A stretch of 64,000 nt of DNA, taken from Boletus sp. NGJ (Eukaryota > Basidiomycota > Agaricomycetes > Boletales > Boletaceae). Shown here in pieces: positions 1 to 64,000 of the stretch. Positions within the stretch are counted from its first letter, which is position 1. Each line of letters starts with the position of its first letter. Where the stretch lies: NCBI GenBank assembly GCA_019096195.1, contig JAGTXK010000239.1:992001-1056000 (forward strand), written 5' to 3'. Below the pieces are notes generated by a model, which made no database searches, was not told the DNA's origin, and saw only the letters and a program-made list of their open reading frames with translations. A program made the translations under genes and the position numbers.

Positions 1-912
1 ATTTTCTGTTACCGTCTTCGTCATCGAGTTGTATTACGAGTTGCGTCCGTGTTTCTTGGAAAGATTGTCCTAGAACCACTCGATTTTCCTCTTCCCGCAG
101 AAACTTGATACATTGATCAATCTCAACCAGATTTGGTCCCGTAAGCTCGACGTCTGTGAAGACTTGCTGCAGAGTAACCGATGAAGAACGCACTAAACTA
201 CTGAATGCTGAGGCTCAAACCTTGTAGGGATTAAAGAAATAGGGTGCCCCTTCGGGATGTACGGTTCGTTCCCACATCCTGGGTGTTTTCCTGTAGTCAA
301 ACCTGTTGCGGCTGGAATTATGATGACATTAATCACGCACGTACTCTGAGTAGTCGACTTTCCCGGGGTTAATACTTCGTTCGTTGGGCACTCTCTCTCT
401 TCACAGAAAAAAGGAAGGTGAAGAAGCTTCTCAGTGACCGGGTAGAATGACTACGATAGAATACGTCCTGATACATACATCGGCTTGCGTCGTAGATACC
501 TCTGAATTTGCTCTGGTGCAGCTGGTATGGCATTGGGAATTGTAACAGGAGTCACACATTGCGTGGCGAGTGGTGTATCTGGCGTGTGGACAGCGCGAGG
601 CATGGATGGGGACGGATTGTTGGCGGAATCATCATGAGCCCCTGAAGGTAACAAGCTTGGCGAAGGTATTGGGGGAAGCGAGGGAGAAACGGTACAAGAG
701 CCACCTGTCTGCGATGGCTCACAGACGCTGTGCGTCGATGTTGGGGATGCAGGGGAGTTAGGGCGAAGGTGCAAAACCTTCGAGACTATACCCCCACGGA
801 GTACCATGTGGAGAATAGCACGAAGTAGTCGCAGAACAGCTCCAGGAACATTGTGTATGCTATGGATGAGGCGTTGAATCAACATTGTCGCAGTTCTTGG
901 CAAATCGAACAT
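1..912 (-). CDS. WW-like membrane protein, array copy A (5' exons only)
   Basis: First exons of the tandem family that recurs at 3638-6157 and 7614-10169; the gene runs off the left edge. The first exon (912 down to about 467) begins MFDLPRTATMLIQRLIHSI and holds an amphipathic Leu/Arg-rich start, then a Ser/Pro-rich linker ending RRKPM at a GTATGT-like donor, as in copy B. The next exon (about 400-220) encodes a WW-like half ending near PEGAPYFFNP, followed by the exon homologous to the QLVIQLDE segment of copy B at the left edge. Members of this Agaricomycete family carry WW-like motifs at the N-terminus and several membrane segments at the C-terminus; the function is unknown. The region matches copies B and C closely in sequence. 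Whether copy A is intact cannot be judged because its 3' half lies outside the window. Confidence 0.55.
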
Positions 913-1039
913 GATGCGCGTCTTTGGTCAAGCTAAAAGACCTCATGCCAGTGCACGAGCGAATGACTGTACTTGCTTACGTGATACGCTCCGAAGCTAA
1001 AGGCCACTGCATCCGCTACGGCCACTTTTCCTTTTGCAT

Positions 1040-1673
1040 TCATGCCCAACAAACGTAGATTGCAACTAGCCTGTATCGCTCAAAATCGACGAACACCACA
1101 CGATCCGCACCGCTATTGACACCCCCCAGACGTTCAGGAAGGACGACCTCACAAATATTGATAAGAGACTCAGTGGAGTAACTCGGAGAGCCGACAATCC
1201 AGAATTTCAGCACGGCACAACAGTACAAGGGCCTAGGATCAACGTAGGCAGTATCAGCGGCCTGGGCACCAGCGCACGCACTGGTAAACAGGTGGGGCAT
1301 CAACCAATCCAAATGCGACGCGGCGTCAGCCACTTCACCATGAGGAAAGCCATGTCGCGCACATAACTCACGCAATAGATGATAGATCACCGTCGGCACA
1401 GTACGCTAGAGCTCCTCTAACGTTGACCACGCCGCGAAGCGCATCGCACAAACGAGTGACAGCAAGAGAAGTGGCCCGTGCATTGATCGACAACACTTGA
1501 CGACATCGCCCAACCAATAACGGGCATACGAACGCGTGGCACTCAGGCCAACACAACTCTGGATATTGAGATCCGTAGCGGCGCAAGCGCCAGTCCCCGA
1601 CTCTTGATAGTCTTTGATTTGGGACTTGATTCATATCAAGAAGAAACACGTTATAATCGGCGGTACAAAACAA
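1040..1673 (-). CDS. Putative protein of unknown family, two-frame ORF
   Basis: Two overlapping minus-strand frames read like one gene: an upstream part (1673-1370) containing NARATSLAVTRLCDALRG, and a downstream part (1399-1040) containing RPLYCCAVLKFWIVGSPSYS and ending DFERYRLVAIYVCWA. The second part has protein-like composition with no low complexity. I could not find a convincing donor/acceptor pair joining the frames, so the model may hold an unresolved intron or a frame break. The region is an extra block of about 1 kb here, compared with the space upstream of array copies B and C. I do not recognise the family. Confidence 0.35.
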
Positions 1674-2699
1674 TCATTCGAATGCAAGGCGATACGAATA
1701 CGGATTTTGAATGTGAAAGCTTTTATGCCCACTTCGCAAGAAAGAACAGACATCACAAATCATCACCTTCCATGGAACGAAATCGCTAGATAACGACACA
1801 TTGCTAGACCTCATACATACACACACCCGCTTTCCCCCTGTTAGCCAAGCGGCATCTCAGATGAGGCTCCTGCTTCCCACTGACGCCCGGAGGAAGTTTG
1901 GGGTGGGGTTTGATTCGCTTTCAACCCCCTGCCTGTTATCTGCGTGACACCTGCGCCAGACACCTGCCTCCTGAAACCCGCATCATACCACCCCCGGAAA
2001 CCTGCATGATGACACCCGCTGCACGCCGTCGCGCGGACAACTTCACCGCATCCGGTGAACCCATTTCCGCCCCTGAGCCGGTTGGGGGTGATGGGGACGA
2101 GAGCTCCTTGGCTCCTGCTTTTCCTCGAAACCAAAGCCTACCGAGCGCGTGACCTCTCCTCCGCGTTCCTCGCTGTCTGCGTCCAGCGGTCGTCATCACA
2201 GACGTCGGGTGGGACGTTTGAAGTTAGAAAGCCTGCGAGTGGTGTATGCACGAACCATAATACTCACCACAAGATACAAGTTGCACAAGACCCATGATGA
2301 CAAGAACGACTTGAAATCGTTATAGATGACAACACATTGTATGCCTCCTCATCGAGCGATCGAGCGCGACGACATGGAGACTTTACGATGAACCTAACAC
2401 AACAATAATCAATATCCAAACCCATAGCACACGATGGTCTTACATCTTCAAAACGATTCAGTGGCATTAACTTCAAAGCGAGCGAGAGAAAAGCTGCCAA
2501 CGGCAAAAGGTACAATCATAAGCGTTATATAAGCCTGTCTGACAACCGTGGGATGTGCCTGCAAGCCTCCTTGTAGGGTGCCTGGACGTTTGCTCCCCAC
2601 AAAACCCTCTCCACTTTGTGAGAGTCGGGGAGATCCACTGATAATCGACTCACTGTTCCATGGGAAAGCCAGACACGCAGAGCATCATCACAAAACCGA
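1674..2699. other. Intergenic, no gene recognised
   Basis: No coding region I can support. Between about 1930 and 2030 there are short imperfect repeats built on CCTGCATGATGACAC-like and CCCGCATCATACCAC-like units, GC-richer than the surroundings. They put overlapping frames on both strands that look like shadows of repetitive DNA. The rest is unremarkable. Confidence 0.4.
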
Positions 2700-3300
2700 A
2701 TTCGAATAGTAAGTAGGGTTGATCGAGGGTTGGACATAATCATGAATCAGTTCCATAACGTGCACATTCAGCCCGTCAATTGTCGCCCGACCCCGGGGTG
2801 AGAGAAAACAAACCAACAACCGACCAGGCTCAGCACTCGAGTTCGAGCGCAAAATCTGATGTCCGAATCAAACCAGTAAGTATTCTGATCATTCATTTTC
2901 TGCCAGTGGAGATGCTTACTTTCAAGTTGTCATTTGCATCTTTTTCTAGACAATCTCTGGCCCACGTAAGAAGTGACAACTCCTTTTGCTTCAGTCATGT
3001 ATGTATACTTTGTAGTCCCTGGTGGTCGTTTTCAGCTGATTGTTGTAAGGATACAAGCATGCGAAAGTAGGGGTATGTATAACATAATAAATGCCTTCGT
3101 GCCTTCAAATTGACCATGAAATGCACCAGTCGTTATTGAATCTTCTCAGATGCACTTGCATAATGCTACTGTATAAACCTCCGAGGACATCGAGTACATC
3201 ATGCTGCATTCTAGCTGTAGAGGCATATCCTCGTCCAGCATAACGCATGCCAGCGATCTATGATCGAGATTCGAAACTGAAAAGAACCCAAGCAACTCTA
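2700..3300. repeat. Duplicated array spacer, matches 6380-7010
   Basis: This block is a diverged copy of the stretch upstream of array copy B. Shared stretches include a GTAGGGTTGAT motif (2712; 6386), a GTAAGTATTCTGATCATTC / GTGAGTATTCTAATCATTC donor-like segment (2876; 6593), a CTAGACAATSTCTGGCCCACG segment (2948; 6653) and a long shared tail (TCTAGCTGTARAGG, GATCTATGATCGA). It shows that the whole gene-plus-spacer unit was duplicated, not only the coding part. It contains a decayed relic of the small gene at 6331-6697. Confidence 0.75.
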
Positions 3301-3637
3301 CTAGTATCTATTTTTCACCTGGCGGTTTGCGTGCTGCAACCTTCACACTCCCCATTTGAACGCCATGATCTTCCAAGGTAGACTTCAGGGCCACAACGAG
3401 CGCTGAGCCTTCGATATCGATAAGCTTTGAACAAAGTACATTTGTGAATGTATGTTGATGTACATCTCTCGGATACCCTATTCAAATGTTCATCCTCATT
3501 GATTGACGATACGATACGCAAGCTACTTCAAGATTCTCATAGTGCAGAGCCGAGTTACTGGGGCCCGTTACGGTGAAAGGGAGTACTGCCCTCGGGAGTG
3601 TCTGCTTTCATCAATCCTAGTTGTAGTACTCGAGGGA
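3301..3637. other. Spacer before copy B 3' end
   Basis: Tail of the array spacer between the relic of the small gene and the stop codon of copy B. I see no gene here. It probably includes the 3' untranslated region of copy B on the minus strand. Confidence 0.4.
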
Positions 3638-6157
3638 TTATGCTTCCTGATCGCGGCGGCAACGAATGCCTCGCACACGACAGGGAAACTTTCCTGTTAG
3701 ATCCCGCCACCACCCACTATAGTCTTGTCCCCACCAGACGGGCAACGAGGTCAGACTGCCAACCAGAATCGCACCAGCGCCAACCACGCCCAAGGTGGCA
3801 TGGTCACTCGATTCGAAAATGACGTAGAATAATGCCAATAGGAAGAGAATCAACCTGCAGTCCGGTAAGTCGAGAGCGTTCGCGCAGGATGACGTCCAGC
3901 ACATACGCCCAAGTCAATAATGCGAAAGGCAAGCTGTGCATGATTCCAAGAGCCTTGAATCCTCCCCACCGGGTCATGGAATACATGAACAATGCCTGGA
4001 AGCTTGTCAGGTTTTGAAAATGAACACCATGTGGAACAACGGACAGCACCAGCAGCCGAGTGGTCCTGGGCACGCCACCGCCTCGCAAGCAATATGGACG
4101 AGAGTAAAGAACCGCCGATACTCAGTAGAGACATATAGATCGCAACCGTGGGCACCGAAAGTGAACCCACGTCCCCGTTATCAACCCCTGGCACGAGTAA
4201 AAAGCTGACGTCGACAACCAACATAACAGTGGACTACCGATTCGGAGGTACCAAAGTCAGCTCCCAGTACATCTACTGATCGAGCTGATCTTCTCACATA
4301 GATTGTGAATCCGGTCCATTCACTACTGAGCTTCCTCGAGAGAGCTTCCCACCGCGCATAATTAATGAGATTGTCGACCCAAATGCCCTTGAGCTCCTTG
4401 ATGTGGGCAGATGGCGTATAGAAGAGGAACATGTCCAACGGCGCGAACAGGACAGAGCGCCCATCCCCATTTTCACCTCCGATATAGATGGACAAGTCGG
4501 CTTCTAAACGCGCTCCTGGTTGCCCATAAAAATTGTAGAATCTCATGCTGGCTGAGGCTCCAATCAGTCATAGGTAAATAGGAGAGCAGAAACCACGAAC
4601 CAAAAATGCCCATCACACGGGCTAAGAAGAGGCTGAGCGACAAGACACGGTTTGCCTAAATTATAGGCCTACCTATGACCCACAAGGCATACTCGTCGAT
4701 TACGCCAACCCTTGCTAAAAAAAATTGGTATAAGCATGCATATGACCAGTGTGAGCGGACAGCAAGTTACATTGAAGGTATGGTGCGAGTGTCAGCAAAT
4801 TTGCGAGCTGACTCTCACTAAGCGTTGACAGTGGTGCTTCTGATGTGCTACGATCTAGCCGGTTCTTTAAGTGACCACTTTCCGGAGCAGTGTTGAAAAT
4901 AACCTGCACAAGCGTGAGCAATCATCCCGCAGAACTCAGTGACGTGCTCTTGAGACACAGAGTCACAGCTCGGATATTGCTCGCAATGCAACCTATAATA
5001 ATGAGTCCGGGTCTGAGGAGTTCTCTCTGCTCTACCTACCAATACTGAAACTCGATCGCATATCCTGGATCGCATCAGGGAAACGAGAAAAGTCGACAAA
5101 GCTCCGAGTGACTCACCGATGTGACTGACTGCAGTGACACTTTGTAGATCATCGAACGCTGACAGTTTCGTTGTCTCAAATTCGTCGATCCAAAATACCA
5201 CGCGAGTCTCATGGTTGGAAAAATAGTAGAGCCATTTTCTGTTACCGTCTTTTTCATCGAGTTGTATTACGAGTTGCGTAAGTGTTTCTTCGAAAGGTGA
5301 CCCTGGAACCACTCGATTTTCCTCTTCCCGCAGAAAGTTGATACATTGATTGATCTCAACCAGATTTCGTTCCGTAAGGTCGATGTTGGTGAAGACTTGC
5401 TGGAGAGTAACCGATCAAGAACGCACTAATGTACTGATCGCCGAGGCTCGAACCTTATGGGGGTTGAAGAAATAGCGTGCGCCTTCTGGATGCACGATTC
5501 GTTTCCATACGCCAGGTGTTTTCCTGTGGGTGAAACCTTTCGCAAATGAAACCACACTTGCAGTATTCGCACACATACTCTGAGTAGTCAAGTTTCCCGG
5601 CGTCGATATTTCGCTCGTTGGCCTTTTTCTCTCTTTACAGAAGAGAGGAAGGTGGAGAAAATTTTCAGTAACCGGCTGAAAGACTACGATAAAAGATGTC
5701 TTGATACATACATCGGCTTGCGTCGTAAATACCGTTGAATTTGCTCTGGTGCAGCTGGTATGATATTGAGAGTTCTAACAGGAGTCACACGTTGCGTGGC
5801 GGGTGGTGTATCTGGCGCGTAGACAACACTAGGCATGGACGGGGACAAATTGTCGGCGGGATCAACATGGGGTCCTGAGGGTAGCAAGATTGTCGACGAG
5901 GCTGGGGTAAGGGAGGTAGCAACTGTAGAATAACTGGCACCTCTCCGCGATGGCTCACATGCACACTCCATGCGCGGCGATGTTGGGGATGCGGGGCAGT
6001 TAGGGCGATGCTGTAACACGACTGTACCTGTCCCACTGGCACGAAGTACGATTGGGAGGAGAACGGCACGAAGAAGTCGCAAAATAGCTCCGGGGATGTT
6101 GCGTATGCTCTGGATGAGGCGTTGAATCAACATTGTCGCAGCCCTCAAATCGAACAT
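3638..6157 (-). CDS. WW-like multi-pass membrane protein, array copy B
   Basis: Multi-exon minus-strand gene. Exon 1 (6157 to about 5715) starts MFDLRAATMLIQRLIQSI and ends at RRKPM with donor GTATGT. Exon 2 follows an acceptor near 5640 and holds a WW-like half (PGVWKRIVHPEGARYFFNP). Exon 3 has NLVEINQCINFLREEENR and a second WW-like block, KWLYYFSNHETRVVFWIDEF. A later exon has HCEQYPSCDSV; then come GIWVDNLINYARWEALSR and GFTIYV, and a hydrophobic segment (TVAIYMSLLSIGGSLLSSI). A second hydrophobic stretch (FALLTWAYV) is followed by a C-terminal one (ILFLLALFYVIF, VVGAGAILVGSLTSLPVW), ending at 3638. WW modules normally bind proline-rich peptides; here both look degenerate, with W..YYF..H kept. 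The protein is likely anchored in a membrane with the WW part in the cytosol (inference). Flanked by paralogues on both sides, so it arose by tandem duplication. Exact internal junctions were not all resolved. Confidence 0.65.
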
Positions 6158-6330
6158 GACGGACGTCTGGTCAGTTACAACTTATGGCACGAACGAATGA
6201 TTGTGACGCTGCTGCGGCCCAAATTAGTACTTTCCGAATTTCCACTGAGCTCGCTAAGCTTTGAGTACACTTGTACTGTCAAAAAACTACAGAAGTACAT
6301 TCCTGACTCTTTCGAGATCAGAATTGTTCC

Positions 6331-6697
6331 ATGGAACCGTCAACTCAGCCCTGCGCGATTTCAAGTGAGGATCAGAGATGTAAGTAGGGTTGATTGTCTA
6401 TCATTATGGATCAGTCCCATAATGATAACGGACAATTCAGTGATATCCGATGCTCAGCTCAAGCTCTTGGAAATTAGAGACGAGGAGCAACTTGAATGCA
6501 GACGTGAAGAGAGAATCAAGCGGGCTCTCCCGAAATTGGGGACAAGAGCCGAGGGTCGCCTGCCAGTGGACCCGCCGAGCCGAGTCAAAGCAGTGAGTAT
6601 TCTAATCATTCGTTTTCTGGCAGGGCTTACATTGTCATTCTGTATATTTTCCTAGACAATGTCTGGCCCACGTGAGACATATTTATTGAAGAAGTAA
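6331..6697 (+). CDS. Small three-exon gene, about 80 residues, unknown function
   Basis: Exons 6331-6379, 6441-6592 and 6656-6697 join in phase through two short introns (GTAAGT..CAG, 61 bases; GTGAGT..TAG, 63 bases). They give an uninterrupted protein that starts MEPSTQPCAISSEDQR, continues ISDAQLKLLEIRDEEQLEC and RREERIKRALPKLGTR, and ends MSGPRETYLLKK before TAA. All three exons keep one frame (49+152+42 bases = 81 codons with stop). It is charged, has no signal peptide or membrane segment, and has a likely helical middle (residues 17-50). It is divergent from array copy B, whose start is about 170 bases away, so the two may share a promoter. A decayed counterpart with the same last intron and GPR motif lies at about 2780-2975. 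I do not recognise the family. Confidence 0.55.
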
Positions 6698-7613
6698 CAA
6701 CTCCTTTCACTTCAACCATGTATGTACCCTCTAGAAAGGCTAATTGGGCCATCTTTTTCAACCGATTATCACAAGGTTACAAGCCTATCGGGAAGTAGGG
6801 AAGTATGTAACACACAGGTGATTTGTGCCTTCATTCCTCGATCGTAAAATGTAACAGTCGTTGAAATTCTTCCCAGATGCATCTGTATAATGCTATAAGC
6901 CTCCGACAACATCGATGTACATGCTGCGTTCTAGCTGTAAAGGTATATTCCTCGTCCAATATAACACATGCCAGCAATCTATGATCGAAACTGAAAAGAA
7001 CACGGCGGGCCGAAACTACTGTAGTGCTTACTTGTCACGCGGCGGTTCGCGTGCTGCAACCTTCACATTACAATAAGACCCGTGGTGTCCACGGGTTACA
7101 TCTTCAATGCAAAGAAGGTGGATCTTTGATAGTCAGGTGCTTCCCATTTCCTTTGTGCTGCTCTCATCCTATCAGCTTTCATGGTAGACTTCGGACCACA
7201 ACGACGGCGTGATTATGGCAAACTGACGTGTACGGCGTACATTTCCACAGTAACGCACAGACGCCTTGCGGACATGATTCCAATGGCGATCGATCACGAA
7301 ATTCCACTCGGTATGCGGGGGTCGTAGCCCTCTGGAAGAACTCAAACTCATCGGGGCGGACGGGTACAATCGCTGCCAGGGTATGTTGCAGTAACGTATT
7401 CGCATCGTGTCAGTCGAGAGATCCAGGAGGAGATGCAGAGGCCGTCAAGCATTGAGGCGAGTGATGTGAAGTCGCCCTGGGATGCGATTTCGAATCTGAC
7501 AAAGGAATGCTTGTCGCACATCTTTCGGATTGTCTGGAAATACCCTATTCGTCCCCATAGATCAACGAATCGTAACCTACTTCGACAGTACAGATAGAGT
7601 TACATCGCTCCCG
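6698..7613. other. Array spacer without a gene
   Basis: Spacer between the small gene and the stop of copy C. The first 320 bases match 3000-3300. After that come short frames on both strands without family signal. Nothing else supported. Confidence 0.45.
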
Positions 7614-10169
7614 TCACGGAAAAGTGGGGTTCAAGGAGCGTCTACTTGCAGTAGTCACCGGGTTGATCAGGCAGCGATCAAGGACCTGCACAATTTGCGA
7701 AAACATGTCTGTTAGATCCGACCACCAGCTGTAGTCTCGTCCCCACAAGACGGGTAACAATGTCAGACTGCCCACCAAAACCGCACCAGCGCCAGCCGTG
7801 CCCCAGGTGATAAGATCATTCGATCCGAAAATGACATAGGATAATGCCACCACGAAGAAAATCATCCTGCAGTTCGGTTTGTTAAGTGAGCTCACAGAGG
7901 ATGACGGCCAACACATACGCCCAGATTAATAATGCGAACGGCAAGCTGTACATGACTCCCAGAGCCTTGAATCCTCCCCACTGAGTCATGTTAATCATGA
8001 ATGACGTCTGGAAACGCTGCGTGTCAGGTACTGGGATAATGAGCATTATGTGGAACAACGAACAGCACCAGTAGTCGAGTCATCCTGGGCACGCCTCTGC
8101 CTCGCAAGCAGTAGGGACGAGAGCAAAGAACCAACGACCGACAACAGAGACATATAGAGCGCAACGGTAGCGACCGATGGCGAACCCGTACCCCCATTGA
8201 TCCCTGGCATGGCTAGAAAGCTGACGTCCACAGCCAACATTACAGTTGACTGCCGATTCCAAAGTCAGCTGCCAGAACATCCACTGAACGAGTTGATCTT
8301 GTGACCCACTCACATAGACGGTAAATCCAGCCCATTCATTATTGAGCTTGTTCGAGAAATCGACCCAGCGCGCATAGTTGATGGTCTTGTCGACCCAGAT
8401 ATCATTGAGCTCCCGAATGTGAGAAAATGGTGTATGAAAGAGGAACATATCCAACGACGCGAACAGCACAGAGTTGCCATCTCCGTTTTCACCCACGGCA
8501 TAAACAGATTGGTCGGCTTCTAATCGCGCTCCCGGTTGCCCATGGAAATTGCAGAACCTTGCGCGAGCTGAAACTCTAATCGGTCATGGACGAGCGGGGA
8601 AGCAAAGACTACCAACCAAAAATGCCCATCACACGGGCTAGGAATGGCTCAACAACGGGCAACGGTAGGTCCAACGTTGCAGACTCACCTACAACCCAAA
8701 AGGCATACTCGTCGATTACACCAACCCTTGCTGTTAAATCCGGCATAAGCAATGGGTATAGCGCGTGTGAACAAACAGAAGGTTACATTGAAGGTATGGT
8801 ACGAGTGACAGCAATCTCGCGAGCTGACTGTCATTAAGCGTTGACAGTGATGCTGAAGATGTGTTACAATCTAGCAAGCTCTTTCAGTGAACATGTCCGC
8901 CACTGAAGAATGTTGAAAAGCACCTGTACAAGCATGAGCAAGGATCCCGCAGAATCCAGTGACATGATCTTGAGACACAAAGCTACAGTTCGGATATTGC
9001 TCGCAATGAAACCTATAATTATGGATCCTTATCGGAGCAATTCACGTTTCTATCCACCTACCAATACTGAAACTCAATTTCGTATCCTGTGTTACGTTAG
9101 GGGACGAGAAAATTCAGTAAAGCTTCCAATGACTCACCGATGTGACTGAGTTCAGTGACACCTTGTAGATCGTCAAACGCCGACAAGCTCTTCGTCTTGA
9201 GTTCGTCGACCCAGAATACCACACGTGTTCGGTGGTTGATAAAATAGTAGAGCCATTTTCTGTCACCGTCTTTTTCATCAAGTTGTATTACGAGTTGCGT
9301 GCGTGCCTCTTGGAAAGGTGGTCCTGGAGCCAGTCGATTTTCCTCTTCCCGCAGAAACTTGATATATTGTTCAATCTCAACCAGATTTTGTTGTTGCATA
9401 AGGTCGATGTCCGTGAAGACTTGCTGCAGAGTATCTGATGAGAAGCGCACTAAACAACTTAATCTCAGGTTCGAACCTTGATAGGATCGAAGAAATAGCG
9501 TCCTCCATCGGGATGTACAGTTCGTTGCCACATGCCTGGTGTACTCCTGTAGTAAAACCTTTCGCAAATGGAACTACAATGGCATTATTCACGGACGTAC
9601 TCTGAGTAGTCAATTGTTCCGAGGCTAATACTGTCCTTGTTGAGCCCTCTCACGCTTCACAGAAGAAAGGAAGGCGAAGAAGCATTTCAGTGACCGGCTG
9701 GAATGAGTACGATCGAATACGCTTACACTGGCTTCCGTCGTTCGAACCTCTGAAAATACTCCGGTACAGCTGGTTTGGCATTGAGAGTCGTAACACGAGT
9801 CACACTTCGTGTGGAGAGGGGGATGCCTGGAGCGTTGACAGCACTAGACATGGACATGGATGGGGACGAATTGTCGGCGGAATCACCATAAGGTCCTGAA
9901 GTTAGCAAGGCTGTTGAAGAAGCTGGGGCAAGGGAGGCAGCAGCAGTAGAATAACTGGCACCTCTCCGCGATGGCTCACACTCCATGCGCGGCGACATTG
10001 ATGATGCGGAGCAATTAGGGCGAAGGCGTAGAAATTTCATGACCGTACCGGCACCATGGAGTACCATTGGGAGGAGCATGGCACGAAGAAGTCGCAAAAT
10101 AGCCCCGGGGGTGTTGCGTATGCTCTGGATGAGTCGAATCAACATTGTCGCAGCTCTCAAATCGAACAT
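7614..10169 (-). CDS. WW-like multi-pass membrane protein, array copy C
   Basis: Paralogue of copy B with the same exon order. Exon 1 begins MFDLRAATMLIRLIQSIRNT (10169) and carries the Ser/Pro-rich linker. The next exon (about 9650-9470) has the first WW-like half. The exon around 9440-9140 has QQQNLVEIEQYIKFLREEEN and KWLYYFINHRTRVVFWVDEL. Further on are DIWVDKTINYARWVDFSNKL with GFTVYV, a hydrophobic stretch (TVALYMSLLSVVGSLLSSL) and the C-terminal membrane part (MIFFVVALSYVIF, AGAGAVLVGSLTLLPVLW), ending at 7614. The unit is about 4.04 kb from copy B measured between equivalent points (5684 and 9723), so the duplication is direct and head to tail. Some junctions were not resolved and one or two frame breaks cannot be excluded. 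Confidence 0.6.
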
Positions 10170-10677
10170 GAATGATGCGCGTCTTGGCCAGCTACTAAGC
10201 GCTACAGCGCTGTGTCACGGTGGCATTACAGTACTACTGACTTATGTAAGTATCATATCCTCTTTTATGTTCAGAATCCGACTCAAACTTGGGGCGCGGA
10301 ATCAAGCTTCAAGCACAGGGGCCAACCACTCTGCATCTGAGCAGATGTCAAGGCAATACAAATATGTATCCCAATCATTTTCTTCAGGGAAAAAAAGTGT
10401 ACCTCCGGATCGCAGCAGGAACGAAGGACTCGCACATGACACGGAATCTTTCCTCTTTTCGCATGAAGATGCTAGTCATGGTCCTCATGGACCGTGGCAA
10501 GCAGATACACTTCGAACACCCTTTTGTCGTGGGACCCCAGGGCGTGTAATCCGCCTCTGCACTATCGAAGGAGATTGTGAATCGTCGATTGATGAAGGCG
10601 AATAAAGTATCTCGAGACAATCTCGAGACAACCCCGAAGGCTATCACGAGTTTTTCCTGGACCCGTGGACACATCAG
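10170..10677. other. Spacer between copies C and D
   Basis: Upstream side of copy C. It carries several short frames on both strands (for example 10289-10549) without recognisable domains. Unlike the region upstream of copy B, I could not see a counterpart of the small three-exon gene here. Confidence 0.4.
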
Positions 10678-11340
10678 TCACCGAGTTGCAACATCTATCA
10701 AGGATGAGTACATAATACAAAAAATTTCTGTTAGAACCGACCACCACCAACTGTAGTCTTGTCCCCACGAGACGAGCAACGAGATCAGCCTGCCAACTAG
10801 AATCGCACCAACGCCAACCACGCCCCAGGTGGCACGATCCCTCGATTCGAAAACCACGTAACATAATGCCAACTAGAATAAATTCCTGCAGTTCGGTAAG
10901 TTGGGTGAGTTCATGCAGGATCATGACAGTCAAGACATATACATCAGAACCGTCACGGCGTGACGACCGATTGCGAACCCATATGCCGGTCATCGATCCT
11001 TGGCACGGCTAGAAAACTGACGTCGACACGTTAGAGTGGACTGCCGAGGTTCCAAAGTCAGCTGCCAGCGCGTTTACTCAGCGAGTTGATCTGGTGATCT
11101 ACTCACATGGGTTGTTATAGATTCTGTTCATGGGCTCATGGCAGTCATTGTTCAATTTGCTCGAGAAAGGTTCCCAGCATGCATGGCTAATGATATTGGA
11201 CCCAGATGCCCTTGAGCTCCTTGATTAGTAGGCGGGTGGTGCATAGAAGGGCGAGATACTATGTGACTCATTAATATTGATTGGAGGCTTCTTATAATGA
11301 ATTTGAGCAAGGTCAGGACACTGTGCACTCCAGGCACATC
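10678..11340 (-). pseudogene. WW-like membrane protein, array copy D (3' fragment)
   Basis: Only the last part of the family is recognisable: a C-terminal hydrophobic block at 10872-10678 (CYVVFESRDRATWGVVGVGA, then ILVGRLISLLVSWGQDYSWW) and, further up, remnants near 11040-11240 matching the segment before the first membrane helix (ACTCAGCGAGTTGATCTGGT; GGACCCAGATGCCCTTGAGC). The middle exons and the whole WW half are absent, and the sequence passes into AT-rich transposon-bearing DNA at about 11,340. This is the most decayed member of the array and sits at its edge against the transposon block. Confidence 0.65.
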
Positions 11341-12200
11341 TGTGCAATAAGGTCTATGTACATAGTGATTAGATATGGTTTATGTAGGTATTGAATGGTA
11401 ACTGCTCACCTCAGTCATTGTGCTTCAGGCAGACAGATTGAGGTGTTGTTCTGGATACATTGAGTTTATATACAAAGGGTAAGAACAATAAAAGAGAAGT
11501 ATTGTATGGCATCGAGTTGGCAAATGGATGCAACGGAGCATAGGGAATGAAGAATTATGTAGCAGAAATGTATACTGTGTGGTTGCACAGTGCCTCAGCA
11601 CTTTCTGTGCTCCCAGTTGATGTGCAGATGACATGGTGATGTTCCACCATGTGGCTGTGTGTGTGCTTGCCTGATTTCAATATCTTATCAGCGATAAACA
11701 AGCAGGTACATACTGTATCAAAAGGGGTGTGGTCCCATGGTAGCCAGGACCTTTTACATTTCTTAACTGGAACTAAATTTACATCAGCCGACACTTAGAG
11801 GCAATATGATTGCCAAATTTAAAATTGCTCTCAGCTTATATATTCATGTGTAAGTTCTGGACTGAGTTTGAAATCCAACATATAGTACAGGCAGAGCTTA
11901 TAACTTCCTCATATCTAGCTACTACAGTACACTAAAAAGTATTGAGCAAAGTACTATTGAAAGGCTATAGAAGCACCACACTCCTGACTTTCATACCCAC
12001 TATTGAATTGCTTAATGGGCTCCAGTAAGTATGAATGATTGTTTAAGGAGAGATTGATTCCATACATCAGGAAAAAGGAAAAAATATTATAGCACTTCAC
12101 ATACATGTATTACATAGTTGATGTTGAGCAATGTTGTCAGCAATACTGTTCACTCAGCTACATTACCTACAGTAGCCTTTTGACTGTATAATAGCATGTA
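11341..12200. other. AT-rich, CpG-poor DNA, no gene seen
   Basis: Start of the transposon block. CG dinucleotides almost vanish here compared with the flanking array. Frames at 11425-11794 on the minus strand have no family signal. Possibly an old transposon no longer recognisable; this is inference from composition only. Confidence 0.4.
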
Positions 12201-12593
12201 CAGTGACCTCCAAAACTGTTGCAATGTCTAACCTTGATGTGGTGTGCTGTGCGCACCACAAACACCTGTGGGAATTACACTTTGCTTTGGTGGGAACAAA
12301 CAAAGTACACACCCGTGGTGACAATCTGGCCTCTGGATCATGTGATTTGGATTAGAGCCTGTGGCATTATGTTCATTTCAAAACAGCAATACAATTGCAA
12401 TAGTTTTGCATCTTTTAGTAGAGAATGTGCAATCTTGTTGAAATATCATCATAAGTGGCAATGTTTGGTTATACAAACAAAGATACACACATAAATATTA
12501 TGTCTGAGTTTGAAATAGTTCACACACTCCTTTATTTCCAACCACATCATTATGAGATCCATTTTTTCTACTTAGAAAAACACTATTCTCTCT

Positions 12594-14450
12594 ATGCTTG
12601 ATGCTGGCCAGTTAGCTCATTCTATTGCTGCCACCACTGGTCTCCATGCTTCTACCATATCCAGGCTCCACTCCAAAGAGTGTTCTGAGCTTCAGAAGTC
12701 TATTGGAGGTTGCCCATCCAAGCTTTCTCCTACCAATCTTTGTTATGCCATTTATCTCATTTCATCTGGAAAGGTAGAAAATGCTGTCCAGGTGACCAAG
12801 ACTCTTACCAATGTGGTCAACCAACCCCTCTCTACATTCACAGTATGCCAGCACTTGAGAAAAACTGGTATGAAGGCTGTGGTGAAGTCTAAATGCCCCC
12901 TTCTATCAGCTAGGCATTACAAGGCTCACTTGGACTTTGCCTATGCTCATAAGGATTGGACTATAGAGGACTGGAAGAAGGTAGTATGGTCTGATGAGAG
13001 TAAAATCAATCACCTAGGGTCAGATGGGCAAAAATGGGTCTGGAAAAAAGCAGTTGAAGGGCTTAATGATAGATTGGTTAAAGGGACCTTGAAGTTTGGA
13101 GGAGATTCTCTTATGATGTGGGGGTGTATGACTTGACAGGGAGTTGGCTATGCTACCAAGATTAATGGTAGGTGTTACGACCTCATAACAATAGGACATA
13201 TGATCTGGTGAACTGAAGGCAATCTGGGTTTTATGAGGATCTGCTACTCTTCCTTCCTCTAAGTAGACAAGGGTTTGGTTGGCCAGTGAGTAATGTAGCA
13301 GGCTTTGTGGGTGTTAGAATAATCACCTAAGTCTGATATGTGAGTGACAAAGATGTCCAGCTCCCAATGTATCTCAGAGCAGCAACCATCTGCGACATAT
13401 GCTCTGTGAGGTTTCTACTACCTGCCCTACTCCTTGTAGATCAGATGCCTCTTATAACCCTGGTCCAGTAACAGGGAGCATGGCTTTGCCTTCAACCTCA
13501 ATGAGTAGCAAAGCAAACAAAGAGGCTAGTAATCACTGTGATTACTAGCAAGACAAGAAGCAATGCTTTTAGCTTTGACTTCAAGGAACAGAAGTTGGTG
13601 GAGAAGCAGAGATGATATACACCAGGTTGGATTGTGTAGATCAAGGTTAGAGAGATACATGAAGGGCAAACACTCATATAAATAGGCCTTTCCAATCTAG
13701 GGCAGGCTTTCTATTGTATATGGTAATATGAGATCACAGATTTAATATTACTATATAGAGGATCTGAGGCATCAGACAAATGGAGGATAGAAATACTGGG
13801 TTGTGTATGAGAGAACACAGCCAAGGAGGCAATGTCTATGATCAGATTGGAAGGTGAAATAGACAAGGTGAAATAGAAGGCTGTGTCACAGCCATGGTGT
13901 AGCATCACCTAGAAGTGGCTATGGTATGGTGATGCTTGTGTGGGTGTTGCAGGGGAATCCCGCATTGGAGGAATTGAAGAGAAGGTCATCCCAAAGTCCA
14001 GGAGGGGGTGAAGGAAGGGAAAAAGGTATACCCCCTTCTGTACCCATAACAGTAGGATGGATGGAGACCTTTACCTTCAGATTTTGAAGGATGAGCTGCT
14101 GAATACTCTGCAGTATTATGGTCTAGATCCTCCTAACATGATCTTTCAGCAAGACAATGACTCCAAGCAGACTTGCAAAAAGATGAAAGAGTGGCTTGGT
14201 GAGCAGGATTTTGGGACTATGATATGGCCAGTATAGTTTCCTGACCTCAATCCCATTGAACACCTCTGGGGTCACCTCAAAAAAGGCTAGCAGATCAAGA
14301 ACATTCTCCTAGTGGAATTCATGAGTTATGGGAGAGAGTTCAGGTGGAATGGGAGGGGATACCACTTGAGGAGTATCAGAAGTTGATTGAAAGCATGCCT
14401 AGGAGGGTTGAGGCAGTGCTCAAGGCAAAAGGAGGCTATACCAAGTACTA
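12594..14450 (+). pseudogene. Tc1/mariner transposase, interrupted
   Basis: DDE transposase that would cut and paste the element. N-terminal half (12594-13170): helix-turn-helix with HASTISRLHSKE and GCPSKLSPTN, then the first catalytic aspartate in VVWSDESKINHLGSDG and LMMWGCMT. The frame meets a stop just after this block. The second half resumes at 14052 after a solo LTR: ILKDELLNTLQYYG, the second aspartate in IFQQDNDSKQT (the family usually has QQDNDPKHT) and PDLNPIEHLW. Further stops occur in this half (before FPDLNPIEHLW and after it). The gene is therefore dead by insertion and by point changes. It is related to the transposase at 26529-27015 (shared GCPSKLSPTN and SGKVENAVQ). Confidence 0.85.
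13173..14051. repeat. Solo LTR (879 bases) inside Tc1/mariner element 1
   Basis: Begins TGTTACGACC and ends CCCATAACA (TG..CA), flanked on both sides by the direct repeat GTAGG (13168-13172 and 14052-14056), the 5-base target duplication of an LTR retrotransposon. No internal region is present, so it is a solo LTR left by recombination. A second member of the family is the LTR at 14666-22015 (shared TGTTAYGACC..CTCATAAC start and shared middle around GAGCAGGCTT/GGGCAGGCTT). Confidence 0.88.
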
Positions 14451-14842
14451 ATATCCACTTCATACCAAGAGATGCAAAACTGTTGCAATTGTATTGCTGT
14501 TTTGAAATGGATATAATGCCACAGCCTCTGATCCAAATCACATGCTCTAGAGGCCGGATTGTAGCCAAGAGTGTGTACATTGCTTGTTTCCACCAAAGCA
14601 AAGTGTAATTCCCATGGGTGTTTGTGGTATGCTGTGTGCACCACATCAGGGTTAGACATTGCAATTGTTATGACCACTCATAACTGGGTGACACATTACT
14701 GTGTAATTGACCTCTGTTGATTACTGGACTAGCTGGACTTGAGGGGAAAATACCTCCCTAGGCCTGAGTTCCTAGGTATGGGAACTGACAGCTAGCTTTA
14801 CATAGAGCCTCCTCCTCTAGAGAGAGTGAGGGACATTCCTAT

Positions 14843-15325
14843 TGTAATAATATGGGAAATTTTCAAACTTTTCAAACGCTTACTTACTTTTCATTTTCTT
14901 CACCTCTTTTCTTCATAAGTCAGTGACTGTGCACGTGACCGTGGAAACACATCACATGATAGGTCTAGAACCTATGACATCATATGACATCATACCTCAT
15001 GTGATCCACGCCCTTTTAATTTCCGCTCTTCTCACACAGCCCTATTAATCTCTGTCTTACCATACGTAGTAATTTATCACATGCACAGCCTGGTCCGTGC
15101 GCACTTCTCATCATGTATATAAACTAGCACTTAGACGACTGGTATCCCCAGTCTAATCCACTTGTATCTTCCTCCAATAACCTATTAGCTTCGGCCATCG
15201 GTCGTCGTAGGGTTAGGAATATCCAGGACTAAGACTCTCCCACCTGATTCGTTCAGCCAGGACTCGTGTAGCCTGCAAAGCATTTCCGAGCCTTGTGGTT
15301 TGTTTTCCGAAAGGGATTCATAACA
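14843..15325 (+). repeat. E1 5' LTR
   Basis: 483 bases, TG..CA. It contains a TATA-like ATGTATATAAAC about 210 bases before its end, in the place where LTR promoters lie. Pairs with 20794-21277. The same LTR family also occurs as a solo copy on the minus strand at 33716-38430. Confidence 0.93.
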
Positions 15326-15940
15326 CTTGGATTAGACTGCTATACACAACGCTCGGACTCCAGAGCTAAGGAGATATACGCGGGCCCAGCGTTTTAAGGG
15401 ACATCTGCATAGTATTCACCACTTGACGGTGACAAGAAAAGAACTCGCCGAAACTCTTGCATATACGCTCGTCCGGCGTACTAAATAAGGATAACGTTGC
15501 TGCCGGGCATAGTGCACTAGCCCCACTTCTCAGGTGGTTGCCGACTTGAGCGTACGCTGGTTCTACGATAGTGAACCCAGGTTCTCGTGATTACCTGTGA
15601 CGTCACGAAGTAGCGATAAGGAGATTTATCTCGCCTTTCTCCCGTGCTACACCTGCTTGTAGTAAAAGCAGTCATCCTCCGGTCCCCCATCACCGTTGCC
15701 CATCATTTTCAACGACCTCTACTTCGACTCCTACGAAGGCGTAGGAACCCCAGAACCGGATTGTAAGATATCTGGTAGTAAGGTTCTGAAAGAAGACCGA
15801 CGCAGGAAAAGGAAAACTTATATCAGAAACCCCGACAAAGTCAGACCTCTTCGCCCATCCTCCGCATTCGCACTCTACCGCATTCAATACTTCCGCTCCT
15901 ACCTTCGCCCCACATCCTCTCCTAAGACCAAACCCTCAAT
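15326..15940 (+). other. E1 leader between LTR and gag
   Basis: Untranslated leader. A similar leader is found in reverse at about 32,590-32,830, next to element E2 (shared AAATAAGGATAACRTTGCT and ACTAGCCCCRCTTCT segments), which links the two elements. Confidence 0.6.
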
Positions 15941-17060
15941 ATGTCTAGAGTCGACATTGACGAACTCGTCCAAAAACTCGCCGACCTTACTCAGGAACGC
16001 GACAAGGAAAATATCACAAAGAAAATCGCTGATCCTGGGAAATGGGACGGCACAAGGTCATCTTTCCGCCCTTGGTGGATAAAGCTCCGTCTCTGGGTTG
16101 ACGCCCAGAAATGGAAAAATAACAAGATCATGGACATCGCTGTCCTCTCCCGTCTCGAAGGAAAAGCAGAATCCTTCGCACAATTGATTATGGAACACTA
16201 CCTCGATGAGGAAGCTACCATCGAGACGGACGCAAACGGGACTCTTGTTACCGGCAAAAGGAGCCAATGCGTGGCCCACTTGGAATAGGTTACAGGAGCA
16301 GATCAAAACCCACTTCTGTATCGATACCTTGGCCCACGAGTCATTAAGGAAACTCGAGGCCTTGAAACAAAACGGTCACCCTATTGACCTATTCCTACAA
16401 AGGTTTGAGATCTTGAGAAAAGAGTCGTATATCGACGATCACCACGCCGAAGTTCTACTGAAAAAGGCAGTAGACTTCAAAATCTACGAACGATCTCGTT
16501 TGAATAGCCCCGCCCGCAATTTTGACTACGAAGACCTAGTCATAAACTATAGAACAATAGGTCGGGCATTCGAACAGATTGCGAACGAGCGTGGCCCTCC
16601 TCACAGATCTCAACCCCCACGTTCCTCATTCCCTCCTCCACGTGGGCAGCCCCCACACAATTCATATCGCCCAACCTACACGGCAGTAGGAACACAACCG
16701 GGTCGCGGTGCGCCCATGGAAATAGGTGTCCAGCAGGCTGGACCTTCCAAGGAAACCAGAACCTGTTTCCACTGTGGCAAACCCGGCCACATTAAACCTA
16801 ACTGCCCGACGAACCCTTTCAAACGGACTGGTCGTCCACCTATGCAACGCCAGATTTGGGACTGGAACCAAGGCTCGTACTGTGAGCAAATTCAGGGAGA
16901 AAACGAGTATCCCTCTTTTTTTAACGAAACCCAATCTCGCGCATACGCACAACGACCACTCCCGCAACCTCCCGTCAGCTACAGTGGCACCAAGTGTAGC
17001 AGCAAGGAACCTATGTTTCCGATGAGGCGGAAGCATACTATAGAGACAAATTTGAGGTAG
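15941..17060 (+). pseudogene. E1 gag region
   Basis: Gag-like capsid/nucleocapsid region of the retrotransposon. A gag-type block carries WDGTRSSFRPWWIKLRLWVD early on, and a CCHC zinc knuckle (CFHCGKPGHIKPNC, about 16,768-16,809) lies near the end after a Pro/Arg-rich stretch. Fossil reading frame; no single-change details given. Confidence 0.85.
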
Positions 17061-17103
17061 AAGCAAAAGCCCGAGCTGCACAGGCTTTAAATGGACAGCG
17101 CCA

Positions 17104-20100
17104 ATGAGTACAGAGGGAACTCAGCGGCAAGAACTTTCTTCTTCTTTTTCATCTTCTCTTACGACATGTACAAGTACCGATTTTCCTATCTCCGATCTCT
17201 CCGCTGTACTACGTAAACTATCAATGAAATCTGCGAGGGCGTCTCAATTGAGCGCGGCACCAGAATTAAGTGTACTTAATTCCCTCGTAAAACAACAAAA
17301 AATATCGAATATCTATAAACCCACAAAGGTTACGTTAAACCAAGCATCTACACTTTCCTATGGTGGAGAATTTTCACTCGAAACCATAGTATCGTGCAAC
17401 GTTAACGGCCAGTGGTCGCATTACCGTTTCCAGTCCCTCCTGGATTCGGGAGCGTCGCATACTTTCATAGATCAGGACTATGTAAAACGTCACGGAATAC
17501 CTTTTTATACCATCGACAACCCCATTAAGATACATAATGCTGACGGTTCGGAAGGAGCAATCGGACCGATCCGTCACGCAGTAACACTGATGGTGGAAAT
17601 AGAAGGACACTACGAAGTTATAGACGCGTACATATCTAAATTAGGAACTCATCGAATGATCATCGGGTATGACTGGCTATATCGTCATAACCCTGACATC
17701 GATTGGGTAAAACAGACAATCACGTTTCCTCGCTGTACCTCCTACTGTAAAATTATGGGCCTAGGACCCACTTCCTCTTACGAAGCCGGCTCAACTACGT
17801 ACAATAGAAGAAGGACTTAAAGAAAAGGTTCCATTAACTTATCACGAATTTCTAGATGTCTTTTCGGAGAAAGAATCTCAAAGGATGCCTTTACGAAAAC
17901 ACTGGGATCACGCAATCGATCTCAAAGAAGACTTCATCCCCAAGAAAGGACGTGTTATTCCCCTTTCGGACATCGAGATGGAAGAAGTCAGAACGTTCAT
18001 CGAAAAGGAAGTCAAAAAGGGTTATGTCAAACCCTCCAAATCTCCACAGACATCTCCCGTCTTCTTCATTCCTAAAAAAGACGGCAAAAAACGAATGGTT
18101 ATGGACTACCGCTATTTAAACGAAGGAACGATCAAGAATTCCTATCCACTCCCTCTTATCCCGCAATTAATTGATCGACTCAAAAACGCGGATCTATTTA
18201 CGGCTATGGATCTCCGATGGGGATATAACAATGTCCGCATCAAAGAAGGCGATGAATGGAAAGCGGCATTCGTTACCCCTATTGGAGCATACGAACCTAC
18301 CGTTATGTATTTCGGTCTTACGAACTCTCCCCCCACGTTTCAAACGATGATGAACGATATATTTAACGACATGTATGCGGTAGTCGTCATCTACATCGAC
18401 GACGTTATGATATTCACATCAAAAAAGACAAAAGAACAACACGAAGAAGTTGTAAAGGAAGTTTTACGCCGTCTCCGCGAAAACGACCTTTACGTAAAAC
18501 CAGAAAAGTGTACCTTCTCGGCAGAAAAAGTAGATTTCTTAGGAATGGTGGTATCTAAAGAGGGGGTAGAAATGCAGTCGAAGAAAGTAGCTGGGGTCAT
18601 GGATTGGCCAATTCCTACTCGCTTGAAGCAACTTCAAGGCTTTCTCGGACTCTGTAATTATTATAGACGATTCATAGAAGGCTTCGCACAAATCGCCCGA
18701 CCCTTGAACGATCTTACCAAGAAAGACGTTCCATTCAAATGGGGTCCAGATCAACAAGAAGCATTCACAAACTTAAAAAGAAAATTTACGGAAGCGCCAC
18801 TTCTCGCGTATCCTAATCGCGATCAAGAAATGCGCGTGGAAACCGATGCCTCGGACATCGCCACGGGAGCAGTGCTCTCCACCTTATGCAATGACGAGTA
18901 ACTGGCGACCAGTCGCCTTTATCTCTCACTCTTTTGACAGCGCAGAGCGCAACTACCCGATCTACGATAAAGAATTACTTGCAGTAATTCGCGCCTTAGA
19001 AGAATGGCGCCATTATTTAATTGGTCGCGAAAGGTTTGAAATCTGGACTGACCATAAAAATCTAGAATATTGGAAGAAGCCTCAAACGCTTAGCGGACGT
19101 CAAGCACGTTGGCACGCGCTTCTTCAAGAATTTAATTATTCTTTCGTATACAAACCTGGATCGTCCAATGGGAGAGCTGATGCTCTATCTCGACGACCAG
19201 ATCACGGTGACGCAGTTGTAGATCACAATCAAAACGTCACCGTTCTCCCTCCTTCTATATTTATAAATCACGTTTCTCTTTCCTCCGATCTCATGACAAA
19301 AATACAAAAAGAATCTAAAAAACATAACGTCGATGCTATAAACAATTTCCTTTTCTACTCAGAACTTAATCTATTCAAAAACGAAAAAGATCAAATCTAC
19401 GTACCTGAATCTCTACGTACCGAAATCATTACGTTATGTCATGATTCGCCTATTGCAGGACACGGCGGTCATTCTAAAACTATACATACTCTTTCTCGAT
19501 ATTTCTCGTGGCCAGGAGTCACAAAGGACGTAAAAACTTACGTAGATCACTGCCAAGTGTGCGCCCTCACGAAGGGTAAGCAAAATGCACCGGCAGGAAA
19601 AGTCATCCCTCTTCCCGCAGCAAAAAGACCATGGGAAGACTTATCAGTAGATTTCATTACAGGCTTACCGCCTTCACAATCATTTACCGCTATATGTGTT
19701 GTTGTGGACAGATTCTCAAAAGAAGTTATTTTTATACCAACTTACGATACATGTTCCTCAAAGGATCTTGCTATTTTATTTAGAGACCATGTCTGGTCAA
19801 CACATGGACTCCCCTCTACCCTCGTATCAGATCGAGGACCACAATTCGTTTCTGCTTTCACCCAAGAGCTTTGTAAGCTTCTTGGCATAAAACAAAAAAT
19901 CTCTACGGCATACCATCCGCAAACGGACGGGCAAACCGAACGCGTTAACCGAGGATCTCGAGCAGTATCTCCGTGCACGTATGCCGGAAAGAAACAAAAC
20001 GACTGGGTCGAATGGCTGAAGTTAGCCCAATTCTCTCACAATAACACCGTCACTATGGCTAGCCACTGGAGAAATCCCCTTCAAAGTCACACGAAACTAT

Positions 20101-20174
20101 GTACCACGAATGGGTTTCGAAGGAATCTCTTACGGGTTTTGCAGACGAAATTGGGCGTAACCATAAGAGATTGA
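17104..20174 (+). pseudogene. E1 pol region: protease, RT, RNase H, integrase
   Basis: Protease motif LLDSGASHTFID (about 17,437). Reverse transcriptase with VFFIPKKDGKKRMVMDYR and the YIDDVMIF active-site block (about 18,390). RNase H with DKELLAVIRALEEWRHYL and WTDHKNLEYW. Integrase zinc-binding part (HDSPIAGHGGHSKT..CQVCALTKG, about 19,440-19,580) and core (VDFITGLPPS, then DRGPQFVSAF). Typical Ty3/gypsy order with integrase after RNase H. Broken fossil. Confidence 0.92.
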
Positions 20175-20407
20175 AGAAGCGCTGGAAGCTACACGAGAGA
20201 GGATGATCACCTCTTCCGATAAAAAACGATCCTTCGGCACCAGAATATTCTATTGGCCAGCAAGTCTGGCTTTCAACAGATAAATTAAAACTTCCTTATA
20301 CGGCGAAAAAACTCACACAAAAATGGATTGGTCCCTACGTTATCACTAGGGTACTTCCTAACGCCGTAACGCTCAAACTACCTAATTCTGTTCACATCCA
20401 TCCAACT

Positions 20408-20782
20408 GTGAACATTTCTCGCGTCAAACCATATAGAGACACGCTGCCTGGACAGCCTAAATCTCGTCCCGACGCTATAGAAGTCGACGAAGAAGGTGAA
20501 GAGCAGTTTGAAGTTGATTATATCGCCGCTTCCAGGATGAAAAGAGGCAAAATAGAATATTTGGTTCATTGGAAGGGTTATGATGAAACCGATAGAACCT
20601 GGGAATCTGAAGACATTCACGTAACTGCACCGGATGCAGTTCAAGATTTCCATCGTCTTAATCCTTCCGCACCACGCAAGCTTCGTGGTCTATCATTTTC
20701 AGCTTTCGCTTCCTTATTCTCGCCTTATGAAAACTTCACCGAAAACGAAAAAACAACGACTCGCCTGGAATTCGAGTCTTAA
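20408..20782 (+). other. E1 chromodomain region
   Basis: Chromodomain at the integrase tail (IEYLVHWKGYDETDRTWESE, about 20,550-20,610). In this family it is thought to steer integration to heterochromatin, which fits the nested block in which E1 lies. Confidence 0.88.
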
Positions 20783-20793
20783 AGAGGGGGTAG

Positions 20794-21277
20794 TGTAATA
20801 ATATGGGAAATTTTCAAACTTTTCAAACGCTCACTTACTTTTCATCTTCTTCACCTCTTCTTCTTCATAAGTCACGTGACTGTGCACGTGACCGTGGAAA
20901 CATATCACATGATAGGTCTAGAACCTATGACGTCATATGACATCATACCTCATGTGATCCACGACCTTTTAATTTCCGCTCTTCTCACACAGCCCTATTA
21001 ATCTCTGTCTTACCATACGTAGTAATTTATCACACGCACAGCATGGTCCGTGCGCATTTCCCTCATGTATATAAACTAGCACTTTGACGACTGGTATCCC
21101 CAGTCTAATCCACTTGTATCTTCCTCCAACAACCTATTAGCTTCGGCCATCGGTCGTCGTAGGGTTGGGAATATCCAGGACTAAGACTCTCCCACCTGAT
21201 TCGTTCAGCCAGGACTCGTGTAGCCTGCAAAGCATTTCCGAGCCTTGTGGTTTGTTTTCCGAAAGGGATTCATAACA
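20794..21277 (+). repeat. E1 3' LTR
   Basis: 484 bases, partner of 14843-15325, preceded by the polypurine tract AAAGAGGGGGTAG. Followed directly by the target duplication CCTAT. Confidence 0.93.
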
Positions 21278-22015
21278 CCTATGACCAATGGCAGAGTCTT
21301 GGACTTTGAGGATAGTGACACCTGTTGTCCTATTGTTCTACAAGGAAACCCTTCTTGTAGAGGTCTGTATTGGTGTTGGTGTTGGTTAGACATGCAAACA
21401 ACCCTTCCTGAGCAGAACCCTGTCTGCATAGATGTTGCTGCTGATTTAGCACGCAAACAAGTAGCGAGAAAGCCGCACAAGTGTGAAGTGATGAGAAGAA
21501 GTATCAAAAGCATGAGTGTTGTCACTTCCAGAGTGGGTGCAGACCCTGAAGTGATGTGGAACTGAGAGTAGAGTTGATTACACAGTAAGAAGTGTAGATC
21601 AAGGTTAAGGGCTACATGAAGGGCATATGCCTGTATATACAGTATAGACCTTCCTAATCTAGAGCAGGCTTCTTATCATATATAGTAATATAAGATCGCA
21701 GATCGAATTACTATGAAAGGAGATCATAGGCATCAGACAAATGAGGAAATGGAATACTAGGCTATGTATGAGAGAATATAGCTGAGGAGGCAATGTCTGT
21801 GATTGAATCAGAGGTGAAATACATATAGGTGAAATAGAGGGCTGTGTCACAGCCATAGTGATACATCATCTAGAAGGGTTGTTTAGGGTGGGGTGATGCT
21901 TGAGTGAGTGTCATGGGGGAATCCCGAGTTGTAGAAGTTGAAGAGTAGGTCATCCCAGAGTCTGGGAGGGGGAGTAGAAAGAGAAAAAGACATACCCCCT
22001 TCTACAACCATAACA

Positions 22016-22795
22016 AGAATATTTTGTCTCTCTCATTCTTGAATCTGGTTAGTATGGCCATCTGGATCCCTCCCCTCTTCCACATTTCCTGGGCAATCTG
22101 CCTTATCACAGAAGCTACACTCCAGGTTGCAAACCTGTAAAACTTGCAGCATGTAAAACTTCTTCACCTAATCATCATTTACCATGCCTTTGCTTCAATT
22201 GTGGCACCTTGCAAATCCCTACAATTGTAGTTGACTTGGCATCCTTGACTTCATCAAGAGAGAGACCCTTCATTACCTCTGCTAGCATGGACTGATAGTG
22301 CTGAAACATTGCCGAGGATCCCAGTTGGACACCAAACTGTTCCTCTATGGTCATCTTGATTTCTTCCTTGTGCTACTCCTGAATCACAGACCAAGTGGTC
22401 CATGTTGTCCCAAGAGCGATGCTCTTCTTCTTCTTTCCTGTCCTTGTTTGTGCATCCATTTCAGATATGTCTTTTCAAAGTTTGAGATCAATTCTTAAAA
22501 CCACAGTGAAGCTTTCTTACCTGAAGTTTATGGTCCCACATAGCATGCTCCAGAGTTAGGTTTTCCCTCGGTTTCTGGATCTAACTGACCAGAGCCCTCC
22601 AAATTGTCTATTGTTTCTTACCTCATGCAGCCTTCCATGATGGCCATCACTCCTGGAGAATGGATAGCATGGTGTCAGATATGCCAGTGCTTTCATGTTG
22701 TGATGTAATGCAAGATGGCCTGGCCTCATATTCAGCAGAAACATTCTCAGGTTGAGGTTCTCCAACCCTCATCTCATCTTCTGAACCATGATAGT
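22016..22795 (-). pseudogene. Remnant of KDZ-associated ORF
   Basis: On the minus strand about 22,490-22,200 reads LLGTTWTTWSVIQE, then HKEEIKMTIEEQFGVQLGSS, HYQSMLAEVMKGLS and LDEVKDAK. This resembles the companion protein often found beside KDZ transposases in basidiomycetes (pattern TTWxxWxVxxxLxKxEI..HYQxAxxxVMxGL). Stops occur within it, for example just before HKEEI. The upstream side of the ORF is interrupted by the solo LTR at 22796-23433. Family assignment is from memory and moderate. Confidence 0.5.
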
Positions 22796-23433
22796 TGTTA
22801 CGTTTCCTCCTTTCTTCCCCCTTTTCTTCCCTTCAATCGTCCTTGTCCTTGTCTCGTCCTCTTGAACTCCCCTTGGACCATTTACTACACAGTGAGACTC
22901 CGTGTAGTCAAGGCCGACCTTCGCACCTCGTGCATCACTTGTACTTCTACGCCGACCCCACACGGTGGATCCCTTCTATTTCCCACTCCATAGGATCTCT
23001 CCGGTGCTGCGGCTTATTCATCCTTTTCCCACGCCTCAGTATGTATATAAACCCACCCTCTGTAGTCGATCCCCCAATTTACACCTACTTGGTGAACTTT
23101 CATCATCGCCCCTCCGGACCTCTAAAAGTCGTCGTTCCACTTCGAGTGAACGCTTCTTCTACGTCTCGTCTTCACTCTTTGAGTGAACCCTCGACTACGA
23201 CTAGGAAGACCCTTTTGTCGTCGAACCCTTGACCCCGCGACTAGGAAGACCCTCTGTCGCCGAACCCTTGACCCCGCGACCAGGAAGACCCTCTGTCGCC
23301 GAACCCTTGACCCTAGCCAAAGGGTCCACCTTCGTCCCGTAGCTCTCCTGAAGCTACCTCTCTCGACCCCGGTAGCTCGTCGCTACTCGACCATCCAAGT
23401 TAACGCCTGTCCCTACCCGGGGTAGTCGTAACA
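22796..23433 (+). repeat. Solo LTR (638 bases), young
   Basis: Begins TGTTACGTTTCCTCC and ends GTAGTCGTAACA, with a perfect 5-base target duplication ATAGT (22791-22795 and 23434-23438). It is CpG-rich while the DNA around it is CpG-poor, which points to a recent insertion. It contains a TATA-like ATGTATATAAACCC near 23,040 and a tandem repeat at 23198-23315. Confidence 0.9.
23198..23315 (+). repeat. Three tandem copies of a 39-40 base unit
   Basis: Units at 23198-23237, 23238-23276 and 23277-23315, each with the core CGACYAGGAAGACCC and CGAACCCTTGACCC. They lie in the transcribed part of the solo LTR downstream of its TATA-like site. Confidence 0.9.
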
Positions 23434-24390
23434 ATAGTTGGTTCCTTGATACTCGGTCTCAGCATAACCCTGTGAGCAGTCAGACATAGATGCAGATTGC
23501 AGTACAACCTTTTATTTTCATTTGATATTATATTTACAACCACACAGTATGCTAAGTAGCCTAGGTTACACAATAACAGCAATACCTCTGTAAAATGTAA
23601 CATATGCCTGGGCCTGGTGACCAACAGTGACCTCATTTCACTAACAGATGCTTACATGTGTAATATAATGCCAGATAAGCTAGCTCATCTTGTTGCCATA
23701 TGTAGTGGTGACAGGTAGAGTGCAAAAGGCTGGATGCAGAGATGGTGGAGATGAGTCTCTGCATATCACATATTGAACACTGCCTGTCCCAACTACCTAT
23801 GGCAATGAGATGAGTTAGCCTACCTGGCATTGCTGGTGTCATTTATCTAACCAGCTTACCTGCCCCCATTTGTATCAAATACTCTTCACATCTTTGGGCT
23901 TACTACTTACAAGAAAGGGTTTGATATGTGAGGCTGCTGCATTGAATGTTACATCCTTGAAATTTGCCCCATCTCCATGTTTAGAGTGATGTTCCATAAA
24001 AAAATCCACCATAGCATCTATCTCTTAATTGGTCCACTTTCCCTTGCCTGCCAAATGCATATCTTGGGACATGAGTGACTCAATGCAGAGACTACTGCTA
24101 GAGCTCGTACTCCTGACTCCATTTACATAGTCAAGGCCATCAGAGTGTAATATAGTGCAGTATATCCAATATAAAGCTCAGCCAAGGTTACTAAATCGCA
24201 GTAATGCTGCAGATGAAGTCGAAGATCTGACATCTATAGACTCAGCTCTAACTAGCTGAGATAACACACTAGAGTGTTCAAAAAACCTTATGGAGAAACA
24301 TATGCATTACTGATTTGTGTTATGGCTTGCTGTGTGAAATATGCTATATCTGTGTTTTTGATACTGCTATACTGGCTTCCATCCATCTAA
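23434..24390. other. AT-rich, CpG-poor DNA, no gene seen
   Basis: Lies between the solo LTR and the KDZ remnant. No frame with family signal. It may be the untranslated part of an old KDZ-type element, but nothing in the sequence proves it. Confidence 0.4.
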
Positions 24391-26170
24391 GAATGCCAAA
24401 GAATGCCTTCAAACAAAAGATTAACCCTACAAGAGTTACACATGCTAAATGAGTGACAAAAAATATCACAAGAGGGCCCAAGATGACTCTGGTTAGATTG
24501 GATGCCACCAAGAATGCTGCTTCAACATCTCCATCACAATCAGCCTAGTCCACCCTGAGCAAGGCTGGGCCATCTGGCTCTCAGTTCACCTTCGGCACCA
24601 CCTTGTATGCTCTATGGCACATTTAAATGCATTGTTCTAATGATATCTGGTCAAGGCCAGATGCAGCCAATTTAGAATTAGATGAGATACACCCAATTCA
24701 ACTTCCCCCGAAAAACATATTCATTTCTGATTTTGGTAAACACACCAATTAATATGGTTTTATAGATCTTGAATGATTATCTCTGGGAATGGGTCATTCA
24801 CAAGGAAGAGTTTCTACAAGCTTTGTTGGACATGGAAGTGCCATCTCAACCCTAAAAATGTGGTATACAGTATGCCATCAAGATGGCATCTATTGGTGTT
24901 CCAACTGTTTTGGTTAGCCCTTGTTTTGTACTGGGTGCTGTCGAAATCAGCATCAGAAGCATCCTTTTCACCACATCCAGCAGTAGACTGGTGTATTCTT
25001 TAAAGATTCATCTTTTAACTTGGTGTACTATGTGAATCATCCCCCATTTAACAAAGTTTAAATCATACTGCTATAGACTGGGTTTGAGCTCTATCTTGGA
25101 CATGATGAGGGCCCTTGTCCCACCAGTGGCAATGAACATCAAAATGCTTCTAAAGCTCTGGTACATTTGGATGATGAGGCATGGGAAGACATTGATCAAA
25201 AAGATGTTCCGCCACATATTTGTTCACTGGGCAGATCAGATTATCTGACCATGGTTGACATGACTGGTATCCATTTCATGACTGTTAACTATTGCACATG
25301 CTCTGGATCTGACATAGAATATCTTCAACTGTTGCACTGCAAGCTTTATCTGGCAACATTACAAATGCTGAGGACCACATTTACCTTTATCTTGCTAGAT
25401 AACTTTATCTGAGATAATCTAGAGTGTGGAACATTCAGAATGAACTATTATAGCAAGCTCCAAACAATAACCTCCAATGTCTTTCCATATGTTGTACCAG
25501 TATGTGTCCAAATCAGTCTGCACCAAATTATCCACTCAGATAGGTCCAGAACTGTTACCAAGAGTTACTTTGGGTTGCAAGACAGTAGAGGCTTCTAAAG
25601 CTGCTGAAGTGGAATAGCTTTGACCACCATTCCTGGGGGCCAATAAAGGGGGATCTTGCCCTTTTTTTCCCTGCCTGTCCACAACACAGGATTAATGTGC
25701 ATGTGTCAGTAAATGAACTTTCTAAGTTAGTGATGATTTTAGTTGACCAGTGCACTGGTTGACTAACATGCCAATAGCTGGAAGTATTCCCATACTGTTA
25801 TCATGGATGGCAATTTTAAGGCCAAGTATGTGTGAAAGAGGCAGTCTGATGACCAAATCTGGCTCATGGATGGCCTCAGCTATATGGTGACTTGGCCAGA
25901 GTATTATGAGTATCTGAAGAAGACACACCACCCTCTGGAGGTAATAGTACCATCCAGGAATGCCACCTATCTGATGACTGACTAAAGACCAGTGGTCAAG
26001 TTGCAACAATCACCAAGCTGTGAACCAAGTAAATGCCAGCCAAGGCAAGTTGGATGCAACCGGGATCAGAGGTTCTGCATGTGTGTGGCATGGATGCTTT
26101 GTGCCACACTTGGTAGTCAACTTTTAGAAGGGGGAGAGGTAAGCGATATAGGATATGCCTGTCACTCAGA
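24391..26170 (+). pseudogene. KDZ-type transposase remnant with CxC2 cysteine cluster
   Basis: Transposase of the Kyakuja-Dileera-Zisupton superfamily, which cuts and pastes large DNA transposons in basidiomycetes. In order: start MPKNAFKQKINPTRV (24393), the cysteine cluster GIYWCSNCFG..LFCTGCCRNQHQKHPFH (about 24,880-24,990), LGHDEGPCP, YLTMVDMTGIHFMTVNYCTC (about 25,240), FTFILLDNFI then DNLECGTFRMNYYSKLQ (about 25,380-25,470), ALFFPACPQHRINV (about 25,660), the DGNFKAKY block (about 25,806) and CNNHQAVNQVNASQGKLDAT (about 26,005-26,065), then HGCFVPHLVVNF. All three frames contain stops and the tail is cut at 26,178 by Tc1/mariner element 2. CpG is depleted. Confidence 0.8.
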
Positions 26171-26178
26171 TCCACATA

Positions 26179-27019
26179 CAGTGGCTTAAAAAAGTGTCCC
26201 AATGTTTGACTATTTTGCAAAGACTTGACATTTGCAAAAGAACCAAAAGGCATTAGCCCTAACCCTTGCTGGGCCATTGATAGCCCTAATCCTTGCCCTG
26301 AAGATGAGCCCTTAGTCATGTGAGTTGGTTTTCATGGTACTGAGTTATAGCCATATTAAAAGGATATGTCATTGGGACACTTATTTGACCCTGATATTAT
26401 CAACTATTATTTAGTAAATAACATAAGGTTCTGATGGATGCTGTGCTTCAACCCTGTCTGATTATGTCACTTACATAACTCCAAATGGTATAAAGAGCAG
26501 AGATACCATTCAGCCAACCCTACTTCATTATGAAATCCACTCCCTCCTCTGCTAGAGCCAATATTCTTTTTCTCTCTGAATCTGGCCTTTCTACTAGGCA
26601 AATATCATTCCAAACTGGTCTGGGGAAGTCTACTGTGGCCAGGGTTATCAAGGAGATCCACCCAGGCAAGGAAAACATCAAATTAGGATGTCCTTCTAAA
26701 CTTTCTCCTACTAATAAAAGGTGAATTGTCTCTAGTATTACCTCTGGCAAAGTTGAAAATGCTGTCCAGGCTACCCATCTCATCAATTCTGCTCTCTCTT
26801 CTCCTATCTCTGCTCAAACTGTTAGGAATGTTCTCAAGTCTGCATCTCTCAAGGCTGTAGTCAAGAAAAAGAAGCCACTCTTGTCTGTGAAGCATAGGCA
26901 ACATAGGCTAGCCGTTGCTCTCAAGCACCAACATTGGACTGTGGAGGACTGGACTAGGGTTATATGGTCAGATGAAACCAAGATCAACAGAATTGGGTCA
27001 GATGGAAGGAAGTATGTGT
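26179..27019 (+). mobile_element. Tc1/mariner element 2, left part only
   Basis: The left terminal repeat begins CAGTGGCTTAAAAAAGTGTC after TA (26177-26178) and sits inside the KDZ remnant. The element runs into its transposase and stops abruptly at 27,019, where minus-strand retrotransposon E2 begins. No right end with the matching inverted repeat was found elsewhere in the window. Confidence 0.8.
26530..27019 (+). pseudogene. Tc1/mariner transposase, N-terminal half
   Basis: Helix-turn-helix part LSTRQISFQTGLGKSTVARV, GCPSKLSPTNKR, then after a stop SGKVENAVQATHLINSALSS, KKKKPLLSVKHRQHRLAVAL and the first catalytic aspartate in RVIWSDETKINRIGSDGRKY. The second and third acidic residues are absent because the gene is cut at 27,019. 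Same family as element 1 but only moderately similar to it. Confidence 0.82.
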
Positions 27020-30000
27020 GAACTTCTCGATCGCCTATGGGGCGTTTGAGATGTTTTTCTTTGGTTCCCAGGTGCGTTCCTCGCGGGAGTACCCTTTCCA
27101 CTGTACTAGGTACTCCGTCTTACCGCGTCGCTTACGTGAGTCGGCAACGTGTTTGATGTCATACTCTTCTTGTTGCTGGACGATAACTGGGGGCAGCGGT
27201 TTCGGTTTCATCTGGGAGGGGGATGTGCTGGGGTGATAGGGTGTAAGGAGTGATTCGTGGAAGATGGGGTGGATTCCTTTCCACGTCTTTGGGAGGTCGA
27301 GCTCATAGGAGGTCTTGCCTACTTTTCACTTCACTCTGAATGGCCCATGTTATTTGTTGTTGAATTTCTTTGTTGGTTGGTTGGTCTGGATGTGAGTTTC
27401 TTCGAGTAAGACCTGTTGACCAGTGGTGTATTCGACGGCAGGGGAGGCACGCTTGTCGTGTGACTTTTTCATCGCCTGTGCCGCTTTCTCCAGTGCATCC
27501 TTTGCCAAGTTGTGATGTGTCTTCATTGTTTCGGTGAAGGAGGTGGTGGACTCGTTTCGTGCTGGGTATGAGTGATTGCTGCCTGTAGTTGAGCAGGAAG
27601 GGCAAGACGCCTGTGGCGCTGGTTGTCTGGGAGTTATGGGTGAATTCAGCTAGTGGTAGCCACTCTGCCCAGTCGGTCTGGTGATGGTTAACATAGATGC
27701 ACAGGTACTTTTCAACCTCTCAGTTGACGCGCTCCATTTGGTCATCGGTCTGGGGGTGGTAGGCCATGGACGGGTTGGCTTTGATGCCAAGGAGGGAGTA
27801 GAGGTCGTGCATGAATGACAACATGAATTGGGTTCCCCTGTCTGAGATCATCTTGTGGGGGACGCCATGGAGTTTGAATATTTGGTCACAGAAGACTGTT
27901 GCGACTTCTTGTGATGTAATGGTGTCCATCATGGGCATGAGGTGAATCATTTTGGAGAATCGGTCAATGACAACCAAGATAGCATTCTTGCCATTGGATT
28001 GGGGGAGGGGGCCGATCAGATCTACAGAGATGATTTCCCATGGGGATGATGGGATCTTATTTGGGTGGAGCAGTGTGTGGATTGCTGAGGTTTTGGCTTT
28101 AACCTTCTGGCATGTGTCACAGCCTTTTACGTATGACTCCATGTCTCTATGTAGTGATGGTCAATAATACTCGCTCATGACTAGGTCATGCGTTTGCCGG
28201 ATGCCAGGGTGGCTGGCGATCAGGTGGTCATGGTTAGCAATGAGGATGTCCTCTTGAAGTTTTGCGTCGTTTGACACGTATACGAGCGACTTCCAGTGGA
28301 CAAGTCCTTCTTTGCAGGTCCAGGGTGAGCCCTCCTTTTCTAGGCTGTCTTTGGCAAACTGCTCTAGTTTGTACTGCATCTTGGTGATTCTGGAAAGCAT
28401 GCTTGCCGGCATGATGGCCTTGAGGGAGACCATGGTGGAGGTTGGTGATGGGGGAGGTGAAAAAAGTGTGTTGGGGAGTAGTGTCTGTGTGGTGTTGTCA
28501 GATGTCACCCCCTTTTCGAAGTCTGGCCTCCGGGACAGAGGATCCGCTGGGTTGGTTTTGCCAGGATGGTGGCTGATGACTACGTGATATTCTTGTAGGA
28601 TTTGTTGCCACCTGGCCTGGCGATGGGTAAGGTCTTGAGGTCGGCGGAAGAACTTGAGGTTCTTATGATCCGTCCAGATCTCGATTGGGTGGGCAGCCTT
28701 GAGGAGGTATTGTTGCCACTTGTTAAGAGCGAACATGATGGTGAGCATTTCTAGGTCAGCTGTGTGGTAGTTCCGCTCAACGTCCGTCATTGAGGGAATG
28801 GGAGATGAATGCGATGGGGTGCCATACACCGTCATGTTGTTGAGAGAGGATGGCACCGATACCAATGCCAGAACCATCGGTTTCGATGTGGTAGGGGTCA
28901 TCGTGTCAGCATGGCGAGTGCTGGGATGGAGGAGATGGTGTCTTTGAGGGTTTGGAAGGCCTCTTGGTAAGCCGCTGTCCACTCGAAGTCTTTCTTCACC
29001 AATGTGAGCACGTTTAGGGGGTGTGCGATCGTGGCAAAGTTCTTTATGAACTGTCGGTAGAAGTTGAGGAATCCGAGGAAACCTCTTAGTGTCTTCTTCA
29101 ATGTGGGGGTTGGCCAGCTTTTGATGGCTTCCACCTTTTTGTCATCCATCTTTACCTTGTCTTGTGCGACAATGAGGCCAAAGAACTCGGTTTCTTGGAC
29201 TTCGAAGTCGCACTTGTCGTGACGTAGGCAGAGGTGGGCGTCCCTCAGGATTTGTAGCATTTCGCATACTACCCTTCAGTGTTCTTCGAGCGTCTTCGTG
29301 AATATCATGATATCGTCTGTATAGACAACCACTACGCCTCGGTCCACCAAATTCTTGAACAGCGCATTCATTATGGTTTGAAACATCGCTGGGGAGTTGG
29401 TGAGCCCAAAGAACATCACGAGCGGCTCAAATAGACTGCGGTTTGTTCGGAAGGCTGCCTTTCATTCGTCTCCTTCGGCCATCCACATGTTGTTGTAACC
29501 CCATCTCATGTCGAACTTGGTGTAGTACTTGGCCGACTTGAGCTTGTCAACCAGTTCATTGATGAGTAGGAGGGGGTATCGGTTTCTTTTTGTTACCACA
29601 TTTAGCTTGTGGTAGTCTTGTACAGGGTGGAGGCGTCCATCTTTCTTTTTGATGAAGAAGAACGCCAATGCAAAGGGGGATTTGGAGGGTCATATCCTTC
29701 CAGATTTGAGGTTTTCCCCGAGGAAGGTGTCAAGTTCTTTTTGTTCACTGGGATTTAGTGGGTAGACTTTACAGTCTACTTCATGGTTTCCTGGGAGGAG
29801 TTCGATGACGTGATCCCAAGGATGTCTTGGGGGTAGTGCATCGAAACTTTCCTTGTCGAAGATGTCCTTGAACTCATGGGTGTACTTCAGGGTGGCTTCC
29901 TCAAAGGTTTTCTTTTTCTTTTGGGCATAGTCTTTAATGGCTACCTCTGTGGCAACATTTTGATTTCACATGTATCCTACTACATCGAGCTCGAATAGTC

Positions 30001-33000
30001 GGTCGCCTTGTGAGGGCATGTAGTCTACATCCACTTTGTCCTCCTCCTTGTCTACATTGTTTGTGATGTGATCTCCCTTACAGTGGAAGGAGATCCTGCC
30101 CGTCTTCCAGTTGATGGCTGGGTTATGCGTCTTCAGCCAGTCATGTCTGAGAAATATCATGTTGGGCCCGAGATTTGTCACAGCAAGGGCCAACTGTTCC
30201 TTGTGGTCATGGACTTGGAGTTCGAGTATCACGAACTTTTCTACTTTGCCTCCGGCATTCGGCATGCCATCAGCATTATACATGGTGAGGGGATGGGGGA
30301 GTGAGTGAGTGGGTACCCCCTTTTCAGCCACGAACTTTTCGTGTATGGATGATCCGGTGCAACCCGAGTCGATCAGTGCCTTGACTTTGGCAGTCTGACG
30401 ATCTGCGAGGATTACTCTGACGGGGATCTCCAACGAGTTTCGTTTGGTTGATTGGGGGGAGGCTTTCTGGAACTTAGGGGCATGTTGTAGATCATGAAGG
30501 ACCCAGTATGCGTCTTCGTTGGAAAGCCATCGGAGGTCCTGTACGAGGTCCTGAGACACTTCGATCGTCCTGGTGTCATGGACAAAGGACCTAAGGTGGT
30601 GGATGCTTCGTTCTACATCCATGTTTTCCACCTGGGCCTTCATCCAACGTATGGACCAAGGGTCCAACGTGTTTAACCAAGAACAAGAGGATGTCTCTTC
30701 CTTTCATACTTCTTTGGGGTGTTTGTGGGGTATCGTGTTGGCGTTGTTCGGCCCATTGTCTCATTTCACAGACGGTGCGAACTTTACCTTTCACAGCATG
30801 ATGGTTACGTTTTCAACTGGTGGGGTGCCAGGGAGATTCACACAGTTTTCAGTTTCAGTCTCATCAATGCTCAGAATCACAAATTTATTGTTTGGCAATG
30901 ACTTAAGGGGTACAGTAGGTCGACTGGTATCTACTGTACAGGCTGAAAACCCAAATCGTTCATTACATTGGAGGCGTATTCTACAGGCTCCTCCTGAGGA
31001 GCTTCCGCCGAGTTCATCATGGCCCTAATGGCTGCAAACATGTCCAGGGACACTTCCTGTCCATTTACAGTGATGCTTCTCACCTGCGGGTGAGGGCAGG
31101 GGGGTGGTCTGCACAGAGCCACAGTTTTCTGCACTTTCGGTATAAACTGGCCGCACATGCTTTATCGAGCTCCATAGGAGTGCCTTGTCTGGGGAATGTC
31201 CCGGTTTGCTGAGGATGCGGGTGCACAGCAGGCACTGAGGGGGGAGGAGTGGTTGTTGGTAGGGCGTAGCAGGGGTGAGGTACGAATCGCGGGTTGTAGG
31301 TGGGGCCAGTCATGTAGATGGAGGTGGCTTTCTTGTGCTCTGCAATGGCACCAAGCACTTCCTCTGCCCGTACAAGGGCCTGTTCCCACTCACAAATGTT
31401 GGTTGAGTTGATGAGATCAGATTTGTATCTCTCAATGTACTCCACCAGGTCATTCCACACCTGGTGGCATATCTGATTGACAATCATGCATCCATTGATC
31501 CGCACGTCAAATTTGGCCTCAATTGCTAATTGGTATAGCTGGGTAAAGTAGTCCTCAACAGCGTCCTTCCCCTGTCAGAGGGAAAAGAGCTTCTGTTTGG
31601 CTTGCCTGGCGAGGCTGGTGGGTTGGAATGTTTTCTTCAACTTGTTGGTGAAGAATTCGAAACTCACGAGGGAGTAAGCATTGCCCTCAGAGAGTAGGTT
31701 GGAGAAACAGCCAGCCGCGTTCTCACCACGCATGTACGAGAGTGTGATGAGGATTTTTTGGTGGTCGGTTGGCTCTGTCTCAAAGCCACTTAGGTAGAGG
31801 GTCATCGTGTGCCACCATTGCATGAACTTTTCCTTGTTCCCATTGTAGTGTTCTGGTTTAGAGGCCAGACTCTTCCCAATTCGGGGGAAAGTGGGAGGGA
31901 ATCCACGAGCTGGCACCCTTGGGTGCCCAGGTGAATTCGGGTGGAATGAGGGCAACAGCAGGGATGGCAGAGGACGGGAAGGAGGAGGGCCCGGCTGTGG
32001 GACTCGGGGTGTTCTGGTGGGGGATGGAATGTTGACCCAAATGAAGCTTAGAGAGGAGGGGTCCACATGAGGAACCTTGATGGGGGGCGGTGGTCCAGCT
32101 GCTTCTGGGTCTGCCGCGAACTGCTGGTGCCAGATGTTGTATTGGAGCACCAACTGGTGCAAATTGTATTGTGCCACCTCGTGCTGCAGGTGGGCAGCTA
32201 CCAGGAGGTATAGGGCTGGTTGGGCCAGTTGGAGGGTGGGGAGGCCCTGAGCTGCTGCCCCCTGGGTGAGATCCATGAAGCTCCCTGGAGCGGGGGGAGC
32301 AGCAGAGATGGGGCAGCTGTATGGAGTTGGGACAGTCGTCATCATGGCAAAGTCCAGCGAGTTGGGCGAGACGGGTGATTGTATGTGCACACCGGATAAG
32401 CATCAGCGAGTAGGTGGTAAGGGTGGTGTGGACGACTAGGCTATACTCACGGTGAGCCCAGATGTAACGGCGGTGGAAAACTTGGTACGAGCGGGTCTGC
32501 TCAGGAGGCAGCTTGAAAAAGAAAATGGCAGGAAAGACCGTGCACTGTCAAAAAGTGGAAGAGTCGAAAAGTGGGGGAACTGGAGGATAACTTCCTTACT
32601 ACAGGAAGGTGCTACACAGAGGGAAGGTGAGATAAACCCCCTTGTCGTAGCTATGTGATGTCATGGGTGATCATGTGAACCTGAGCACACTATTGTAGTG
32701 CCAACGTACGCTTGGGTTGACAACCACCCAAGAAGCGGGGCTAGTGCTCTATGCCTGATAGCAATGTTATCCTTATTTAGAATGCCAGATGAGCGTATAG
32801 ACAAGCACCTTGATGAGTGCTTTACTTGAGTGTGTCACGAGCACCAATGGATTCCTCTAAGCCTGAGGTCCGGCAAAGGGTGAGCAGCAGTGAAGAGCCC
32901 ATGTGCTCAGAAGTGAAGGGGGGAGAAACAGTGACTGGTACCTCCTTGTCTTCTCCTGCAGTCGAGGATAATCTTGCGCTAGCCACCACCTAGTAGGCTG

Positions 33001-33529
33001 GAATTATGCTTATTGCTAACGAGAGTCCTCGGTTCCTCTGAGGATGGATGCGGGGAGGGTCTGAGTCGGAAATGGGAGTGGTACTAGCGGGCAAAAAGTT
33101 TGCACCAACTAGGTGAAAGCGAGTAGGGAGAGAGGGCTAGAAGTGTCCAGAGGCGAAGAGCCTGGGGACGAGGTAGTAGCTTTGAAATTTGAAAGGGAAA
33201 GAGCCTTAATATCTCAAGGGGCGCTAAGTGCACTATCCAAGAGAGAGAAAAGGAATTCCAAAGCTACTGAATACAGATGTTGCTATGCTACTTATATACC
33301 ACCTACGGTTTCTTGGTTCAGGGCTGGCATGGAAACTACTAGAATGTTCCATATGACGTATGGTGACGTAGTGGAGTCCAGACTGTTCTATGGGTATAGG
33401 GTTGTGACATAGTCTGACTACTGTGTGATGTATGATCTAGACATAGGGTCTAGGTATGAGGTAACTACGTAAGTGTTTGTGGGATCGCTAAGTCTTAGCT
33501 AGCTACATTAAGCTTAGGTAAAAATGTCA
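27020..33529 (-). mobile_element. Ty3/gypsy chromodomain LTR retrotransposon E2
   Basis: LTR fossil on the minus strand. From right to left: leader-like DNA (about 32,830-32,440), gag (about 32,390-31,080), protease (DSGCTGSSIH, near 30,350), reverse transcriptase (about 29,700-29,300), RNase H (WTDHKNLKFFRRPQD, near 28,660), integrase (CDTCQKVKAKTS; VDLIGPLPQS; about 28,140-27,720) and a chromodomain (WKGYSREERTWEP, near 27,070). It is the same lineage as E3 (shared SGCTGSSIH, NLGPNMIF, HDWLK). Its right end (33,529) lies inside the IS630-like transposase and its left end touches Tc1/mariner element 2. I could recognise no LTR at the left and only an uncertain one at the right (about 32,830-33,529). 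Broken, roughly ten interruptions; older than E1. Confidence 0.85.
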
Positions 33530-33715
33530 TGGTTGTTTCACAGACCCTTTGAAGATATCCAGTGCAATTATTCCATCAATAGACAATGCTGGCAAGATGA
33601 AGAATCACTCCCCATGAATGAATGTGTCATGTTGCACACAAAATTGTCTGAGTTGGGACCATCCATTTGTCTGCTGGTTCATATGATCATCTACACTTGA
33701 CTCGTCAATCCAAAC
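33530..33715 (-). pseudogene. IS630-like transposase, third piece
   Basis: Minus-strand reading gives WIDESSVDDHMNQQTNGWSQ, then FCVQHDTFIHG, a stop, and FFILPALSIDGIIALDIFKG. This continues the transposase whose earlier pieces are 45522-45865 and 38431-38562. WxDExxxDD is the first catalytic block of the Tc1/mariner/IS630 group found in basidiomycetes. The rest of the protein, with the other two acidic residues, is lost at the border with E2. Confidence 0.8.
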
Positions 33716-34061
33716 TATTATGAACTGATTAAGGCATCACACCACAAGACTTGAACTGCTCGCAGGCTACACGTGTCCTGGCTCAATGGATGAGGTGGGG
33801 AGTCATTGTCCGAACTATTCCTAACCCTACAATGACCAGAGTAGTCAAGGCAATGAGTTATTGGAGGAAGAGAACAAGTGGATTAGACTGGGGATTCCAG
33901 TCGTCAAAGTGCCACTTTATATATGTACAGGATTGATGCACAGACTAAGCTGTGCATGTGATAAATTACTATGTATAGTAAGACGGAGATTAAAGAGGCT
34001 GTGTGAGAAGAGTGGAAATTAAGAAGTCATGGATCACATGAGGTATGATGTCATTTGACAT

Positions 34062-37000
34062 TAGTGATGTGCTGGGCCCAGCCTGGCCCCAAAGCCCTGG
34101 CTCCAGCTCAGCTTTCAAGGGCTCAGGCTTGGAAAAATTGAAGCCTGAGCCCCTATTGATGGCTTGCTAGGGCCCAGGGCCCAGCCTGGCCTAAGCCCCG
34201 GCTTTATTTGTGTCAGAGTTTAAATTCAACATATGATAGCAATATGAGTGACACGGGAAAACTACTTTAAAATCAATATATTAACATCACTATCATCCAC
34301 CTCAAGAACCACCTCTTCATTAGTATCCTGAGACACAGCTATATCTTCATTACCATACTCTGACAACACTGAGGAATCCTGTAATTCATGGAACAACAAG
34401 TCCTGTCGGATAAGGGATTTGAGGCATTGAAGTGCTTCGATAATATTAGCATTGAGTTGATTCCATCATTTGGTGATAGTGATAGCAGACAATGAGAATG
34501 CCCGTTCACTGGATACTGAAGTAGCCATGATTGAGAGGTAATCACGAGCTAAAGAGCCCCACACAGGATACCTGGCTGTATTGAGACCCCACCACTGTAT
34601 GATCGACATACCTGGGGCTAGTTGATCCTTCGAGTTCAGGTATCCATGAAATTCTTGCAGCCAAGGTTGTTCATGATCAGCATGCATTGAAGGTATGTCA
34701 TTGTCTTCATCTTTATCTTTGTTGTTCGACAGCTCATGTAACAATCGACTAATTTTGCCATATGCCACCGTTGTCTGAAGGAGCTTGACTGGCTTGGTGA
34801 CAATGGCACCATTCAGTTCCAGGTATCGTTCCTTGTACTATAGTGAATCAGCAAAGAGGAATATGTATATACTCACAACAATATTGGATAGTAACATACC
34901 AGCTTCTCCACATGTTTCATTGCGTTGTCATACATATGTACTCCCCAATACTTGTGTATATGATTGGACTTTTGGATGGGATTGAGCACTATAAACCATT
35001 AGCAAACTGCAGTGTAACTCATTACCATGGTAATATACACATCACCATAATATATGCATCCGAATCTGCCATCTTCTCATAGTAGTTTGTGACCTTGTTG
35101 ACCCCAGCCTCAAGTGCCAGCCAGATGTCTAAGTATTCTGCCTTTAAGCTTCGTGTGTATCATGCCTTGTGCAAGGATTTAAGAGCTGGGAGGGCAAGAT
35201 GAGTGGGTGGGCCACTGTTGGAGGTGAAAGACTGTTGTGTATATTCAGCCTTTGTGAGCAAATGCAGTAGCTGCGAGACATGGTCCCACTCTGCATCCAT
35301 TAGTTGGAGATCCTGGAGTTTTTGACACTTCTCTCAATTCCTCTCAGCTCCAGCCATTTCATGCACAAATATATCAACATTGTCTCTGAGCTTTTCAGCA
35401 CAGTTAAGCATCAGGTATGACAATGACCATCCGACTAGCATGTCAAGAAAGAGTTGAAGAGGGCGTTGTTGGGGCAGATGGTTTGGGCCATCTCATTGTT
35501 GAATCGTCTGAAACAGTTGCTTGCATTTGGTGGATGAGCGCTCCTGAGTAATGTTCTCAGTAATGTTCTTAAAGAGTCCCTGATAACATTGAATGTCACC
35601 TACCTTGACACAAATGGAACAGATCACCCCTACTTCATCATGCTGGGCCCTGTGCTCCACAATTAATTCTACCTCAGGATTCTTGGGGTCGTATTCCTGG
35701 GATTAACTATGAATGTGCAGTAGTGCTTGTGTTGCTAAATTAACAATGTGGGCAAGGCAACTTCATATATATATTAGCAATGCTTGAACAGAATGATACA
35801 CTGTATCAACACCTACTGAACTCGTCTTTTTTTGGTGTTCCACTTCTTGCCTGTCATCTGCTTGATTTGTATTGCGAACTTGCTTGCCATCGTGTCCATA
35901 TTGCTAGCATTATCACAAGTAAGATGGCCGATCTGTGATATCAAGTTAGTTTTAGTAGTCTGAATGTCAAGGTTTAAACCTTACCTTATGTGAGATCCCA
36001 AGGTGCTGGATGACCTTGTATAGGGCCTGTTCCAATTGAAACCCATTATGTGCATTGTTCATCTGTACGAAGCTGAGAAGTGCAGTTTTGAGCTCCCACA
36101 CACCTGGTGAGGCTTCCTACATCCATGACCCAGTGACCGTGAAGTAAGCATTGGTGTTCGAAGCTTGCCATGCATCACATGTTAAGTTTATGTGGCCTTT
36201 GACAGTGTCACTCTACAAACGACTTAAATACATTATATGGTTAACACATGGAATTCTTACTTACCAATAGTTGTGACTGTAGTTTTACCATATGCTCTCT
36301 GAACATGTTGATTATGAGCGTATGAGTATACTTACGACTTGGGATCTTAACACTGTTGGTCATCGCTAGCGCTGCAATGTTAATCATTTTCCTGAAAGAG
36401 GGATGCTCAAGAGCAGATATTGGCTGGCAAAGAATGAGCTTGATAGATAGGTCTAGATTCTACTTTGGATTACCTGATCTGTATCTACCAGCCATTCCAC
36501 AGTGGCAGCACGAAAGCGCTCATTGCTGTATTTTAGTGGGGTTGGCTAGAGATGACCATCAAGTTAACTTTGCCGAGTGCTTTGTGTCTTGTCTTTCTGC
36601 ATCGTTTGGTCCTTTGGAAGCATAGACATGAAACCATTTTCTTCCACCCATTTTAAATACTCGGCCTTTTGTTGAACATTAGCACACAATGAACAGATCA
36701 TAAGATGGTAGTACATACCCAATGGCAGGATTGCAAATGCCGCTGCAGTGTTGATATCTCAGCAACGAGAGGTTTCCTATGGATCCAGGATATCACCATT
36801 TATTAGTATTATATGCAGTTAAAGAAATGGACAATACAGTACGAGCAGCACTTGCAGTTCCAATACTTCTTGCCATCGCTGTCATGGACAACAGGCTCGT
36901 CGAAAAATTGGTCAACATCACAGCCTCGTTGCTCTCGACGAACCTTTTGAGGCTCATCAATATCCATGACTTGGATATCTGCTTGTCCATTGGGTAATGA

Positions 37001-37712
37001 GATCGACAAACCTATTGAATGTTAGAGGGTTAGCCTATTGGAGTTCTATGTGCCATGTACTTACCATTATTGTCAGCACTGGTTGATGTTGCTACACGTT
37101 TCACTACAATGTGTTACTTTGGTCAGTGAGGCAATGAATTTGAGAATAGTGCAAGTGTACCTTTGCCAATGGGCCCGAATGGTGGTGTTTCCTCATCATC
37201 TGTGTCAGGATTGTCAGCCCTTTTGCACTTTCAGCCCAGAGAAGTTGAAGGAAAAGATGGCGGGGGAGAGTCATCAGTGTGGGAGGGCAACTCAGGCAAC
37301 TCATGGGGCATACTGTCAAACTCATGGGGCACACTGCCTCCAGCCCCCAATGGGCCTAATTTGGGTGCCTGGTGTGAGCGAAGCTCAGGTGTGGCCACAT
37401 TGTCAGCATCTCTGAGCCTGGCCAATGGAACAGTTGCCCGTTTGGGTTGAGCAGCTATGTTGTCACTGGTGGCAGCATTCATTTCAGTGGTAGTACGTAT
37501 ACAAGGCGAGTTGGTTTCACAGTTCACACCAAATAAAGTTTACAAATATTACTAATCAGGCCCCAGCCATAGGCTCTGGCCCAGGGCTTGCTAAAACTGA
37601 AGCCTGAGCCCTAAGCCCCATTAGACCCCTGCCCAGGGCCTGGCTTAGCTCAGCCTGAGAAGGTAAAGTCTAGGGCTTCAGAGGGCCCAAAGCTGGGCCC
37701 GGCACATCACTA
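34062..37712 (-). mobile_element. hAT DNA transposon, 3.65 kb
   Basis: Terminal inverted repeats TAGTGATGTGCTGGGCCCAGC (left, 34062) and its inverse with one change at the right end (37692-37712). A perfect 8-base target duplication TTTGACAT flanks it (34054-34061 and 37713-37720), the hallmark of hAT elements. Sub-terminal regions are rich in GGGCCCAGGCC-like repeats in both orientations (34070-34200 and 37560-37700). It carries a minus-strand transposase with introns and a BED finger. Both ends are intact, so it was mobile until fairly recently. Confidence 0.93.
34260..37530 (-). pseudogene. hAT transposase with BED zinc finger
   Basis: Minus-strand gene in several pieces. An N-terminal Pro/Ser-rich piece lies near 37,530-37,190 (RATVPLARLRDADN). 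A BED-type finger is near 36,900-36,740 (DGKKYWNCKCCS..TLQRHLQSCH). Middle exons at 36,600-34,800 are weakly read. The C-terminal dimerisation block is near 34,660-34,400: MSIIQWWGLNTARYPVWGSL, ARDYLSIMATSVSSERAFS, then ALQCLKSLIRQDLL. The stop TAG/TGA pattern inside the last block (after AITITK) suggests decay, and many middle segments have stops on reading straight through, some of which will be introns. Function: excision and insertion of the element. Confidence 0.8.
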
Positions 37713-37730
37713 TTTGACATCATAGATTCT

Positions 37731-38300
37731 TGTCATATCCTGTGTAATTCGACAAGTCCAACTCCGGTACTCTGTCCATAACTCCGGCGTATTCTCCCTT
37801 GGAATATGTCCTCATACCCTTGGACTTGTAATACCCTCACTATAGTATTCATACTTCTCCTTTCATATATAATCTATGCTTCTTCATCCATCCTAGTCCT
37901 GCCTTATAGTTGTCTCTGACCCAGTGTCTGTCTCGCTTAGGAGCACTGCTCTGGCAAGGTCCCATCTCTGTCCCATTACCCATTACACCTTATGAACTCC
38001 ATTACTAATACCTTCATTCCGATTGTATATAAACCCTCTGTACTACTCCTGTAAAGTCAGTTCGAATATCAACTCTGAACACTCCTCCTGTCTCCTGTCC
38101 GAGTCTTGACAACTCACTCTGACCCTCTGCTCGACTTGATGTTTGACTATGTTGAGTCCAAACCTCTGATCCTCCTACGTCTTCGAAATCCGGGACATTG
38201 GACTCGAGCAAGGGCACACCACATAAGATGAAGCCAAGTCCCAACACCCTCAAGTAACTCTGGTCCTTCGGAGTTTCATCAGAATTGTCCATTCTTAACA
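37731..38300 (+). repeat. Solo LTR (570 bases)
   Basis: Starts TGTCATATCCTGTG and ends CATTCTTAACA, flanked by a perfect 5-base target duplication ATTCT (37726-37730 and 38301-38305). A TATA-like TGTATATAAACCC near 38,023 suggests plus orientation. It lies inside the E1-family solo LTR. Its family is not otherwise represented in the window. Confidence 0.88.
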
Positions 38301-38430
38301 ATTCTAGACCATATCATGTGATTGTTCCCATGGTCACATGCACAGTCATGTGACTTGATGAAAAAAGGAGTTGAAGAAATAAAAAATAAGTGTCTCTTCA
38401 AAAAGTTTGAAAATATTTAATATCATAACA

Positions 38431-38562
38431 CAAATAAAGCATTTCATCAAAATGTCCCCATATTCAGCTTGCCAAATTGTGTGAAGCAGCTCATTTCTCT
38501 CAGCTGCTGTCTTGCAAAACTTTTTGTGAGTAAGTTGGAGGCAATGAATTGCATGAGATAGG
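38431..38562 (-). pseudogene. IS630-like transposase, middle piece
   Basis: Reads VTLSHAIHCLQLTHKKF, then KTAAERNELLHTIWQAEYGD, continuing the frame of 45522-45865 and followed on the far side of the solo LTR by the piece at 33530-33715. The T.S.AI..L.LTHKK block is typical of the region between the DNA-binding and catalytic parts. Confidence 0.82.
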
Positions 38563-38567
38563 GTTAC

Positions 38568-38885
38568 TGAAATGACTTTCTCCTTTTCTCTCTTTTTATT
38601 CTCAAATCAGCCCCTGAATGACAGCCTGACTGACACTCACAATTACCCTAGGTAGAGAATGCGTCTGGACCTGTGACCAGACTACGTACATCATGGAAAC
38701 TGCCTAGAACATTACGTAATCCTTCTAGCACATTCCACACTGGCCCTATAGTCAGTCTGTGCGCCCCCCCTATGTATATAAAGAAGTACACTTTGTAGTA
38801 GTTATGCATCTTTGGAATTGTCCTTCTACGCTGCAAATATCATCTCTAGGGGTGACTCATAGTGTTGTGGGCCTTTTTCCTTTCA
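38568..38885 (+). repeat. E3 5' LTR
   Basis: 318 bases, TG..CA, with TATA-like CCTATGTATATAAAG about 120 bases before its end. Differences from the 3' LTR are nearly all transitions, most of them at CG/TG/CA sites. Confidence 0.92.
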
Positions 38886-40075
38886 AATTCCAAAGATAAT
38901 CCTTGACCACCAGGCACTTTGCCCCCTGGTCGTATTCCCTCCCCAGTTACCACCTCACCGCTGCACTTTGCAGGCGTGCTTGCCCTCTCTTCATTGCCTA
39001 CTCCTCCCCGCATCCATTCTCAGAAGAACCACAACCCCCTGTTAGCATTAAGCGTAACACCCAGCCTTTTGGTGGTTGCTAGCACAGAAGCACATTGCGA
39101 CTGCAGGAGAAGATAAGGAGGCTTAGGTCCCCTTAGATAAAGAAACTCTTACACATCGTGTATCTCCCACTTCCTTTGTTTTCACAGTGCCTCCACCATT
39201 GGCAATCATACTTGCCCATGTTACACACGTAGCTGGTTGTTGGTGATCATACTTACCCATGTCACACACACCCCTACCCCATCATTCCACATAATTCCAG
39301 GCATGCTGCCAAGCACCACCAGGTCACATCCATCCCCCGTCATCACTCGTTGCCGGCCGCTCCTGGCACGAGTTTCCTTGGCATATCACCACCATGCCCT
39401 ATCCCTGCCATCCGCGCCTTAATCTCTTTCATCACTTGCTTCAGCGACTTTGGAACCCCAACCACCTACTTGTTGAGTTACTCACTGTCCTCCTCCACCA
39501 CCTCAACGACCAGTACCAACAATGAGTTATTTCAACTCCCCTTCTCAGACCCCCACCCCATCCTGCCAGAGTACCTTCGGAGAAATGGCGGCAGCCCTGG
39601 AAGGAATCAGGGTTGATACTACCCCTACTCCCGCCCCGTCCATCGAATCACTGACACCAATATCCGCCTTAACATGCTAATATATGATGAGAGTGACAAC
39701 CTTTATATAAACTGCACAACTATGAATGACTGTCTGCAGTACTGATCCTGAGCTGACAAAAGGCTGAAGGGACATACAACAGCAAGGGGCATCCTCCAAC
39801 CCCCGATTCCCCTGGGCCTCGTCCCCACTATGCCCACAAACCCCTTGCTGCACCAGAGGCACAATGTCCCACCCATGGACCCTGTTGGGACATGGTTCAC
39901 CATGTTCAATGCATGACAAAAAATCTATGCCTGAGCAGGATCGGTGGCTGGCCCGCCACCACCACCACCTGCTAGCCTTGTGTCATAAGCCATCCCCCCA
40001 CAAACGACACCACCTTGATGGCTGCTCCTGTCGATCCCATCATCTCCTCCATCCCCCGGAACCCCCCACACCTCA
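38886..40075 (+). other. E3 leader and gag-upstream region
   Basis: No family signal in straight reading; Pro/Ser/Thr-rich short frames. By position and by comparison with E2 (gag starts MHIQSPVSPNS) it holds the leader and the start of gag. Confidence 0.5.
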
Positions 40076-41050
40076 GTGCGAGGATTCCCTAATATCTCCC
40101 CGAAGCTGGGAAAATCTCTCGCCGCTAAACCAGAGTACTACAACGGTGACAAGAAAAAGTTCGTCTCATGGTGGAGGACCATGAGACTATACCTGTTGGG
40201 TTTCAAAACTACCCTGCAGGACTATCAAAAGATCCTGATCGTCCTCTCGTACCTCCGCGAAAGCAACTCCACGGGACAATTTGGTGACCTTATGACGGCA
40301 CAAGGAGCTGTCCATATCCTCACCTTCACAAGCTTTGAGGAGAAGCTCAAGAAGAACTTCCAACCCACCAATCTCAAGCGGGTGGCACAGCAAAAACTAA
40401 TGGCCCTTAAGCAAGGCAAAGACATGGTGAAGGATTACTTCACCAAGCTGTACCACTACACAGAGGAAGCAGAATTAAATATCAGGTACAACGGGTGAGT
40501 GATGGTGGATTTGGTACGATAAGCCATTCATTCGGACGTGGTTGAGTTTGTCAAAAGGAACCAGCCCCACCTGATCAAGTCCACCGACGTCCACTCCTGG
40601 GAGAAGGCCCTGGTCAGAGCTGTGGACATTCTGGCTGAAATCACAGATCAAAAACAGTCGGTCTACACGACAGGCCCAACATACTCCCCAAGGTTCGTCC
40701 TTCAGCCCAAATACACTCCTCCCACTGGTCCCCCTCCTGCTGTGGCCGCTCCCATAGCAAAACCACACCCAAACATGACTGGAATGTTCCCTGGTCAAGG
40801 AGCACCCATGGAGTTGGACAAAATGCATGCAGCAGGGATCTGCTGCAAATGTTCAAAATCATGGCCATGCGCTGAACACCCACCCCGCCCTCGCCCTCGA
40901 CAGGCGAGAAGTATTATGATAAACGGGCAGGAGATAAACCCAGAGATGTTCTCACAATTACACACCATGATGACAGACGCTGAACGAGCCCCCAATGTAA
41001 AATATTCCCCTGATGTAACAGAAGACTCATCTTTTCTCCCTGTACAGTAG
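40076..41050 (+). pseudogene. E3 gag region
   Basis: Gag of the E2/E3 lineage: PEYYNGDKKKFVSWWRTMRL, then LMALKQGKDMVKDYFTKLYH, and a C-terminal CCKCSKSWPCAEHP cluster that stands where other elements have a CCHC knuckle. The matching E2 piece has PEHYNGNKEKFMQWWHTMTL. Fossil. Confidence 0.85.
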
Positions 41051-41349
41051 ACAGCAGTCGACCTACTATACAAAGTAATAAGTTGCAGAATAACTGATTT
41101 TCCATTTTGTGTGACAACGAGACTGATGACAAGGAGGAACAGGTGAACCTCCCAAAAAAGAAAGTCACACCAACAACGGAGGTTCTGGCGAGCCCCCAGA
41201 CAATGAAAATCGCCAAGCGTCCTAAGGAAGAGCGAAAGGTGGTGTTCCACCCATTGGTGAAAAAGGACAACGGTCCAAATGACGCGAGTACAATACCTTG
41301 CAAACGAACAGAAAAGAGAGAACCTGAATGAAAGGAAGAGATGTCCTCT

Positions 41350-44300
41350 CGTCCTTGGTTAAACACAATGGACCCCTGGTCCATACGTTGGATAAAGGCA
41401 CAGGTGGAAAACCCAGAGGTCGAGCGGACCATTAGACACCTGAAGTCCTTTGTCCACGAAACCAAGACAATCGAAGTGTCTTGGGACCTCATTCAGGAAC
41501 TCTGAGAGATGACAATGGAAGACACGTACTGGATACTGCATGACCTGCAAAACCCCCCCCATTTAGAAAAGCATCCCCATGCACAACAAAAAAAAATTCA
41601 CTTGAGATCCCCATAAAACTCAGTACCTCAAGTGGAGAACAGGTTGAAGTCAAAGCACTCATCGACTCAGGGTGCACAGGATCATCCATTCACGAAGACT
41701 TCATTGCTGAAAAGGGGGTGCAAACACACTCATTACCCCGCATGCTCACTGTATACAATGCCGGAGGCAAGATTGAAAAATTTGTCATCGTTAAATTATG
41801 GATCCAGGACCACAAAGAACAGATCACCCTAGCAGTAACCAACCTGGGGCCCAACATGATCTTCCTCAGTCACGACTGGCTGAAACTCCATAACCCAGCC
41901 ATTGACTGGAAAACCAGAAGAATCTCCTTCTGATACAGGAATGACCATACTACCACATCAGTGGATGACGAAGACAATGAACCGGACAAGGACTTTGCCC
42001 CTTCTAAGGGAGACTGGCTATTCCAACTGGACGCCGACAAATATCTACAGAACATCGCCACAGAAGTAGCCATCAAAGACTATGCCCAAAAAAAGAAGAC
42101 CTTTGAGGAAGCGGCCCTTGCGTACGTCCACAAATTCAAGGATGTATTCACGAAGAAAAGTTTGGATGTGCTCCCACCAAGACACCCTTGGGACCACGCA
42201 ATTGAGCTTCTCCCTGGAAACCATGAGGTGGATTGCAAGATCTACCCTCTAAACTCAGGAGAACAAAAGGAACTCGACACATTCCTCAAAGAAAACCTCA
42301 AATCCGGGTGCATATGACCGTCCAAATCCCTATTCGCCTCCGCATTCTTCTTCATCAAAAAGAAGGATGGACGCCTCCACCCCATACAAGATTACTGAAA
42401 ACTCAACACAGTGACCCGTCGTAATCAATACCCCCTCCCCCTCATCACCAAACTCATCAATAAACTAAAAATGGCAAAATACTACACCAAGTTCGATGTA
42501 TAATGGGGTTACAACAACGTATGGATGGCAGAAGGCGACGAGTGGAAGGCAGCATTCTGAACGAACCACGGGCTTTTTGAACCTCTCGTGATGTTCTTCA
42601 GTCTTACCAACTCCCCAGCGACGTTCCAAACTATGATGAACGTGCTGTTCAAAGACCTAGTAGACCAAGGTATAGTGGTAGTGTATATCGACAACATCAT
42701 GATATTCACAAGAACCATTGAGGAGCACTGTAGAGTAGTACGAGAAGTACTACAAATATTAAGAGACACCCATCTTTACCTCAGACACGACAAGTGCGAC
42801 TTCAAGGTCCAGGAAACTGAGTTCCTCGGCCTCATCATCATGTAAGACAAAGTGAAAATGGACGCCAAGAAGGTCTCCACCATCGCCAACTGGCCAGTCC
42901 CAACCTCCAAGAAGACACTCCAAGGTTTCCTCAGATTCCTCAACTTTTACCAATGTTTTGTCAAAAACTTTGCCATGATCACATGCCCCCTCAATGCACT
43001 CATGTCAGTGAAGAAAGAGTTCACCTGGTCCAAGGACTGCCAAACAGCCTTCGAAGACCTCAAGGCAACAATCACGAGCACCCCCACTCTCGCTATGCCA
43101 ATGGATACCAACCCTTACCAGGTCGAAACCGACGGCTCAGGCATCGGCATAGGCACCGTGCTCTCCCAGAAGCATGATGGGCTTTGGCATTGCCTTCATC
43201 TCAAGGTCCCTAAACAACGCGGAACAAAACTACCACATGGCCAACTTGGAAATGCTGGCCATCATCTACGCCCTCAATGAATGGTGCCAGTATCTCCTCG
43301 ATGCCACACACCCCGTGGAGGTCCTCACTAACCACAAAAACCTCCAATTCTTCCACCGCCCTCAGGACCTCTCCCGCTGTCAAGCCCGGTGGCAGCAGAT
43401 AATCCAGGAATATTCCTTGGTTATCACTCACCGCTCAGGCAAGACTAACCCCACTGACCCTCTGTCCTGGAGGCCAGATTTTGAAAAGGGGGTGGAACTC
43501 AATAACACTGCTCAGACCCTCCTCCCGGACACCCTTTTTGCCCCTCCCTCATCACCAATATCCATCAGCACAGTCACCCCACCTTCCATTCTCTCGAAAA
43601 TCATGAAGTTGCAATACAAACTCAAGAGATTCACGAAAGAGGGCCTCACTAAGGAAAACACCAACTGGGTGAAGAAAGACGGACTTATGACATGGAAAGG
43701 ACTTGTCTACGTCCCAAATGACGAGAAACTACGAGAAGATATCATCGTAGTTAACCACAACCACCCAATCACAGGACACCCCGGCGTGAAACGAACATGC
43801 AACCTAATCATGAGCAAGTACTACTGGCCATTGCTTCACAAGGACATTGAGAAATATGTCAAAGGCTGCGACATCTGCCAGAAAGTAAAAGCCAAAACAA
43901 CCCCACTCCATACCCCCCTCCATCCCAACAAAATCCCATCCTTGCCATAGAAGATCATCTCTGTTGAACTCATTGGCCCACTCCCCCAATCACAGGGAAA
44001 GAACGCAATACTGGTCATCGTCAACCGCTTTTCCAAAATGATACACCTCACGCCAGTGATGAATACGATCACATCCCAAGGGGTTGCAACCATATTCTGC
44101 AACCAAATCTTCAAACTTCATGGCACCCCCCACAAAGTCATCTCTGATCGAGGGACACAATTCATATCCTCCTTCATGAAAGACCTTTACATGCTACTCA
44201 ATATCAAGGCCAACCCGTCCACTGCATATCACCCCCAGATAGACGGACAGACAGAACAGATGAACCATGAGATCGAAAAGTACCTACGGGTGTACATAAA

Positions 44301-44950
44301 TCATCATCAGACTGACTGGGTGGAATGGCTTCCGCTTGCAGAGTTTGCGCATAATTCACATATGACAAGTGCCACTGGAGTGTCCCCCTTCCTGCTCAAT
44401 TATGGGCAACAACCTCTTCTCCCAGACAGGCGAGTCGAAGTGAGAAACGAGTCGGCCTTGGAATTCACAGAAAAAATGAGAAAACACCACAAAGTGGCTA
44501 AACCCACACTGGAAAAGGTGGCAGAGATGATGAAAAGGAGCCATGACAGACGTGCTGCCCCATCGACGAACTACACAAGCGGTCAGCAGGTCCTTCTCAA
44601 AGGAACCAACATCCAAACAGACTGACCCACAAAGAAGTTCAACGATAAGCATTATGGCCCCTTCAAGGTAAAACACAAGGTAGAGGAAGCGTCACATAAG
44701 TTAGACCTCCCCAAGACATGGCATGGAGTTCACCCAGTATTCCATGAATCCCTCCTCACCCCCTACCATAAGGAAATGGCCAAATCACAGGCAAAACCAA
44801 AACCACCACTGCCGGTGATCATCAGCCAAGAGGAGGAACACGAAGTGCAGGAGGTCGTTGACTCAAGGAAACGCCAAGGAAAAACAGAATACCTCGTCCA
44901 CTGGAAGGGCTACCCACACGAGGAGCAAACTTGGAAATCCAAGAAAAATG
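41350..44950 (+). pseudogene. E3 pol region: protease, RT, RNase H, integrase, chromodomain
   Basis: Protease block ALIDSGCTGSSIHEDFIAEK and NLGPNMIFLSHDWLK; reverse transcriptase block with YIDNIMIF; RNase H with NLEMLAIIYALNEWCQYL; integrase zinc part (HPGVKRTCNLIMSKYYWP..CDICQKVKAKTT) and core (DRGTQFISSFMKDLY); chromodomain near 44,890. Broken fossil, same order as E1 and E2. Confidence 0.9.
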
Positions 44951-45203
44951 TCGCCAACGCTCTGTGACTGGTGGAAAAGTTCCACATCACCAACCCTTCC
45001 ACCGTACGATCCCTTGCCATGGTATGCGACTGTCCTCTCTGCACAAACCAAACGACCCTCCTCAACGATGCTACCTTCTGCTCCTATGCCGCCTCACTCA
45101 ACCACCTCCCCAATAGCCTTTTTAAGATACCCTTACCCAACTCACAACCACTCATTCCCAGTGTACTGGTCAACCAGGAGGTCAACCCTTAAAAAGGGGG
45201 TAA

Positions 45204-45521
45204 TGAAACAACTTTCTCCTTTTCTCTCTTTTTATTCTCGAATCAGCCCCTGAATGACAGCCTGACTGACACTCACGATTACCCTAGGTAGAGATTGCAT
45301 CTGGACCTGTGACCAGACTACATACATCATGGAAACTGCCTAGAACATTACATAATCCTTCTAGCACATTCCACACTGGCCCTACAGTCAGTCTGTGCAC
45401 CCCCCCTATGTATATAAAGAAGTATGCTTTGTAGTAGTTATGCATCTTTGGAATTGTCCTTCTATGCTGCAAATATCATCTCTAGGGGTGACTCATAGTG
45501 TTGTGGGCCTTTTTCCTTTCA
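45204..45521 (+). repeat. E3 3' LTR
   Basis: Partner of 38568-38885. The purine-rich AAAAAGGGGGTAA directly before it is the polypurine tract. Followed by GTTGC and then the transposase into which E3 was inserted. Confidence 0.92.
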
Positions 45522-45865
45522 GTTGCGATAGATACTTCAATGTTCTGGACATCTAATAGCTGCTGTTGGATCTCGTCAAGATAGAGAGTGGGATTTGCAT
45601 CAAGAATAGATGAAATATATGCAATGTTGCCATGCTGCAGAACTCGAGGGCGTCCCTGACCATGCTGGAATGGTTCCATGACTTGTCCAAAGTTCCGGTG
45701 TAGCCTAAGAATATCATACACAGTGCACTCAGAGCAGCCAGCCAGCTCTGCTATCTCCCGAGCAGACTTTCTGCCTTCATAGCGCCAGACAACGATTCGG
45801 TTTCGAAGCTGTAGGTCAAGGTGAGGTGCCATTGTAAGCGGAGCGGTCGACGTTTCAACGATCAA
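45522..45865 (-). pseudogene. IS630-like (Tc1/mariner superfamily) transposase, N-terminal piece
   Basis: The likely start MAPHLDLQLRNRIVVWRYE is at 45,832. A helix-turn-helix follows (SAREIAELAGCSECTVYDIL), then GRPRVLQHGNIAYI, LDANPTLYLDEIQQQLLDVQ and NIEVSIAT, where E3 cuts in. The frame is open over about 100 codons. The continuation is found beyond E3 (38431-38562) and beyond a solo LTR (33530-33715). It binds the transposon ends in its family. Its start lies about 190 bases from the start of TIM50, on the other strand. Confidence 0.88.
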
Positions 45866-45904
45866 GTCTCGGTCACACGCGGCTCAGAAGTTTTATTATT
45901 TTTA

Positions 45905-45975
45905 ATATGACATTTGCATCCTAATTTGGATATTTCTGGATATAAAAACAAAGCCAAATATGTCGGATGCAAATC
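45905..45975. promoter_or_regulatory. Inverted ATTTGCATCC pair upstream of TIM50
   Basis: ATTTGCATCC (about 45911-45920) and its exact inverse GGATGCAAAT (about 45964-45973) face each other 43 bases apart, with a further AATTTGG/CCAAAT match inside. It lies 50-115 bases before the TIM50 start. It could be a regulatory palindrome or the remains of a transposon end. Confidence 0.4.
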
Positions 45976-46024
45976 GGCCACTGCAGTTTCTTATGCAACA
46001 CTCTGTAACCTCAAGTGCCTTTCG

Positions 46025-47793
46025 ATGTTTTCTGTCTTTTTGCGGGGAGCCGTTCGAACACACACGTTCGCACCGCGGTCGGTGCGCTATCTTGCATCCA
46101 AAGTGCCACCCAAGGCACCGTCGCCCGCGCAGCCACCGCCCCCGCCAGCAGCGTCAACGACTTCCGCTCTCCCCAGCCTCGACTTCGACCCTGCTCAACG
46201 CCCGGAACAGACAGAAAGGACGGAACGCACAGGCGCAAAGTCTTCCAAAGATTCGCTTTCTTCCATAGAGCGACGCCGGAGGTACTTGGGAAGAGTCTCG
46301 CTCGGTGTCTTGGCCATTGCCCTTGGTGTGCAAGTACTCTATCTCGGGCGAGATTGGGAGGCAGATGAACTTGCAAACAAGAAAATCGTATGGTTTTGAT
46401 TAGTTTTATCCCTGCCGTGATTATGATGTGTCTTCTTGGCTGGTTTTGATAGAGGATCGAAGATGCACCTTCAGGTCGGTGGACCCGGACCAAGACACGA
46501 TTCACGGACATGTTCGACGTATGTCCCTCTGGATGATATTTTGTGTGGGGTCTGTACTTACGTCTATTCGTAGTACTTCAACAAGCCAGCATGGACAGAA
46601 CTGCTTCCTCCACCACTTCCGAGTCCCCACCAAAAACCTTACACCCTTCTGGTATCTATGGATGACCTATTAATAACCTCCACCTGGGATGTAAGTCCCC
46701 AACACTGCAATTCCATGAACGACAACATGACTTGTTCCACAGCGACAAAAAGGTTGGCGGACAGCCAAGCGTCCAGGTGTTGATTATTTCCTTGCGTATC
46801 TATCTCAGTTTTATGAAATTGTTATATTTACTACGCAAAATCACTACGTGCGTTTATTCGCTCTATTACACGCGGGGCCACCGCTAACTGTCTGTGTGGT
46901 TCATAGACCGCCATCCCTGTAATTGAGAAACTGGATCCGTATAATTTCTTCATCACCTACAAGCTTTTCCGCGACGCGACGCGCTCCGTGGATGGAAAGG
47001 TTGTTAAAGTGAGTTCGCTCGCGTTGCACCCTACCCAGGTCTGAATTTGTTGTGTTGTTCGCACAAGGATCTCTCTTACCTCAACCGCGACCTTTCGAAA
47101 GTCATCCTGCTCGATGCTCACGAGGAGCATACCTCGACACATCCTGAAAATTCGATCGTGCTTCCTAAATGGACAGGTACTCCTGGTGACAAGGGTCTCG
47201 TTGCTATGATCCCCTTCCTCGAGAGTATGTTTCCCGTTTTCCCCATGCTGGCGCGCCATTCTCATGTTCATCTCCCCAGCGATCGGCATTTACAAACCCC
47301 AGGATGTCCGCCCGATCCTTCAGGCTTACCAGGGCAAAGACATTCCAATTGAGTATGCAAAGAATGAAACTGAGGCGCGTGAACGCCACATCGCTGAGTG
47401 GAAGAGCAAATCCAGAGGTCTTTCCTCTGGAGAATTTACCATGAGCTCCTTGTTTGGTGTGAACCCCGATGTAGGCATCTCGAATCCCTGCCCTCCTGTC
47501 TCTGCGTTGATTCCTCCCGCTCGCTACAGTCCTCCCATTCGCCCATCCCGCCAACGTACCTCGAACAAAAGCGCGCAGAGGCACAGCGTCAGTACAAAGA
47601 AGAACAGGCCTACATTGCAGCTCACAAAGGCGAGTTTGACAAGGTGTTGGACGAGGAGAGACAAGCAATGGCTAAAGAGATGTCTGGGTCGCTGCTCGGC
47701 CTTCTTGACAATGTGGCGGGCAAGAAGCCACAGGCTACGGAGGACTCCAACAAGATCACTGCGGGCGGCGGGGGAGCACAGGTGAAGCACTAG
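46025..47793 (+). CDS. TIM50: TIM50, mitochondrial inner-membrane import receptor
   Basis: Subunit of the TIM23 complex; receives preproteins from the outer membrane and passes them to the import channel. Eight exons join in phase: 46025-46387, 46453-46518, 46574-46690, 46743-46847, 46907-47008, 47068-47224, 47280-47470, 47530-47793 (about 454 residues, normal for fungi). Residues 1-25 ([19 protein letters not shown]) form an Arg-rich presequence, followed by a Pro-rich linker. A single membrane helix lies at about 90-108 ([18 protein letters not shown]). The FCP1-like domain follows, with [40 protein letters not shown] and [19 protein letters not shown]. The phosphatase DxDxT motif is replaced, as in other Tim50 proteins. 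The C-terminal tail is charged, with an Ala/Lys/Glu-rich helix. The start was chosen because it gives the presequence; an in-frame ATG at 45914 would not. First gene after the transposon block. Confidence 0.95.
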
Positions 47794-48164
47794 TCAACCA
47801 TGCCGGTGCTGGGACGGCTCCAGTGTATGGCGGGGCAACATAGAGGTACTGTAGTGGTGACGTGCTCATTCATTGTCCATATAATCTACTCTCCTCTCAC
47901 GACTGAGTTACACACATGATCCGATCGAAGCTTCCGCAATCACCGATGAACGACCTCTCCCCCCGCCAAGATAACCGCCACACTCTTTATACTGTGCAAC
48001 CATTGACACGTTTCAAGAATCCGAACACATGGAAATAATACCGATGGGGAAATTGGAAGGACGGTGGCATGCCAAACCGGGCCCGTGGTTTACTTTCTCG
48101 GACGTCGATCTACTGATCCGTTAATTTCCACGAGAGTCGGGCAGATACGGTCCATACCTCACTA
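47794..48164. other. Convergent 3' region between TIM50 and F-box gene
   Basis: TIM50 (plus) and the F-box gene (minus) end towards each other here. No gene seen; it holds both 3' untranslated regions. Confidence 0.6.
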
Positions 48165-50026
48165 TCACTGAGTTCTGAACACTTCGGCCACGAGTTGCAT
48201 TTGCCAAGCCTGTTTCACCAACGCATGAGTCACCGCACTAGTGCCAGTCAATCATCGAAAAACTCACATGGGGATCGCTCAACCGGTATCGGATGAGAGC
48301 GATGCCGTTCTCGTCCATATGAACCCCCGCCAGCGGCTCGTTTGAGAGCGACGTCAACATCGTCTCTTGGTAGGGCAGCGTTGCTCCTGGAAACCATTGT
48401 CTCGCGGCTTTTGAAGCGCACGAGGCCTTGATGATTTTTGGCAGAGAAACGACGTTGGCCTCGTTTCCATCCTCTTCTGAATCACCATCACAGCTATCAC
48501 ACACCAAAGGAATCCTCGCAGGGTCGAACTCCAACATGTACAGTTCATGTTTCTCCCCTATGAGGCCCCCCGAGCGTCCTCCGATGGGCCGTCCCAACAG
48601 CAGACGGCTTCCGCTCACGCTAAAGAGGAGCTGTTGCGGACCACAGACAGTGAGTGCTCGCGTGTTCGCAGGTCCCCAGGTATTCCAAGGAACAATGTAT
48701 ACCCCATCGTTGTCTTGCTGGATGTCGGGAAAGGGCGGGACGTGAGGCAAAAAAATGTCGTTCCATATTACGAGAAGACGGCCCGGATCGGTGGCGGCAA
48801 GCACGGAAATGCGACCCTCGAGGGAGGGCACGAATGTTGGCCCACGCGAACCGCCACCCTGGGTATACACGGAGTCGGGAAAAGGGGATGTATGAAGGTG
48901 AGTGGATCTCGGCATGCAAACAGTGAGCATAAAACGCGCTTGCAGGTGCAGTGGCTTGTCAAAATCCGCATAGGAATAGACTGCAATGCAGGATCCAGGC
49001 ACCGAGAGAACTAAGAGTCGGTCAGAGTCAAGAAAACAGAAATCGTCCAAATACGGTTGTTTGTCGTGCCGTTCGAGTATAGACTGACAGCAGTCAGTGA
49101 GACAGATTAGAACGGTGCTTCAGCCTCATGGCTGCAAATCCACTCACCGTCGTCCTGCCTTCCTTCCAATTCCAGACTTGCAGTAACGAAAAGAAGCCGA
49201 CTCGGTAACCATGATCAGATTTGAGCATGGCCACAAAATTCCCATTCACTTCGAGTTTACTCTCAGCAGGTTCAACCCCGGACACGCCACCGTGCGGGAG
49301 CCCAGCGGATACCAAGGTTCCGCGTGCAGCGAGCGGATGAGGGTCTCCGTGAGCACCTGAAATTGTTCGCAACTCGAGGTGACACGCTGGTTCGCCACGT
49401 GTTGCCACCCCAATTCTAACGCTAGCACACACCAACAAGTCTTGCCAGACATCTAGGATTGGGCGTTCGGGGAACAAGAAAGGGCTGCGTTGGGTTGAGT
49501 GTCTCCCGTGCCCATGTTCGCAGTGTCTGCGAAGGCGTCGTCGCGTTGCAATCAATGAGTCGCGCGGCAAATTTGCCACGGGCGCGATATGTGGCACCGA
49601 GCCACCCGTCCGCAAAGAATACGCGAGGTGGTTTGTCGTGTCGAATGTCATAGGTATCTAACGTCGTCGAGTCCACCTTGACAAAGTCGAACGTGTCTAA
49701 CGCCCGGGCCTTCTCCTGCAGAAGTAGGCGGCGTCTGTGAATCGGTTGGTCGTCGTCGCGTAGAAGACGTAAACAATGAGCGGCCAAATTTATCTGATAC
49801 TGGAGTTCCATCGACGTCGAGATGATGTTTCGGAAAGAGCGACATGTCTGGTAGAGGTGAGGTGAGCGTTATGATATGGATTTCATGTGGCACTCACCTG
49901 AACACAGCGACGAATATCTTTAACGGACAAATTTTCGAATATGCGTACATGCAGCTCGGAGGGAAGTTCTAGAATAAAGCACGGAGGATGAACTCCTGTG
50001 GTTGACTCGAAAATCGCCTGAAGCAT
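48165..50026 (-). CDS. F-box protein, mushroom-fungus type
   Basis: Substrate adaptor of SCF ubiquitin ligases by family; target unknown. Exon 1 (50026-49898) starts MLQAIFESTTGVHPPC and holds the F-box core LELPSELHVRIFENLSVKDI. Exon 2 (49847-49150) continues TCRSFRNIISTSMELQYQIN, LAAHCLRLL and FDFVKVDSTTLDTYDIRHD, typical of the C-terminal part of Agaricomycete F-box proteins, then ILDVWQDLLVCASVRIG. An intron (49149 to about 49086) leads to SILERHDKQPYLDDFCFLDSDR and a beta-rich region with GRISVLAATDPGRLLVIWND. A last intron (48267-48210) gives a C-terminus ending VAEVFRTQ at 48165; reading through instead ends at 48238. Within exon 2 near 49,500 the frame shifts by one base between NATTPSQTLRTWAR and FLFPERPILDVW with no intron that fits. 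Either a true frameshift or a base error. Confidence 0.75.
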
Positions 50027-50159
50027 GATGCAGCAAAAGGATGGCCAGACAACCTAGGTGGACGTCCGTGTTGCCAGCAGGTTTTACCACTGAGAGACCC
50101 AACAAAGACCCCGGAAGCCACAATGGGACCAACTTGGGGAATGTGACATCCTTGCATAC

Positions 50160-50165
50160 AAAAAA
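50160..50165 (-). terminator. RNA polymerase III terminator of tRNA-Thr
   Basis: Six T in a row on the minus strand, starting two bases after the tRNA 3' end. Confidence 0.8.
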
Positions 50166-50167
50166 GC

Positions 50168-50239
50168 TGCCCACTGGCTGGATTGAACAACCGACCTCAC
50201 CATTACGAGTGGCGCGCTCTACCACTGAGCTAAACGGGC
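50168..50239 (-). tRNA. tRNA-Thr (anticodon CGU)
   Basis: 72 bases fold into a complete cloverleaf: acceptor GCCCGTT/AGTGGGC, D arm GCTC..GAGC, anticodon arm CGCCA-CTCGTAA-TGGTG with anticodon CGT (reads ACG, threonine), T arm GGTTG-TTCAATC-CAGCC, discriminator A. A-box TAGCTCAGTGGTAGAGC and B-box GGTTGTTCAATCC are present. No intron. A second gene for the same isoacceptor lies at 55073-55144. Confidence 0.95.
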
Positions 50240-50283
50240 ATAGTGCCAGTAGTGGCTCGTACATATACACACGCACGCAGCGA

Positions 50284-51400
50284 CTATTCAGGCCGCACAT
50301 TCAAGATCACTTGGGACTTGGAAGCGGCATACTGGACATAACCACCGTAAGCTGCTTCAGCATCGTGGTACAGCGTCCCGAGTAAGGACCTCTCTTGTTG
50401 AGTGAACCCGTCTATCACCCACTCTGTGTCGACAAATTCGAGCCTCTTGTTGAGGAGTCGCCACAGGACCGTCTATTTCCATTGCCTCCAGACCTTGGTC
50501 TGGTTGGGGAGCAGTTCGCTGAGGATTTCCGTCGGTTCGTCGGGCTGAAGAACGAGGAGGACGAAGACCGCTGCGGTTGTGCGCATGCCCATAGCTGTAC
50601 TTGAACAAGATCGGTTTCTTACGTCCAGTGTTGAAGAGAATGTTGCGTTGGATCCTTGTCCAAGGTGGACAGCCACGACGATATTGTACGTCCAAGAGAT
50701 AACGAGTGAAGTGGTAAACACAATTGGGCCGAATGGAGAACTTTTGGGGACGGAGCAGCTGGGCGATGAATGGGATACAGTATTAAGAAGGGCGAAATAC
50801 GACCTAATACTGGCGCTGGCTGGAAAAAAAAAAACTGAGAGAGAACCTGCCATGGGTGATAGAGTTCACGGCACCCTCCGCGTGCCCTTCAGCAAGACGA
50901 TCATCTGAACCAGAGGATACCATCGCCAGGAGGGATCAAGATTGGTGAACACGAGCTTTCCTGAGCCGATGACGAGACAGGAGACCCCAGTTGCGAGGAT
51001 ACCCCAGATGATCGGCGAGAACAGATACCATTCGTCAAAGACACCACACGCGACGCAGGTTCCAATGCTGACGGCGATAGGGATACTGGCAAAGACAGGG
51101 TAGTACACATTGATGCGTCTAGCCAAAGATGACGCTCGAAGTGGATTATTCTCAATGGATACGTCGCAGAGGATAAAACCATCTGGTACCCGTTTTATGT
51201 ATATACGATCCTTTTCATGTACCCCACATGTTACAAGGATCAAATGTTTACCATACGTGTATAGGTGGTTCGCTGAGGAGGCAGTAACATATGGGTAGGG
51301 CTTCGAACGGGGTGGCGATAAGCCAGACGGCGAGTGTGAAGTTCAGCGAACAAGACAAGAGATTGAAACCATTCGTCGTGCGTCTTGGACTTGAAACGAG
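50284..51400 (-). CDS. Multi-pass membrane protein of unknown function
   Basis: Minus strand, at least three exons. The upstream exon (about 51,380-51,260) has LNFTLAVWLIATPFEALPIC and YCLLSEPPIHV. The middle exon (about 51,190-50,890) has DGFILCDVSIENNPLRASSL, ARRINVYYPVFASIPIAVSI and WGILATGVSCLVIGSG. After an intron whose acceptor follows a long T run (about 50,823), the last exon has SYFALLNTVSHSSP, FTTSLVISWTYNIVVAVHL and AAVFVLLVLQPDEPTEIL, then a cytosolic tail FVDTEWVIDGFTQQERSLLG ending NVRPE at 50284. About six hydrophobic stretches. It looks like a conserved Agaricomycete membrane protein; no function known to me. One in-frame TAG at 50473-50475 stands before TVLWRLLNKRLEF, while the tail after it stays in frame and protein-like, so the copy may be a recent pseudogene or hold a base error. 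The N-terminal start is unresolved and may lie upstream of 51,400. Confidence 0.6.
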
Positions 51401-51718
51401 AAGGAAAATCCAGCGAAAGGAAGATTATATTCGACGGAGGTACGTGAGGATGTACACAACCATGGAAGAAATCTCATATGATGAGAGGCATCGAGGCATG
51501 GATGGAGTGGCGTGATGGATGATGGACGATGGACACGATGATGAACGCGGTGGTCTGATGAACAGATGACCAAATTCCACCCGACGTGCAACATGCAAAG
51601 ATACAGTCTGACTAAGCACCAACATGTTCGCCTCGCTTCCACCACCTGGTCTGCATACTCTCAACTAGACCACCCCTCTTCTTCCACTCCACTACATCGT
51701 GTCCTCTAGTTCCACGAG
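51401..51718. other. Divergent promoter region
   Basis: Upstream of both the minus-strand membrane protein and the plus-strand kinase-GTPase. It may contain the first exon of the former (for example around 51,500), which I could not settle. A CATGGATGG/ATGATGGACG-rich low-complexity stretch lies at 51,495-51,550. Confidence 0.4.
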
Positions 51719-53899
51719 ATGCAGTCAAAGTATGTTGCTTCGCCTGCTTACTTGTATTTTTCTTACTCTTGCCTTATTTCTAGTTCGGTGGATTCAGGCC
51801 AAGATATTAATCCAGACGGACTGCCGGACCTCACTGACGAACTTCAACCAGATAGGAAAATTACCGTCGGGAACGGATCGTTTGGTGTCGTGTACCGTTG
51901 TCCTCGCACAGCGAATGATGAGGTGTGTGTATTTACACATGGACTCATCGCAAATTCAACCGAGCGTTATCTATCCCAAGGTCGCCGTGAAGATGGTTAT
52001 TATCCCCTTCTGTGGTGCTAAAAGAGACAAGTTGACACGAGTGAGTTAACGTGATTCGTATTCACTCAGCATCAGCGAGGTATGGCTGACTTGTCGCCAC
52101 TGCCAGAATCTGAGACGTGAACTTGGGATTTGGAGAAGACTAGACCACCCCAACATCGTGCCACTCCTTGGCAAAACATCTGGTGTCGGCTTTGGATCTG
52201 AGCATGACTGCATGGTCTCGATGTGGATGCCAGGAGGGACCCTCCCCACGTTTATCAAGGCCCAGGGAGCGATGCTTGTGGCTTCTCGTGTCCAACTTGT
52301 TAGTGCATAGTGATTCACAACTCACATCTAGATTATACTAACTAACGAAACCACAGATCGAAGACATAGCAAATGGGCTCAATTATTGTAAGCTGAGAAA
52401 TATGGGATGAATTGCATATACGATAACACGCTCGAGCAGTACATTCTCAACATATCGTTCACGGTGACTTCCACCCCGTGGGTTGTAGCCACCTGATTGT
52501 CACACTGTATGAACTCATCCAATCTTTTACCATGCAGGGAAATGTTCTCGTCGATGCACAAGGTAACGCATGCATCACCGACTTCGGACTCTCGCAACTG
52601 CTCCCTGCGGATGATGGCATGTCTTATCTTCGAACCTTGTCCGTTCACCCAGGTGCCGTGATGTGGGCTGCTCCAGAGCTCGTGTATCCGAAGCTGTACC
52701 CAAACTGGAACAAAGATGGCAAGCCTAGGGCTACGCTCAACAGCGATATCTACTCTCTGGCTAGTATGATTCTGTTTGTATGTTTGGCAATGATTTACGA
52801 AGCGGCTTAATAGCCAACTCATTTTTGGATTTAATTTGCAGATACTCTCTGAGAAGATGCCTTGGCCGGATGTACCGACGGCCTGGAAACAACTCGAGAA
52901 ACGTGAGGTCCCGCAGCGCCGGGAGTTCTCTGCGATTTCCGATGACGTCTGGAAATTCGTGAGGAAATGTTGGTCTCCGATGGCGCCCGACGTTCGGCCG
53001 TCAACGCAGGAGGTTTTGTCATTCATATCGGACAACCTAAAAAGTGTGACAACGTTGCCACAATGTGGTTCTTCTACTGAGTTAGTACGTAACTAACCAT
53101 TCTTTCCGGTTAGCGTCGCTCGGCGTCACATCTAAAAATGTGATTCTCTTCGGCGAAACCGGCGTCGGCAAGAGTTCGGTGATCAACTTGATGGCGGGCC
53201 GTGATATCGCGTTAACGTCTTCAAACCTAGAGGGTTGCACGCTAAATGCTCAGGAGTATTCTTTTCCGCTTTCAAATTCAAACACCTCGCTCCGCATCTT
53301 CGACACGGTCGGGCTCGAAGAGTCAGACATTGGTTTCAATACATTTATGGGCGCCATCGAAAAGGCTCTGGAGCTCGTTGTGTCCCTGCACAAGGTTGGT
53401 GGCATCGATCTCCTCCTCTTCTGCGTCAAGGCCGGGAGACATACCACTGCAATGCAGCGAAACTATCGCCTCTTTTCCGAGATTTTGTGTAACAATCGGG
53501 TGCCCCTCGCCCTCGTCATCACACACCTGGAAAATGAAGGCGTCATGGAGAATTGGTGGGAGAGAAACGAACAGACGTTCAAGAAGTATGGGGTCTCCTC
53601 TGTCGCACATGCGTGTATCACCGCCCTCCCGGCTCACGTGACATTATACACGGAGAAACGGAATCAGTCGCAGAAGGCTCTTCAGAAACTGTTTCATGAT
53701 GCCCTAAGCAGTCACAACCCCTCTTACATCCACGACATACGAGATTGGCTCGCCACTTTTACTGAGAAACTTCAGCCACTTTTGACGAGCAGAACGCTCC
53801 TCAAGAAAAAAAGAAATAGTGAAGCAGCTCGAAACACGTTGCGCGCTTCCTCGTAGCGAGGCGCAGAAATTGGCGGAGATCATCATTGCGAAAGGGTGA
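51719..53899 (+). CDS. Protein kinase - P-loop GTPase fusion
   Basis: Start MQSN at 51719, split by an intron (GTATGT..CTAG). The kinase domain follows: glycine loop GNGSFGVVYR, lysine VAVKMV, RRELGIWRRLDHPNIVPLLG, hinge MVSMWMPGGTLPTF, catalytic loop HGDFHPGN, DFGLSQLLP, WAAPELVYP, and SDIYSLASMILFILS to PDVRPSTQEVLSFIS. All key residues (K, D, N, DFG) are there, so it should be active. A last intron (53,094 to about 53,112) joins it to a GTPase: P-loop ILFGETGVGKSSVINLMAG, threonine-containing NLEGCTLNAQEYSF, G3 FDTVGLEES, DLLLFCVKAGR, and THLEN at the place of the usual NKxD. The C-terminus reads EIVKQLETRCALPRSEAQKL to 53899 in a frame one base off, across a run of A at 53,800-53,815; without this shift it ends at 53856. 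Similar fusions occur in mushroom fungi. A signalling or self/non-self role is only inference. Confidence 0.8.
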
Positions 53900-54400
53900 T
53901 GTTTTTGGCGCAGCAGCAGCATTGCAGATGCAGATGTTCTTTGAACGAATGAGATATGTAGATCGTATCCCTTAACCTGGTGTTTCGATTTTACTGACAT
54001 GTATTTACTGCCAACGTCGATCTCAACTAGGTACACATAGCCTTGTTGACAATTCGCATATATTATGTCGTGTTCGAGGGGTTTTGAAACGATCGAGTAA
54101 TAAGAAACAAGTTGTTGATTCGAGCGTATTAGACAAAATTCTACAACACTAGACCACATTTATACTAGGACAAGGCCACGACCGCCCGGGAGGAACTCGT
54201 ATCACAAACCCAGACGAAATCTGCTCTCGAACGTGTTTTGTAACTTATCTTGTACTGTACTGTATAAAGTTTATCGCGGAGATTTGATCATCGAGCGGTG
54301 TTTCAACTATATCATACTTTCGTACAAAAAGCAATTGGGCAAGCGATAAGCGAATTCAGACCAACACCTCGCTCACCCACCACCGAAAAAAAAAAAGAGA
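53900..54400. other. Intergenic, no gene seen
   Basis: AT-richer DNA after the kinase-GTPase gene. A TGTACTGTACTGTATAAAG stretch at about 54,251 could be a TATA region for the exon-like DNA that follows. Confidence 0.4.
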
Positions 54401-54950
54401 TCGCCTTCCTGTCCTCGAGGATATCGTTGAATCCGGTGAGACGTCGACTGCGACATATCCCTGGTTCAACGAATTCTTGACGGACTCTGGTATGTACCCG
54501 CCCAGACCTTTGTCTTAAATTTTTTTTGCCTCGGTAATATTTAAAGACATTCTCGTCGGCTGTTCAGTAGCCCCGTGGGTGTCGTTGAGTCCGGCGAGAT
54601 GTCGACTGCGACATATCCCCGGACTTTACGAGTCCTCGATGGGTTCGGATATGTATGTACGTATAATACAACGCCTCTGTTCAGTCTGAACCATCTTTTG
54701 TAGTTCAATTGCATTCGCGTCGTTCAACCGTGTACAAGGAAGGGCCATGGAAACGTCTCGTCTCGTCTCTCTCTCTTGTTATCGTGATGGATACCATCGA
54801 TCGCACCGATCTTTCACATGGTCCGCGATCTGTCTTTTTCGGGGATAACGTGGGCGGAGGGGGGAAGGCGAACGTTCACCGAGTCACTCATAAGCACGGT
54901 GGATACTCATGCACATGGTTAGTACTCGGTCGCCAATCCTAGTCAGCGCC
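54400..54950 (+). other. Exon-like DNA with a repeated 41-base segment
   Basis: Segments 54424-54464 and 54582-54622 (158 bases apart) differ at only four positions, and their similarity fades over about 35 further bases. In one frame both encode VESGE(T/M)STATYP; two of the four differences are silent, which hints at coding use. A GTATGT donor-like site follows each copy. Farther on, 54,709-54,940 has an open frame (KEGPWKRLVSSLSLVIVMDT). I cannot assemble a convincing gene and recognise no family. Confidence 0.3.
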
Positions 54951-55072
54951 TACGTCGCACGCCCAGTTGGATCAACACAGTTACATCTTCGTGGCGTCCA
55001 CGCTTGAAACCCAGCGGTCATATTTACTTCCAGCGCCATTCTTGGTAGAAATTATCTCGATCGAGTGTGTGC

Positions 55073-55144
55073 GCCCGCTTAGCTCAGTGGTAGAGCGCGT
55101 CACTCGTAATGATGAGGTCGGTTGTTCAATCCAGCCAGCGGGCA
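55073..55144 (+). tRNA. tRNA-Thr (anticodon CGU), second copy
   Basis: 72-base cloverleaf: acceptor GCCCGCT/AGCGGGC, D arm GCTC..GAGC, anticodon arm CGTCA-CTCGTAA-TGATG (anticodon CGT), T arm GGTTG-TTCAATC-CAGCC, discriminator A. It differs from the copy at 50168-50239 only in stems, and the changes keep pairing. A- and B-boxes present. Confidence 0.96.
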
Positions 55145-55156
55145 TCAGTCAGGCCC

Positions 55157-55162
55157 TTTTTT
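55157..55162 (+). terminator. RNA polymerase III terminator of tRNA-Thr
   Basis: Six T, 13 bases after the tRNA end. Confidence 0.8.
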
Positions 55163-55591
55163 AAAAATTTTATTCGCATGCTGCTTATGTCCACTATCTG
55201 AGCCCATCTATTCGACGCATATTTCGTTGCAGGGATCATAGCTGCTGTGCTGGATTTCGCGGGCAGATATGATATTGGGAAAAAAAAAAACATTTGGTAT
55301 ACTATACAAATTTCAGTCGAGATACGAACGAACGAACGAAACGAAACGAAAAAAAGGGGGACACACGGAAAAGATACATGTCATCGAACAACACCTTCCG
55401 AGAATCGACGAGACAGAGGGAACAAGGACAAAAACGAGATGCAAAAAAAAACAACCTGCGCGCTCGACGCGTTCCTAAATAACGTCTGGTGCGTGCGCAC
55501 ACGGGGGTCAACGACCAAGGTCCCCTCTGCCCCGTGGAGTGAGACTCGGGTGGAGGGTGTGACACAAGGGTGAGAACGCCGCGTGGGATCT
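55163..55591. other. Intergenic, A-rich
   Basis: Runs of A (55,281; 55,343; 55,443) and a CGAACGAACGAAACG short repeat at 55,325-55,345. It probably contains the 3' untranslated region of the minus-strand gene that follows. Confidence 0.5.
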
Positions 55592-58500
55592 CTACGTCTC
55601 TTCAAAGACATACAACCCGTCCAACTCACCACCGTTCACCAACCCCGCCCTGAGCGTCCCGATTCCCCCATCGGCATCCACGTCCACGTCCACACTCGTC
55701 ACCGTCACCGACGACGGTGGAGACGCAGACCCCGTCACAGGCGTCGATGTCGACGTCGATGTAGAGCGCGGGGATCGCGACGAACGCAACACCTTGTCCC
55801 CGCGCTCGCTCGTGCGCGTACAGGCACCCCGGCGCTTGGACGGCGATACCGACACCGAGGACCCCTCCATGCGTAACCGCTTCTGCTGCTTATCCTCCCC
55901 CGTCGATCGCGGACTCGCACCCTCGCTCACTTCGAGTTCTTCAGAGGATCGTTTCCGTTGACGTGAAGCCGGCGTTGTTGTTGCGTCGAGCATTTCCTTT
56001 CCTGTTCCCGTCGCTGTTGTTGTTCCACCACGCGTCGACATGTCTGGCACGGTCGTCGTACGAGAACCCTTTACCGCATTGTCTGGTGTCGTTCGTTCCT
56101 CACTCCCAGGAGCTACCTTGGCCCTCTTTGGCGGTGTACCCACACGTGTCCCACCACCTGCAGTTCCAGCATCACTAGTACCTGGACCACCCGGGACAGC
56201 ATCCCCCTCTAGGTCATCCGACGACCGCTTCCGTGGGTTCAGTCTCGGCGGCGCAATTTTTATGTGTGTGTGAGGATGAGTGGGGGTGTGAGGACGTGCA
56301 TGCACGTGGGCGCCTGCATCGACAGATGAGTCTTCGCTCTCCTCCTCCTCCTCCTCTTCTTCCTCGTATTCTTCATCTTCATCTTCATCTTCGTCTTCGT
56401 CTTCATCTTCGTCTTCATCTTCCTCCTCCTCCTCCTCTCCTCCTCCTCCTCCTCCTCTTCATATACTTCCTCCTCCTCCTCTTCCTCTTCCCGTGCCAAC
56501 ACATGCCTTGGAACCGTATGCACTTCCTCGAGCGTAATCTCTGGTGGCTGACGTCCTTGCTGAGCCCCGCGTGCGTGGGGATGTGATTGGTCCACGACAA
56601 ACGCCTGTTGGTTCGCGTTCGCATTGCTGTTTGCATGGCCATTCGAACTCGGAGCCTGTCCTTGGCTCGGTACCGTATGTCCCGCCGCCATGTTCGCACG
56701 TACCGTCGCCCGTTCACAAATCGTACACCGACAGTGATACAACGGCGCACAAGCTTCTCGCCATACCTGTCGCATTACGTCACATCCAAATGCCACACAA
56801 ACGAAAAACAGCATACACGTACGTTTTTGAATGCCTCGAGGCTATACTGCGGCATGTGCGCCAGCGTCACGGGGATGTATGGGATGGGGTGGATTAACCG
56901 CGGTGAAGGGAGAACCGGCGAGATGGGGATCGGAATGACCACTGGAGGTAGTGGCTGTTTCCGTGCTGTTGCATCACGCTCGCCCGTGCCTTTGTCCTTT
57001 TCGTGCGCAGGGGGAGGCGACGGTGTCGTTTGCAACGTCGTCGTGCTCAACACTGGGCTTGTCGTATGGGATCCACCGCTCCGCGACGATGCACTGCTTG
57101 CCGAGTCTTCCTCCCGCTCCTGTTCGCCGTCCCTCTCACGTCCCCTTTCCCTCTTCGCTGCGGATGCCGCATCCCGGTCACGGTCCCGTTGCAATCCACC
57201 AGTAGCCCAGTCCACTCCATCAAACCATATCCCAGGTGCCTTTATCTCGGACAACACTTCCTCCAGCCCCATCCTCGCTACCCGAGTCGCTGGATCCCCG
57301 GCCCCGACGACTCCACTTGTCCATTCCATCACACACTTGCGGACAAGGTTCGTCATCGCTGGAAGTAGGATCAGTCGGAGTTGTTTTTGGTAGGCGTGGT
57401 AGGCTTGTTCACAGAGTGCAAAAGAAGGGGGAGCGTGCGCGCGGACGGTGGTTAGGCGGGGGTGGCTGTCGTCACCATTGGACCCGTTAGAGTCGTTGGA
57501 TACGGGGGAGGTGGGAGAGGTGGGAGTATTAGGTGAAGCAAGGGACGTCGGAGTCGCCAAGGCAGCCACAGAGGAGGATGTCACAGTCCAAGGACATGGA
57601 TGCACAGCTTCGACGCGCACCGTCCGACGAACGGCACACCCCTCACGCACGTCTTTCGTCCGGATCTGGCTCGCTCTCCGTATCTTCGCCTGCGTCGCGG
57701 ACACCCCCGCCTGCGGGCCATGCGTAGCCGTACCACTGATCAGCCGGATTGCACCAGTGTCCGTCGAGGATGCGTGTGCGTGCCCAATCGGCGATGGCGA
57801 GCTCACGCACACCGCCAGCATCTTCTGTCAACGAGAGCAGCTCTGGGTCTTCGTCCTCCTCTGAGCCCTCATACTCTGAGGAGTACGCGGACCTCGGAGA
57901 GGGCGACCGCGAGCGCTGTACAGAGCGTGGCGAGGGCGGTGAAGTCGAGGTGCTGCGATCAGGACTGTTCGTCTCTCCGACAACGACAGGGTGGTGTGCA
58001 GCACCGGCGCTAGGGGGATTGTGCGCAGAAGCATGTTCGGCGGCCTGATTGACGATGGGGGTGTGAGGTGTAAAGTCGACGCCCATGCCCTCGCCAGCCC
58101 AGCGTGTTGCTGCGACGGCCTGTTCCATGAGTTCGGGCATTTTAGTCTGGGAACGGAGCCAGAATTTTTCCCGCGCCACGGCAATCACTTCGGAAATCGA
58201 CCCCTCGCCAAGGTCTATAAACGCGTCGACGGTTTGACGCGTCTCCCAATCCGCAGACGCGTATTTCCAGGGGGGATAGCGGGATTGGGTGGTACGATCT
58301 TTAATGGAAGTGGAACGAGACGAGTTTGGGACGAAACGCGGACCTCCGACGGCTTCGCGGTCGCGAAGACTTGTGGAGATGCGTTGCCATAGCCATTCAC
58401 TGCGACAAGAACGGCAAGTCGCATCAACATTGGGCCAAGTCTCATCATCTTCGTTGTCTGCACAGCATACCATGAGAGCAGGATTGAGAGGGGTGGTGTA

Positions 58501-59475
58501 GGGGGTGTAAGTGGTGACGCCCATGTTGAGCTGGGCTGGTTGACCGTATGGCTGGTGGTAGGGGGTGAAACGGACGGTGTTTCCATGCATGTCGAACTGG
58601 GGGTCGGTTTCGGCAGGAGGAGCTTCACGGAGACATAGACCACAGAACGAGTTTTTACGGTGATCGCGGCAGAGAGCGATGGAGCCCAGTGTTGGAGTTA
58701 TGTGGGTTCTCCTTGCGACAGCAAGCCCGACGGAAGAGAAGGGGGAGTTAATTCGACAGACAAAGCAAGAGCGGGCGGTCATTTGACGAAAGTGACGAAA
58801 GGGGGATATTCGATATGGGAGCTGAAGATGAGCAGGGGCAGCACCGCCTGCTGCGCCGGAAAGCGGAGGTTGGGGACGGACGTATTGATAATGGGCGAGA
58901 ACGTCATGGGGATCGAGGACGGCACAGGCCTTGTTCCAAAACAAGTGTGTCTCGACTGGGACACGAATAGGAGAAAAGGATAAGCGCGTCTGGAAGAGGA
59001 AAAGGGCAAACGGGTACATACGCGCTGCCGCCCAGGTTGGGGTGACCTGCATGAGCTTTTCGAGAGCAATTGCATCACGAAAGGTGGCGTAGACGATTCT
59101 GGGATGCCAGAGTTCCTTTGCGTCCCAAGTGAGGGGGCAATAGCTAACAGGCTGGAGGTCGAGGAGATAGTGTGTCGCAACGGCCCTGATTATGGAGCAT
59201 TGGATATGCGGGAGGATGATGAGAGTGGCGCGGACTTACCTGACGAGTTCTGGTGGTAATTGCTGCCAAGATCTGTGGGTATACTTGCCCTTGTAGATGT
59301 GATCGCGGGGAGAGAAAGTTGAGGGTCGTTGTAGGGGCCGACGAGGAGGGGGTCAAGTGAGCCGGGTGGATTATCATTTTGGCCCGCGCAGTGTGACCTG
59401 GCCGTGATTAGCGTACGAACGACAGCCGGGGGAAATCCAGACATGCTGTGACGACGTCGTGTCACAGCCATCACA
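55592..59475 (-). CDS. Large F-box-type protein, conserved in mushroom fungi
   Basis: Minus strand. An exon around 59,290-59,230 holds an F-box-like core, YTHRSWQQLPPELVR. The next exon (about 59,190-59,055) continues THYLLDLQPVSYCPLTWDAK and WHPRIVYATFRDAIALEKLM. A long exon (59,052-57,644) starts VTPTWAAARMYPFAL, has a Cys-rich part (SCFVCRINSP, CRDHRKNSFCGLCLREAP, CRSCRSEWLWQRI; possible metal site), WETRQTVDAFIDLGEGSISE, then an acidic Ser-rich tail region. After a short intron (about 57,643-57,601) come AVHPCPWTVTSSSV and CEQAYHAYQKQLRLILLPAM, and a mixed-charge linker to YIPVTLAHMPQYSLEAFKN. A later exon starts VWREACAPLYHCRCTICERA. Then follows a long Glu/Asp tract and a Ser/Thr-rich end DGLYVFEET at 55592. 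The F-box suggests a ubiquitin-ligase adaptor; target unknown. The first exon (perhaps MSGFPPAVVRTLITA, 59,445) is uncertain. The frame changes inside the Glu/Asp tract. Confidence 0.7.
56338..56500. repeat. CTC/CTT trinucleotide tract, coding for Glu/Asp
   Basis: About 160 bases of almost pure pyrimidine on the plus strand (CTC, CTT, TCATCT, TCGTCT units), GAG/GAA/GAT on the coding minus strand. It gives the acidic run of the F-box protein and is the place where its reading frame changes, either by repeat slippage or by a small intron (a GTATAT donor-like site lies inside). Confidence 0.9.
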
Positions 59476-59538
59476 CTTTCACACGGTACAGCCACAGCGC
59501 ACGGACCATCCCACCACGTGATGTGGACAATAGGGATC

Positions 59539-59553
59539 TTATCTTATCTTATC
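59539..59553 (-). promoter_or_regulatory. Three GATAA motifs in tandem
   Basis: TTATC three times without spacing (59539, 59544, 59549), i.e. three GATAA on the minus strand. It lies in the roughly 160-base gap between the divergent F-box gene and the PH-domain gene. Fungal GATA factors bind HGATAR; pairs of such sites are typical of strong targets. Function here is inferred. Confidence 0.45.
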
Positions 59554-59639
59554 TCGGACAATAGCAGTTACGTCTGATCTCGTAACCATCGACCGCATCG
59601 CCTAAATATCCGTCTCTCCCCTTCTAGAGTTCCATTTCC

Positions 59640-60882
59640 ATGGTTATCCACTGTCAAGACATTATGAGCGTCCGTTTCATCTCACACCTTTTCGTCCGTC
59701 GTAAACAATCCATGCAGGCCATGGCCCCTCCCTCCCCTGCACAATCCCTCCCTCCGCCCCCTCCCCCACCCAAAGACATCGTCTTTCCGCAGACAACCGA
59801 CACTGATCCCCCCAGGGGCGTCATGAAACCCCTCCCCATCCCCCAACACGACCACGTTATCCACCACGCCATGTCCTCTACAGATGACCATCTCCACTAC
59901 CCCGCCGCCTCCACCCCACCACCGCAAGCCCCGACCAGGGTCATCCTCCAGGGCCGCGTCGACCTCTCCCCCCGTCTTCGTCTCTCCCCCGAAGAACGCC
60001 TCAAGCGCCGAGTCTCCGCCCAACGTCGTCGAGAACGTGAAGAACAAGAAGCCCTCCGCGAAGAACAAGAACACCAAGCACGTCGAAGACGCGAGAAGGA
60101 AGAGTCAGAACAGAGGGCACGCGAAGACGAGGAACGCAGGAAGGCCATCCTCCGGGACCAGCTCCGGCAGGCTGCCGCACGCAAGGAGAGAGAAGAGCGC
60201 GAAGCCCAGTCCACCGAAGAACGTCGTCTGCATGAGATCAAGGAACGAAAACAGATGGCACACGAACGTAGATTACAGTATACCCGTGAAATGCAGAAGT
60301 GGCGACGCGAACAGATTCGTCGGGCAGAGTCCGAGTCGAGTGAAAAGGAGGAGGAACGCAAACGCTTGGCGGAAGACAGACGGTCTCGGATCGCACGCCT
60401 TAGCGAGGTAGTACTCCAGGACGGGTCCACCGAAGTATTCAACGGATGGGTTACGATACAGACACCTGACCATCTCGCGTGGAAACGTCGTTATTTCATG
60501 TTTGATCTTGCACATTCGCAGTTGTCCCTCTGCAAAAATCAGCGGGTAAGCAGGACATATCTGCCCCTGCCAGTGTATGCGCATATACTCACGTCTGTCC
60601 TGCGTCTGTCGCAGGATTCCACCCGCTCTGTGGACCTTGTTCACTTGGACGGTCGCGTCGAGAGCCTCAACGAATGGTACGAAGGCTTCGAAGAGCTGGA
60701 AGCCATCCCACACTCGCTTGCTGTCAAGTTTGTTGACGGACCCGACTTGGCTGATGTACGCAGATACCGAGCAAGACAAGGCACGTTCTGCATTCTCCCG
60801 TCTTGTCGACGCACCGTCTCACTCGCACATACAGGACAGGTTGCTCGTTCTCCTCAGTGAGGCGGCAGGCATCATCATATGA
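59640..60882 (+). CDS. PH-domain protein with long coiled coil
   Basis: Starts at 59640 (MVIHCQDIMSVRFISHLF; ATG at 59,664 and 59,712 are also possible). N-terminal part is Pro-rich (SLPPPPPPPKD). A long charged coiled coil covers about residues 115-255 (RLKRRVSAQRRREREEQEAL, REEQEHQARRRREKEESEQR, continuing to SSEKEEERKRLAEDRRSRI). A PH domain begins at about residue 265: STEVFNGWVTIQTP, WKRRYFMFDLAHSQLSLCKN. A 69-base intron (60546-60614) follows, then VDLVHLDGRVESLNEW and PHSLAVKFVDGPD. The usual PH end is found one frame over (TWLMYADTEQDKARSAFSRL, to 60882), so the frame shifts by one base near 60,745; reading on without it ends at 60860. PH domains bind phosphoinositides or proteins at membranes; the coiled coil suggests a scaffold or dimer. 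Divergent from the large F-box gene. Confidence 0.75.
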
Positions 60883-60944
60883 CGATTAGATTACTCCCTG
60901 AACCTCTTATGATTTATCTCTATGTAGCTATATTATAGTACTGT

Positions 60945-61190
60945 ATGCGTCTTTCAGGATACCCATTTCAACGAGGATTCACCATTGTTGTTGTCGTATT
61001 CTGTGTTTCATTACTCCCCTGCAAGTTGATACAGGGTAAGGTACCACCGCATGTAAACATCACGTGCGTAAGTGTTACTTCAAGTCCGACAAAGTTCGAA
61101 CGTTCAGCGGCTGTGGCTCACAAGAATGCCGTGTTGACTGCCGATCGAGCGGCTCTTGAGGCAAACAAGGCACATGCTGCAAATTTCTAA
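60945..61190 (+). CDS. Small putative secreted protein or 3' exon, unknown
   Basis: 81-codon open frame: MRLSGYPFQRGFTIVVVVFC and VSLLPCKLIQG could be a signal peptide, then a Lys/Ala-rich end (KNAVLTADRAALEANKAHAA). A CAG acceptor-like site just before GATACCC (60,959) and another at TTGATACAG (61,035) mean the end could instead be the last exon of a spliced gene. No family recognised. Confidence 0.3.
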   Translation: MRLSGYPFQRGFTIVVVVFCVSLLPCKLIQGKVPPHVNITCVSVTSSPTKFERSAAVAHKNAVLTADRAALEANKAHAANF

Positions 61191-61449
61191 TGGATATAGC
61201 TGGGATATAGGATATAGGATACATAGAATAATTCATTTCAATCCCAGCCTCCTTGTTTCAGTGGACTCCTCATTCATATCGAGCCAAGTGCAAATTCTAT
61301 CTCCGCTATACACAGCAATCACGGCACCTTAAACTGTGCACACAGAGTCACCTCACGTGATGTTGAATGAGATTTCGCATATTGCCTGAGTACAAAGTTA
61401 AGTAGAAGTAGTACAAACACAACAAACCCGCCAGTCTCCAGTAAGTACG
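61191..61449. other. Short convergent intergenic region
   Basis: Between the small plus-strand frame and the minus-strand secreted protein. A GATATAGGATATAGGATACAT mini-repeat lies at 61,204-61,224. No gene seen. Confidence 0.5.
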
Positions 61450-62589
61450 TCAAACGATCGTCACCGTCAACAATGCCACAACGCCATCCTGTGAAATACC
61501 TCAAGAAAAGCCAAGCATCAGTCCAAACGGTTGGTGAACAAAAATGAGTACACACCGTGATTGATACCATTCGAGCCAGACGCCAACAATCCTGTGATAT
61601 CCTGCGCTTGCGTGTTGTACGACACACCTCCAAAGCTCGTTGATCCTACCGCGCCTGCAACCAGGTTGTTCCTGCCAGCGTAAGTTCGGGTCAACACCAA
61701 TAGATTGCAAACCAAAGGGGAAGAGGTAATGATGGGGAACGCATGGCGTACCTGCCAGTGTCATACCCGTCCGGTTGGATATTGTGGTTGTTCGTCGCGG
61801 ACTAGTCAAACACCATTCAATATCAAAAGTGGGACATGCTGCGATGTCTGCCTTACCTCTTCCATGGATACGCTGCCGAAACGTCGATGCCACAATAAAC
61901 GATCACATTCTCTCTCTCAAAAAAAGGTACAACACCGCATCACTCACGCTAAAAACAACGCGCCACTGTTCGCCGACGGGCCGTTTTGGCGAAAGACCCT
62001 ATCCAAGAAAGTGCCGGCGATCAGCAAATCAGGATCACACCACACCACCATCCAAACACGTGAACCCACCGAAAATGATTTCCTCCAACCAGACTCTCCC
62101 AACACGTTCCGGCGATCGGATTGTCATAATCTTGACGCAACTCGATCGTCTGAGCGACTGGCCCGTTACCATCACCGAGGTTAGCCGTGAAAGCGGCCCC
62201 AATATGGATCCCGGCACATTCTGTGGAGCTGCAGGAAAGCTTTCGCTTGAGATGTTGCCCCACACCCAGACACGCCAAAAAAAAAGACAAGACGTACAAA
62301 CCAATTGCACGGGCATAGTTGACGATTCCGTCGTCCGTCAGCACAGCCGCCGAGCTTTCACCCGAGATGATGACCTGCCAGAGTGTCCTCATCAGAAAAG
62401 CGATTACTACATAAGGAGACACGGAGATCGACGAACATTCAAGGGTTCACCATAGCCATCTTGGGCGTCGAGGAGCATAGAACCGCCGCTCGCGGTAGGA
62501 GTATAGAAGGGGACGCTCTGTGCCGCGCCGAGGGTGAACAACGCTGCGAGTCCGGCCATCATGGCCAAGGTTGTCTTGAGAGCGTGCAT
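61450..62589 (-). CDS. Secreted protein, conserved in fungi, function unknown
   Basis: Eight exons that all join in phase. Exon 1 (62589-62437) encodes a signal peptide MHALKTTLAMMAGLAALFTL-GAAQ, then SVPFYTPTASGG. Exon 2 (62374-62298): VIISGESSAAVLTDDGIVNY, ARAIG. Exon 3 (from 62228): STECAGIHIGAAFTANLGDG, QTIELRQDY, GTCWESLVGGNHFR. Exon 4: VFRQNGPSANSGALFLA. Tiny exon 5: VSMEE. Exon 6: NNHNIQPDGYDTG. Exon 7: NNLVAGAVGSTSFGG, ITGLLASGSNGINHG. Exon 8: ISQDGVVALLTVTIV, stop at 61450. About 225 residues. The GGNHFR..QNG..A.SGA.F.A pattern is shared by a widespread family of fungal secreted proteins of unknown role. No membrane segment after the signal, so it is expected outside the cell. No frame break seen. 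Confidence 0.88.
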
Positions 62590-63822
62590 TTCACTGAGAA
62601 CAGAAAGAAGAGGAGTGGTTGGGCGAGGTTGAGATCGATTCCGGAGGATTATGGGCTCGAAGAACGCGACCGATATATATACTGTTATACTGTGTACCGT
62701 CTTGATGGGCTAATGGGGATCGCGTGCACGAACGTGCTCACTCCATGCTCAGACGCTTCGATCACGCATGCTTCTGAGACGTGGTACCCCAAACGGGTGG
62801 TCCCGGACAACAGGTGAGGTAGCTTGGGCCAACGTTGTCATCGTCGCACTCATCAGGCCATCCTGTGATAAACGACGTACCCCTGGGATAGCCACCGTGT
62901 CATTAATGATTGAGTGCTGATGATGGAGTAACTGAGAATAGACTAGGAGACCCACCTCAGTGACGCCGGATTGAGATCGCACTACCAATCCAGGCCCAGG
63001 AAGTGAACGCGGTAGCGTTAGCGTACTTACCCACGCGAACCGTAGCACAAATATAGTATCGCATCGTTGCTGGATTCAGTAACGTACTCCCGCAAGTCCA
63101 GCTGGGCCGGGCTGGCACATATGCCTCTCAGAACACACACTCGCCTATATATCAAACAATGAATGAGGATGCACGTGTGTCAGGATCCAAGAACATGCTC
63201 CTTGCGATGCCACTCAACCGAGTACATACCAGGTTGAAACGTGTACATGCCAGTGGGAGTATCCCAAATCCGACTTTTCTGTCATTTTAACGAGGAACCA
63301 CTACGCCGGTGTCGGACTGAACGATCAGGTCCGACGATCCTCGCTATCATGGAATGGATTCAGCATCCGAGTCGCAGCTCGCAACGCGTGGTTTGTTGTG
63401 TTATCATCGCCCTTGCTCGAAGCTTGAGTTGTCTTGAACAGCGTACGAAACTTGGACATCTGGGTTAGCTCCGCATTAACCTCGCTTTGGGGCCCGCATT
63501 TCCTAAGAGAGGAAGAAGGACTTGCCAGGAGAATGTGTTGGGACTTGCACGTTTGAAAACGTCCATGTGGTCACCGTTCACGTTCAGGCTTGTCTTGTTC
63601 CTGCCAATCAGTAAACTTGGAATGGCCCTGACAAGCCCCAGTGAGGGCCTGAAGGCCTGACGAGTGGAGAGCTGAAAATGGGGTGTCGGAGTTTGACAGT
63701 AGCAGACCTAGTCTGGTGACTAGATCCATAGAGCGGTCTGGTCACCAGAGTCAGACCAGTGAGGCTCTCTCTCAGAAAGCAAGACACCATGGTACGAGTT
63801 GTCCCCTCGTTGGTAGAGTTCC
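62590..63822. other. No gene recognised
   Basis: A CGATATATATACTGTTATACTG stretch at about 62,670 is a likely TATA region for the secreted-protein gene. The rest has short frames on both strands without family signal. Some of it may be exons of a gene running off the right edge. Confidence 0.45.
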
Positions 63823-64000
63823 TCACAACTGTTGCGACGTATAGGTGTCGGTAGGCATCTTTGACAGATATTTGGATGGAGGTTTGACGATCTCGGCACC
63901 ACGATTCGACAGCGTCTTTGTAAAGTCCAACAGGCGGCGCGGCGCACGAAGGTCATTCCTGAATATGGTTGACAGTTCCACCCAGACGATGGATATGATG
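63823..64000 (-). CDS. Possible exon of a gene beyond the right edge
   Basis: An open minus-strand frame from the window edge reads WVELSTIFRNDLRAPRRLLD, FTKTLSNRGAEIVKPPSKYL and SKMPTDTYTSQQ before a stop at 63823. The composition is protein-like and a splice donor is possible near its end. No family recognised and it is cut by the window. Confidence 0.3.
   Translation of the reverse strand, partial: IISIVWVELSTIFRNDLRAPRRLLDFTKTLSNRGAEIVKPPSKYLSKMPTDTYTSQQL

Follow-up and report, generated by a model that had tools for sequence, protein, structure and literature searches.

The window, i.e., the whole stretch of DNA that was analysed, comprises 64,000 nt from Boletus sp. NGJ (GCA_019096195.1, JAGTXK010000239.1:992,001–1,056,000, forward strand) and holds, beside a mitochondrial import gene, three pieces of a transposase gene (A, B and C) lying among other transposable elements. 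In order of position, the features are as follows.

26177–27020, plus strand: left half of a young Tc1-type element, with a TA at 26177–26178, joined directly at 27020/27021 to the next element where that one is broken off
27021–33540, minus strand: fourth insertion, Ty3-like; its 5' LTR (33189–33540) ends piece C and its 3' LTR is missing
33541–33715, minus strand: transposase piece C, which carries the first catalytic D (WIDESS) and matches residues 146–203 of the relative P0180; target repeat CAAAC of the outer LTR at 33711–33715
33716–38430, minus strand: outer solo LTR, E1 family, flanked by CAAAC/CAAAT and interrupted by the next two elements
34062–37712, minus strand: hAT element in the outer LTR, flanked at either end by the 8-bp target repeat TTTGACAT
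37731–38300, strand not assigned: inner solo LTR in the outer LTR, with the 5-bp target repeat ATTCT on both sides
38431–38562 (region 38431–38567), minus strand: transposase piece B, matching P0180 residues 103–146; target repeats CAAAT (outer LTR) at 38431–38435 and GTTAC (E3) at 38563–38567, the latter bordering the piece
38568–45521, plus strand: E3, an LTR retrotransposon, putatively Ty3-like, with an LTR pair and target repeats GTTAC/GTTGC
45522–46005, minus strand: surviving element end, i.e., terminal inverted repeat (CAGAG.. from 46005), leader and transposase piece A (45527–45832, ATG at 45832 and codons down to 45527), bordered by the E3 target repeat GTTGC at 45522–45526
46006–46007, strand not applicable: outer TA, the expected target dinucleotide, seen on inspection of the printed ends
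46025–47793, plus strand: TIM50, whose start codon lies 17 bp beyond the TA of the transposon

The first important finding is that pieces A, B and C are parts of a single transposon copy split by insertions that carry nested younger elements, to which we give a probability of about 95% on the evidence of the sequence. Each piece was searched separately against the window's own assembly (32.78 Mb, 141 contigs). Apart from itself, piece A matched C82:229569–229874 (94%) and piece B matched C82:229880–230011 (91%), while a query covering piece C (33470–33720) returned 20 rows, namely itself, C82:230008–230185 (92%) and 18 matches to the neighbouring LTR only. The three C82 matches, 91–94% identical, are adjacent, unsplit and on the same strand, and represent the one other copy found. 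Base by base, C82 corresponds to window positions 46008–45522 (93% identity for this surviving end), then 38565–38431, then 33714–33537, with 3 and 4 bases common at the joins, in agreement with what target-site duplication predicts. Because a single sister copy was found, most differences between the window and C82 are unassignable to a lineage. Where repeats abound, fragments of transposons are often found close together, and the pieces could in principle come from different copies that landed near one another; we consider this extremely improbable, since the sole other copy found has the adjacent, same-strand arrangement and agrees exactly with both joints, target repeats included. Equally improbable is a reading of the pieces as exons separated by introns or intron-like gaps: apparent GT-AG introns, judged by eye, do occur further downstream in C82, but C82 has no intron at either insertion place, the gaps (4.7 and 7.0 kb) are made up of LTR and hAT elements bounded by target repeats, and piece C contains an in-frame stop.

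The split copy is also apparent from related proteins. Pieces that overlapped on a related transposase would have spoken against a single gene, and we find instead that they keep their order along 12/12 relatives of 300–380 aa, overlapping by at most 1 residue. Pieces A and B are spaced by 1 residue in all 12, and B and C have 1 residue in common in 8/12 and lie 5–7 residues apart in the other 4 (on P0240, piece A aligns by its last 39 residues only). The lowest score of these alignments is 88, compared with a highest shuffled score of 49. The sequence-only reading, which had proposed one IS630-like transposase in three pieces, is thus borne out by the unsplit sister copy and by all 12 relatives. 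Its limits for A and B stand, and those for C do not, because 33189–33540 is the LTR of the next element, which places the end of the piece at 33541 rather than 33530; likewise, the outer end of the transposon lies at 46005 and not at 45865.

Judged by transposase family, terminal inverted repeats and TA duplication, the element is of the IS630-Tc1-mariner type. Piece A scores above the Pfam cut-off for HTH_28 and matches the IS630 model NF033545 with an E of 8.4e-7 (28.7 bits, below the cut-off of 100 bits). Three of the five proteins scanned with this model pass, all of them relatives of 311–320 aa (156–167 bits), while the shorter relative P0122 stays below at 76.9 bits. Two C82 frames match DDE_3 with 32.3 bits (above the cut-off of 28.6) and 23.2 bits (below it). 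The spacing from the second D to the third acid is 35 in six and 34 in one of the seven matches listed with both motifs, and solved structures gave no match to P0180 at an E of 0.001. The terminal inverted repeats of C82 are 83% identical over 77 aligned bases, TTACAGAG is present at both of its ends and at the surviving end in the window, and the TA target duplication was found; in the window one terminal repeat is left, with a TA flank on one side. Both copies are probably dead members, as neither looks functional: the window copy has an incomplete catalytic triad, of which solely the first-D part is retained, and the C82 transposase is interrupted by in-frame stops and carries a basic residue at the third catalytic position. 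For a captured gene in C82, one 123-aa frame was scanned and had no Pfam match.

The gaps between the pieces proved to be what had been proposed from the sequence. The 7.0-kb gap between A and B is exactly filled by E3, whose LTRs (38568–38885 and 45204–45521) differ by 13 substitutions in 318 and whose 5-bp target repeats differ by one base; one frame encodes gag and another RNase H before an integrase zinc domain, while a third (44038–44622) was scanned without a match. The 4.7-kb gap between B and C is an E1-family solo LTR, i.e., a single LTR with no internal part and a target repeat at both flanks (one base different), and it contains the hAT element and the second solo LTR, each with its own target repeat. 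On either side of these inserts it is 79–82% identical to two E1 LTRs, and comparison by eye with an E1 LTR shows its uninterrupted state. The hAT element has the features of its class; of seven frames that were scanned, one gave a Dimer_Tnp_hAT match (E 9.5e-12). A firm order had been claimed for these events, and part of it survives: the transposase precedes E3 and the outer LTR, and the outer LTR precedes the hAT element and the inner LTR. E3 cannot be ordered relative to the outer LTR, the hAT element or the inner LTR because neither is nested in the other, and the hAT element and the inner LTR are unordered because they lie side by side within the outer LTR, separated by 18 bp.

Another significant finding, overlooked in the sequence-only reading, is that a fourth insertion cuts piece C and that the remainder of the gene is lost. 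This Ty3-like element is 82–86% identical to a C38 element with both LTRs (L019) and 70% identical to the coding part of E3, relative to which its order is not given by nesting; one flank remains, so its target repeat pair is uncheckable. No counterpart of L019 1601–2178 (the 3' LTR and the part preceding it) was found left of 27020, and a search for the lost 3' LTR with that of C38 gave a single match in the window. Fused to its broken end is the Tc1 half-copy, which is 98–99% identical to 39 other copies scored, among 438 candidates, the copies compared being up to about 1.6 kb long. No fourth transposase piece was found in the window left of the third insertion. Neither window nor assembly contains the last ~115 residues (the last third) or the far terminal repeat, and in the assembly the remaining part of the C82 element found no match beyond its own sequence and terminal repeats. 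A single later deletion joined at 27020/27021 probably explains the missing part, since one break covers three truncations, i.e., those of the Tc1 half, the Ty3-like 3' end and the transposase end. That the joint is instead a misassembly at a repeat present in many copies, or that the loss was stepwise, is a minority view that we nonetheless take seriously, as the joint falls in a family with 438 candidate places, where assemblies can fail, and no clear shared sequence was seen there.

We propose the following sequence of events. An IS630-Tc1-mariner element first entered a TA just upstream of TIM50, after which E3, an E1-family LTR element and the minus-strand Ty3-like element inserted independently into its transposase gene. 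The E1-family element was later reduced to a solo LTR, which in its turn received the hAT element and another LTR element, itself also reduced to a solo LTR. Finally, a later deletion with ends in the young Tc1 copy and the Ty3-like element would have taken away what remained of the transposase, along with the far terminal repeat.

The possible consequences for the adjoining gene deserve attention. TIM50 matches PF03031 (E 1.1e-36), its start Met is present in 8/8 relatives aligned, and a DNA search found no second copy. Of the inferred CpG sites, 10/10 are kept in 45833–46005, 9/13 in 45527–45832, 0/4 in B and 1/6 in C; the surviving end with 19/23 differs from B and C with 1/10 (Fisher p 1.6e-4, with 10 sites in B and C and neighbouring sites not independent), while the trend inside the surviving end is not significant (p 0.10). 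A, B and C belong to one insertion and are therefore equally old, and perhaps the CpGs of the surviving end were kept through its position in an unmethylated TIM50 promoter zone. Chance or base composition could also have produced the contrast, as the numbers are small. We regard this as unlikely, given that pieces of equal age kept such different shares and that a gene-like CpG level begins near 45750, inside the transposon and not at its edge. The promoter itself is suggested by position and CpG retention, in that the transposon end adjoining the TIM50 start may drive the gene. A lone TATAWA at 45941 was dropped as the TIM50 TATA box, because 12% of random sequences with a similar composition would contain one and because three upstream ATGs separate it from the start codon; both points also lend something to the chance explanation. 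Put together, a tentative picture, which we would not quite back at even odds, is that the surviving 0.25–0.5 kb end became the working promoter and leader of single-copy TIM50, that its CpGs were preserved by selection and by the absence of methylation as the other parts of the insertion decayed, that the pile-up marks the limit of the promoter zone near 45750 and, more boldly, that the HTH frame of piece A, which is open, may be expressed in the opposite direction from the same promoter. Selection on that frame itself was considered and is not claimed, the changes in it being few.

Comparison with known systems highlights both similarities and differences. Like other members of the IS630/Tc1-mariner group, the copies described here, taken together, have CAG-type ends beside TA and HTH and DDE_3 domains. 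Unlike them, the C82 element is ~3.6 kb long with inverted repeats of ~75 bp, and it exceeds the 1.3–2.5 kb called typical for Tc1/mariner in PMC8533490. A DD35E/IS630 family is named in PMC7386202. Among the matches listed, literature on fungal DD35E/Tc1/mariner elements, on nested insertions or Boletaceae and on basidiomycete CpG showed nothing on this locus. On the first of these subjects, the papers listed mostly concern animal families. Such nesting is nothing unusual in a fungal genome rich in repeats, and the mechanism is the same as in the nested clusters of maize, wheat and others, with younger elements in older ones, target repeats at the joints and solo LTRs; the difference here is that the splitting is proved by a sister copy, found unsplit in the same assembly. 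With that copy for comparison, a single insertion makes CpG decay measurable at varied distances from a host gene, and the locus thus offers, on a small scale, a natural experiment on the reach of promoter protection into a transposon and on whether transposon ends become promoters in mushrooms. Transposon-derived promoters of host genes are a known kind, and the present case would resemble them in that a transposon end stands where the TIM50 promoter and leader are expected.

The proposal that one IS630-type transposase gene on the minus strand lies in three pieces (A, B and C) is borne out by its single unsplit sister copy, on contig C82 of the same assembly, in which all three are consecutive. 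Each piece was searched separately in the assembly, which comprises 141 contigs (32.78 Mb). Two matches came up for piece A (45527-45832) and two for piece B (38431-38562): the piece itself and C82:229569-229874 (94%) or C82:229880-230011 (91%), respectively. Of the 20 rows for the piece C query (33470-33720), one is the piece itself, one is C82:230008-230185 at 92%, and the other 18 hit only the LTR beyond piece C. Thus, one unsplit sister copy was found. Without a break, it follows window positions 46008-45522, 38565-38431 and then 33714-33537; the two joins show 3 and 4 shared bases. The gaps are, as had been claimed, exactly filled by insertions with target repeats: E3, an LTR retrotransposon, between A and B, and an E1-family solo LTR between B and C.

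Features in and around the split transposon
26177-27020: left half of a Tc1-type element
33189-33540, minus: 5' LTR of a Ty3-like element, abutting the end of piece C at 33541
33716-38430, minus: outer E1-family LTR in gap B-C, flanked by CAAAC / CAAAT
34062-37712: hAT element inside the outer LTR, TTTGACAT at both sides
37731-38300: inner solo LTR inside the outer LTR, ATTCT at both sides
38568-45521: E3 in gap A-B, target repeats GTTAC / GTTGC
46005: outer end of the transposon, followed by TA (46006-46007) and the TIM50 start codon (46025)

The outer LTR, 79-82% identical to the E1 LTRs of the window, has a target site present once in the C82 copy, and by-eye comparison finds the uninterrupted form of its sequence in an E1 LTR elsewhere in the window. 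A Dimer_Tnp_hAT match occurs in one of seven frames scanned for the hAT. The two LTRs of E3 differ by 13 substitutions over 318 bases, all but one of these being transitions, and in two of the three E3 frames scanned there are matches to gag, RNase H and the integrase zinc-binding domain. Separately, the E1 LTR element at 15001-21000 has a CpG observed/expected ratio of 0.9-1.7, versus about 0.5 in E3 and the fourth element, possibly making it the youngest of the LTR elements in this stretch.

Related transposases agree with the sister copy. With the C82 transposase as query, 172 proteins matched at E <= 0.001, and all twelve relatives of 300-380 aa among the matches listed (120 of 172) were used for mapping. 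The refuting condition set by the sequence-only reading, overlapping pieces, was checked in these: the order A, B, C holds in 12 of 12, so the transposase claim stands. A and B are spaced by one residue in every relative; the last residue of B is the first of C in eight, and B stops 5-7 residues before C in four. In P0240 the alignment to A is limited to its last 39 residues. Piece scores were at least 88, against a maximum of 49 for shuffled relatives (20 shuffles for each piece and relative). On P0180 (319 aa) the pieces span residues 1-203; the window has no counterpart of the last 116, which hold the second D and final E.

The NCBI IS630 model is passed by three of five proteins scanned (156-167 bits, cut-off 100), while P0122, a shorter relative, and piece A fall under the cut-off, and the spacing from second D to third acid is 35 in six and 34 in one of the seven listed hits with both motifs. 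The C82 copy is about 3.6 kb long; its terminal repeats, adjoining TA, measure about 75 bp (83% alike over 77 aligned bases including flank). It has in-frame stops and an altered third residue, and both copies look non-functional. The part of the C82 element that has no match in the window hits nothing in the assembly beyond itself and terminal repeats. Following its transposase is a stretch of about 2.2 kb (L013 6215-8397), either a passenger or inserted sequence, which holds a minus-strand frame of 123 aa with no Pfam match and has no further copies in the assembly.

The sequence-only reading missed that piece C ends at 33541 rather than 33,530, cut by the 5' LTR of a minus-strand Ty3-like element. 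This element is thus a fourth insertion, and its far side is truncated: nothing at its left end corresponds to positions 1601-2178 of L019, a relative on contig C38. The LTRs of L019 lie at 1601-1952 and 7134-7485; positions 2179-2392 of L019 match window 27020-27233, and 2395-7484 match 28445-33540. The 1.2 kb of window element between these matches is missing from the C38 copy but matches E3; the gap is therefore internal to the C38 copy. The adjoining Tc1-type family has 438 candidate places in the assembly. Forty were scored, the window and 39 others, and these 39 are 98-99% identical to the window half-copy, marking a recent burst of the family; copies compared reach about 1.6 kb, and their terminal repeats measure about 212 bp. 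All three truncations would be accounted for by a single deletion that brought the Ty3-like element up against the Tc1 copy, though they could instead reflect an assembly join. Such a deletion is likely a late event, because it cut a young Tc1 copy.

The transposon is firmly older than E3, the outer LTR and the fourth element, and the outer LTR firmly older than the hAT and inner LTR, two inserts separated by 18 bp. The sequence-only reading is upheld on these points, but its placing of E3 before the hAT and inner LTR is not fixed, and neither is the age of E3 relative to the outer LTR or fourth element, or of the hAT relative to the inner LTR.

The dead transposon ends 17 bp upstream of the start codon of TIM50, a mitochondrial import gene identified by a PF03031 match and 1088 relatives; the best named among the matches listed (120 of 1088) are from Imleria badia (86%), Boletus reticuloceps (85%) and Boletus coccyginus (81%), which makes a bolete the probable host. 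All 8 relatives aligned have the start Met, one with an extra residue ahead of it. A DNA search of the assembly found no second TIM50, and further NIF-domain stretches lie on four contigs. Counting as an inferred CpG any site with CG in either copy, or TG in one and CA in the other, the window retains 10/10 in 45833-46005, 9/13 in 45527-45832, 0/4 in B and 1/6 in C (33542-33710). Retention differs between A and B+C (Fisher p 1.6e-4; 45527-45832 only, p 0.0097), and the trend within A is not significant (p 0.10). Sites decayed identically in both copies escape the count, so the contrast should be conservative. In 45751-46000, which is entirely transposon, CpG observed/expected reaches a gene-like 1.24; TIM50 has 0.94, and the five 250-bp bins to the left of that segment have 0.09-0.60. 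An age difference is ruled out because A, B and C are a single insertion, and closeness to an active promoter could account for the contrast. Weighing against a promoter effect are the small counts, a TATA-like motif within chance and three upstream ATGs. Elsewhere, window 1-11000 and L020 hold gene-like units in tandem, at spacings of 4.0 and 5.2 kb and extending leftward past the window, with gene-like CpG content.

TIM50 is essential in yeast, and whether the transposon end is its promoter is a testable side issue. The nested insertion itself is real, cleanly resolved and of an ordinary kind.
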